32,996 nucleotides of DNA, taken from the IMG/VR virus record IMGVR_UViG_3300032304_000896, positions 1-32,996 of that record. One strand, 5' to 3'. The notes under the pieces were generated by a model, which saw nothing but the letters and a program-made list of their open reading frames with translations, was not told where the DNA came from and did no database searches. This stretch comes from a virus. The translations under genes and the position numbers were made by a program. Of this stretch, positions 1 to 32,996 are shown one piece after another. Each line of letters starts with the position of its first letter. Position 1 is the first letter of the stretch.

Positions 1-2
1 CA

Positions 3-359
3 AGAGCCGCGATCAATGCAACGGCTACAGCCACCGCAGCAGAAGTTGCTACAGGCTACATCACAACAACTTCAGCCTCGGCTGTACCTATTACTTTGCC
101 TACTGGCACAGACCTTGGCACCGCTATTGGAGCCACCAAAGGTACTGTGTTGGATTTGTACATTGACAACACTGCAAGCACAGTCTCAGGCGTTGTGACT
201 ATTGCTGTAGCGACCAACGGCATCTTGTCCGCTGCCGCTGCCGCTGGCTCTGGTGCTGGTGCAGGTCTGTTGACAGTCCCTATTGGCGTGACAGGCGTTG
301 GCTGCTTTCGCATCATGTTCTCTAGCGCCACTGCATACGTCTTCTCACGTATTGCTTAA
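3..359 (+). CDS. Small phage structural protein, 5'-truncated
   Basis: The frame is open from the left edge to a TAA at 357-359, giving 118 residues without a start, so the N-terminus lies outside the window. The protein is rich in Ala, Thr, Gly and Val, has no charged clusters, and alternates short beta-type segments (for example GTVLDLYIDN and GVVTIAVATNG) with an Ala/Gly-rich stretch in the second half. That composition fits a beta-rich virion or decoration protein. The TTG at 96 could act as a start, but the reading frame and the same Ala/Thr-rich composition continue upstream without a stop, so a truncated longer gene is preferred. It is the last gene before a strong terminator. I recall similar proteins near capsid genes in environmental phages, but the function is not established. 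Confidence 0.7.
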   Translation, partial: RAAINATATATAAEVATGYITTTSASAVPITLPTGTDLGTAIGATKGTVLDLYIDNTASTVSGVVTIAVATNGILSAAAAAGSGAGAGLLTVPIGVTGVGCFRIMFSSATAYVFSRIA

Positions 360-366
360 TCAACCC

Positions 367-388
367 AAGGGGCTACGGCCCCTTTTTT
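367..388 (+). terminator. Rho-independent terminator with UACG tetraloop
   Basis: A perfect 7-bp stem AAGGGGC / GCCCCTT encloses the loop TACG and is followed by a run of six T residues at 383-388. The C(UACG)G closing arrangement belongs to the very stable UNCG tetraloop class. It lies 8 bases after the stop of the first gene and ends 14 bases before the next start codon, so it separates the upstream (probably capsid) transcription unit from the genes to the right. It is the only convincing intrinsic terminator in the window. Confidence 0.9.
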
Positions 389-402
389 GAAGGAGATTAA
401 TT

Positions 403-729
403 ATGGCGCAAATACTGCTCTCTAATGCCACCGCCACTGGCGCGGGCGTGGCGTGGCATCCCCGCGATACGTCGGCTGTTGCCACATATACTCATCATAG
501 CTTTCAAGCTGTAGGTAACACATCTACGTCTACTGGAGCAGCTACTGTCTTAATTCAAGTTAGTAATGATGGTGTGAATTACATTACGATGGGCACAATT
601 ACTTTGGTGCTTGGCACTGCGGTTACTTCTGATGGTTTTGCTGCTGCAAATACATGGGAATACTACCGCGCTAATGTGTCGGCTATCTCTGGTACAGGGG
701 CAATAGTCTCCGTGTACATGAAAGGCTGA
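403..729 (+). CDS. Beta-rich small structural protein (108 aa)
   Basis: The ATG at 403 follows AGGAGA at 391-396 with a 6-base spacer, a canonical ribosome site, so this start is secure. The 108-residue protein is Thr/Ala/Val/Ser-rich with few charges. It contains a segment resembling a beta-sandwich strand pair, ATVLIQVSNDGVNYITMGTI, and ends in a hydrophobic strand, GAIVSVYMKG. The 'VQVSNDG.NY.T.G' pattern is common in phage baseplate, neck or decoration proteins that measure a value per sample, but I do not assign a function. It is the first gene after the terminator, so a promoter or readthrough must supply its transcript. The next gene starts two bases after its stop. Confidence 0.75.
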   Translation: MAQILLSNATATGAGVAWHPRDTSAVATYTHHSFQAVGNTSTSTGAATVLIQVSNDGVNYITMGTITLVLGTAVTSDGFAAANTWEYYRANVSAISGTGAIVSVYMKG

Positions 730-731
730 TC

Positions 732-1226
732 ATGACAGTCGTAGTCAATAATCCTGTTGCAGGTTTTGTCTCCTTAAATTATGGGGCATTCCAAGATAGC
801 AACACTCAGGCCAGTGGCGGCGCTACAAGCGCAAACTTAATGCTATTGGGCACAACCGATTCCTCTAACGGGGTATCAGTTGTTAGTGGGTCACGCATGA
901 CTGTTGCAACTACTGGTATTTACAATATTCAATTTTCTGCACAATTTGCTCGTGCTGCTGGCGCTGGGTTTTCTACTGTAGAAGTTTGGTTGGCTAGAAA
1001 TGGCACTAATGTTGCGGCCTCTAATGGCCAAGTAAATGTGCCCCAGAGTGGTGGAAAAAATATTGCGTCATGGAATTACGTAGTTCAAGCTAATTCGGGT
1101 GATTATTATCAACTGTATTGGTCAAGCACGGATGCAAATGTCGAACTGTTGGCGGCAGCGGCTGGAACAAATCCAACACGCCCAACAACCCCGTCAATTA
1201 TTGTTACCGTGACGCAGGTTGCATAA
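732..1226 (+). CDS. C1q/TNF-like jelly-roll type structural protein
   Basis: This 164-residue protein has a sequence pattern like the C1q/TNF-like beta jelly-rolls found in phage tail or decoration proteins. Visible pieces are a G-I-Y-N-I-Q-F-S-A-Q-F strand at about residue 62, a V-E-V-W-L-A-R-N-G-T-N strand, a W-N-Y-V-V-Q-A strand, a G-D-Y-Y-Q-L-Y-W strand, and a final S-I-I-V-T-V-T-Q-V strand. In this fold 'GxYxxxxSxxF', 'xxxxRNGxxV' and 'GDYxxLxW' are the usual landmarks, and they occur here in the right order. The ATG follows the upstream stop by two bases, and no strong ribosome site is seen, so translation is probably coupled. It likely forms trimers on the particle surface, but the host ligand is unknown. 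Confidence 0.7.
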   Translation: MTVVVNNPVAGFVSLNYGAFQDSNTQASGGATSANLMLLGTTDSSNGVSVVSGSRMTVATTGIYNIQFSAQFARAAGAGFSTVEVWLARNGTNVAASNGQVNVPQSGGKNIASWNYVVQANSGDYYQLYWSSTDANVELLAAAAGTNPTRPTTPSIIVTVTQVA

Positions 1227-1471
1227 TGGCTAAGTCACCAGCATGGACCAGGAAAGAAGGCAAGAATCCCGAAGGCGGCCTGAACGCCAAAGGTCGGGCC
1301 TCCGCGAAAGCGCAGGGCATGAATCTGAAGCGTCCCCAACCCGAGGGCGGCAGCAGGCGAGACTCTTTCTGCGCCCGTATGAAAGGGATGAAAGCGAAAT
1401 TGACGAGCGCCGAAACCGCAAGGGATCCGAATTCGAGGATTAACAAAAGCCTGCGGGCGTGGAACTGTTGA
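1226..1471 (+). CDS. DUF6321-family small basic protein
   Basis: The ATG overlaps the upstream stop as TAATG, and the 81-residue protein starts MAKSPAWTRKEGK. An upstream in-frame start at 1118 would lie inside the previous gene and is rejected. Landmarks are the W-x-R-K-E-G-K-x-P-x-G-G-L-N-x-K-G-R block at residues 7-24, the R-P-Q-P-E-G-G-S-R-R-D-S-F-C-A-R-M-K-G-M block at 37-55, and the C-terminal R-I-N-K-S-L-R-x-W-x-C. This matches a strongly conserved phage family that I recall as DUF6321. The protein is very basic and has two cysteines, which suggests nucleic-acid binding or a packaged small protein. The function is unknown. Confidence 0.8.
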   Translation: MAKSPAWTRKEGKNPEGGLNAKGRASAKAQGMNLKRPQPEGGSRRDSFCARMKGMKAKLTSAETARDPNSRINKSLRAWNC

Positions 1472-1472
1472 T

Positions 1473-1721
1473 ATGGACTTGATGATTTGGAATGTTGTCC
1501 TCTCATTTGCATCAGCGTTACTGGTGTTTTGGGTAAAGGTGTCTCACGATGAAGTGAAGCGCTTGGGCATTTTGTTGAGCAAAACTCGAGAAGAGAATGC
1601 TGAGAAGTATGTAACCAAGTCAGATGTTCACAATGACATCAACCGAGTGCTGGCCAGATTGGATAGACTTGAGAGCAAGATAGATGACTTCATGAAGGAG
1701 CATCGCAGTGCCATCAGTTAG
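1473..1721 (+). CDS. Membrane-anchored coiled-coil protein (82 aa)
   Basis: The ATG follows the upstream TGA by one base. Residues about 2-22 form one hydrophobic membrane segment (MIWNVVLSFASALLVFWV). After it comes a charged helical region with heptad spacing of Leu/Ile and Val (LGILLSKTREEN, then DINRVLARLDRLESKIDDFM), typical of a coiled coil. An N-terminal anchor followed by a coiled coil resembles inner-membrane spanin subunits and several uncharacterised phage membrane proteins. It is far from the lysis cassette at 16596-18471, so a spanin role is only one option. The next gene starts inside its last codons at GTG 1708, with a 14-base overlap. Confidence 0.75.
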   Translation: MDLMIWNVVLSFASALLVFWVKVSHDEVKRLGILLSKTREENAEKYVTKSDVHNDINRVLARLDRLESKIDDFMKEHRSAIS

Positions 1722-2184
1722 CAAGAAACAACATAATTTCATGGCGGCGGTGGCCAACAACCCAGCGTTTGCCAAGAAGGTAGGCGTCCCACAGTCCGTG
1801 GGCAAAGAATTTTCCAACGCGGACAAGAACCGCAAATTTTCAAAAGGTGGTGATACTATGGCTTCAAAAATGAATCCCGGAATGATGGCAATGATGGCTA
1901 AGAAAAAGAGCGCGCCCGCTAAGAAAATGGCTGATGGCGGTATGACCATGGTCAAAAAAGGCAACAAAATGGTTCCTGACTTTGCTGCTGACGGCAAAGG
2001 CAAGATGGCCAAAGGCGGCGTAGCAGCTTCTTCTATGGGCAAAGTGAGGACAGCAGCTCCTAGCCGTGATGGTATGGCCATGAAGGGCAAGACCAAAGGT
2101 ACGCAAGTCAAGATGGCCGGCTCTGGTGTCCCCGGTGGCATCGGTTCACGTGTGATGAGAAAAGGCGGAATGGCCAAGTGCTAA
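1708..2184 (+). CDS. Lys/Met/Gly-rich 'KGG' protein with SKKQHNFM motif
   Basis: Translation starts at GTG 1708, supported by AAGGAG at 1695-1700 with a 7-base spacer and by the conserved N-terminus PSVSKKQHNFMAAVANNP that follows. The N-terminal 45 residues (SKKQHNFM, then FAKKVGVPQSVGKEFSNADK) match a module found repeatedly in environmental phage genomes. The rest is low complexity, rich in Lys, Met, Gly and Ala. It contains four copies of an 'x-x-K/D-G-G' motif (FSKGGD, MADGGM, MAKGGV, MRKGGM) and a segment DGMAMKGKTKGTQVKMAG that recurs in the next gene. The protein is strongly basic and probably disordered, and its function is not known. The 'SKKQ' block could bind nucleic acid. Confidence 0.8.
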   Translation: MPSVSKKQHNFMAAVANNPAFAKKVGVPQSVGKEFSNADKNRKFSKGGDTMASKMNPGMMAMMAKKKSAPAKKMADGGMTMVKKGNKMVPDFAADGKGKMAKGGVAASSMGKVRTAAPSRDGMAMKGKTKGTQVKMAGSGVPGGIGSRVMRKGGMAKC

Positions 2185-2198
2185 TTTAAGGAATCATC

Positions 2199-2468
2199 AT
2201 GGCAACCAGCACCCGAGCAGGAACAATGGACGCGTATAAACCGCGTCGCCCCGGCACTACGTATGAGGACTCTATAACTTCTGAAGACATCAAAAAGATG
2301 GATGCTCAGAAGGAAGAGGTCAATATGCAGAAGAAAATTGAGGCAGCTCAGAAGATCAGAACCATGGCTAAAGGTGGTTCTGCCTCTTCACGTGCCGATG
2401 GATGCGCCGTCAAAGGCAAGACTCGCGGCACTATGATCACCATGAAAAATGGCGGTTACGCCTGTTAA
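2199..2468 (+). CDS. Small KGG protein with SASSRADG-AVKGKT cassette
   Basis: The 89-residue protein begins at ATG 2199, 6 bases after AAGGA at 2188-2192. The central part is a charged helix (EDIKKMDAQKEEVNMQKKIE) followed by MAKGGSASSRADG and AVKGKTRGTM, then a short C-terminal NGGYAC. The second half is clearly related to the C-terminal half of the preceding gene product and to the start of the following one, so these three neighbours look like a diverging paralogous set. I recognise the cassette as common in phage genomes, but it has no known role. Basic and Gly-rich composition fits a small virion or nucleic-acid-associated protein. Confidence 0.75.
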   Translation: MATSTRAGTMDAYKPRRPGTTYEDSITSEDIKKMDAQKEEVNMQKKIEAAQKIRTMAKGGSASSRADGCAVKGKTRGTMITMKNGGYAC

Positions 2469-2471
2469 ATC

Positions 2472-2762
2472 ATGGATGAAGAAGAGCGTAAGAAAAAATC
2501 TGGCGTAGCGCCTAATGCAGCTCCCCCTCCAAAATTTGGTATTTTGGGTATGAAAAAGGGTGGCTCTGCTTCTTCACGCACTAATAAAACAACCGTAAAA
2601 CCAGCCGCTAAAGTAGTTAAATCTCTAAAAGAGGCTGGGTTTTATGGCGCGAGTAAACCTAAACGGCTGGGCATCATTAACAAAGTTACAACCAAACCCC
2701 AGCGGATAGAGATGGTTGATAAACTGTTTTTAGCCAAAAAAGTAAAAGGTGTAAAAAAATGA
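2472..2762 (+). CDS. Small basic KGG protein (96 aa)
   Basis: The ATG is three bases after the upstream stop. The 96-residue product starts with an acidic/basic MDEEERKKKS segment and contains FGILGMKKGGSASSRTNKT at residues 22-41, a degenerate copy of the cassette in the previous gene. It ends in a strongly basic tail (LAKKVKGVKK). No enzyme motif or membrane segment is visible. Its last four bases (ATGA) overlap the next start, a classic translational coupling arrangement. The function is unknown. The real coding nature is supported by tight packing and the shared motif. Confidence 0.7.
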   Translation: MDEEERKKKSGVAPNAAPPPKFGILGMKKGGSASSRTNKTTVKPAAKVVKSLKEAGFYGASKPKRLGIINKVTTKPQRIEMVDKLFLAKKVKGVKK

Positions 2763-3430
2763 TGGCATCCCGTGGTATGGGCGCAATCCGCGCCAGCAAA
2801 ATGCCCAAAGGTACTGAAAAGGCCCGACGGGATGACACCGACTTTACCGAATACAAAAAAGGCGGCAAAGTTAAAAAGTTTGAAGAAGGCGGAAAATCAT
2901 TAGCCGACCAAGCCAAAGATAAGATTGCGGAGTACAACAGTTCAAATAGTGGAGTTTCATCTACCGATGCTGTTCCATTTATCGAGGCAATGGGTGGCAA
3001 AGATAAGTACGGCATTGGCGGCGGCGGAAAAGCTGGCTTTAGAAAAAAACTTGATGAGAATACGGACGTAAGCGCATACCTTGAAGCTGGTGGGTTTAAG
3101 CCCAAAGCAGGCAATTTTCAAGGGAAAATTATGGGCGGCGGCGTATCTCTTAACAAGAGGTTTGATGACGGCGGGTTGGCAAAACAAGCCGCTACCGCTA
3201 TTGCCATGAAAGAGGCGGGTAAAAAGCCTAAAAAAATGGCTGCTGGTGGAAAATCAAAATCCAAAGTAAATGCCGCTGGTAATTACACCAAACCCAGTCT
3301 GCGCAAAAGAATTGTGGCGCAGGTAAAAGCCGCAGCAACGCATGGCACTGGCGCAGGTCAGTGGTCGGCTCGTAAAGCCCAGCTGGTTGCCAAGAAGTAC
3401 AAGGCGGCTGGAGGTTCTTACCGTGACTAA
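2759..3430 (+). CDS. KGG protein with C-terminal DUF5872-like half
   Basis: The start overlaps the upstream stop by four bases. The 223-residue protein has three parts. Residues 1-50 are basic with YKKGGKVKKFEEGGK. The middle contains AMGGKDKYGIGGGGKAGFRK and a following GGFKPKAGNFQGKIMGGGVS, a phage motif of unknown role that looks beta-rich. The C-terminal 56 residues contain YTKPSLRKRIVAQVKAA and GQWSARKAQLVAKKYKAAGG, which I recognise as the first half of the DUF5872-type module. In homologues I recall, this module continues directly into a 'KSLxxWxxQKWRTKSG' half. Here that half is the gene at 3857, separated by an endonuclease gene. The C-terminal end overlaps the endonuclease start by 8 bases. 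Confidence 0.8.
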   Translation: MMASRGMGAIRASKMPKGTEKARRDDTDFTEYKKGGKVKKFEEGGKSLADQAKDKIAEYNSSNSGVSSTDAVPFIEAMGGKDKYGIGGGGKAGFRKKLDENTDVSAYLEAGGFKPKAGNFQGKIMGGGVSLNKRFDDGGLAKQAATAIAMKEAGKKPKKMAAGGKSKSKVNAAGNYTKPSLRKRIVAQVKAAATHGTGAGQWSARKAQLVAKKYKAAGGSYRD

Positions 3431-3860
3431 GCTTTGCTTGAAATGCAATTCTGAAAAGCCATTAGAAGACTTTTACAAGTTTTTTGACAAATGGTCAGAT
3501 AAACATTATTCAAGCGCCCGTTGCAAACCTTGTCATCAAGAATACAAGCGCGAAAGCCCCACTACCCCACGTAACCGCAAAGCGGAAAAATTGCAGTTGC
3601 GATACGGGTTAACGTATGAGCAGTGGGAGCAAATGCGGCTAAATGAAGGATATGCTTGCATGATATGTGGCATAACTGAAAATGAAATTGACAAAAAACT
3701 TGATGTAGATCATTGCCACACAAGCGGAAAAGTTCGTGGTATTTTGTGCAACCCGTGCAACAATATGATTGGTCATGCTAAAGACAACATTCAAGCGCTG
3801 CGGGCTGCTGCGGATTACCTTGAACAAAATGCAAGTGGGTACAAAGGATTTGAAAATTGA
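3423..3860 (+). CDS. Recombination endonuclease VII-type HNH nuclease
   Basis: The start is GTG 3423, backed by GGAGG at 3410-3414 with an 8-base spacer. The upstream in-frame start at 3342 would overlap the previous gene by 89 bases and is rejected. The 145-residue protein has an N-terminal zinc-ribbon-like set (C5, C8, C34, C37), a second C-x-x-C at MICG, and the catalytic block DVDHCHTSGKVRG followed by LCNPCNNMIGHAKD. This is the treble-clef His-Me finger signature of the T4 endonuclease VII family: DHCH, then G-x-x-R-G-x-L-C-x-x-C-N. The family resolves branched DNA or acts as a homing-type nuclease. Here the nuclease sits exactly between two gene halves, which favours a mobile, intercalating role. 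No other mobile-element features are visible. Confidence 0.93.
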   Translation: MTKLCLKCNSEKPLEDFYKFFDKWSDKHYSSARCKPCHQEYKRESPTTPRNRKAEKLQLRYGLTYEQWEQMRLNEGYACMICGITENEIDKKLDVDHCHTSGKVRGILCNPCNNMIGHAKDNIQALRAAADYLEQNASGYKGFEN

Positions 3861-4090
3861 AAGCGCCGCAAAAATCCTTAAAGGATTGGGGCGACCAAAA
3901 ATGGAGAACCAAAAGTGGAAAACCGTCTAGTAAAACTGGCGAACGATACCTTCCAGAGGCTGCGATCAAAAGTCTCAGCTCTTCTGAGTACGCTGCGACA
4001 ACACGTGCAAAACGTGCTGGCAAAGCTAAAGGGAAACAATTCGTAGCCCAACCAAAAACAATTGCAAAGAAAACGGCAGGATATAGATAA
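3857..4090 (+). CDS. Basic protein, second half of DUF5872-like module
   Basis: Translation starts at TTG 3857, overlapping the endonuclease stop as TTGA, with AAGGA at 3844-3848 upstream. The 77-residue protein begins with SLKDWGDQKWRTKSGKPS, continues with TGERYLPEAAIKSLSSSEYA, and ends with GKQFVAQPKTIAKKTAGYR. This order is strongly conserved in a phage and algal-virus protein family that I recall as following the GQWSARKAQ half found at the end of the gene at 2759. The protein is very basic, has no cysteines and probably binds nucleic acid. The unusual TTG start and the 4-base overlap fit a gene that became independent when the endonuclease gene inserted. Confidence 0.8.
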   Translation: MKAPQKSLKDWGDQKWRTKSGKPSSKTGERYLPEAAIKSLSSSEYAATTRAKRAGKAKGKQFVAQPKTIAKKTAGYR

Positions 4091-5022
4091 TGGCTAAGAC
4101 CACCGGCACCACAGCTTTTGATCTCGACATGAACGACCTCATTGAAGAGGCGTTTGAGCGTTGCGGTCAAGAGCTGCGCACGGGCTATAACTTTCGCACA
4201 GCGCGGCGGTCTTTGAACCTGTTGACGATTGAGTGGGCAAACCGTGGCCTGAACTTCTGGACTGTAGAACAGGGCCAGATTCCGATGGTGACGGGCCAGG
4301 CTATCTACCCCATGCCCACGGACACAATCAACCTTCTAGACATGGTTATACGTCAGAGTAACGCCACGTCTAACCAGATCGACATCAACATCAGCGGAAT
4401 TTCTGAATCGACCTACATGAGCCTGCCAAACAAGTTGGCACAAGGTCGCCCGATTCAAGTTTGGTACAACCGTCAATCTGGTCAAGAGAACAGCACTACG
4501 GTTACCCTTAACGGAACTATTTCATCTACAGCTACCACAATCACGTTGTCTAATGTGGACAACTTGACAACCGCTGGGTTTATCAAGATTGATAACGAGA
4601 CAATCAGCTATCCCAACGTTGATCCAGTAAACAACCAGTTACTTAACTGTGCTCGAGGACAAAACGGCACGACTGCCGCAGCGCATACAACTGGCGCCGC
4701 CATAACCGTGCAAAACTTGCCCGCTATTAACGTGTGGCCCACACCTAACGCCCCTGGCGACCAGTACATGTTTGTGTACTACCGCATGCGCCGTATTCAG
4801 GATGCTGGTACGGGTGTGACAGTGCAAGATATCCCATTCCGCTTTATCCCCTGCATGGTGGCTGGGCTGGCTTATCTGTTGAGCATGAAGCTGCCAAATG
4901 TTGATCCACAGCGCGTACTGGGTCTAAAGGCCGAGTACGAACAGCAGTGGGATCTAGCACAGTCAGAAGATCGCGACACCTCTCCGTTGAGGTTTGTGCC
5001 AAGAAACATGTTCTATGCCTAA
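4090..5022 (+). CDS. Head-tail adaptor / tail tube-A-like structural protein
   Basis: The ATG overlaps the upstream TAA by one base. Residues 10-60 (DLDMNDLIEEAFERCG, RTARRSLNLLTIEWANRGLN, FWTVEQG) form the helical core seen in phage connector-completion proteins such as the P22 gp4 and T7 gp11 types. The C-terminal part (DIPFRFIPCMVAGLAYLLS, then a long helix) fits the same fold. Between them, residues about 133-208 form an inserted beta-rich module. Its core is the repeated TTITLSNVDNL, IDNETISY, and LLNCARGQNGTTAAAH pattern, which I recall in many unrelated phage structural proteins. The inserted module probably projects from the ring. The protein is predicted to bind the portal or seal the tail. 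The family assignment is by pattern only. Confidence 0.75.
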   Translation: MAKTTGTTAFDLDMNDLIEEAFERCGQELRTGYNFRTARRSLNLLTIEWANRGLNFWTVEQGQIPMVTGQAIYPMPTDTINLLDMVIRQSNATSNQIDINISGISESTYMSLPNKLAQGRPIQVWYNRQSGQENSTTVTLNGTISSTATTITLSNVDNLTTAGFIKIDNETISYPNVDPVNNQLLNCARGQNGTTAAAHTTGAAITVQNLPAINVWPTPNAPGDQYMFVYYRMRRIQDAGTGVTVQDIPFRFIPCMVAGLAYLLSMKLPNVDPQRVLGLKAEYEQQWDLAQSEDRDTSPLRFVPRNMFYA

Positions 5023-5443
5023 TAAATTTGCATCAGGCAAACATGCGATTGCTGAATGCGACCGATGTGCGCAGAGGTACATGCTCAAGGAATTAAAAAC
5101 ACAAGTCGTCAAGACTAGACCATTTAATATCAGAGTGTGCCCCTCGTGCTGGGATCCTGATCAGCCGCAGTTGCAGTTGGGTATGTACCCAGTCAACGAT
5201 CCGCAAGCTGTGCGTAATCCGCGTCCTGATGTGAGCTACACAGTTTCTGGCCAAAGTGGTCTACAGATTTTGCAGACCGACAGCACGACCCAAGATGGGT
5301 TTGGATACCCAGAAGCGGGCAGTCGGATCTTCCAGTGGGGATACAACCCTGTTGGTGGAGCAAGTGGGTTTGACACTCTTTTAACGCCAAATAACTTGGT
5401 GTTAGCGGTAGAACTTGGTACAGTAACGGTAAGCGTAACTTAG
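5015..5443 (+). CDS. Zinc-ribbon phage structural/accessory protein
   Basis: The start ATG at 5015 gives the conserved N-terminus MPNKFASGKHAIAECDRC. The alternative 4994 start lies deeper inside the preceding gene and adds residues not expected in the family. Residues C15, C18, C42 and C45 make a four-cysteine zinc ribbon (CDRC and CPSC). This is followed by W-D-P-D-x-P-Q-L-Q-L-G-M-Y-P-V-N-D-P-Q-A and N-P-R-P-D, a block I know from many phage genomes next to adaptor genes. The remainder is Gly/Ser/Val-rich and beta-like. The overlap with the adaptor stop is 8 bases, so the two are probably translated together. The role in the particle is not known. Confidence 0.8.
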   Translation: MPNKFASGKHAIAECDRCAQRYMLKELKTQVVKTRPFNIRVCPSCWDPDQPQLQLGMYPVNDPQAVRNPRPDVSYTVSGQSGLQILQTDSTTQDGFGYPEAGSRIFQWGYNPVGGASGFDTLLTPNNLVLAVELGTVTVSVT

Positions 5444-5452
5444 GAGATTGAA

Positions 5453-5680
5453 ATGAAACATGATGATGCAAAAGCAGACATGAAGATGGACAAAATGCAA
5501 GACAAGAAGATGATTAAAGCTGCCGTTGGTAAGCACGAGAAAAAGTTGCATCCCGGTCAGCCGATGACTAAATTGGCCAAAGGCGGCAAAACTAATCTGC
5601 AAATGAAGCAGCTGGGTCGCGGCTTGGCCAAAGTTGCCAATCAGAAGAAGTCTTCCTTTACATACAAAAAAGGCGGTTAA
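5453..5680 (+). CDS. Small basic KGG protein (HEKKLHPGQPMTKL family)
   Basis: A GGAG at 5444-5447 precedes ATG 5453 by 5 bases. The 75-residue product has a charged N-terminus (DDAKADMKMDKMQDKK), the block AAVGKHEKKLHPGQPMTKL, then AKGGKTNLQMKQLGRGLAKV, and ends exactly in FTYKKGG. The H-E-K-x-L-H-P-G-x-P-M-T-K-L block is a conserved phage-protein landmark that I recall from environmental genomes. The protein is strongly basic with few aromatic residues, consistent with a nucleic-acid-associated or disordered virion protein. Its C-terminal KGG matches the recurrent motif in neighbouring genes. Confidence 0.78.
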   Translation: MKHDDAKADMKMDKMQDKKMIKAAVGKHEKKLHPGQPMTKLAKGGKTNLQMKQLGRGLAKVANQKKSSFTYKKGG

Positions 5681-5681
5681 T

Positions 5682-5948
5682 ATGGCTAAATTCAGCAAAA
5701 AAGTAATGGGCAAAGAAGTTGGTGATGCCAGCGTCTATGCAGAACCGCACACCATGACTGGACAAGCTGTGAAAGCTGAAAGCAATCCTGGCTCTGGCCA
5801 AAATCGCAGCAGCGCAAACACAGTGGATATGTCTGTAGGAAATATTTACCGCAATCCTGAAGGCAAGCCTACAAAAACCTCCGGCATCAAGATGCGCGGA
5901 ACTGGCGCGGCTACCAAAGGTGTGATGTCTAGAGGCCCAATGGCTTGA
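5682..5948 (+). CDS. Small Gly/Ser-rich protein (88 aa)
   Basis: The ATG at 5682 is one base after the upstream stop. An alternative start at 5634 is inside the previous gene and is rejected because the family begins MAKFSKKVMGKEVG. The product is Gly/Asn/Ser/Thr-rich with motifs EPHTMTGQAVK, ANTVDMSVGNIYRNPEGKP and KMRGTGAATKGVMSRGPMA at the C-terminus. The 'RGTGAATKG' tail is common in small phage proteins that follow KGG proteins. No enzyme motif or membrane segment is seen. Only one base separates its stop from the next start. Confidence 0.75.
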   Translation: MAKFSKKVMGKEVGDASVYAEPHTMTGQAVKAESNPGSGQNRSSANTVDMSVGNIYRNPEGKPTKTSGIKMRGTGAATKGVMSRGPMA

Positions 5949-5949
5949 T

Positions 5950-6927
5950 ATGAATTACATTGAACTGTTCAACACCATTCAGTCGTATACGGAAAATACC
6001 TTTCCGGAGTTCACCGCTTCTAACGCAGACGCGGTTACGCCTACTGAACAGATCAATCGCTTCATTGAGCAAGCCGAGCTTCGCATCTATAACACGGTGC
6101 AGTTCCCGTCTCTTCGTAAGAATGTGACAGGTAACATCACATCAGGTAACAAGTACCTGAAAACCCCCGACGACTTCCTTGCCACGTATTCCTTGGCTGT
6201 GATTGACGCATTGGGCAACTACGAGTACTTGTTAAACAAGGACGTGAATTACATTCGGCAGGCGTACCCTAACCCAACAACAGATGTTGGCATCCCCAAG
6301 TATTACGCTTTGTTTGGCCCATCTGTGCAAAGCAATGTCATTACGAATGAACTTACATTTCTTCTTGGCCCAACACCTAATGCAAACTACACGGCGGAAC
6401 TGCATTTCTACTACTACCCTGACTCCATCGTACAAGCAGTTATCTCATCTTTCGGGACGTTAACAGGCGGCTCTGGCTACACCAACGGCGTATACTACAA
6501 CGTGTTGTTAACCGGTGGTAGTGGCTCTGCGGCTTATGCAGACATCACTGTGAGTGGTGGTGCTGTGGTGGGAGTTGTTATTCGTAACGGCGGATGCTTG
6601 TATAAAGTTGGTAACGTGTTATCCGCAGCAGTGGCCGATATTGGCGGTACAGGAACTGGATTCTCTGTTCCTGTGGCGGCGGTGACAAACGTAACCGGCA
6701 CTGCGTGGCTGGGCGATAACTTTGATACGGTGCTCTTGTATGGCGCACTGGTTGAGGCATACACCTACATGAAGGGTGAGACAGACATGCTTGCCTTGTA
6801 TGACGGCAAATACAAAGAAGCTCTTGCACAAGCCCAGCGCCTTGGTGATGGTCTGGAGCGTAGCGATGCTTACCGTAGCGGGCAGTATAGAGTGGCTCCG
6901 CTACCACAAAATAATGGGGTTCGGTAA
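5950..6927 (+). CDS. Phage adaptor protein (DUF6682-like) with inserted beta module
   Basis: The 325-residue protein starts one base after the previous stop. The N-terminal helical core (IQSYTENTF, then INRFIEQAELRIYNTVQFP) and the block KYLKTPDDFLATYSLAV match the phage adaptor family I recall as DUF6682. The C-terminal WLGDNFDTVLLYGALVEAYT and YMKGETDMLALYDGKYKEAL complete it. The core is interrupted at residues about 162-250 by a Gly/Ser/Val-rich segment that contains GGSGYTNGVYYNVLL and DITVSGGAVVGVVI, a beta repeat found in many phage structural proteins. In relatives I recall, FYYYPDSI runs almost directly into WLGDNFD. It is a second connector or neck component that probably pairs with the one at 4090. 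The stop overlaps the next start by one base. Confidence 0.82.
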   Translation: MNYIELFNTIQSYTENTFPEFTASNADAVTPTEQINRFIEQAELRIYNTVQFPSLRKNVTGNITSGNKYLKTPDDFLATYSLAVIDALGNYEYLLNKDVNYIRQAYPNPTTDVGIPKYYALFGPSVQSNVITNELTFLLGPTPNANYTAELHFYYYPDSIVQAVISSFGTLTGGSGYTNGVYYNVLLTGGSGSAAYADITVSGGAVVGVVIRNGGCLYKVGNVLSAAVADIGGTGTGFSVPVAAVTNVTGTAWLGDNFDTVLLYGALVEAYTYMKGETDMLALYDGKYKEALAQAQRLGDGLERSDAYRSGQYRVAPLPQNNGVR

Positions 6928-7349
6928 TGGCATTCACGGGAAACTTTTCCTGCAATACGTTGCGAACTGGGCTGATCAACGGCACGTTGAACTTTGCAAC
7001 GGATACGTTCTATTTAGCGCTGTACACCAACGCAGCAACACTTAATCAGACCACAACGGCATACACATCAGACGGAGAAGCATCTGGTGGCAACTATGTG
7101 GCGGGAGGCCGAGTAGTAACAGCGTCGGTCAGTACTGCGCTTGAACCAAACGGCAGCACCATCTTTGTTAACTTCTCAAGCCCGTCTTGGACTGGTGCAA
7201 TCACAGCTCGTGGGGCTTTGATTTACAAGGCCGGAGCAAACGGTGCTGTCTGCGTTCTGGACTTTGGGAACAACATAATATCGAATGGCACTTTCACTGT
7301 AACGATGCCTGCTAACACCAGCTCATCCGCACTTATTAGACTTGTATAG
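6927..7349 (+). CDS. Beta-rich structural protein, paralogue A (140 aa)
   Basis: The ATG overlaps the stop of the adaptor gene by one base. The protein shares with the product of 7563-8039 the order 'F-x-L-A-L-Y-T', 'T-x-x-Y-x-x-x-G-E', 'G-G-x-Y-V-A-G-G', 'A-L-I-Y' and a C-terminal 'G-T-F-T-V-T-M-P-A-N-T' followed by 'A-L-I-R-L'. The pattern is a repeated beta-sandwich typical of phage head-decoration or tail-tip proteins. It is almost free of Lys, and rich in Thr, Ala, Gly and Asn. The two copies flank a 64-residue gene, so the trio probably arose by duplication and is used in the same part of the particle. The exact role is unknown. Confidence 0.78.
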   Translation: MAFTGNFSCNTLRTGLINGTLNFATDTFYLALYTNAATLNQTTTAYTSDGEASGGNYVAGGRVVTASVSTALEPNGSTIFVNFSSPSWTGAITARGALIYKAGANGAVCVLDFGNNIISNGTFTVTMPANTSSSALIRLV

Positions 7350-7357
7350 GAGAAAAC

Positions 7358-7552
7358 ATGGCACTGGTCACAACCACCAAAGGCGAAATGGACGAATCTC
7401 TTCTTGAGAAAAAAGAAGGCTTCATCGATAATGACAATGAGCACACGACTTGGGTCGAGTATTGGCTGGATGGCGAACTTGTTCACCGCTCTGCCCATGT
7501 CGCCCTGAAAAAACCCGTAACACTGGCCGCTGAAGCGGCATCTTTTAACTAA
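7358..7552 (+). CDS. Small conserved phage protein (64 aa)
   Basis: AGGAG at 7348-7352 precedes the ATG by 5 bases. The 64-residue product begins with MALVTTTKGEMDESLLEKKEG and continues with IDNDNEHTTWVEYWLDGELVHRSAHVALKKPV. Both blocks are strongly conserved in phages that carry the neighbouring paralogues. It is acidic in the middle and has no cysteine or membrane segment. It lies between two paralogous structural genes, so it may be a small cofactor or chaperone of that module. No function is known. Confidence 0.8.
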   Translation: MALVTTTKGEMDESLLEKKEGFIDNDNEHTTWVEYWLDGELVHRSAHVALKKPVTLAAEAASFN

Positions 7553-7562
7553 GGAGCCTCAA

Positions 7563-8039
7563 ATGGCAAATACCCAAGCAATGACAACAAGTTTTATGGG
7601 TGAGTTAATGACTGCCACCCATAACTTTGGCACCGCACCCGTTCGTGCAACTGGCGCAACTGATGCGTTTAAAGCCGCCTTGTATTTGGCATCGGCTACG
7701 TACAACGCATCTACCACTGCTTACTCAGTTACAGGTGAAGTATCTGGCGCTGGCTACTCTGCTGGCGGTGTTGCGGTGACATTTGGTACCCCACCTACGG
7801 CTACTAACTCTTCTGTTACTGCGGGCGTTGCGTTTGTTACGCCTTCAGCCAGCATCACTTATAGCGGTGTGACTTTGGCTACAGCCTTTGATGCCGTGCT
7901 GATCTACAACTCAACACAAAGCAACAAAGCGGTGAGCGTCCACACTTTTGGTTCGCAGACAATTACCGCTGGTACGTTTACGTTGACAATGCCTGCGAAT
8001 ACAACCACAACTGCTTTGATCCGTCTGGCTACAACCTAA
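7563..8039 (+). CDS. Beta-rich structural protein, paralogue B (158 aa)
   Basis: AAGGAG at 7551-7556 precedes ATG 7563 with a 6-base spacer. The protein has the same landmarks as the 6927 product: FKAALYLASATYNASTTAY, GEVSGAGYSAGGVAVTF, FDAVLIYN, GTFTLTMPANT and ALIRL. An N-terminal MTTSFMGELMTATHNFG block replaces the shorter start of paralogue A. Composition is Thr/Ala/Gly/Ser-rich with very few charges, as expected for a surface or baseplate beta-sandwich. A stable hairpin lies just after its stop codon. Confidence 0.8.
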   Translation: MANTQAMTTSFMGELMTATHNFGTAPVRATGATDAFKAALYLASATYNASTTAYSVTGEVSGAGYSAGGVAVTFGTPPTATNSSVTAGVAFVTPSASITYSGVTLATAFDAVLIYNSTQSNKAVSVHTFGSQTITAGTFTLTMPANTTTTALIRLATT

Positions 8040-8044
8040 TAGGG

Positions 8045-8064
8045 CCGGTGGGGTAACTCACCGG
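8045..8064 (+). promoter_or_regulatory. RNA hairpin with GUAA tetraloop covering a ribosome site
   Basis: CCGGTGGG (8045-8052) and CTCACCGG (8057-8064) form an 8-bp stem with one G-U pair, closed by GTAA, a GNRA-type loop. The ribosome site GGAG (8063-8066) of the next gene overlaps the last two stem bases, and ATG 8072 lies 5 bases after it. No T run follows, so it is not an intrinsic terminator. It is most likely a translational brake or an RNA stabiliser or processing site between two structural genes. The regulatory role is inferred from position and pairing only. Confidence 0.6.
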
Positions 8065-8071
8065 AGTAGCC

Positions 8072-9148
8072 ATGTTTGGTATCTCCGCATTTGCCGAAGC
8101 GCCATTTGCCTCGCTTGCGGGGCAGACGGTAGTCGTTGCTCTTACCGGCGTTCAGGCATCTGGCGCGGTAGGAACAGTCACGAATGGCGGAGTCTCAGTT
8201 GCATTAACTGGAGTCCAAGCTAATGGCAATGTAGATACAACAGCCCCAGTCATCATTGTCGCGATTTCTGGGGTTCAAGCAAGCGGCGCAGTAGGATCAG
8301 TTGATGAATCTGTTTCTTCAGCACTTACTGGCGTTGTTGCCAGCGGTGCGGTAGGCACGGTTACACAAAGCCAAGAAGTAGCCCTGACGGGGGTATCTGC
8401 TACTGGTGAAGTTGGAACGGCGGTATTTACAAAAACTGATGCGCTAACGGGCGTGGCAGCTACGGGCGCGGTTGGCTCGATTTCCGCCGCCTCTCAGTCT
8501 GTAGCGTTAAGTGGTGTTTTGGCTGCTGGCGCGGTTGGCACTTTAGCTCCATCAGACACTACTGATGAAACCAGCTTAACGGCGATTGGTAGTGTAGGGA
8601 CTGTTGGGGCTACTATTTCAGTTGCTTTGACTGGTGTTGGGGCTTCTGGCGCGGTCGGCACAGTAACGTTTTTTGTTGTCATTGAGCAGGCTTTGACGGG
8701 CGTTTCCTCAAGTGGAGCTGTTGGCTCAGTCGGGGGGGCATCGGACAGGGCTGTTGACTTGTCTGGAGTTACGGCTTCTGGAGGGCTTGGCACTACCGGT
8801 GTTTTGCATGAAAATGGGCTTAACACGGAAGGCGGCTGGGGTTCGGGTACATGGGGCGAGTATGGTTGGGGTGAAGGCCCAGTTAATACAACGTTCATTG
8901 GCGGTCAGGTTGGTACAGTCACAACCGGTAAAATATTCGGCTTGACCGGCGTAGAAGCCAGAGGACTTGTTGGTACATTGGGCGTCACCCACACCAATGG
9001 GCTATCGGGCGTACTGGCGCGGGGATTTGTAGGAAATGTTTCCAACTATTTCTGGACAACAATTGATGACAATCAGATCCCAGACTGGCATAATATCAAT
9101 GATTCCGATACTGCCAATTGGGTGTTGATTGAAACGGAAGACGCATGA
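8072..9148 (+). CDS. Tail-fibre-type protein built of ALTGVxASGAVGTV repeats
   Basis: The 358-residue protein starts at ATG 8072 after GGAG at 8063-8066. A short N-terminal domain (MFGISAFAEAPFASL) precedes about 13 repeats of about 20 residues with core A-L-T-G-V-x-A-S-G-A-V-G-T-V. One repeat near residue 170 is degenerate. Between the 11th and 12th repeats is a Trp/Gly insert GGWGSGTWGEYGWGEG, a motif also present in the protein at 18474. The C-terminus is acidic (IDDNQIPDWHNINDSD, then WVLIETEDA). Regular Val/Gly spacing suggests a beta-solenoid or elongated fibre shaft. This repeat recurs in the protein at 20586. It is probably a surface or tail structural protein, but the ligand is unknown. 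Confidence 0.8.
   Translation: MFGISAFAEAPFASLAGQTVVVALTGVQASGAVGTVTNGGVSVALTGVQANGNVDTTAPVIIVAISGVQASGAVGSVDESVSSALTGVVASGAVGTVTQSQEVALTGVSATGEVGTAVFTKTDALTGVAATGAVGSISAASQSVALSGVLAAGAVGTLAPSDTTDETSLTAIGSVGTVGATISVALTGVGASGAVGTVTFFVVIEQALTGVSSSGAVGSVGGASDRAVDLSGVTASGGLGTTGVLHENGLNTEGGWGSGTWGEYGWGEGPVNTTFIGGQVGTVTTGKIFGLTGVEARGLVGTLGVTHTNGLSGVLARGFVGNVSNYFWTTIDDNQIPDWHNINDSDTANWVLIETEDA
8138..9043 (+). repeat. About 13 tandem LTGV repeats, period about 20 residues
   Basis: Within the gene at 8072, units of about 60 bases encode the core A-L-T-G-V-x-A-S-G-A-V-G-T-V. The bases are diverged and use many synonymous codons, which points to old repeats kept by protein-level selection rather than recent tandem duplication. 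The array is broken once by the Trp/Gly insert around 8830-8880. Confidence 0.85.
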
Positions 9149-9161
9149 GTAAGGAAGCAAT

Positions 9162-9602
9162 ATGCCTTTAGTCTTAGCAGACCGCGTTAAAGAAACCACT
9201 ACCACGGCTGGTACGGGGACGGTGACTCTGCTCGGCGCTGCCACAGGCTTTCAATCTTTTGCTGTGATTGGTAATGGAAACACTACTTACTACACAATTG
9301 CTGGGCAGACTAGCAACGAATGGGAAGTGGGTGTTGGTACATACACTTCTTCTGGTACAACGCTTGCCCGCACTACGGTCTTGTCCAATAGCGCGGGAAC
9401 ACAACCATCGGCTCTTTCATTCTCAGCCGGTACAAAAGATGTGTTTGTAACGTACCCATCAGAGTACGCTGTGGCTGCTACTAATGATGGTACAGCAGGT
9501 CAGTTGCTTACATCAAACGGTGCGGGCGTAGCTCCTACATTCCAAACATCCACAGCAGCTTCAAAAGCGTATGCGCAAGCAATGCGTATCTTGGCTATTT
9601 AA
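9162..9602 (+). CDS. Tail-associated structural protein (LADRVKETT family)
   Basis: An AAGGAAG at 9151-9157 lies 4 bases upstream of the ATG. The 146-residue product begins MPLVLADRVKETTTTAGTG and contains GFQSFAVIGNGNTTYYTIAG, WEVGVGTYTSSGTTLART and AGTKDVFVTYPSEYAV. The first 100 residues are a widely shared phage module that usually sits at the N-terminus of fibre proteins and probably attaches the fibre to the tail. A linker (GTAGQLLTSNGAGVAPTFQ) resembles the 'G-T-x-G-x-x-L-T-S-x-G' segment seen in fibre shafts. The C-terminal helix is short. Position among tail genes supports a tail-fibre attachment or shaft role. Confidence 0.8.
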   Translation: MPLVLADRVKETTTTAGTGTVTLLGAATGFQSFAVIGNGNTTYYTIAGQTSNEWEVGVGTYTSSGTTLARTTVLSNSAGTQPSALSFSAGTKDVFVTYPSEYAVAATNDGTAGQLLTSNGAGVAPTFQTSTAASKAYAQAMRILAI

Positions 9603-9611
9603 AGGAACGAT

Positions 9612-10184
9612 ATGGCAGTAACCAATTTCTCACCTCTCCTTGGTCTGGCTCTTCCAACCACAGGTGACCTGCAAGGTACTTGGGGCGTAACAGTCAATGA
9701 CTCCATCACAAGCCTACTTGATTCAGCGGTTGCTGGTACGACTACGCTTTCAGCCGATGCGGATGTAACGCTCTCAACGACCAACGGTGCAGCCAACCAA
9801 GCTCGTAATGCGGTTATCTTGTGGACAGCCAGCAACGGCGCTACCACTCGCAATATCACTGCTCCGGCTCAAAGCAAGGCGTATTTGGTCATCAATGCTG
9901 GCACTGGCTCTATCGTTATTCGCGGTTCTGGCCCAACAACTGGTGTAACGGTACCCACCGGTAATAGGGCGTTAGTCGTATGGAATGGTTCTGATTTTGT
10001 GCTGCTCTCTATGACTAATACCTCTGGGCTTGTTCCAGCCGCTAATGGTGGTACAGGTTTGTCTAGCCCAAGTACTGCTGGTAATGTTTTAACATCTACT
10101 GGAACAGGTTGGACATCTAGCGCCCCGGCTGGCGGCGTTTCTGCTGGTAAGTCTATTTCTTTTGCAATGATTTTCGGTTTCTAA
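9612..10184 (+). CDS. Tail-fibre-type structural protein (190 aa)
   Basis: AAAGGAA at 9601-9607 precedes the ATG by 4 bases. The N-terminal block LALPTTGDLQGTWGVTVNDS and the following LLDSAVAGTTTLS, NAVILWTASN and TRNITAPAQSKAYLVIN match a phage family I recognise as tail-associated. A GTGLSSPSTAGNVLTSTGTG linker follows, the same type of shaft segment as in the previous gene. The protein ends in GKSISFAMIFGF, a hydrophobic tail also common in these proteins. It is predicted to be a surface-exposed fibre component. No enzymatic motif is visible. Confidence 0.8.
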   Translation: MAVTNFSPLLGLALPTTGDLQGTWGVTVNDSITSLLDSAVAGTTTLSADADVTLSTTNGAANQARNAVILWTASNGATTRNITAPAQSKAYLVINAGTGSIVIRGSGPTTGVTVPTGNRALVVWNGSDFVLLSMTNTSGLVPAANGGTGLSSPSTAGNVLTSTGTGWTSSAPAGGVSAGKSISFAMIFGF

Positions 10185-10194
10185 GGAGCTATAA

Positions 10195-10596
10195 ATGGCC
10201 AATCCAAATATCGTAAACGTAACGTCCATTCTTGGAACTACGACATACCTCACCCCAAGTGGCACAACCGCTGTAGTGCTGTTGCCTAATGCGGCTGCAT
10301 CTAATCTGGTTTTTAAAATCAATCAGATTGTTGCCGCTAACGTCAACGGAACCGCTGCTGTAGATACCACGGTGGCTGTTTATACCAACGGCGCTCAGGC
10401 TCAAGGCTCTGCCCCTTCCAGTGGTACGGCTTTTCCGATTGTCTCAACGGTGTCTGTTCCTGCTGATGCTTCGCTGATTGTGACCGATAAGACTACGGGT
10501 CTGTACCTGATGGAAGGTACTTCGATCATTGTCACTTCGGGAACCGCCAGCGGCATTACATACACAATCAGTTACGAGTCCATTTCTTCTTCTTGA
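10195..10596 (+). CDS. Small beta-rich structural protein (133 aa)
   Basis: AAGGAGC at 10183-10189 lies 5 bases before ATG 10195, a clear ribosome site. The protein is Thr/Val/Ala/Ser-rich with few charges. Visible features are TSILGTTTYLTPSGTTAVVLL, a KINQIVAANVNGT strand, PIVSTVSVPADASLIVTDK and an aromatic-poor C-terminus ending SISSS. The 'VSVPADASLIVTDKTTGLYLMEG' order is a landmark of a small phage protein family that I recall in tail-gene clusters. It probably forms a beta-sandwich attached to the fibres. The precise role is unknown. Confidence 0.75.
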   Translation: MANPNIVNVTSILGTTTYLTPSGTTAVVLLPNAAASNLVFKINQIVAANVNGTAAVDTTVAVYTNGAQAQGSAPSSGTAFPIVSTVSVPADASLIVTDKTTGLYLMEGTSIIVTSGTASGITYTISYESISSS

Positions 10597-10608
10597 TCGG
10601 GGGGCACC

Positions 10609-11814
10609 ATGCCAATGCGTCCTCCTGCTGGGTTTATCTCAGCCTTTTATGACCCGCTGAACAATCCGAATGCGCCGACCATAGGGACGGCTACGGGTGG
10701 GGATACATCCGCGTCTGTTGCGTTCACCCCGCCGTCCAACGTGGGCGGATCGGCTATTTCTGGATACGGCGCTATATCGACCCCCGGTAACGTCACTGCA
10801 ACAGCGGCTTCTTCGCCAATCAGCGTTACAGGTTTGACCAACGGCACGGCTTACACATTTGCCGTGTGGGCCATTAACAGTTATGGCCCCAGTGCCTTCA
10901 GTGCGTCTAGTAACAGTGTGACACCGCAACCACCACCACGAGGGTTGTTCGCTGGCGGAAACACTGCCAACATGGGCGTCAATACCAACGTCATTCAGTA
11001 CGTGACCATATCGTCTACGGGCAACGCAATTGACTTCGGCGATTTGACGCAAACAAGGTCAAACTTAGCCGGGTGCTCATCTTCTACAAGAGGTATTTTT
11101 AGCGGCGGATTGTCCTCAGGTAGTTTTGTTAACACTATTGACTACGTGACAATTGCAACTACAGGTGATGCCGCAGATTTTGGTGATTTACTTGTTGCCA
11201 CAGGGGAGCTTGCCTCCGCTTCTAGTTCAACTAGGGGGTTAATTGCTGGTGGAGTTGATTCCGCCCGTACCAATGTAATTCAGTATGTAACTATTGCTTC
11301 AACTGGAAACGCGACGGATTTTGGCGATTTAACAATTGCAGTAAACGGTTTGGCGGGATGCGCCTCTCCAACTCGTAGTTTATTTGGCGGAGGCTTCAGT
11401 GGTGGTTATACCGCAGTGATTGGCTACGTCACCACCGCCTCTACTGGGAATGCTACTTCGTTTGGAAATCTTACTGTAGGCCGACAATACGTTGCCTCAT
11501 GCAGTTCGGACACAAGGGGGCTTTTTGCTGGCGGGACAACTGGTTCAAACTCTAACGTAATAGACTACGTGACCATTGCCTCTACGGGGAATGCCACAGA
11601 TTTTGGCGACTTGACTACATACTCAAAATCAATGGCCGGATGCTCCTCTACTACGCGAGGACTTTTTGGTGGCGGAGAGGATGATGCTATTGGAAGAGTA
11701 AATGTTATTTTTTACGTAACTATTGCCACAACGGGAAACGCTTTAGATTTTGGTGATCTTACAAATACGCCCCAACAGTTAGCGGCCTGTTCATCTGCCC
11801 ACGGAGGTTTATAA
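10609..11814 (+). CDS. FN3 plus six kelch-like repeats, putative receptor-binding protein
   Basis: The start is preceded by GGGGGG at 10598-10603. Residues about 22-106 form a fibronectin type III domain: APTIGTATGGDTSASVAF, PPSNVGGSAISGY, SSPISVTGLTNGTAYTFAV, then WAINSYGPSAFSAS. After a PQPPPRG linker come exactly six repeats of about 48 residues, with core R-G-L-F-A-G-G, V-I-D-Y-V-T-I-A-S-T-G-N-A-T-D-F-G-D-L-T and A-G-C-S-S-x-T. Double-glycine repeats in this number fit a six-bladed beta-propeller. An N-terminal FN3 would link the propeller to the tail. The last codons carry the ribosome site of the next gene. Surface binding is inferred. Confidence 0.8.
   Translation: MPMRPPAGFISAFYDPLNNPNAPTIGTATGGDTSASVAFTPPSNVGGSAISGYGAISTPGNVTATAASSPISVTGLTNGTAYTFAVWAINSYGPSAFSASSNSVTPQPPPRGLFAGGNTANMGVNTNVIQYVTISSTGNAIDFGDLTQTRSNLAGCSSSTRGIFSGGLSSGSFVNTIDYVTIATTGDAADFGDLLVATGELASASSSTRGLIAGGVDSARTNVIQYVTIASTGNATDFGDLTIAVNGLAGCASPTRSLFGGGFSGGYTAVIGYVTTASTGNATSFGNLTVGRQYVASCSSDTRGLFAGGTTGSNSNVIDYVTIASTGNATDFGDLTTYSKSMAGCSSTTRGLFGGGEDDAIGRVNVIFYVTIATTGNALDFGDLTNTPQQLAACSSAHGGL
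10939..11811 (+). repeat. Six kelch-like propeller repeats
   Basis: Six units of about 144 bases, residues 111-401 of the protein. Each encodes R-G-(L/I)-F-x-G-G, a variable loop, (V/N)-I-x-Y-V-T-I-A-S-T-G-N-A, D-F-G-D-L and a Cys/Ser-rich end. The variable loop after GG differs in length and sequence in every unit, while the beta-strand cores stay constant. The same unit recurs in the next two genes. Confidence 0.85.
11803..11807 (+). promoter_or_regulatory. Ribosome site inside the HGGL codons of the upstream gene
   Basis: GGAGG lies 7 bases before ATG 11815 and is encoded by the His-Gly-Gly-Leu C-terminus of the preceding propeller gene (CAC GGA GGT TTA TAA ATG). The same arrangement recurs at 12742-12746 for the gene at 12754. 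It decides both starts and couples the three propeller genes. Confidence 0.8.
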
Positions 11815-12753
11815 ATGCCAAGCTATTCAGGTGTATGGACACTCACTGCTGTGTACCAAGCTGTTGGGGCTAATAATTGGACAAACCCACCTCCCGATTA
11901 TGGGCTGTTTGGCGGCGGCTCTGGAGGTAATACAATTTCTTATGTAGCTATTGCAAGCACAGGAAATGCCTCAGATTTTGGTGATTTGATTGGTCAGGAC
12001 TGGCAGTATCTTGCGGGGTGCTCGTCTTCTACCCGTGGTTTGTTTGGGGGCGGAGCGCAAGTTGTTTCCGGAAATTATTTTTATAATACGGTCAACTACG
12101 TAACTTTTGCCACAACAGGAAATTCTTTAGATTTTGGAGATTTACCAACAAACCATTACGCGGTTGCTGCTTTATCAAACGCCACTCGTGGTCTTTTTGC
12201 GGGCAACAGTCCTGCGTCCAACACCATTGATTTCGTGACAATTGCCACCACTGGTAACGGTTCAGATTTTGGCGATTTAACAAGCACTACCCTAATTGCG
12301 GCTGGTTGCGCATCTCCAACTCGCGGCTTATTTGGCGGTGGGCAAACCTCTGGCGGCATAAAACTCAGCATAATTAGTTACGTCACAATTGCCTCGGCAG
12401 GCGATGCAACTTCTTTTGGCGACTTAACAGAGGCAAGGGCTGTTCCCGCTGCATTTTCTAGTAGCATCCGCGCATGTTGGGCAGGGGGCTTAACAACCGT
12501 TACAGTCAACACAATCGACTACGTGACCATCGCTTCAACCGGTAATGCAACTGATTTTGGTGATTTGATAAGCGCCTTTGGTGGCTGTGCAGGCTGCTCT
12601 TCAGCAACTAGAGGGTTGGTTGGTGGTGGCGGCCCAAGCAATGTTATTCAATACGTGACAATAGCCTCAACGGGGAACGCTACAGACTTTGGTGATTTGG
12701 TTGTAAGCACTGAAGTTCTTGGCGCTTGTTCATCTGCTCACGGAGGTCTATAA
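11815..12753 (+). CDS. Six-repeat kelch-like propeller protein
   Basis: The ATG follows the upstream TAA directly with an overlapping GGAGG at 11803-11807. Residues 1-29 are a small W-rich cap (GVWTLTAVYQAVGANNW). Residues 30-312 hold six repeats of the same unit as in the previous protein, ending in ACSSAHGGL. There is no FN3 domain. The fourth unit starts with CWAGG rather than LFAGG, at the position where units usually begin R-G-L-F. Six units again fit a closed six-bladed propeller. Lack of a long N-terminal domain suggests that it binds another fibre subunit rather than the tail directly. Likely a second receptor-binding or enzymatic-looking propeller. No catalytic residues are recognised. 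Confidence 0.78.
   Translation: MPSYSGVWTLTAVYQAVGANNWTNPPPDYGLFGGGSGGNTISYVAIASTGNASDFGDLIGQDWQYLAGCSSSTRGLFGGGAQVVSGNYFYNTVNYVTFATTGNSLDFGDLPTNHYAVAALSNATRGLFAGNSPASNTIDFVTIATTGNGSDFGDLTSTTLIAAGCASPTRGLFGGGQTSGGIKLSIISYVTIASAGDATSFGDLTEARAVPAAFSSSIRACWAGGLTTVTVNTIDYVTIASTGNATDFGDLISAFGGCAGCSSATRGLVGGGGPSNVIQYVTIASTGNATDFGDLVVSTEVLGACSSAHGGL
11902..12750 (+). repeat. Six kelch-like propeller repeats, second gene
   Basis: Six units, residues 30-312, with the same core as in the gene at 10609 (x-G-L-F-G-G-G, T-I-x-Y-V-T-I-A-S-T-G-N-A, D-F-G-D-L). The fifth and sixth units carry the shared V-T-I-A-S-T-G-N-A-T-D-F-G-D-L core exactly. Loop sequences differ from those of the first gene. Confidence 0.83.
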
Positions 12754-14679
12754 ATGGCAATATCTTCATGGAACGCAGGGATCATCAGACCCGTAGCCGT
12801 ACCTCCTGCTGGCCCGTTTCAAGACGGAGCGGCTCCCGGTGTGTGGACGCTTGACCAACAAGCCTTTTGGCAGAAGCAAGGGCTGTGGCCTATTGCTGGG
12901 AATATTGCCGAGATTGGTTTATTTGCTGGTGGTTTTGCAGCCGCAGCAACAAACGTAATAAATAAAATTATTATTGGAACTACTGGAAACGCTACAAATT
13001 TTGGTAATTTGACGCAGGCAACATATCAGGCGGCTGGATGTGCATCTAATACTAGGGCAATTTTTGGTGGCGGAACAGTAGCTGGAACTTATCAAAACGT
13101 AATAGAATTCGTAGCATTTTCCACAGGGGGCACTGCGTCAGATTTTGGCGATCTTGTTGGTGTAAATGCGTATTTATCAGCCGCATCAAATAATGTTAGA
13201 GGGATATTTTTTGGTGGGTATGACAGCGTAGCAGTTAACGTAATTCAATACATCACAATAGCAAGCACCGGCAACACTTCTGATTTTGGCGATTTATCAG
13301 CAACTTGTTATACAACTGCGGCTTGTGCATCAAGTACAAGAGCATTAAGTGCGCTATCTTTTACAGGTAGTAATTCTAATATTATTGAATACGTTACCAT
13401 TGCGTCCGCGAGTAACTCTATAGATTTTGGTGATTTAACATTAGCAAGAAATTCGTTATCTAGCTGTGCATCTGAGACTCGTGGGTTATTTGCTGGGGGT
13501 AATGCAGCAACGAACGTAATTGACTACGTCACAATAGCTTCAGTTGGAAACGCTATTGATTTTGGCGATTTAACGCTGGCAAGGTATTACATTGGTTCCT
13601 GTGCATCAGCAACACGAGGCGTGTTTGGTGGCGGATATACCGGTAGCAACCCAAGCAATATAATTGACTACGTCACAATAGCTTCCGTAGGTAATGCTGC
13701 CGACTTTGGTGATTTGGTTGCAGCAACAAGTATTTATAACGCCGCTTGCTCTAACGCCGCTGCCGCCGTCCAAGCCACACCAACAAGTTCTGCGATGGCT
13801 CTGTTTGGTGGCGGCGGTACAGATGCTTTATCTCAAATCTCAACAATTCAATACGTAAATATTGCTACTACAGGTAATGCTTTTCTGTTTGGTGATTTAA
13901 GTGTTGCCCGTAACGCACTTGCTGGCTGCGCATCTTCTACTAGAGGTGTATTTGGAGGTGGCGATCCTGCCGGTGCAAGCGAAACAAACGTAATTGACTA
14001 TATTGAGTTTTCTACTTTTGGTATATGCACGGACTTTGGTGATTTAACTATTGCCCGAAAAGAGATTTCTGCCTGTAACTCGTCAACTCGTGGCGTATTC
14101 ATGGGTGGTGATGGGTCACAAAAGAACGTAATTGACTACATCACTATTGCCTCCACAGGTAATGCTACCGACTTTGGCGACACAACTCAAAACCAAATTG
14201 GTCTTGGTGGGTGTTCATCGCCAACAAGGGGTATTTACGGTGGTGGTTATAGTAATACCATACCCGGCTATACCAACGTAATCGGTTACATCACAATTGC
14301 CACTACTGGGAATGCTATTGATTTTGGCGATTTGACTGTTACGCGGGGGGACGGCGTTGCGTCTTGTTCATCTAGTACTGTAGGGGTATTTGCGGGTGGT
14401 TACACAGGCGCTGCATTATCAAACGTCATTGACTACGTAACAATTGCGTCAACAGGTAATGCAACTGATTTTGGTGACCTCATAAATCCAACGCAACGGA
14501 TTACTGGCACTTCCTCCTCAACGCGTGGCGTATTTGCAGGTGGAGATATTTTTAGCGGGGCAACAAATGTGATTCAGTATGTCACTATTGCTTCCGCCGG
14601 AAATGCAACAGACTTTGGCGATTTAAGTGTTGGCACAAAATACATAGGCGCTTGTTCCAACGCCAACGGTGGTTTATGA
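12754..14679 (+). CDS. Twelve-repeat kelch-like protein (two tandem propellers)
   Basis: The ATG follows the upstream TAA directly, with GGAGG at 12742-12746. Residues 1-54 form a cap with GVWTLDQQAFWQKQGLWPIAG, resembling the W-rich cap of the previous gene. Twelve repeats of the same unit follow. The first six (residues about 55-333) end in a CSNAAAAVQATPTSSAM linker (331-348), and the second six (349-641) end in ACSNANGGL. The count and the linker after unit six suggest two consecutive six-bladed propellers. Some units are degenerate, for example the fourth, which begins RALSALSF instead of RGLFAGG. The stop overlaps no start. The next gene has its own ribosome site. Host-binding role is inferred. 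Confidence 0.8.
   Translation: MAISSWNAGIIRPVAVPPAGPFQDGAAPGVWTLDQQAFWQKQGLWPIAGNIAEIGLFAGGFAAAATNVINKIIIGTTGNATNFGNLTQATYQAAGCASNTRAIFGGGTVAGTYQNVIEFVAFSTGGTASDFGDLVGVNAYLSAASNNVRGIFFGGYDSVAVNVIQYITIASTGNTSDFGDLSATCYTTAACASSTRALSALSFTGSNSNIIEYVTIASASNSIDFGDLTLARNSLSSCASETRGLFAGGNAATNVIDYVTIASVGNAIDFGDLTLARYYIGSCASATRGVFGGGYTGSNPSNIIDYVTIASVGNAADFGDLVAATSIYNAACSNAAAAVQATPTSSAMALFGGGGTDALSQISTIQYVNIATTGNAFLFGDLSVARNALAGCASSTRGVFGGGDPAGASETNVIDYIEFSTFGICTDFGDLTIARKEISACNSSTRGVFMGGDGSQKNVIDYITIASTGNATDFGDTTQNQIGLGGCSSPTRGIYGGGYSNTIPGYTNVIGYITIATTGNAIDFGDLTVTRGDGVASCSSSTVGVFAGGYTGAALSNVIDYVTIASTGNATDFGDLINPTQRITGTSSSTRGVFAGGDIFSGATNVIQYVTIASAGNATDFGDLSVGTKYIGACSNANGGL
12916..14676 (+). repeat. 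Twelve kelch-like propeller repeats, third gene
   Basis: Units of about 138-150 bases, residues 55-641, with the same core. Unit 6 ends in a non-repeat linker at 13753-13797, and unit 7 restarts with ALFGGGG. The nucleotide sequence of the units is diverged, with synonymous changes throughout, so they are not recent copies. Confidence 0.83.
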
Positions 14680-14707
14680 TGGTACTTCCCACAAACAGGA
14701 GAACCCT

Positions 14708-15535
14708 TTGAGCAATGAACTGATCCTCGGCAACATGAACACCACTCTGGCTATCAATAAGCCGGAGTACAACGTGATGCTAAAAAACATCCAAGACCGG
14801 ATGCCTGCTGTCACACGCGACACCAGCAACTTCCACAAGTCTCATAGCCAATTCATGTCGGTGACGCTGGACGTAACGGCCATCACGCCAATCCGTTCTA
14901 TCAAGCACACACTTGCCGAAATTGACAGAACCAAGTCCGCCTTACAAGAAGCCTACATTGGCTTGCGTAAGAAGCAGGTGGAACTCAAGAAGAAAGAGCG
15001 TGAGTTGGAAAGCTGCACAGACCCGCTAGATCGTGAACTGCTTGAGATTGAGATTCTTGAATTAAACAGCCACCTCGAAGGTACGCAGAACCATGTGAAT
15101 GGTGCATTGCGCAAGATGAACTTCATGGTGAACCAGCACAAACAACTGTTGGAAAAAGCTGGCAAGAACGAGATTACCGAAGAGGACTACGAGAAGGAAG
15201 AGTCCAAGTACCACATCATGACCTGCATGAAGCAAGCCTTGAACGCTGCCCGTAGCCGCAATGGCATGATTGACGAAGGCAACTTGATCTATTTGTTTGA
15301 CTTGGGTATCAACGCTGCTCAGGCTCAGGCTGAAGTGTTTGCCTACCTGAACATGGAGAACCAGCTTATCTCCAGCGGTACTGCGCCTACGCACGAGATG
15401 ACCATGCGCTGGCTGGAGGCTTGTGCAGACAAGTGGGCCAATGATCCTGCTGCCTTTGCTGGTCGCCGTGGCTTTTCTGTGTTTGATGAGTCCAGCCTGA
15501 CCAACCGTTTGGGCTACGCCCCTGCGGAGGAATAA
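14708..15535 (+). CDS. Coiled-coil phage structural or assembly protein (275 aa)
   Basis: The start is TTG 14708, with AGGAGA at 14697-14702 and a 5-base spacer. The in-frame start at 14669 lies inside the preceding gene and gives residues not related to the family. The protein is mostly helical: residues about 45-185 include SFMSVTLDVTAITPIRSIKHT-like (here SQFMSVTLDVTAITPIRSI), then KKQVELKKKERELES and ELLEIEILELNSHLEGTQN as coiled coils. The C-terminal half (HIMTCMKQALNAARSRNGMIDEG, EMTMRWLEACADKWA) is strongly conserved in environmental phages I recall. No membrane segment or enzyme motif is seen. A scaffold, tail or virion assembly role is plausible, but it is not established. Confidence 0.75.
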   Translation: MSNELILGNMNTTLAINKPEYNVMLKNIQDRMPAVTRDTSNFHKSHSQFMSVTLDVTAITPIRSIKHTLAEIDRTKSALQEAYIGLRKKQVELKKKERELESCTDPLDRELLEIEILELNSHLEGTQNHVNGALRKMNFMVNQHKQLLEKAGKNEITEEDYEKEESKYHIMTCMKQALNAARSRNGMIDEGNLIYLFDLGINAAQAQAEVFAYLNMENQLISSGTAPTHEMTMRWLEACADKWANDPAAFAGRRGFSVFDESSLTNRLGYAPAEE

Positions 15536-16245
15536 TGCACCTAGTCGTCGGCACACCATGTTATGGGGGGATGATGTGTACTGAGTACACCCAGTCCCTG
15601 CTGGCGCTCAAGGAAGCATGTTTGGTCAACAACATCAAGTTGACCTGCATATTCCTTGGCAACGAGAGCCTGGTGCAACGTGGCAGAAACACCATTGCGC
15701 ACCACTTCATGCAGATGCAGGATGCTACCCACCTGATCTTTATTGACGCTGACCAGAAGTTTGTGGCAAACGACATTGCCCTGATGATCAAAGCGGACAA
15801 GGGAATCATCGGTGGCCCTGTGCCTATGAAGGGTGTGAACTGGGATAAAGTGCGACAAGGTGCTGTGCTTAATCACCCAGACCTATCAAGACTCACTGGT
15901 ATCTTCAACATCAACAAGCTGGACGGCCATGAGATGGTGGCTCCAAACTTGCCGTTTCAAGTTAAACACATCGGAACAGGTTTCATGCTTATCCGCAAGG
16001 ACGTGTTTGAGAAATTACAGCCTCATGTTGGTTGGTATGACAACGGGGGTGTAACCATCCCCAAGGGTGAGAAGGTGTACGACTATTTCAAGGTACAGAA
16101 CTACGACCACGAGCTTCTGTCCGAGGACTACAACTTCTGCCACATGTATCGTGAGCATGGTGGAACCGTCTGGGCTGCACCTTGGTGCGAACTCGGGCAT
16201 TTTGGCGCATATCTTTTTAACGGGCAGTACGCCCAAGGAGCATAA
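15535..16245 (+). CDS. GT-A fold glycosyltransferase
   Basis: ATG 15535 overlaps the upstream TAA as TAATG. The N-terminus VVGTPCYGGM begins a Rossmann-type strand, and residues 66-76 (HLIFIDADQKF) carry the D-x-D motif at D71 and D73, which binds the nucleotide-sugar metal in GT-A glycosyltransferases. IGGPVPMKGVNW follows at the acceptor side, and the C-terminal part contains GTGFMLIRKDVFEKL and SEDYNFCHMYREHGG, the usual acidic E-D pair and conserved aromatic region. Length (236 residues) fits a single-domain enzyme. It probably modifies a phage or host surface structure, or nucleobases. Which substrate is unknown. Its place between structural genes suggests glycosylation of virion proteins or of the host receptor. 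Confidence 0.85.
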   Translation: MHLVVGTPCYGGMMCTEYTQSLLALKEACLVNNIKLTCIFLGNESLVQRGRNTIAHHFMQMQDATHLIFIDADQKFVANDIALMIKADKGIIGGPVPMKGVNWDKVRQGAVLNHPDLSRLTGIFNINKLDGHEMVAPNLPFQVKHIGTGFMLIRKDVFEKLQPHVGWYDNGGVTIPKGEKVYDYFKVQNYDHELLSEDYNFCHMYREHGGTVWAAPWCELGHFGAYLFNGQYAQGA

Positions 16246-16247
16246 AA

Positions 16248-16589
16248 ATGGCACATCGCATGATGAAGTATCGTTTGACCGCAGAAGGCACAGTCCCTGC
16301 ATTCCTCTGCTTGCACCCTGAAGGTGTTGGTGGCGTGTTTGTGGTTGGTGACCCCAATACACCTAGCCCCCGTGACATGGTTATGGTCGGCATCTCTGAG
16401 ACTGATGATATTGGTGACGCTGAAGCTATTGAAACTAAGGCTGACCTATTGGCGTATTTGACAACCGTAGGCGCAAACTGGACGCAACCTGACCCAGCAC
16501 AACCGGGCAACCTAGAAGCTACCGTTCCTTTTGATCCATCAGCTGCAACAGACTGGGCATGGAATCGTTTGGACGCGCTGAACGCTTAA
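16248..16589 (+). CDS. Small conserved phage protein (113 aa)
   Basis: AAGGAG at 16235-16240 precedes ATG 16248 by 7 bases. The product has an N-terminal basic patch (MAHRMMKYRLTAEGTVPAFLC), an acidic centre (SETDDIGDAEAIETKADL) and a C-terminus ending in ATDWAWNRLDALNA. The VPAFLCLHPEGVGGVFVVGDP segment is characteristic of a family I recall in these phages, next to glycosyltransferase and tail genes. No known domain is assigned. It may support tail assembly or the neighbouring glycosyltransferase. Confidence 0.75.
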   Translation: MAHRMMKYRLTAEGTVPAFLCLHPEGVGGVFVVGDPNTPSPRDMVMVGISETDDIGDAEAIETKADLLAYLTTVGANWTQPDPAQPGNLEATVPFDPSAATDWAWNRLDALNA

Positions 16590-16595
16590 TAAAAT

Positions 16596-17264
16596 GTGGA
16601 CCCGCTCAGCATCCTCTTTGCAGCTAACGCTTGCGTTGCCGCTATTAAGCAGGGGTGCAAACTCTATAAAGACGCTAAAACGTCTTTCATGGAGATCAAA
16701 AAGACTGTTGATGAAGTTGCATCAGATGTCAAAGCAGTCAGAGGATTCTGGGCAAAGCTCTTCGGAACAGCGCCCACCTCAAGCCCCAAGCCTGTGGCGA
16801 AAAAGAAGGAAGCCTACGTTGCTGTTGACGAAACCCAAGTCATGGCAGACATTGTTACTCAGCTTTCGACGTTCTTTAAGCTGCAAGAACAGCTTGCTGA
16901 GCACATAAGGGAAGAGGAAGAGAAGAGCAAAAACGTCTACGACCCCGACGCTAACCTGATGGAAGCCGCCCTAAAACGGGTGATGGCTCAAGACCAGATG
17001 GCGCTGTTGGAGACGGAGATAAGAGAGGCGATGGTGTACGGTGCTCCTAAAGAGATGGGCGCTTTGTATTCCAAAGTTTTTGATATGCGGGATGTCATCA
17101 AGATAGAGCAGGACAAGGCAAGGAAGAAACGGGATGATGAGTCATGGCAACGCAAAGAGGAGGAGCGGCTCCTAAAAGAAAGGCAGGCGTATCTGCTGGC
17201 GACTATCCTATTCCTCCTATATATGTGGTTGCTCCTCGGCCTCTTGCACAGGATTGGGAGATAG
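16596..17264 (+). CDS. Helical protein with C-terminal membrane segment (222 aa)
   Basis: The start is GTG 16596, two bases inside an ATG that opens a different, unsupported frame. MDPLSILFAANACVAAIKQGCKLYKD matches the N-terminus of a phage family I recall as starting MDPLS. Residues about 10-190 are helical with charged coiled-coil segments (EQLAEHIREEEEKS, VFDMRDVIKIEQDKARKKRDDESW). Residues about 197-217 (YLLATILFLLYMWLLLGLL) form one C-terminal membrane helix. The last 121 bases overlap the following gene in another frame. It belongs to the membrane and lysis cassette. A possible inner-membrane anchor or holin-like role is inferred. Confidence 0.75.
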   Translation: MDPLSILFAANACVAAIKQGCKLYKDAKTSFMEIKKTVDEVASDVKAVRGFWAKLFGTAPTSSPKPVAKKKEAYVAVDETQVMADIVTQLSTFFKLQEQLAEHIREEEEKSKNVYDPDANLMEAALKRVMAQDQMALLETEIREAMVYGAPKEMGALYSKVFDMRDVIKIEQDKARKKRDDESWQRKEEERLLKERQAYLLATILFLLYMWLLLGLLHRIGR

Positions 17265-17431
17265 TTGTGGGCTGGATTGCCGCTTGTTTGCTTGTAGTCA
17301 TGCTGCTTCCGCTCCTTGGGATGTTGTACTTGGATGTGCTGGAAACAAAACACGAGGCCAAACAGCAGATTGAAAAGATGGAGAAGCTCAGGCGGCAAGT
17401 TGAGCAGAAGGAACGTGAGGATAAGAAATGA
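17144..17431 (+). CDS. Membrane protein with Pro-rich start and coiled-coil tail
   Basis: The start lies 121 bases inside the end of the previous gene. The ribosome site is weak, so coupling is likely. Residues 1-36 include GVSAGDYPIPPIYVVAPRP, residues 39-62 form a membrane segment (EIVVGWIAACLLVVMLLPLLGM), and residues 66-95 are a charged coiled coil. The conserved V-x-G-Y-P-x-P-P-x-Y-V-V-A-P-R-P block and the length of about 95 residues match a phage family I recognise from lysis clusters. A membrane segment plus a periplasmic or cytoplasmic coiled coil resembles an inner-membrane spanin, but orientation cannot be read here. Its last four bases overlap the next start. Confidence 0.78.
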   Translation: MATQRGGAAPKRKAGVSAGDYPIPPIYVVAPRPLAQDWEIVVGWIAACLLVVMLLPLLGMLYLDVLETKHEAKQQIEKMEKLRRQVEQKEREDKK

Positions 17432-17652
17432 TGATTTATATCCCCGTGCTGTATATTTGCATTGGACTGGATTGTGCATTTTTTCAGTCAGAGATTTACA
17501 CGCTAAACGAGCAAAAGTGCGAGCAAGAAATTGCACAACAGAAGATTGAACTTATTAAGCAAGGCAGAACGGTTCAAGCAATTTGTGTAGATGTAAAAAT
17601 TAACTTGGAGAAAAAATCAGATGTTACCTATCGTAGCCTCCCTCCTAGGTAG
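17428..17652 (+). CDS. Small exported or membrane cysteine protein (74 aa)
   Basis: ATGA at 17428 overlaps the previous stop. The first 19 residues (MMIYIPVLYICIGLDCAFF) are a hydrophobic signal-like or membrane segment. The rest is soluble with four cysteines in total (C11, C16, C31, C53). A family with similar hydrophobic start and spaced cysteines is found in the same place in related phages that I recall, and it may be an outer-membrane or periplasmic lysis partner. No lipobox is recognised. The last 32 bases overlap the holin gene at 17621. Confidence 0.72.
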   Translation: MMIYIPVLYICIGLDCAFFQSEIYTLNEQKCEQEIAQQKIELIKQGRTVQAICVDVKINLEKKSDVTYRSLPPR

Positions 17653-18133
17653 CCTAGCCCAAAACGGCTTGACATTGCTATCCAGCGCCATCCAAGCCAA
17701 GGGCAAAGACGTTGTTGAAAAAACCTTGGGCGTAAAGATACCCGACAACCCGACCGCAGAAGATGTCAGCAACCTGCGCCAGCTTCAGTTTGAGCATGAG
17801 GAGCGCCTGCTTGAGCTAGGTATTGAGAAGGCCAAGATGGAGCTGGCTGAACTGGAGCTGTTTGCCAAGGCTGCGCAGAACGAGGACGATAACGTCACAG
17901 ACCGCTGGAAGTCTGATATGAACAGCGATTCCTGGCTGTCCAAGAATATCCGCCCCATGAGCCTGATTGCCATTTTTCTAGGCTACTTCTTGTTTGCCAT
18001 GATGTCTGCCTATGGATACAACGCCAACGAGTCTTATGTCACCTTGCTGGGTAACTGGGGGATGCTGATAATGGGCGCATACTTTGGTGGGCGCACGATT
18101 GAAAAACTAGCTGATATGAAAGCCAAAAAATGA
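17621..18133 (+). CDS. Holin, 3-TM gene-transfer-agent type
   Basis: GGAG at 17607-17610 lies 10 bases before ATG 17621. The N-terminal 22 residues (MLPIVASLLGSLAQNGLTLL) are hydrophobic, the middle is a charged helix, and residues about 95-110 contain TDRWKSDMNSDSWLSKNIRP, the hallmark that precedes the membrane helices in the GTA-type 3-TM holin family. Two membrane segments follow at about 113-131 and 139-156, then GGRTIEKLADM. The assignment is strengthened by the next gene, an M15 endolysin, which overlaps by 4 bases. The protein would permeabilise the inner membrane at lysis. Confidence 0.88.
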   Translation: MLPIVASLLGSLAQNGLTLLSSAIQAKGKDVVEKTLGVKIPDNPTAEDVSNLRQLQFEHEERLLELGIEKAKMELAELELFAKAAQNEDDNVTDRWKSDMNSDSWLSKNIRPMSLIAIFLGYFLFAMMSAYGYNANESYVTLLGNWGMLIMGAYFGGRTIEKLADMKAKK

Positions 18134-18471
18134 GTTTAAGCACCGAACAAGCTGCATTTTTGCTGGACATGTGCAAGCTAATCCAGTACGCTACAGACCA
18201 AGGGTTTGTGGTGACCGGCGGGGAACTGGCTCGTACACCCGAGCAGCAAGCCATTTACTTCAAGACGGGGCGGTCTAAGACCATGAATTCCATCCATCTG
18301 AAACGATGCGCCATAGATCTGAACTTCTTCAAAGATGGCAAGATCATTTGGGATAAGGCAATACTTGCCCCCTTGGGAGCTTATTGGGAAACCTTGCACC
18401 CCAAGAATCGTTGGGGCGGCAACTTCAAATCGCTGGTGGATTGCCCTCACTTTGAGCGCAATGTTGGTTAA
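18130..18471 (+). CDS. M15-type peptidoglycan peptidase (endolysin)
   Basis: The ATG overlaps the holin stop by four bases. The 113-residue enzyme carries the zinc-binding motif S-x-H-x-x-x-x-A-x-D-L at residues 54-64 (H56 and D63) and the third ligand H107 in CPHFE. G-G-E-L-A-R-T-P-E-Q-Q at 30-40 is the conserved N-terminal block of the L-alanyl-D-glutamate peptidase group, and WGGNF at 95-99 precedes the last helix. Length fits a single-domain phage endolysin without a binding module. No signal peptide is seen, so access to the cell wall depends on the holin. Confidence 0.92.
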   Translation: MSLSTEQAAFLLDMCKLIQYATDQGFVVTGGELARTPEQQAIYFKTGRSKTMNSIHLKRCAIDLNFFKDGKIIWDKAILAPLGAYWETLHPKNRWGGNFKSLVDCPHFERNVG

Positions 18472-18473
18472 AA

Positions 18474-20582
18474 ATGCCATTAGCAAAATATCTTTTTAAA
18501 CCTGGAGTTAATCGGGAAAACACTCGATACACAACCGAGGGTGGGTGGTATGAGTGCGACAAGGTTCGTTTTCGTCAAGGTAACCCCGAGAAGATTGGCG
18601 GCTGGACTACGTTTGCTAGTGGCGTATTTCTTGGTGTTTGCCGCTCGCTGTGGAACTGGATTACTCTTGCGTCGCTAAATCTCGTTGGCGTAGGCACAAA
18701 CCTCAAGTTCTACATCATGAGCGGTGGCTTGTACTATGACATCACTCCCATCCGCAAAACAATTACGCTAACCAATCCGTTTACGGCTACCAATGGTTCA
18801 GCCGTTATAGCAGTTTCCGAAAATAATCACGGTTGCGTACAGGGTGACTTTGTTACATATAGCGGCGCGGGTATCGTAGGACTTGGTGGCAACATCACTG
18901 CGGCTGTGCTTGCAAACACCTTTCAGATTACTTTTGTCAACAACAACGCATATACCATCACGGTGTCTGCCACTGCAAACGCCACAGATGCTTCTGGTTC
19001 TCCCGGCGGTGGATCAGTAGTAACGCAATACGAAACCAATACTGGACCGTCTTATCAGATTCCTTTGATTGGCTGGGGCGGCGGCACTTGGGGTGGCGGC
19101 ACTTGGGGTGTGGGTTCTGCTACCACTACTTCGTTGCAGCTGTGGAACCAGCAGAACTTTGGTGAAGATTTAATCTACGGGCCGCGTGGCCAAGGCATCT
19201 ATTACTGGAACGCCAACGTAGGGTTCTCGCCCATCCAGATCACCATCTCTATTGCATCCCCAGGTGTTATTACATTGCCTACTGGGTTCTCGTTTCCTGA
19301 TGGCACAACTATCACGTTTACATCGACAGGCGCTTTACCTACTGGTTTGACCGTTGGTCAGGTTTACTTTGTTGTAAATTCCACGGGCGGCACATTTAAT
19401 GTGGCTACGTCTATCAACGGCACACCCGTCACCACATCAGGTGGCCAATCAGGCATTCAGCGTATATCCCAACGTGGCATTGACTTGGCAGACGCTGGGG
19501 ATGACGACACCCCCCTATTCCAAAACTTTCTTCTTGTCTCAGATGCCAGCCGTTTTGTAATTGTATTTGGCACAAATGACTATGGCAGTACTACCCTAAA
19601 TCCAATGCTGATCCGCTGGTCAGACCAAGAAGATCCGTTCACATGGACACCCCAAGCTACTAACCAAGCAGGTAGTTTGCAACTCTCCCACGGTTCGTCA
19701 ATCATTACAGCCGTGCAGTCTCGCCAAGAGATTGTGGTGTTTACCGATTCGTCCCTATATTCATATCAGTACGTAGGCCCACCCTTTGTTTGGACTGCCC
19801 AACTGATTGCTGACAACGTGTCTATCGTTGGCCCCAATGCCGCTGTTATTGCTTCCGGTGCGGTGTACTGGATGGGTATTGACAAGTTTTATAAATATGA
19901 TGGCCGTGTGCAGACACTGAACTGCGACTTACGCCGTTATATTTTTAGCGACTTCAATATCTTGCAGGCTCAACAAGTCTATGCGGGAACAAACGAAGGC
20001 TTCAATGAAGTCTGGTGGTTCTACTGCTCTGCCGACGCCCTTGAGAGCGATCGTTATGTGATCTATAACTATGTAGAAAACGTGTGGTCTTATGGCACCT
20101 TGGGTCGTTCGGCTTGGCTGGACTCTGGATTGTTGCCACGCCCTGTTGCCGCTACATACGATAGCGAATTGGTGCAGCACGAAGATGGGGTGGATTCTTA
20201 TGTGCTGGGTACACGAACAGCTTTGACTGCCAATATCTCCTCATCTGAGTTTGACATCGGGGATGGCCATAACTTTGGTTATGTATGGCGCATTGTTCCT
20301 GACTTGACATTTGAGAACTCTGTTTCTACCCCTACAGGTAGTTCGCCTCAGGTAACTATGACGCTGTTTCCCATGCAAAGCTCGGGATCCGGTGTTGGTA
20401 ATTCAGCTGCGGCAAACGTCACCAAAGGCAATAACTATGTTATTACTGAAGAGTACACGGGGATTGTTTACACCCGCGCTCGAGGCCGTCAGATGATTTT
20501 TAAGATCTCCTCGGATCAAATTGGTACAACATGGCAGTTGGGCGCGCCAAGACTTGACATTAAACCTGACGGCAGGAGATAA
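18474..20582 (+). CDS. Tail nozzle/hub structural protein (702 aa)
   Basis: The ATG is 2 bases after the endolysin stop. The N-terminus (LFKPGVNRENTRYTTEGGWYECDKVRFRQGNPEKIGGW, in overview) is the conserved opening of a large podovirus-like structural family that also begins with FRxG-x-x-E-K-I-G-G. Inserted beta modules are visible at about 110-190 and about 253-331, the latter a GALPTGLTVGQVYFVVN type. A W-G repeat at residues 201-215 is encoded by a perfect 15-base tandem repeat. The C-terminal half contains LLVSDASRFVIVFGTND, QEDPFTWTPQATNQAGS, FTDSSLYSYQYVGPPFVW and YNYVENVWSYG, a regular strand pattern like a propeller. It is comparable to the P22 gp10 or T7 gp12 tail components. The assignment is by pattern and position. 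Confidence 0.8.
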   Translation: MPLAKYLFKPGVNRENTRYTTEGGWYECDKVRFRQGNPEKIGGWTTFASGVFLGVCRSLWNWITLASLNLVGVGTNLKFYIMSGGLYYDITPIRKTITLTNPFTATNGSAVIAVSENNHGCVQGDFVTYSGAGIVGLGGNITAAVLANTFQITFVNNNAYTITVSATANATDASGSPGGGSVVTQYETNTGPSYQIPLIGWGGGTWGGGTWGVGSATTTSLQLWNQQNFGEDLIYGPRGQGIYYWNANVGFSPIQITISIASPGVITLPTGFSFPDGTTITFTSTGALPTGLTVGQVYFVVNSTGGTFNVATSINGTPVTTSGGQSGIQRISQRGIDLADAGDDDTPLFQNFLLVSDASRFVIVFGTNDYGSTTLNPMLIRWSDQEDPFTWTPQATNQAGSLQLSHGSSIITAVQSRQEIVVFTDSSLYSYQYVGPPFVWTAQLIADNVSIVGPNAAVIASGAVYWMGIDKFYKYDGRVQTLNCDLRRYIFSDFNILQAQQVYAGTNEGFNEVWWFYCSADALESDRYVIYNYVENVWSYGTLGRSAWLDSGLLPRPVAATYDSELVQHEDGVDSYVLGTRTALTANISSSEFDIGDGHNFGYVWRIVPDLTFENSVSTPTGSSPQVTMTLFPMQSSGSGVGNSAAANVTKGNNYVITEEYTGIVYTRARGRQMIFKISSDQIGTTWQLGAPRLDIKPDGRR
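19080..19109 (+). repeat. Perfect 2 x 15-base tandem repeat coding GGTWG
   Basis: GGCGGCACTTGGGGT occurs twice in direct succession at 19080-19094 and 19095-19109, adding a copy of the five-residue unit G-G-T-W-G to the loop of the large tail protein. It is the only perfect tandem repeat of this size noticed in the window and could change the loop length by slippage. Confidence 0.85.
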
Positions 20583-20585
20583 ATC

Positions 20586-20981
20586 ATGTCAATGCTTCAG
20601 AACCGTGCCTCGCCGAATATCCCTCAAGCTCCTGCTGCTTACGATGTGGCGTACATGAATTCTTTGAGCAATGTAATTCGGTTGTTCTTTAACAACATCA
20701 ATACGATTCAACAATTAAATTTGGCGGCGCTGAATCTTGATTTACGCACACTGCCCACCGATGCGGATTACAACAACCTGCGTGTAGGTGATGTGTACAG
20801 GGATACACAGGGCGGAACGCTACAAACAGGAACAAATGTCCTGCGTATTAAAGTACCTATTGAGCTGCGCGGAGTGCAAAGCGCGGGGGCAGTGGGCAGT
20901 GTTGGCGCCGTTGGGGGCACAATAACTCGTAATTTAACTGGTGTTTCGGGGGCCGGAAGGGTTGGCACAGTGACGCCTTAA
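20586..20981 (+). CDS. Small structural protein with LTGV-repeat tail (131 aa)
   Basis: AGGAG at 20574-20578 precedes ATG 20586 by 7 bases. Residues 1-90 form a helical/loop domain (SLSNVIRLFFNNINTIQQLNL, DYNNLRVGDVYRDTQGGTL), which I recall as a recurrent phage module. Residues 97-131 contain ELRGVQSAGAVGSVGAVGG and NLTGVSGAGRVGTVTP, two copies of the LTGV repeat that fills the protein at 8072. The shared repeat suggests that the two proteins contact each other or the same surface. Probably a tail or neck protein near the 18474 gene product. Confidence 0.76.
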   Translation: MSMLQNRASPNIPQAPAAYDVAYMNSLSNVIRLFFNNINTIQQLNLAALNLDLRTLPTDADYNNLRVGDVYRDTQGGTLQTGTNVLRIKVPIELRGVQSAGAVGSVGAVGGTITRNLTGVSGAGRVGTVTP

Positions 20982-21013
20982 TACTAAAATGCAACGTAAC
21001 TGAGGAGAATACT

Positions 21014-22012
21014 ATGGCAATGGGCGGAGTTGGTGAAGCGGCGCTGCTTGGCGCGGCAATGGGTGGTGGTTCTGCGTTGCTGACTGGCCGCGATCCACTT
21101 CAAGGCGCTCTGATGGGTACGCTTACTGGTGGTATTGGCGGTGCTGTCAGTCCGGCTCTAAGCGCATTGACGACCGCCGCTCCTGCGGTCGCGACAACTG
21201 CTGCTACCAGTATGGCTCCAACTGTGGCTAATGCGGCTTTGTTAAATTCCGCACAAGCTGCCGCTGGGAACGCTGCAATTAATGGGGCGATAAATACAGC
21301 ACTTCCGCTTACAGGCGATTTGGGTATTGCTGGTTTAGCTAACAGCGTTATGGCTCCCGCCGTGCCTAGTGCTTTTGCGCCTCTTGCGACTGGCGCTGCT
21401 CCTATTTCGGCTGTACCTATGGCATCTGCGACCCCACCAGTTGACGATTCCTTTCTGGGAGGCATGAAGAAGTTTGCGGACAACCCACTGGCTTCTTTAA
21501 TGAACAATAAGTTCACGGCAGGTGCGTCTGCATTAGCCGGCGCTAGTGCAAAGAAGAAAAAAGAAGAAGAGGAAGAAAAGTACTCTGGCCCACTCAGCCG
21601 CTTCAAGTACAACCCAGGCTCGTATCGCCCATCGGGTTATGCTGATGGTGGTATTACTTCTTTGGGCGCTGAAGGTTACGACCGCATGGTTGGTGAGCAG
21701 CCTATGTACCAAGCAATGGCTCGTGGTGGTATCGCTGATTTGGGCAGCTACTCTGATGGTGGCCGCATGTTAAAAGGCCCCGGTGACGGCATGTCTGACA
21801 ACATCCCTGCCACTATTGCGGATAAGCGCCCTGCACGTCTGGCAGATGGTGAGTTTGTTATTCCTGCTGATGTGGTTTCCCACCTCGGTAATGGCTCTTC
21901 TGATGCAGGTGCCAAGCAACTCTACGCAATGATGGACAAAGTGCGTAAAGCGCGTACTGGTCGCAAAGCTCAAGGTCGCGAGATCAATCCCCGCCAATAC
22001 ATGGCTGCGTAA
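21014..22012 (+). CDS. Ala/Gly-rich internal or ejection-type protein (332 aa)
   Basis: GAGGAGA at 21002-21008 precedes ATG 21014. The first 140 residues are Ala/Gly/Thr-rich hydrophobic, with several stretches that could enter membranes (ALLGAAMGGGSALL, GTLTGGIGGAVSPALS). A Lys/Glu run (KKKKEEEEEK) follows at about 179, then two 'G-G' elements (YADGGITSLGAEGYDRM, MARGGIADLGSYSDGG). The C-terminal block MLKGPGDGMSDNIPATI and KRPARLADGEFVIPADVVSHLGNGSSDAG is a well-known phage motif found in proteins thought to be packed in the virion. Hydrophobic repeats plus this motif fit a membrane-active ejection protein, but this is inference. Confidence 0.74.
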   Translation: MAMGGVGEAALLGAAMGGGSALLTGRDPLQGALMGTLTGGIGGAVSPALSALTTAAPAVATTAATSMAPTVANAALLNSAQAAAGNAAINGAINTALPLTGDLGIAGLANSVMAPAVPSAFAPLATGAAPISAVPMASATPPVDDSFLGGMKKFADNPLASLMNNKFTAGASALAGASAKKKKEEEEEKYSGPLSRFKYNPGSYRPSGYADGGITSLGAEGYDRMVGEQPMYQAMARGGIADLGSYSDGGRMLKGPGDGMSDNIPATIADKRPARLADGEFVIPADVVSHLGNGSSDAGAKQLYAMMDKVRKARTGRKAQGREINPRQYMAA

Positions 22013-22021
22013 GGAGACACG

Positions 22022-23026
22022 ATGGCTGCCCCTACACCAAAACAGATTTCTGACTATTATGCCAAGTATGGCATTGACCCAGAGCAGAGGGGTATGAGCG
22101 GAAAGCTTTTGCGGGATACGCCCGGAACAATGGCTCATACGCTAGGGCAACAGTTAATCTATGAACTTGAAAACAAGCCCGCTGCCACTTCCGGCGGTCC
22201 TGCTCCTACTGCTCTAACTCCAGAACAGAGACAAGCAAACATAGCTCGAGATCTAGCGTTATCTCAGATACGTGGTGCCCGCCCATCTGGTCAGGACTCC
22301 CAGTTTTATCAACCAGTATTTCAACCGCAGTACACCAACTACGCTACAACAAACCCATTGGGCGTAAGTCAATACGGCACACCAATGACGGTTCGTAGTC
22401 TGGTAGACAGTGCCTATGCTGGTGTTGGGCGATATGGTTCTGGCAATCAAATGAATCAAGTTGATCCCGGTGGCCGGCAGTATTGGGAGAATTCGTTAAA
22501 TTCTGGCGCTCTTAACCCACAAGACTTTTTTAACACGTTTAGCAGTGTTATTAATCAAGCGCGGCAAGACCAGAGCAATCCGGCATATAGTCAGTTTTTG
22601 CAAAATCAAACTGGTTACAGTGGCGCGGACTTTGGTAGGGGTTACGCACAACAGCCTATGCCACGGATGCAAGCGCCATTCAATCCTTATACAAATCAGT
22701 ATCAAACACCGTTTAGCTATCAGCAGCCGCAATATCAACAACAGCAGTACAGCCCGTTTAGCAATGCTGGCCAGCGGTTGCAGCAGCAGGTTAACTATTA
22801 TTCCCAAGGCAATCAGCCATCTCTTACACAGCCGATGTCTATAGAGTATCCCCAGCAAATGCAAACGCCATTTAGCTACCAACAGCCTATGCAACAACCT
22901 GCGATACAACCAAACTACGGACCTAGCCAAGCAATCGTAGGTAGGTCTTCCCAAATGCGTGGCACACCCAACGTAATGCGTCGTGCTGAAGGCGGGATTA
23001 CATCGTTGTTAAAGAAAAGCAAATGA
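22022..23026 (+). CDS. Gln/Pro/Tyr-rich internal or ejection-type protein (334 aa)
   Basis: AAGGAGA at 22011-22017 lies 4 bases before ATG 22022. The N-terminus has a conserved helix PTPKQISDYYAKYGIDP followed by a low-complexity region rich in Gln, Pro, Tyr and Asn, including QTPFSYQQPQYQQQQ and a second QTPFSYQQPMQQP. The C-terminal RRAEGGITSLLKKSK carries the same G-G-I-T-S-L element as the previous protein and is strongly basic. Such sequences occur in internal virion proteins of environmental phages I recall. The stop overlaps the next start by 4 bases (ATGA). No enzymatic domain is visible. Confidence 0.74.
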   Translation: MAAPTPKQISDYYAKYGIDPEQRGMSGKLLRDTPGTMAHTLGQQLIYELENKPAATSGGPAPTALTPEQRQANIARDLALSQIRGARPSGQDSQFYQPVFQPQYTNYATTNPLGVSQYGTPMTVRSLVDSAYAGVGRYGSGNQMNQVDPGGRQYWENSLNSGALNPQDFFNTFSSVINQARQDQSNPAYSQFLQNQTGYSGADFGRGYAQQPMPRMQAPFNPYTNQYQTPFSYQQPQYQQQQYSPFSNAGQRLQQQVNYYSQGNQPSLTQPMSIEYPQQMQTPFSYQQPMQQPAIQPNYGPSQAIVGRSSQMRGTPNVMRRAEGGITSLLKKSK

Positions 23027-23454
23027 ATCTAACTGTGCGTCCTGTTGATGTTAATTACGTCCATCAAACATGGCCGCTGGTAAAGCCGTTTCTTGAAGAA
23101 GCTTTGCAAAAGGGTGGAGATTTCCCTGACTGGGCTGCTGGCTATACGATTGAGCACATTCAACTGTTTGTTGTCTCAGGGCAATGGTTGCTTTTGGTGG
23201 CCGTAGATGAAGAGAACATAGTTCATGGTGCTGGTACGGTGTCGTTGATAAATTATCCATTGCACCGCGTCGCATTTTTTACCACCATTGGCGGAAAACT
23301 TATTTCCAATGACGACACTTTTGAGCAGTTAAAGGCGCTGTTGAAGACGCATGGTGCAACAAAAATTCAGGGCTATTGCCGAGAAGCTATGGTACGTCTT
23401 TTGAAACGCTATAACTTTGAACCGCGCAACACTTTAATAGAGGTACTCGTATGA
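23023..23454 (+). CDS. GNAT-fold protein (T7 gp13-like)
   Basis: ATGA at 23023 overlaps the previous stop. The 143-residue protein shows the GNAT core pattern: an N-terminal helix with PLVKPFLEEAL, a strand WLLLVAVDEENIVHGAGTVSL, the next strand RVAFFTTIGGKLI, a helix DTFEQLKALLKTHG, and the C-terminal A-T-K-I-Q-G-x-C-R-E-A-M-V-R-L-L-K-R-Y-N-F. In this phage family, which includes T7 gp13, the last block is the hallmark, and acetyl-CoA binding is often not demonstrated. It lies between genes for internal virion proteins, consistent with a virion-assembly role. The four-base overlaps on both sides indicate coupled translation. Confidence 0.82.
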   Translation: MNLTVRPVDVNYVHQTWPLVKPFLEEALQKGGDFPDWAAGYTIEHIQLFVVSGQWLLLVAVDEENIVHGAGTVSLINYPLHRVAFFTTIGGKLISNDDTFEQLKALLKTHGATKIQGYCREAMVRLLKRYNFEPRNTLIEVLV

Positions 23455-25115
23455 ATTTCTTAAAATATTGGAAGTGGTTTTTCTTCAACCAATTTTTTCT
23501 ATATGCTGGTGGTGGTGATGGCGGCGGTGGCGGCCCAACGACAACAACGGTTAATCAATCCAACATCCCTGAGTGGTTACGCCCTCAGGTTGAAGGCATC
23601 ATTGGTGGCGCTTCACAAGAGCTGTTTGATTACACGGTAGACGAAAACGGCAACTACGTTCTTAAAGGTGCCAAGCCGTTCGTGCCTTACAGCGCCAACG
23701 TAAGAGATTACACAGCGGGGTTTAGCCCCCTGCAACAGCAAGTACAAGCTAATGTGGCCAACTTGCAAATGCCCGGCCAGTTTAATCAGGCAACGGGTTT
23801 TGCTAATGCTGCTGGCCAAGGTGGACTTGATTCTGCTAACCAAGCTTATGGATATGGTAATGCGGGCTTTCAGTCTGGCCAAATGGGCCAACAACTGGGT
23901 ATACAAGGCGGTCAGTACTACGGAAACATGGGTGCGCAAGCTGGTTTGCAAGGCCAACAATCTGGTTTGTTAGGGCAGCAACTAGGCATACAAGGTGGTC
24001 AGAACTACGGCGGCATGGGCGCAGCTTACGGTCAACAAGGTGCAGGTTATGGTGCGCAAGCCGCTGATGTAGGACAGATGGGTCTTCGTGCAGAGCAGTA
24101 TGGCCGCAATGTTTCCGGTCAAGCGGAGAACTACGCTCGTCAAGCGGCTGGTATGGGTGACCTGTACGGTCAGATGGCTACAAGCCCCAGCACGTATCAA
24201 GCATACATGTCGCCTTATCAAGAGGCAGTAACAAATGTTCAACTTGAAGGTTTGCAACGCCAAGCTGACATTGCCGCAAACATGCGTAAATCCCAAGCTG
24301 CTCGTGCGGGTGCTTATGGTGGTTCTCGTCAGGCTATTGAGAACGCTGAAGCTAACCGTGCGCTTGCCTCTCAAATGGATGCAGTCCGCGCCCAAGGTTT
24401 GCAACAAGCTTATCAACAAGCTCAAGGCAATATTTTGCAACGCTCTCAGTTAGGACTACAAGGTCTTCAGGGTGCGCAACAGGGTCTGGGCACTGCTTTG
24501 CAAGGTGGTCAATTGGGTCTGTCGGGTATTGGTACTGCACTGCAAGGACTACAAGGCGGTATGCAGGGCTCTGGTCTAGGTATTCAAGGTGCTCAAGCAG
24601 GGCTTCAAGGTGTCAATGCTCAACTGGCTGGTACCGCTCAAGGTATGCAAGGTGCTCAAGCCGCTATGCAGGGCGCAGGTGTTGGCTTATCTGGTGTGGA
24701 TCGTCAACTGGCCGGTACTGCCCAAGGTATGCAAGGCGCTCAAGTGGGTCTGCAAGGCGTGTCTGGCGCACAAGCCGGTTACGGTTTAGCTGATCGAGCC
24801 GCAGGTACGCTTGGTACTTTGGGTCAACAGCAGCTTGCTGCACAGACTGGCATCTTGGGTCTACAGAATCAAATTGGTGGACAGCAACAGCAGCAAGAAC
24901 AGCAGTACATCAACCAAGCGATTCAGAACTTTGCACAAGCACAAGAAAATCCAATGCAAAGATACAACCAGATCAATGCGCTGGTGCGTGGTTATGCATT
25001 ACCCGGCACTACAACATCGCAGTATCAAGCCGCACCTAGCTTGTTGAGTCAAGTTGGTGGTGCTGGCATCGCTGGTCTGGGTTTGTATAACGCCATGAAC
25101 CCCGCCAGAACATAA
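23451..25115 (+). CDS. Gly/Gln-rich internal virion/ejection protein (554 aa)
   Basis: ATGA at 23451 overlaps the previous stop. Residues 1-18 are aromatic and hydrophobic (FLKYWKWFFFNQFFLYAGGG), then GGGGGPTTTTVNQSN. The first half contains FSPLQQQVQANVANLQ and a Gly/Gln/Tyr-rich repeat region in which QLGIQGGQ recurs 29 residues apart. A helical centre (SPYQEAVTNVQLEGLQRQADIAANM) carries the conserved KSQAARAGAYGGSRQAIENAE motif of phage internal proteins. The second half is a long repeat region of GLQG/AQLAGTAQGMQGAQ units. The order 'membrane-like start, Q/G repeats, KSQAxRAGAxGGSRQ' is the usual form of DNA-ejection or internal core proteins in this kind of phage. The role is inferred. 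Confidence 0.8.
   Translation: MNFLKYWKWFFFNQFFLYAGGGDGGGGGPTTTTVNQSNIPEWLRPQVEGIIGGASQELFDYTVDENGNYVLKGAKPFVPYSANVRDYTAGFSPLQQQVQANVANLQMPGQFNQATGFANAAGQGGLDSANQAYGYGNAGFQSGQMGQQLGIQGGQYYGNMGAQAGLQGQQSGLLGQQLGIQGGQNYGGMGAAYGQQGAGYGAQAADVGQMGLRAEQYGRNVSGQAENYARQAAGMGDLYGQMATSPSTYQAYMSPYQEAVTNVQLEGLQRQADIAANMRKSQAARAGAYGGSRQAIENAEANRALASQMDAVRAQGLQQAYQQAQGNILQRSQLGLQGLQGAQQGLGTALQGGQLGLSGIGTALQGLQGGMQGSGLGIQGAQAGLQGVNAQLAGTAQGMQGAQAAMQGAGVGLSGVDRQLAGTAQGMQGAQVGLQGVSGAQAGYGLADRAAGTLGTLGQQQLAAQTGILGLQNQIGGQQQQQEQQYINQAIQNFAQAQENPMQRYNQINALVRGYALPGTTTSQYQAAPSLLSQVGGAGIAGLGLYNAMNPART
23886..24010 (+). repeat. QLGIQGGQ repeat pair, period 87 bases
   Basis: Two similar segments encode GQQLGIQGGQ-(Y/N)-Y-G-x-M-G-A. 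Their CAACT motifs lie at 23892 and 23979, a period of 29 residues. The bases between copies differ at several synonymous sites. Confidence 0.75.
24621..24752 (+). repeat. QLAGTAQGMQGAQ repeat pair, period 84 bases
   Basis: The segment encoding QLAGTAQGMQGAQ occurs at about 24621 and 24705 (28 residues apart). The surrounding 24460-24780 encodes further degenerate GLQG and GAQ units. The two copies differ by a few synonymous bases, so they are fairly recent or are homogenised. Confidence 0.78.
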
Positions 25116-25124
25116 GGAAACTTC

Positions 25125-26660
25125 ATGAGCCTCAATAGCCTACAAGATGATATGTCACGCCGTGCCGCTTCGATGGCGGCTATGGCTAAACGCGCCACCA
25201 ATCCACAAGACATTCAAGCTATACAGAAAAATCTTGTTGATGGCGTTCAGAACGGCTCGATCCAACCGTATGTTGGTATCCCACTGATTCAAGAACTTAC
25301 CCAAAGGCTGGCTGAAGTTAAGACTCAGATGGCGCAAACTATGGCCGGTGCTGGGATGCCACAAGCCCCACAAGGCGCTCCGATTGCCCAACAGGTAATG
25401 CAACAAGCCGTCCAAGCAGATCAGCCTCAAGGTCTTGAATCCCTGCCGTCCAATCTGCCACAGGAATATGCGGGCGGTGGCATTATTGCGTTTGAAGATG
25501 GTGGTGCGGTACAGCGCTTTCAGACGGGCGATTTAGTGGATGAAAGATTCAAACGTACCAGTTCCTATTATCAGCAGCCACAAGAAGAGCCAGATGTACT
25601 CAAGCGCCCTCCCCTTACCATCCAAGATCAAGTTAGACAGTATCGGGAGCTCATGGAGGCCATTCCTAAAGGCGCTAGTCAGACAGAGTATGAAGAGTAT
25701 CTAAAGAACCGATCTGGTAATGCAGAGGCCACCAAGAAGCAAGACTTGAATCTGGCTCTGGCGCAGTTTGGCTTGAACTTGGCGGCAGGAAAGTCTCCAC
25801 GCGCCTTAGAAAACTTGGGCGAAGCTGGTATCAAAACGCTGCCAGCAGTGCAAGAAGCATACAAACAGCGCAGGCTTGCAGATGAAACAGCGCTCAGAGG
25901 TCGTGCTGAGCTTGATCGCATGTCTCGTGCTGAGCAACTTGAAGCACTCAAGGGCGGTGTTGGCTTGTACGGCAAAGAGCGTGAGATTGAGGCCGAAGAG
26001 AAGAAAGCAGAGCTGCAGCGTCAAAATGCTTTAGCAGTTGCCAAATTACAGAGGGAAGGCTATAAGCCTACAGACCTAGACAACTATATTCGTAACTATG
26101 TTACTAATGCAATAAATACTGGCTCCACTCGTTCACCAGAAGCTCTAGCGTTAGAAGCTACTGAGAAATATCCCGGTTTTGTAGTGAGGAGAGATATTGC
26201 AGGCATGCAAGTGGGAGCGCAAATAGCAGGTCAAAATGTGCAAGCAGGCATTGCCGAAGGAAATCAAGCCTTGACCGGTGCAGGACAAATCTTAAATGCG
26301 CAAACTGCCGCCCTGAATGCGTGGTCTAAATTAATGGACAGCAGAAATTCAACAAGCAAGGAATTTAAATCGCTGGAAAAACAAGATAAAGCCAATGCGG
26401 CACAGGGTAAGCCCTCAACGTTGGCAGACGACTACAGGAAAAAGTGGTTTGAGACATATACGCCAGGTGCTCAGCCCGCTCCAGCCGCTCCAAAGGCTCC
26501 GCCCCCAGCGCCTGCTCCGCCTCCACCCAAAGGAGTTGCTCCGTCTATTTCCAGCGTGACAGGAGCGCCGGCGGGATCAAAGATTGGCGCGTACACTCCG
26601 AAGGGCTGGGAAGTTAAAGATAAAAACGGCAAATTGATTGGCTACGCTGGGAGCAACTAA
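25125..26660 (+). CDS. Internal virion/ejection-type protein (511 aa)
   Basis: AAGGAAA at 25114-25120 precedes ATG 25125. The N-terminal 100 residues are helical (SLNSLQDDMSRRAASMAAMAKRA, LIQELTQRLAEVKTQMAQT) and resemble the usual start of phage internal proteins. The motif EYAGGGIIAFEDGGAVQRFQTG at about 115-136 is a landmark that I recall from many environmental phage proteins. The centre (LNLALAQFGLNLAAGKSPRAL, then long charged helices to about 310) fits a coiled-coil core protein. The C-terminal 80 residues are Pro/Ala-rich with PAPAAPKAPPPAPAPPPPKG and end in GWEVKDKNGKLIGYAGSN. The stop overlaps the start of the giant ORF by one base. The role is probably virion-internal. Confidence 0.76.
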   Translation: MSLNSLQDDMSRRAASMAAMAKRATNPQDIQAIQKNLVDGVQNGSIQPYVGIPLIQELTQRLAEVKTQMAQTMAGAGMPQAPQGAPIAQQVMQQAVQADQPQGLESLPSNLPQEYAGGGIIAFEDGGAVQRFQTGDLVDERFKRTSSYYQQPQEEPDVLKRPPLTIQDQVRQYRELMEAIPKGASQTEYEEYLKNRSGNAEATKKQDLNLALAQFGLNLAAGKSPRALENLGEAGIKTLPAVQEAYKQRRLADETALRGRAELDRMSRAEQLEALKGGVGLYGKEREIEAEEKKAELQRQNALAVAKLQREGYKPTDLDNYIRNYVTNAINTGSTRSPEALALEATEKYPGFVVRRDIAGMQVGAQIAGQNVQAGIAEGNQALTGAGQILNAQTAALNAWSKLMDSRNSTSKEFKSLEKQDKANAAQGKPSTLADDYRKKWFETYTPGAQPAPAAPKAPPPAPAPPPPKGVAPSISSVTGAPAGSKIGAYTPKGWEVKDKNGKLIGYAGSN

Positions 26661-29600
26661 TGCGATTCGTACCACTTTCGGAGCTCGAAGAGAAGCCGAA
26701 AACCTTTACGTTCGTCCCGCTGGAGCCAATCCAATCGGAGCCCATCCTTTCCCCTGAAGAGTTGATGATGGGGTCAATTGGCGCTCCCAATACAGAGCCG
26801 CCGCCAAAACCACGCAAGCCGTCCAACGTGCCCGAAATGCGGGCGTATGAGCCGTCAATTGCTGATCAGTTTCTCAATCTGTTTCCCGGTGATAGAGCCA
26901 AGTCCGCCAATGAAGCTAATGCTAGGCGTATAGCAAGAGAGCAGGGCATTTCTGTAGACGAGGCTTATCGTCAAATGAAAGAGGCCGTAGGTGTTAGAGG
27001 CCCCATGGGTGCCCGTCCATCTGGTCAGCCCATGTTTAACCCCGAGGGTAGAGCGCCCATCAAGGCGGCTGTTGAAGCCACGCCATATGTTTTTGAGGGC
27101 ATTAAGAAAGCGCCAGCTGGTGCAGCTGAAGCGACTTTGCGCGCCATTCGTGGCGGTGCGATTGAAGACTCTATAGATCAAGGCTTCTTGGATCAGATCA
27201 TTACCAACATGGCGGATGACAAAGACAATCTGCCATTTGACCCCAACTACCAAGGCTTCCAAGGGTTGGGGAAATCACTGGGTTTTAGTTTGGCCTCCAT
27301 GGTTTCATCTGCTGTTGCGGGGACGGCGGCTACCGTAGCAACTGGCGGTAACGTGCCAATCGGTATTGGCGCAGGCATGGCCGCGTCAGGCACTATGGCT
27401 TACCGCGCCAGTAAAGATGATTTCTTAAATCGTTTGCGGGACAAATTAAACAAAGATTCCGAGCGGTTGTACGGAACTAAATTAACTACAGAACAATGGC
27501 AGGCTGCTCGAGATGAGTTTGATGCCGAGGCAGTCAAATACGGCGCGTGGGAAGCTGTGCCTGAGGCTCTGAGTAATGCCATCTTCTTGAAAGCATTTGC
27601 CAAGCCCGCCTTTACAGCGGGATCTAAGAAATTACAAGGCTTGATGGATAAGGCTGGCGCACTGGCTGTAGAAAATATCACTGAAACTGCTACTGGCTAT
27701 GGTCAGAATGCCGCGGAATTCAGGGCTGGTTTGACCAAGGATGAGATTAGTATCGTTGATGCATTCAAGCAGCAGTTCATACAGACCGGCGTGATGATGG
27801 GCGTGATGGGCGGCGGCATGAAAGGCAAGCAGCTAGCTGAGAAGTTTTACAACGACCAAGTACTCCCTCGCGTCAACCCAGGTTCTGCGTTGGCAAAGGC
27901 TATCAAGGCTGACATCGATGCGGTTGCGTATAGTCCAGAGGCTATTCGGCAAGAGGCTGTTAGAAGACTGCGTCCTGATCAGGCTCAATATGAAATGCAA
28001 GGCTTGGAGCCAGTTCCGTCTGTCCGCCCAGCGACCATCACGCCTCCGGAAGAAGAGCCCACAGTCGCTCCTCCCGCAGTCACTCCACCTGTTGCAGGTG
28101 CGACTAACCTTACATTTGTCCCGCTTTCCGAGGCTCCCAAGCCCGGTGGTCGGGTAGAGCCCAGCTTATCGGAAGCTCCAATCACCTTGGCTCCCGAACC
28201 TCGTGGACGGGTAGAACCGCCGCTTGGTGAAGAGTCATTGCCTCCTGTGCCGCCAGCGATTACGCCGTCAAAGGTGGAGGCTGTTCCGGGCATGATGACA
28301 GATGAAGATCTGGCTCAGCCGGAAAATCTCACTATAACACCTGTTACAGTGACCGAGCCTGAAGTAACACCTGCTGCTCCTGCTGAGCCCACCCTTGCGG
28401 CGGCCTCACTGCCTGAAACGCCAACAGTACCGCCGGCCCAAACGCCAAAGCTGTTCGAGCCGACCCCCGCTGAGCACCAAGCGCAGGACATGAGCGTTGT
28501 GGCGTTACCAGTTAAAAACCTGACGCTGTCTAAAGATGTGCCGCAATTCAAAGCTGGCGCGTCTGACAAGGGTGTAGTTGAGCCACTAAGTGGGAAGTTC
28601 ACCCAAGAGGGTGTAGCTCCTATTGCCGTGTGGCGCAGATTAGACGGGTCGATGGAGGTCATCTCTGGCCGTCACCGCCTTGACTTGGCCAAGCGTACAG
28701 GCACCGAGCTGATCAATGCGCAGGTTTATGACGAAGCTAGCGGCTTTGACAAGGCCAAGGCTGCTATTTTGGATGCCGAATTAAACATCCGTGATGAACA
28801 GGGAAAGGTTAAAGACTATGTCAACTACTTCAAAGCGAGTGGTACCGACCGCGAAACCGCTGACGCAAAAGGATTTCTGGCAAGGACTAAGGGCAAGAGG
28901 GGTTTCACAATCGCAGATCAAGGATCAGATGCTCTCGTTGCCGCCATTAATTCCGATCAAATCGGCGACGAAGCGGCGTACTACGTTGCGATAAATGCAC
29001 CCAAGGATGAGCGTTTACAAAACGTAGGACTTAGAGCCATCATGGACGGCAAGTCTATGAACACCGCTGTGAACACTATGCAGGCGGTGAAGGCCATGGC
29101 GGCTGAGCAAGACACAACCACCGACATGTTTGGCTTTGACGATAGCCTGATCAAAGAAGCGCAAGAGATGGCAAAGATTGCATCTAAGATGCAGCAGTCC
29201 ATCCAGACTCGGTTAGCTGCTATCACTGGTGCCGCCAAAAATCCCGCTATGGCAAAAGCAGAGGGTATCGATGTGCGGGACCCTGACGCAATCAAGCGTC
29301 GCATCGAAGAGCTCAGAGCCCAGAAAGCTGCACTTGAGAACTGGTCAACAAGTCCAGAGCTGGTGGCTGAGATCCGTGCGGCCCGTGGGGTAGAAGCGCC
29401 CCAGTTGGAATTGCGTGGAGAAACAGAAGCAGAGATACGAGTCAGAGAGGCCACTCAAGATGCAGACCGTCAAGCGCAAGAAGCAAGAGACATAGCAGAT
29501 CGGGAAAGAGATTTCTTCCAACTGCAACCTCAGGTGGCCGAGCGTGAAGAAGCGCCAACGATGGACATGTTTGCGGGCGAGGCTGCGCCGTCTGCTGAAT

Positions 29601-32600
29601 ATCAAGCCGCCAGTGAATTAGCCAACCGCGCAGGTGCTCAGTTTAGAAAAGTGCAAGAGGCTTATCGTAGTCAAGAGATTGGCGATGACGATTTCTTGGC
29701 GGGAAGAAAAGTTTACGATGCCGCCATGGCAGCTTTTGACAAGGCTGTAAAGAAAGAGCAGGGTGTAGTTGAACCAGTAGAAGATACGCAAGAGCGAATT
29801 ATTAGCATGACTCGCAAAGAGTATCGTGAAGACAAGGAAACATTGGGCAAAAGCAATCACCCGTCTTTGTCTATTGAGCTTGAAGGCAAAGAGCCAAAAT
29901 CTTTAATAAGCCGCCATGGCGAAAAAAATGTTCGTTTCTTAGGTCGTCTTTATGGCTTTACAACCAAAGACATTAAGGGCATTGCCAAAAAACTGATTGA
30001 GCAAGCCAACAACATTCAGTTGGTGAAAAAATATTCTACCGACGCGCTTAAGTCCATGACAAAAGCAGAATTGGCGCCAATCCTTAAGCAACTAGACCTT
30101 TCTGGCTATGGTCAAAAGTGGCAACTAGTAGAAAAAATTACGCGCTATACGCCAGATATTGTTCAAGCATTTAACCGAAGACTGCAAGACGCCAAGCACC
30201 AAACAGCTGTGACCAACGCGTTGCGCCAAGGCAAGGATGTGCGCGATGAAGTTTTGAAGGACTACCCTGAGCTTGTGCCTTTTGTCCGGGAGCGTGGCAG
30301 CGATATGTACAACAGCGCAATTAGTCAAATGGCGCTTAAGGAAACTTCAAACTTAACAGGGATGAACTGGACGGAGCATGCCGATAGTTTGCGGGAAGAC
30401 GTAAAAGACGAGCAGGATCCAAAAACCAAGCAAGTTTGGAATGATATTGCCGATGAAATTGACAGACGGTACGAGCAAACTTTTGCCAAGCGAGCTGACA
30501 TAGCAAATAAATTGGCCACAGCCACTGCGCCAACCATGGAAAGCATGATTGCTGAGCAAAAGCGCATAAAGGAAGAAGCTGCCGCAGAGGCCGTCACGCC
30601 CGCCGCTGAACTCACCACCAGCGAGCGTGAAGCAGAGATCAAGAAGATCAATGCCGGCATCAAGCGCTTGGCTCTGGAGCAAATCAAGCTTCCCGTAGAA
30701 GATGAAGTCAGAGAAGCAGAGATTGACAAGGAGATGTCTGTACTGATTGATCGCTTGAAAGAGCTGCAAGGCAAGCCCAAACAAGCACGTCCCGCTGTCG
30801 TTGAAAAAGCTCCCGTGTTTTCAGAGACAGAACTGACTGACATGCAAAACGAGCTGGTCAAGCTGCAACAACGAAAGAGCGTCATGATTGGCGACACATC
30901 TTTCGTTGATAACGAGATTGAAGATATTAAAGATGCGCTGCGTGATGCGGGCATTGACCCTCGAGAGTTTGCCATCGAGGCCAACGAAGCGCAGGGCGAA
31001 GACATTGTGAACGATGAGCAAGCGCCAGATAACCTGCCGTCCAATCAGCGTTTGCTTTTAATGCCATGCAGCGACATGAAAGGCCCAGCCAAAGCTACAG
31101 CTATGGAGCTTTACAAGGGCGTGTTCTTCCAAACATACAAGTCCAATGTCCAGCCAGGCGCTTTCCCGTTGGTGGTGATCTTGTCTGCCAAGCACGGCTT
31201 CATCAACACTAACCAAGAGATTGCCCCTTACGACGAGGTTATGTCTACGGCCAGAGCGGACACCATGCTCGCCAACTTACCAAAGTACATAGCGAACATC
31301 AAGATCCCAAGCGGTATCACTGATGTGATGATTGTGGGTGGCAAAGAGTATCAACGCGTTATGCGGGCGGCTGTTGCAGAGTTACAGTCGTTTGGCTTGG
31401 TCAGTCCTGAGGCATCTATCAATGCAACATCGGGCGGCATTGGAGTGCAGCGCCAACAACTGGGTGAGTACCTGCGGGCTATGCAGCCAACCGTGCCGGT
31501 TATTACTCAGGAACCTTTTACGATTGACGTGGAAGCCAAAGTCATTGATGAGAACGTCAAGCGCCTACCCGCACCTGATGTTCAAAAGTTAGAAAAACAT
31601 TACGGTGTTAAGCGAGGCACAGATGATTTCGTCCAGATGGTTAAGGACGATATTGTTCGGTTTGCCAACGAGGGTGCTGAAGCTGTGGCCAAGGCCATTC
31701 GGGAGATCATTCGCAAGTTGCATGCTGGCGTGTTGTCGGCTGCCATGATCTTTAACCCCGTCAACATTTCTTCTCCTGAGTTTTTATTCCATCCAAGTCA
31801 AACATATCGGGAAGACAAACAGGTGTTGGCCGAAGTGCCTGAAGATGTGCTCCCACGCATGTCGCCCAGTGCAAGACAGGCTTACAAGGTTTTATATCCC
31901 AGCATCAAAGATCGCTTGATTAAGAACGACAAGCTGATGGTGATTGCGGATAAGCCGGCGGCTCGGGTGTTTGTGTTCAAGCCTGATGGCTCTTTGTTAC
32001 TTGATAGGAAAGTTCTTTACGGCTCGACCATTGGCGACTTTTACAAAGGCAACACAGATCTACCGCAGAACCGGATCACGCCTGCCGGCTTGTTCACGCT
32101 GGGTCTGAGGGATGCAACACGTAGCGCTGGAGAAGCTCGCACAGCTGGTGAATACGACTTTAAGAAAGTGTTTGTGCTGGATAAAGCCATCGGTGGCGAG
32201 TACAGCGTCACACTGATGCATTCGGTTTGGCTGAATGAATCAGATGCCCAAGCCAGAGCGAAAGCCTTGCTGACCCCTGATGCTGCTGACTCACGCTATT
32301 CATTCGGTTGCATCAACGTGGACAAACCCACCTACAGCTTCTTGATCAACAACCACCTCCAGCAAATGGATGGGGCATCTTTGTTTGTGGTGCCGGATGA
32401 TCCTGCTAACTTGGCGGCCATGTTGGCTGGCAAGGAGAATGTTGGTGATGAGTTGAATCGCACCACCTTTAAGACGCCAACAGTAGAGATCAAGAAGACT
32501 GGTCAGTTGCCTAGCGCCAAAGCGAGAGAGGCTACCCAGTTGGCTGCTGGTGAGCGCCGCAAGAAGCCCAGTGATTTCTTGTTCAACCTTGAGCGGGGCG

Positions 32601-32996
32601 AGTTGCGCAAAGAGCAGATCAAAGAATACGCAACCATGCGAGCAGCGCTGGCCCGTGTACCTAAACAAGTGGCGGCAGGTAAAGCTGACTTGAGCATGCA
32701 GGCAGCCGTCACCCGCTTGATGCAACAAGCGCGTGACTTGAGCGCCATGATCAAGGTGACAAAGCCTCGCCTTGACAGCGCTGAGCAATTCTTAGCCAAG
32801 GCGGCAATTGAGTTTGACAAGGGCAACATTTCTGAGGATGTGTTTAACGTCATCAAGACGGCCTACGACAAGATGCCAGAGCTGTTGGGCGGCTTACTGC
32901 TCAGCGTTAAAGCACCAGCGGGCAGTTCGCGCGGCAGAGCAGCCGGCCAATTCTTGCCGTTCACCAGAGTTGTTCGTCTGTTCAAAGGAACCAGCG
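26660..32996 (+). CDS. Giant multidomain polyvalent-type protein, 3'-truncated
   Basis: ATG 26660 overlaps the upstream TAA, and the frame stays open for 2,112 codons to the right edge. FVPLSE/FVPLEP motifs occur at residues 3-8, about 17 and 486. A Gly/Ala/Val-rich, membrane-like stretch lies near 205-250. A ParB-like nuclease domain (about 611-730) has its signature S-G-R-H-R-L-D-L-A-K-R-T-G at 669-681. A SAP-like motif (MTKAELAPILKQLDLSGYGQ) starts at 1133. ALRQGKDVRDEVLKDYPEL at 1187 is a polyvalent-protein landmark. A DUF6884-like domain (about 1464-1610) has MPCSDMKG and ILSAKHGF. An L,D-transpeptidase domain (about 1755-1895) has H1854 and S-F-G-C-I-N with C1884. This is a virion-delivered polyvalent protein by architecture, and the end is missing. 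Confidence 0.85.
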   Translation, partial: MRFVPLSELEEKPKTFTFVPLEPIQSEPILSPEELMMGSIGAPNTEPPPKPRKPSNVPEMRAYEPSIADQFLNLFPGDRAKSANEANARRIAREQGISVDEAYRQMKEAVGVRGPMGARPSGQPMFNPEGRAPIKAAVEATPYVFEGIKKAPAGAAEATLRAIRGGAIEDSIDQGFLDQIITNMADDKDNLPFDPNYQGFQGLGKSLGFSLASMVSSAVAGTAATVATGGNVPIGIGAGMAASGTMAYRASKDDFLNRLRDKLNKDSERLYGTKLTTEQWQAARDEFDAEAVKYGAWEAVPEALSNAIFLKAFAKPAFTAGSKKLQGLMDKAGALAVENITETATGYGQNAAEFRAGLTKDEISIVDAFKQQFIQTGVMMGVMGGGMKGKQLAEKFYNDQVLPRVNPGSALAKAIKADIDAVAYSPEAIRQEAVRRLRPDQAQYEMQGLEPVPSVRPATITPPEEEPTVAPPAVTPPVAGATNLTFVPLSEAPKPGGRVEPSLSEAPITLAPEPRGRVEPPLGEESLPPVPPAITPSKVEAVPGMMTDEDLAQPENLTITPVTVTEPEVTPAAPAEPTLAAASLPETPTVPPAQTPKLFEPTPAEHQAQDMSVVALPVKNLTLSKDVPQFKAGASDKGVVEPLSGKFTQEGVAPIAVWRRLDGSMEVISGRHRLDLAKRTGTELINAQVYDEASGFDKAKAAILDAELNIRDEQGKVKDYVNYFKASGTDRETADAKGFLARTKGKRGFTIADQGSDALVAAINSDQIGDEAAYYVAINAPKDERLQNVGLRAIMDGKSMNTAVNTMQAVKAMAAEQDTTTDMFGFDDSLIKEAQEMAKIASKMQQSIQTRLAAITGAAKNPAMAKAEGIDVRDPDAIKRRIEELRAQKAALENWSTSPELVAEIRAARGVEAPQLELRGETEAEIRVREATQDADRQAQEARDIADRERDFFQLQPQVAEREEAPTMDMFAGEAAPSAEYQAASELANRAGAQFRKVQEAYRSQEIGDDDFLAGRKVYDAAMAAFDKAVKKEQGVVEPVEDTQERIISMTRKEYREDKETLGKSNHPSLSIELEGKEPKSLISRHGEKNVRFLGRLYGFTTKDIKGIAKKLIEQANNIQLVKKYSTDALKSMTKAELAPILKQLDLSGYGQKWQLVEKITRYTPDIVQAFNRRLQDAKHQTAVTNALRQGKDVRDEVLKDYPELVPFVRERGSDMYNSAISQMALKETSNLTGMNWTEHADSLREDVKDEQDPKTKQVWNDIADEIDRRYEQTFAKRADIANKLATATAPTMESMIAEQKRIKEEAAAEAVTPAAELTTSEREAEIKKINAGIKRLALEQIKLPVEDEVREAEIDKEMSVLIDRLKELQGKPKQARPAVVEKAPVFSETELTDMQNELVKLQQRKSVMIGDTSFVDNEIEDIKDALRDAGIDPREFAIEANEAQGEDIVNDEQAPDNLPSNQRLLLMPCSDMKGPAKATAMELYKGVFFQTYKSNVQPGAFPLVVILSAKHGFINTNQEIAPYDEVMSTARADTMLANLPKYIANIKIPSGITDVMIVGGKEYQRVMRAAVAELQSFGLVSPEASINATSGGIGVQRQQLGEYLRAMQPTVPVITQEPFTIDVEAKVIDENVKRLPAPDVQKLEKHYGVKRGTDDFVQMVKDDIVRFANEGAEAVAKAIREIIRKLHAGVLSAAMIFNPVNISSPEFLFHPSQTYREDKQVLAEVPEDVLPRMSPSARQAYKVLYPSIKDRLIKNDKLMVIADKPAARVFVFKPDGSLLLDRKVLYGSTIGDFYKGNTDLPQNRITPAGLFTLGLRDATRSAGEARTAGEYDFKKVFVLDKAIGGEYSVTLMHSVWLNESDAQARAKALLTPDAADSRYSFGCINVDKPTYSFLINNHLQQMDGASLFVVPDDPANLAAMLAGKENVGDELNRTTFKTPTVEIKKTGQLPSAKAREATQLAAGERRKKPSDFLFNLERGELRKEQIKEYATMRAALARVPKQVAAGKADLSMQAAVTRLMQQARDLSAMIKVTKPRLDSAEQFLAKAAIEFDKGNISEDVFNVIKTAYDKMPELLGGLLLSVKAPAGSSRGRAAGQFLPFTRVVRLFKGTS

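Follow-up and report, generated by a model that had tools for sequence, protein, structure and literature searches.

Four predicted six-bladed kelch-type propellers in a three-gene phage cassette, and relatives with split propeller genes

In Keap1, a BTB-kelch protein, the propeller is closed by a C-terminal strand A which takes its place in blade 1 (PMC4668279), and the B–C and D–A loops together make up the pocket for the ligand, at one face of the ring (PMC4668279, PMC6650413). The SAKe6 designs (PDB 7onc and others) are six-fold propellers made of near-identical blades. Kelch-type propellers also occur in tailed phages: CBB_552, BcepSaruman A0A4D5ZBY9 (Burkholderia phage), S-SKS1 M4QT40 (Synechococcus phage) and the family PHROG 19111; the kelch protein of phage CBB was detected in virions by mass spectrometry (PMC5259590). 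Last, fragments of tachylectin-2 and ancestral motifs, which are pieces of at least one motif, assemble into a working propeller; these are laboratory constructs that form homo-oligomers (PMC4735018).

The window, by which we mean the whole stretch of DNA that was analysed, is a viral record of 32,996 bases that contains three repeat ORFs end to end, all on the + strand (genes A, B and C). Our main reading, to which we give a probability of roughly 0.62, is that they encode four closed six-bladed kelch-type propellers which are likely to be exchangeable binding tips on the outside of the particle. The features of the region are the following.

10195..10596, +, conserved upstream neighbour, 133 aa; precedes the cassette in 53 of 79 related loci
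10609..11814, +, gene A, 401 aa, 6 units
10609..10938, +, N-terminal adaptor of gene A, fibronectin type III domain (Pfam fn3, 4.5e-6, above the cut-off); also on other C-terminal domains
10939..11805, +, predicted six-bladed kelch-type propeller of gene A, units 1–6 and closing strand; fold assigned from its homology to gene B, which was modelled
11803..11808, +, GGAGGT in the ..HGGL-stop codons of gene A, Shine–Dalgarno of gene B (ATG 11815); from sequence and family-wide enrichment
11815..12753, +, gene B, 312 aa, 6 units
11815..11898, +, short N-terminal adaptor of gene B (MPSYSGVWTL..); from the alignment of relatives
11899..12744, +, predicted six-bladed kelch-type propeller of gene B; AlphaFold2 model, Keap1/SAKe6 match
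12742..12747, +, GGAGGT in the ..HGGL-stop codons of gene B, Shine–Dalgarno of gene C (ATG 12754); from sequence and family-wide enrichment
12754..14679, +, gene C, 641 aa, 6+6 units
12754..12912, +, N-terminal adaptor of gene C (WNAGIIRPVAVPPAGPFQDGAAPGVWTL..), low-confidence segment of the model; also on non-propeller proteins
12913..13752, +, predicted first six-bladed propeller of gene C, units 1–6; 24 predicted strands, residues 54–333
13753..13797, +, linker of gene C, residues 334–348, non-repeat stretch; relatives also have a linker past unit 6
13798..14670, +, predicted second six-bladed propeller of gene C; 24 predicted strands, residues 348–635; Keap1/SAKe6 Z 38–39
14669..15535, +, conserved downstream neighbour, phrog_1409; follows the cassette in 61 of 79 related loci

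Cutting the translations at the DFGDL core delimits units of 44–52 residues (about 48) and gives 6, 6 and 12 copies, the same numbers as in the original prediction, whose coordinates were also right. Two units are irregular yet present, unit 3 of gene B (GLFAGNS) and unit 4 of gene C (ALSALSF, without GG). The linker that had been described in the twelve-copy protein, AAAAVQATPTSSA (about residues 334–348), is indeed located exactly past unit six, and each of the three proteins ends with an extra half unit (..LAACSSAHGGL), to which the original prediction had not drawn attention. The unit of about 48 residues is found again in hundreds of viral contigs, so the repeat pattern is far above chance.

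The AlphaFold2 model of gene B, built on an alignment of 40 relatives (mean pLDDT 90.8, pTM 0.88), has 24 strands in the propeller, and both the model and its comparison with the PDB describe a closed ring of six blades of four antiparallel strands. Its best structural matches in the PDB are the SAKe6 designs and Keap1 (Z 36–38, rmsd 1.9–2.2 Å, about 270 residues superposed, 9–14% identity). Residues 28..307 of the model align on Keap1 326..609 in identical register, which implies that the chain begins at strand B, and ends with strand A, of blade 1. The last strand of the modelled propeller consists of residues 303–306, so that the C-terminal half unit is, in the model, the strand A that completes blade 1 and closes the ring, as in Keap1. 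The original prediction had read the ending of each protein in GGL as a sign of closure; the ending is there, but it is the strand just before GGL that closes the predicted ring.

The model of gene C has 24 strands ahead of the linker and 24 beyond it; its second half matches Keap1 and SAKe6 with Z 38–39 over residues 347–636 (the rows of the PDB search span 344–637), and the pTM of 0.59 leaves the mutual placement of the two rings uncertain. Gene A shares its units with gene B and its propeller fold is assigned by homology. As far as prediction goes, genes A, B and C would thus form four rings, of which three are modelled and the fourth is assigned by homology. A tandem array of units of about 48 residues fits, by itself, an open solenoid as well as a ring, but we discarded the solenoid, whose probability we consider close to negligible, on the basis of the closed models and of the unit counts. 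The modelled rings (gene B and both halves of gene C) are closed and six-bladed, one blade is made up of an N-terminal and a C-terminal half, the counts are fixed at multiples of six, and the units of the split genes described below sum to six.

The cassette proteins resemble Keap1 in their predicted fold and six blades, in the double glycine that ends strand B (columns 5 and 6 are G in 89% and 93% of 2544 units) and in the tyrosine of strand C (column 18 is Y in 84% of these units). They differ from it by their low identity (about 12%), by the nearly identical sequences of their blades, by phage adaptors in place of BTB, and by the residue in strand D, where Phe replaces Trp (column 30 is Phe in 97% of the 2544 units and Trp is rare). 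The Trp of strand D is a sequence hallmark; membership in the kelch group by fold is independent of it. No Pfam kelch family matches the window proteins at E up to 1, none of the 40 relatives matches one at E 0.01, and a PDB sequence search with the cassette proteins gave no match, so that their kelch kinship is by fold only. The profile of PHROG 19111, a family of unknown function, matches the repeat region of the three proteins (E 1.8e-12, 4.7e-11 and 5.7e-21). The SAKe6 propellers, the best structural matches, are designed, whereas the phage proteins are natural and have varying loops. The other phage kelch proteins are only 19–28% identical where compared and have a different unit sequence and linker; in the literature searched, no three-gene cassette is reported for them.

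Relatives were collected by four neutral searches (with gene B, with one 56-residue unit, with the FN3 adaptor alone and with the gene C adaptor alone), to which MAG contigs were added. The resulting 394 distinct complete repeat ORFs include loci from the split-pattern scans (matches listed). Six units are present in 297 of them, 12 in 69 and 18 in one, so that 367 of 394 have exactly 6, 12 or 18 units, and the pattern is the same in the searches that used the single unit or the adaptors only. Linkers sit after unit 6, and in the ORF with 18 units (L080) also after unit 12. The other 27 ORFs are exceptions, and 19 of them each represent one half of a split gene, where the units of both halves sum to 6 or 12. 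Four others are frame-broken ORFs of S-SKS1, a cultured cyanophage whose protein is 24–28% identical and also has the organisation 6 + linker + 6; the counts of 7, 7, 4 and 2 result from frame breaks in its record. One (L343) has 11 counted units, twelve if a degenerate one is included, and the last three (L018, L083 and L034, with 1, 1 and 3 units) are truncated short copies that look like collapsed or deleted versions. Among the 394, no intact ORF had 5, 7 or 8 blades; the blade-count variants that the original prediction suggested searching for are mostly split pairs. Both outcomes that this prediction had named as refuting it, solenoid models and irregular counts of 5, 7 or 8 copies in related phages, were looked for and not found. 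Together with the closed models, these multiples of six support the four closed six-bladed propellers that had been proposed, and the fold and the blade count are settled as far as prediction goes. In the cultured-phage collection, S-SKS1 was the only match, and the gene C adaptor had none.

In some relatives, two adjoining ORFs replace one propeller gene. Every split falls just past the double glycine of strand B, that is, in the B–C loop, and at least 11 independent loci are broken there with stop/start overlap or close spacing. The units are divided as follows.

2+4: L033 (one contig with L262), L157, L259, L557
3+3: L042, L126, L556
1+5: L171, L274, L554; also L238, which is truncated at its end
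4+2: L175
3+9, in a double ring: L201
2+3 or more, truncated where the locus ends: L555

In all splits except L259, whose start lies 28 bases on, the stop and the start either overlap (TAATG, TGATG) or are almost adjacent. Before the stop, the first chains end in ..FAGGEN, ..FIGGDN, ..FAGGNS, ..FIGGTT and others; the second chain has Met and one to three residues, then N-V/I-I-D/E/Q-Y. The two loose ends of the split loop sum to 4–7 residues; the median length of intact loops is 7. G-rich Gly codons (GGAGGT, GGGGG) stand ahead of many of the cuts, and the sequence suggests that they might be a ribosome-binding site. Regarding the way in which the splits were found, two broad scans for the split pattern gave mostly chance matches among those listed, while two strict pattern scans, run to completion, gave nine hits that are all split propellers. 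The neutral searches returned five splits, all five in the B–C loop, which makes up about 14% of the unit; four have the stop/start arrangement, and one (L453) is a frameshift without start codon.

The fixed position of the split and the short loose ends lead to the prediction of two-chain rings. We propose that a stop and a new start in the B–C loop probably turn the single chain of a six-bladed ring into two chains that are translated together and reassemble (1+5, 2+4, 3+3, 4+2 or 3+9). The blade at the cut would then be shared, two strands being supplied by each chain (A and B by one, C and D by its partner). That the split genes are instead assembly errors or decaying pseudogenes is a doubtful explanation, although one that deserves to be kept in mind. 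It would account for their slightly lower mean unit score (55.7, against an average of 62.8), for the frameshift in L453, which created no new start codon, and for the three other short copies that resemble collapsed repeats. On the contrary, it does not predict that eleven unrelated loci are broken in the same loop with stop/start overlap or close spacing, that complete pairs always sum to 6 or 12, or that the closing strands are intact in split genes; and a 1+5 split gene was assembled from four different metagenomes with at least 99% identity, which argues against an assembly error.

In the literature that we searched we found no natural split propeller, although this does not prove that there is none. 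The evolution of propellers is thought to have passed through oligomeric pieces, and the example that is cited for this is a laboratory reconstruction (PMC4735018). Unlike the pieces of tachylectin-2, two different neighbouring natural genes would here form one ring, with the cut at one or another of several blades. The kelch fold is the known part of this system, while the natural split rings, if the chains do assemble in pairs, are the part that a specialist would not expect. The existence of many natural genes with exactly 6, 12 or 18 blades and of at least 11 split genes makes two-chain assembly directly testable, and the same is true of the reason why the blade number is fixed at six. If two-chain propellers do form, binding tips could be exchanged blade by blade and divided anew.

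The variability of the units was measured on the 2544 units, which come from 353 non-redundant proteins. The entropy peaks in columns 7–13 (B–C loop) and 35–40 (D–A loop), at about 3–3.9 bits, and is below 2.5 bits in most columns outside these loops; its mean is about 3.3 bits in the B–C and D–A loops versus about 1–1.5 bits in the other two. This agrees with the earlier description of variable loops past the double glycine and fixed cores, and adds a second variable loop, D–A, between DFGDL and the next strand. The B–C and D–A loops share one face of the predicted ring, since in an up-and-down blade successive loops emerge on opposite faces, and it is the same pair of loops as in Keap1. In this respect the cassette proteins are kelch scaffolds of natural origin, almost symmetric, in which one face is free.

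Certain kelch propellers have enzymatic activity, and phage proteins named galactose oxidase are found among the fold matches. It is very unlikely, however, that the cassette propellers are galactose-oxidase or glycosidase-type enzymes that act on a host polysaccharide: no catalytic residues are conserved in them beyond the structural core, and the loops on the pocket side have the lowest conservation of all columns, whereas an active site would show the opposite.

The values of dN/dS, pooled over close pairs (at least 80% identity), are 0.32–0.76 for the B–C loop and 0.32–0.55 for the D–A loop, and 0.05–0.12 for the strands and the C–D loops and 0.07–0.20 for the A–B loops. The variable face is thus several times freer; selection on it is relaxed, and not positive in the pooled dN/dS. 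Positive selection on the loops was considered and is not supported, the pooled values remaining below 1. For the same reason, relaxed constraint explains the variation of the loops as well as receptor-driven change does, and the contact of variable loops with host receptors, which the original prediction had put forward, is consistent with the data. Loop variation driven by a diversity-generating retroelement (DGR) was also considered; a search for a reverse transcriptase returned no match to RVT_1 in this record, itself perhaps only a fragment.

The adaptors are modular, and C-terminal domains are swapped in one gene slot. Among the relatives, the one nearest to gene B (L007, 91% identical) bears an adaptor of the gene C type, the gene C adaptor is also found on non-propeller proteins, and in other phages the FN3 adaptor is joined to Lcl_C, RCC1, glycine-rich or DUF7483 domains; of 28 ORFs of this kind, 23 have the same upstream neighbour as the cassette. 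A conserved N-terminal adaptor with an exchangeable C-terminal domain is a feature of receptor-binding proteins, and the sharing of adaptors with unrelated C-terminal domains suggests that the propellers behave like exchangeable binding tips. The cassette shows how one phage gene slot swaps C-terminal domains on a fixed adaptor. The neighbours in the region are two SU10-adaptor-like genes, a holin, a virion structural protein and two phrog_644 genes, one of which weakly matches a phage peptidase family; this context would fit a location of the cassette proteins in the virion.

We also considered that the propellers might be building blocks of the virion surface or tail (decoration, whisker or nozzle-like) that have no receptor role, the loop variation merely reflecting relaxed constraint on an exposed face. 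The pooled dN/dS of the loops below 1 and the SU10-adaptor-like genes nearby fit this explanation, as do the particles of phage CBB, which hold a kelch protein without known receptor role (PMC5259590); a constant contact face would also be expected, and one face is indeed constant. However, the swaps of lectin-like, RCC1 and glycine-rich domains on one adaptor are typical of binding tips and not of building blocks, and we consider a purely structural role unlikely.

According to our main reading, that of exchangeable binding tips, genes A, B and C would form a single operon with tight coupling, located in the virion/lysis region of a tailed phage genome, and would encode one, one and two tandem propellers, each with an N-terminal adaptor. 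Blade 1 of each ring would consist of strands B, C and D from the N terminus and of strand A from the C terminus. The B–C and D–A loops, on the face that binds the ligand in kelch proteins, would vary freely while the opposite face is kept fixed, and the propellers would hold a ligand on the surface of the host or in the environment; binding to a host receptor is likely.

Last, we note that the junctions of the cassette have a double reading. They are CAC GGA GGT TTA TAA ATG between genes A and B and CAC GGA GGT CTA TAA ATG between genes B and C, and the Gly-Gly codons of GGL act as the Shine–Dalgarno sequence for the gene that follows. Among the relatives, these codons are GGAGG in 168 of 209 cases (80%) when the start of a long ORF is near the stop, versus 15 of 116 (13%) when no start is near it (odds ratio 28, p 1e-33). 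The amino acids GGL are kept in both classes, which suggests that they also have a role in the protein.

In relatives of the cassette, the propeller genes that are split into two reading frames are broken in the B–C loop, the variable loop that follows the double glycine, with stop and start codons that overlap or are closely spaced (11 loci), and the units of complete split pairs sum to 6 or 12.

Split propeller genes with the break in the B–C loop (coordinates per locus; minus-strand loci counted on the reverse complement)
L042:5072-6312
L033:3447-4672
L126:4608-5698
L157:3720-4811
L171:10176-11386, minus strand
L175:1641-2758, minus strand
L201:2705-4628, minus strand
L259:10550-11596, minus strand
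L555:4873-5859
L556:1049-2049, minus strand
L557:7146-8125

A single ORF of 18 units with linkers after 6 and 12 (L080:5923-8724) is three rings on one chain. The short copies, of one unit (L018:3994-4194, L083:5794-6168) or three (L034:5968-6384), are probably deletions or repeats collapsed in assembly. Synechococcus phage S-SKS1 (L086:1663-6195) has distant kelch-like repeats, 6 + linker GGASERIKGSRT + 6, with frame breaks in the deposited record.

In the window, the two glycine codons within the conserved HGGL at the C terminus also serve as Shine–Dalgarno sequence for the propeller gene that follows (11803-11815, 12742-12754).

The propellers of L007:3511-4569 and gene B (window 11815-12753) are nearly identical but their N-terminal adaptors differ, which is a recent swap of adaptor. 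The ORF at L473:5992-7389 carries gene A's FN3 adaptor joined to an RCC1-type propeller, not a kelch-type one.

Upstream of the cassette, a 358-aa protein without family match (window 8072-9148) is made up of short ALTGVxASGAVGTV repeats, roughly twelve in number. Two different window proteins (4090-5022 and 5950-6927) match the SU10 adaptor family (PF24175), and the two short proteins directly ahead of the cassette (9162-9602 and 9612-10184) have hydrophobic C-terminal ends (AMRILAI, AMIFGF).

Follow-up and report, generated by a model that had tools for sequence, protein, structure and literature searches.

The viral stretch analysed here (the window, 32,996 nucleotides) carries separate lysis genes, a block of five open reading frames and, closing the structural block, a giant frame (Table 1). 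This frame runs on the plus strand from position 26660 to 32995, comprises 2,112 codons and is still open at the window end (32996), in agreement with an earlier sequence-only reading that had put it at more than 2,100 codons. A chance open frame was rejected as its source, the probability of such a length being about 1e-44. Comparison with the near-identical contig L002 and with L003 yielded dN/dS values of about 0.06-0.08, which indicates purifying selection on the giant gene. The window stops within the gene, and its C-terminal third is legible in relatives only; the full-length homologue in L002 has 3,403 residues (L002:5072-15283). Upstream, the four larger frames contain no cysteine and are, on this basis, likely virion or ejection proteins. 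Family searches with the upstream frames, which the earlier reading had described as four internal-type proteins, gave no match; a fifth, small frame (143 aa) lies among them. Neither tRNA genes nor Rfam RNAs were detected in the window, and promoter and terminator scans of it remained at or below chance.

Table 1 Features of the giant gene and its surroundings in the window
Feature	Position	Strand	Evidence or remark
Lysis genes for a holin and an M15 peptidase endolysin	17621..18471	+	phrog_3427 holin 1.8e-13; Peptidase_M15_4 6e-8
Upstream block, five ORFs (332, 334, 143, 554, 511 aa)	21014..26660	+	likely virion/ejection proteins
Giant polyvalent-type ORF	26660..32996	+	2,112 codons; start ATG overlaps TAA of upstream gene (TAATG)
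Two short N-terminal peptide copies (FVPLSE, FVPLEP)	26666..26728	+	different short duplicated peptides at this site in other giants
Residues 60-376	26837..27787	+	41% identity to N-terminal part of Klebsiella phage LASTA giant protein
ParB-like module (residues 595-907; SGRHR 669-673)	28442..29380	+	about 52% identical to Vibrio/Shewanella phage giant proteins
SAP-like stretch, putative (residues 1133-1163)	30056..30148	+	SAP_new25 E 0.024, below cut-off
DUF6884 domain (residues 1466-1572)	31055..31375	+	PF21818 6.3e-12; phrog_5935 6.3e-26
Conserved basic-then-hydrophobic segment (residues 1683-1700), REIIRKLHAGVLSAAMIF	31706..31759	+	directly before YkuD
YkuD-fold (L,D-transpeptidase-type) domain (residues 1714-1935)	31799..32464	+	profile and AlphaFold fold
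His1854, predicted catalytic	32219..32221	+	invariant in 63/63 homologues
Cys1884, predicted nucleophile in SFGCIN	32309..32311	+	invariant in 62/62 homologues spanning the site
Cassette junction	32585..32594	+	about 194 residues (583 nt) with ART-PolyVal inserted here in L002

All motifs quoted by the sequence-only reading were found in the translation at the residues it gave, namely SGRHRLDLAKRTG at 669-681, MTKAELAPILKQLD at 1133-1146, MPCSDMKG at 1468-1475, ILSAKHGF at 1507-1514, H1854, and SFGCIN at 1881-1886. The domains it had attached to them fared differently. The DUF6884-type domain is confirmed, scoring 46 bits against PF21818 (cut-off 30), and is 45% identical to gp8 of Burkholderia phage KS14. 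The ParB-like module draws its support from relatives: ParB_N is matched at 8.7e-4 by a phage homologue with 53% identity, and the module profile aligns weakly with Noc (0.024), but the window's own module gave no significant profile match; a ParB match in L037 (6.4e-6) lies below the cut-off. A ParB of another type occurs in L009, where the match exceeds the cut-off. The SAP-like domain is unproven: the best Pfam match, SAP_new25, reached 14.7 bits against a cut-off of 26.3, so that residues 1133-1163 give only a hint of such a sequence, and the surrounding 160-residue region (1040-1200) was absent from every other giant compared. At the cassette junction, the flanks are 96% and 91% identical to L002 at the DNA level, and the domain inserted there matches ART-PolyVal at 4.8e-20. 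Relatives contain LPD38 (20 of 35) and ART-PolyVal (18 of 35) as well as methylase, GNAT and ART modules. An HExxH motif lies C-terminal to YkuD in 34 of 53 giants, where 0.5 would be expected, at a site beyond the window end; a Pfam zincin match was not obtained in L002. Polyvalent proteins commonly, though not universally, contain a zincin-like peptidase. With DUF6884, ParB-like and YkuD domains, several unrelated effector-type domains lie near late phage genes, and the proposal of a polyvalent-type protein joining YkuD to DNA-acting-type domains in one chain holds.

The YkuD assignment around residues 1755-1895 is confirmed by both the profile of homologues and the predicted fold, the two counts on which it withstood the refutation set by the earlier reading. 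Taken alone, the window's domain scored below threshold (0.035-0.047; 15 bits against the PF03734 cut-off of 23.4). PF03734 matched 44 of 56 homologues, with a best value of 5.4e-8, and its curated cut-off was exceeded in 4 of 13 homologous records. Using the AlphaFold model of the domain (pLDDT 88.1, pTM 0.84), Foldseek returned YkuD-fold structures for all of the first 49 PDB matches, including LdtMt2, DpaA, Bd1075 and Tlde1a, at modest TM-scores (0.30-0.37 by query, at most 0.56 by target). Neither the complete ORF nor YkuD profiles retrieved YkuD proteins from the PDB sequences; NHL-repeat matches on a 25-residue stretch in these searches were rejected as chance. The intact, predicted catalytic pair that had been read from the letters is present throughout, the SxGC cysteine and the upstream histidine being invariant and spaced by 30 residues in all homologues that span them, and the Cys motif was not part of the patterns with which the homologues were searched. 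A scan of 84,980 species genomes gave no close bacterial homologue of the domain, and tblastn against 50,697 phage records gave no match. The same predicted fold occurs in two UniProt metagenomic proteins of uncultured phages (BFVD), A0A6J5S7V6 and the weakly matching A0A8S5MBC9 (E 0.06), automatically labelled as large polyvalent protein associated domain and as L,D-TPase catalytic domain, respectively; we found no paper on either. Nearly all homologues carry the basic-then-hydrophobic segment (REIIRKLHAGVLSAAMIF in the window) at the same distance from the YkuD domain, and its basic and hydrophobic character suggests membrane contact.

A new observation is that the giants are purged of cysteine. 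The predicted catalytic cysteine (Cys1884 in the window) is the sole cysteine in 36 of 45 complete giants (proteins of 2,300-4,400 aa), and non-catalytic cysteines amount to 14 in 158,894 residues (0.009%, 60 giants) compared to about 0.8% in the other ORFs of the same loci. Most of the other remaining cysteines sit in enzyme motifs (DUF6884; C5-methylase PPC). Correspondingly, the window ORF has just two cysteines among its 2,112 residues, Cys1470 in DUF6884 and Cys1884, both within enzyme-type motifs. Base composition was rejected as the cause of the purge, as TGY codons, which number 0.5 per 1000 in the coding frame, reach 33 and 66 in the two alternative frames. The virion RNA polymerases (vRNAPs) of N4-like phages, also of about 3,400 residues, packed in podovirus heads and injected, are likewise free of cysteine, a state proposed as a need for passage through the tail and periplasm (PMC3715699, PMC2784036). 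The giant described here differs from them in having no detected RNA polymerase domain and in keeping a single catalytic cysteine. In the literature, lack of cysteine in a giant marks phage proteins that are injected along with DNA, and we infer the same for this protein; together with its place in the structural block and a counterpart annotated as 'DNA transfer protein', the purge argues that it is probably ejected with the DNA. The giant 'DNA transfer' or 'large polyvalent' proteins of DSL-LC04, HTVC027P, 023Pt_psg01 and Planktothrix phage Pag-Yong1, whose terminase and portal are related to those of the window phage, occupy the same place before an opposite-strand gene; they lack YkuD by profile and have zero cysteines.

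The sequence-only reading had spoken of peptidoglycan cross-linking, which is unsupported as written, as the YkuD fold also houses hydrolases. The published motif of L,D-transpeptidases (LDTs), HXX14-17(S/T)HGC (PMC9638812), is exceeded by the His-Cys spacing of 30, and Phe or Tyr (S-F/Y-G-C) replaces its second His. In DpaA and L,D-carboxypeptidases the L3 loop is long and includes a helix that is missing from L,D-transpeptidases (PMC10653827). Lys83 (L1) and Tyr109 (L2) are further conserved residues of DpaA-like amidases. The AlphaFold model places a helix (1863-1871) between His1854 and Cys1884, and this long helical loop leans towards a DpaA- or L,D-carboxypeptidase-like hydrolase and away from a cross-linker. 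Position Cys+2 is Ala or Asn in the majority of DpaA-like proteins and Arg in LD-TPases (PMC8263019). Asn occupies this position in 62 of 62 homologues and points in the same direction less clearly, as enzymes outside the DpaA-like group may share it. The lean towards a hydrolase is weak, because Asn at Cys+2 is found in mycobacterial LDTs too and these enzymes (LdtMt2) give the best Foldseek E-values. The SxGC followed by a hydrophobic residue would likewise suit LDT motifs in general. Nevertheless, given the spacing, the predicted helix and the residues flanking the cysteine, we consider a genuine L,D-transpeptidase unlikely; such an enzyme would form 3-3 cross-links, or fix a phage protein to peptidoglycan, and close the wall again once entry is over.

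The weak individual Pfam scores might also reflect a degenerate fold retained for binding or structure, which appears very improbable given that Cys and His are invariant, that dN/dS is about 0.07, and that the cysteine outlasts the purge of nearly all others. The Acinetobacter YkuD L,D-carboxypeptidase is cytoplasmic, and the domain here is flanked by cytoplasm-type modules (ParB, DUF6884, ART), as would suit a cytoplasmic effector acting, for example, on recycled muropeptides, precursors or a host protein. A YkuD-family L,D-carboxypeptidase is reported to act in wall recycling (PMC8649774). The basic-hydrophobic segment right before the domain speaks for membrane contact instead and a lysozyme-type entry enzyme was not found in the same phages (SLT domain in 0 of 35 records), so that we rate a cytoplasmic role as decidedly unlikely. 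Finally, a lysis cassette lies upstream, which leaves the slimmest of chances to a giant that serves within the infected cell or in lysis. The holin and the M15 endolysin are separate genes, on which ground the YkuD domain was rejected as an endolysin, and the cysteine purge, the structural-block position and C-terminal homology to phage giants labelled 'large polyvalent protein' all argue against such a function.

The reading that we favour, and regard as fairly probable, is that of a packed and ejected giant with an active YkuD cysteine enzyme that would edit the wall in the periplasm during entry, likelier as a hydrolase or exchanger. Its observed basis is the fold, the invariant Cys and His, purifying selection, the cysteine purge, module swapping and the gene position. 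The polyvalent protein would travel in the virion of an HTVC023P-like podovirus and be ejected, together with the DNA, into the host cell. During entry, its central YkuD domain, lying mid-chain, may act in the periplasm. Its target would be the meso-Dpm region of the peptidoglycan stem peptides, or proteins linked to that region, and this local editing of wall or tethers would allow the ejection channel or the DNA to pass. Removal or exchange of a group, as by a DpaA-like amidase or an L,D-carboxypeptidase, seems more likely than the formation of 3-3 cross-links. The other modules (ParB-like and DUF6884; in relatives methylase, GNAT and ART) would act in the cytoplasm, perhaps freed by the zincin-like protease that is predicted C-terminal to YkuD in most relatives. 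Only tentatively do we extend this reading to a pair of joint proposals, namely that the periplasm-acting YkuD enzyme detaches peptidoglycan-bound proteins or trims stems at the entry site, replacing the usual lytic transglycosylase, and that the cysteine purge in injected giants is strict enough for any cysteine left to mark a catalytic nucleophile.

Polyvalent proteins (Iyer et al. 2017, PMC5512222) are likewise very large, multidomain and adjoining late genes, and their ParB, ART-PolyVal, LPD38/39 and methylase modules and HExxH motif also occur in relatives of the giant. They, too, fuse peptidoglycan-acting to DNA-acting domains. Lysozyme and ParB in one chain have already been described (PMC5512222), and the combination of wall enzyme and DNA-acting domains, which had been called unusual, is new only with regard to YkuD: neither YkuD nor any transpeptidase stands in that text beside the lysozyme, SpoIID-like and DD-peptidase domains it names, and cysteine is not a topic there. 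With the YkuD family (PF03734; LD-transpeptidases, the LD-carboxypeptidases Bd1075 and Csd6, DpaA, and the T6SS effector Tlde1a) the domain has the fold, Cys, His and SxGC in common. It differs in sitting in a phage giant, in its 30-residue His-Cys spacing with a helix, in the Phe/Tyr before GC and in the invariant Asn at Cys+2. Our literature search found no paper on YkuD-bearing, cysteine-purged phage giants; YkuD in a phage giant is a new variation on the polyvalent-protein theme.

The wall enzymes so far known from podovirus virions mainly cleave glycan strands or peptide bridges. If the favoured reading is true, YkuD would add to them a cysteine enzyme for the editing of meso-Dpm bonds or outer-membrane tethers, and would give experiments on entry across the Gram-negative envelope a new starting point. 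As a signal, the lone-cysteine pattern is both strong and cheap: it supports ejection of the giant and shows which residues have to be catalytic (YkuD C1884, DUF6884 C1470, C5-methylase PPC); for DUF6884, a domain of unknown function, the retained C1470 provides a functional clue.

The window covers 32,996 bases of an IMG/VR virus record. The open frame at its end begins with an ATG overlapping the stop codon of the preceding gene. In L002, a near-identical contig whose YkuD region is 95-99% identical to that of the window, the gene is complete at 3,403 codons compared to 2,112 in the window, which leaves about one third of the protein outside the window. The sequence-only reading had joined ParB, SAP-like, DUF6884 and L,D-transpeptidase domains in this chain, and all motifs it quoted were found at the residues it assigned. 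The DUF6884 domain is clear by profile match (6.3e-12), while the SAP domain is reduced to a hint (0.024). The ParB domain stands in part, its support coming via relatives: the ParB-like region shares about 52% identity with part of the giants of Vibrio and Shewanella phages, one of which reaches 8.7e-4 against ParB_N, and alignment of the family profile to Noc is weak. L009, another locus, independently combines ParB and YkuD in one chain, with its ParB_N above cut-off.

Features of the window and of related loci
Feature	Residues	Nucleotides	Remark
Giant ORF		26660 to window end	open, 2,112 codons
Repeated N-terminal peptide		26666-26728	2 copies in the window; 2-3 in many giants
LASTA-like part	60-376		resembles Klebsiella phage LASTA giant
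ParB-like region	595-907		resembles Vibrio phage giants
Burkholderia-like part	1450-1660		resembles Burkholderia phage proteins, e.g. KS14 gp8
Basic-hydrophobic segment	1683-1700	31706-31759	IIRKLHAGVLSAAMIFNP
YkuD domain	1714-1935		His1854, Cys1884
ADP-ribosyltransferase cassette site		~32585-32594	cassette present in L002
M15 peptidase, likely endolysin		18130-18471	113 aa; overlaps end of holin gene
SU10 adaptor family matches		4090-5022, 5950-6927	fits virion connector block
C5-cytosine methylase in giants L029, L026, L030, L058	~1270-1400		PPC motif holds sole non-YkuD Cys
ParB-like partition protein family (phrog_1033)		L072:1664-2608 (-)	separate gene, replication region of closest relative

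As the window YkuD domain by itself matched only at 0.035-0.047, relatives were collected by pattern search, yielding 12 and later 62 viral loci; homologues of the domain were found in none of 84,980 species genomes of bacteria and archaea and in none of 50,697 phage records. PF03734 was matched by 44 of 56 distinct homologues (best 5.4e-8), and its curated cut-off was passed in 4 of 13 records. An AlphaFold model from a 56-row alignment (pLDDT 88.1, pTM 0.84) retrieved from the PDB, at modest TM-scores, YkuD-fold structures in all of its first 49 matches, including LD-transpeptidases, the amidase DpaA, the carboxypeptidase Bd1075 and the T6SS effector Tlde1a. The homologue matches and the fold bear out the YkuD assignment. 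All 63 homologues keep His1854 and all 62 that span Cys1884 keep it, at a constant spacing of 30 residues. HSVW belonged to a search pattern and its conservation is thus partly due to selection of matches; the Cys motif was absent from both locus-gathering patterns.

The 60 distinct giants contain 73 cysteines in 158,894 residues, 59 of which are the YkuD nucleophile; it is the sole cysteine in 36 of 45 complete giants (2,301-4,448 residues). Cysteine makes up about 0.8% of the other ORFs in these loci. TGC and TGT are abundant in the giants' other two frames, which rules out base composition as the cause. The remaining cysteines lie mostly within other enzyme-type motifs (DUF6884 MPCSDMKG, C5-methylase APPCTDF), and the window giant has only C1470 (DUF6884) and C1884. 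Giants lacking YkuD have none at all: Pag-Yong1 (2,772 aa), Vibrio 1.183.O (2,706 aa), HTVC027P (1,342 aa) and LASTA (3,242 aa read). Near-total absence extends across all YkuD giants and loci L074-L079. N4-like virion RNA polymerases, which are packaged and injected, likewise lack cysteine, which has been proposed as a requirement for getting through the tail and through a periplasm that forms disulfides (PMC2784036, PMC3715699, PMC3915230). By analogy with these known injected proteins, we take the purge to indicate injection. Its one regular exception provides strong evidence that the kept YkuD cysteine is needed. A degenerate domain appears less likely; dN/dS within the YkuD domain is about 0.06-0.08.

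Most likely, the putative enzyme would act in the periplasm during entry. In nearly all relatives, YkuD is directly preceded by a conserved basic-hydrophobic segment that resembles a signal anchor or amphipathic helix and may contact or span the inner membrane. Action in the cytoplasm is the less likely alternative. The window encodes a separate holin and M15 endolysin, and no SLT domain occurs among 35 relatives. As to the reaction, a long helical L3 loop, missing from LD-transpeptidases, characterises DpaA and LD-carboxypeptidases (PMC10653827), and the window domain model likewise places a helix between His and Cys. Most DpaA-like proteins carry Ala or Asn at Cys+2 (PMC8263019). This position is Asn in all giants' YkuD domains. 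It is a weak marker, because Asn also occurs there in mycobacterial LDTs. Both features lean weakly towards hydrolysis or exchange, which we rank as the likelier reaction ahead of the cross-linking originally proposed.

YkuD is known but rare in phage lytic proteins (10 PhaLP entries, one gut endolysin), and polyvalent proteins have been described that carry lysozyme, SpoIID-like or DD-peptidase domains (PMC5512222). Our literature search found no paper on YkuD within polyvalent proteins or on Cys as a catalytic-residue marker in injected giants; BFVD holds similar uncultured-phage proteins under automatic labels. The lone-Cys pattern is strong and testable.

The L002 contig shares 53-57% terminase identity with phages 023Pt_psg01 and DSL-LC04 as well as with the Pelagibacter phages HTVC027P and HTVC023P; for the portal the figure is 44-48% over the matched part. 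These cultured phages carry a shorter giant at the same place, downstream of structural genes and upstream of an opposite-strand gene, annotated as 'DNA transfer protein', 'putative structural protein' or 'large polyvalent protein'; profile searches found no YkuD in these.

Window and L002 DNA are 96% and 91% identical on the two sides of residue 1977, where L002 has an extra 583 nt, the ADP-ribosyltransferase cassette; it is cleanly present or absent between these near-identical phages. A GNAT-like stretch in L002 (6e-4, sub-threshold) takes the place of the window's SAP-like stretch, and the L004 and L029 giants contain a methylase and a C5-cytosine methylase, respectively. LPD38 occurs in 20/35 relatives and ART-PolyVal in 18/35. 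HExxH is found after YkuD in 34 of 53 giants (0.5 expected from shuffles), as would fit the zincin-like peptidases that polyvalent proteins carry for processing; at this place in L002, no Pfam zincin model gave a match. The repeated N-terminal peptide, also present in L002, L005, L006, L007, L011, L042, L049 and L050, differs among phages (FVPLSE, FxGQLDEP, IWDxLE, DLIQAGL) and is perhaps a packaging or docking tag.
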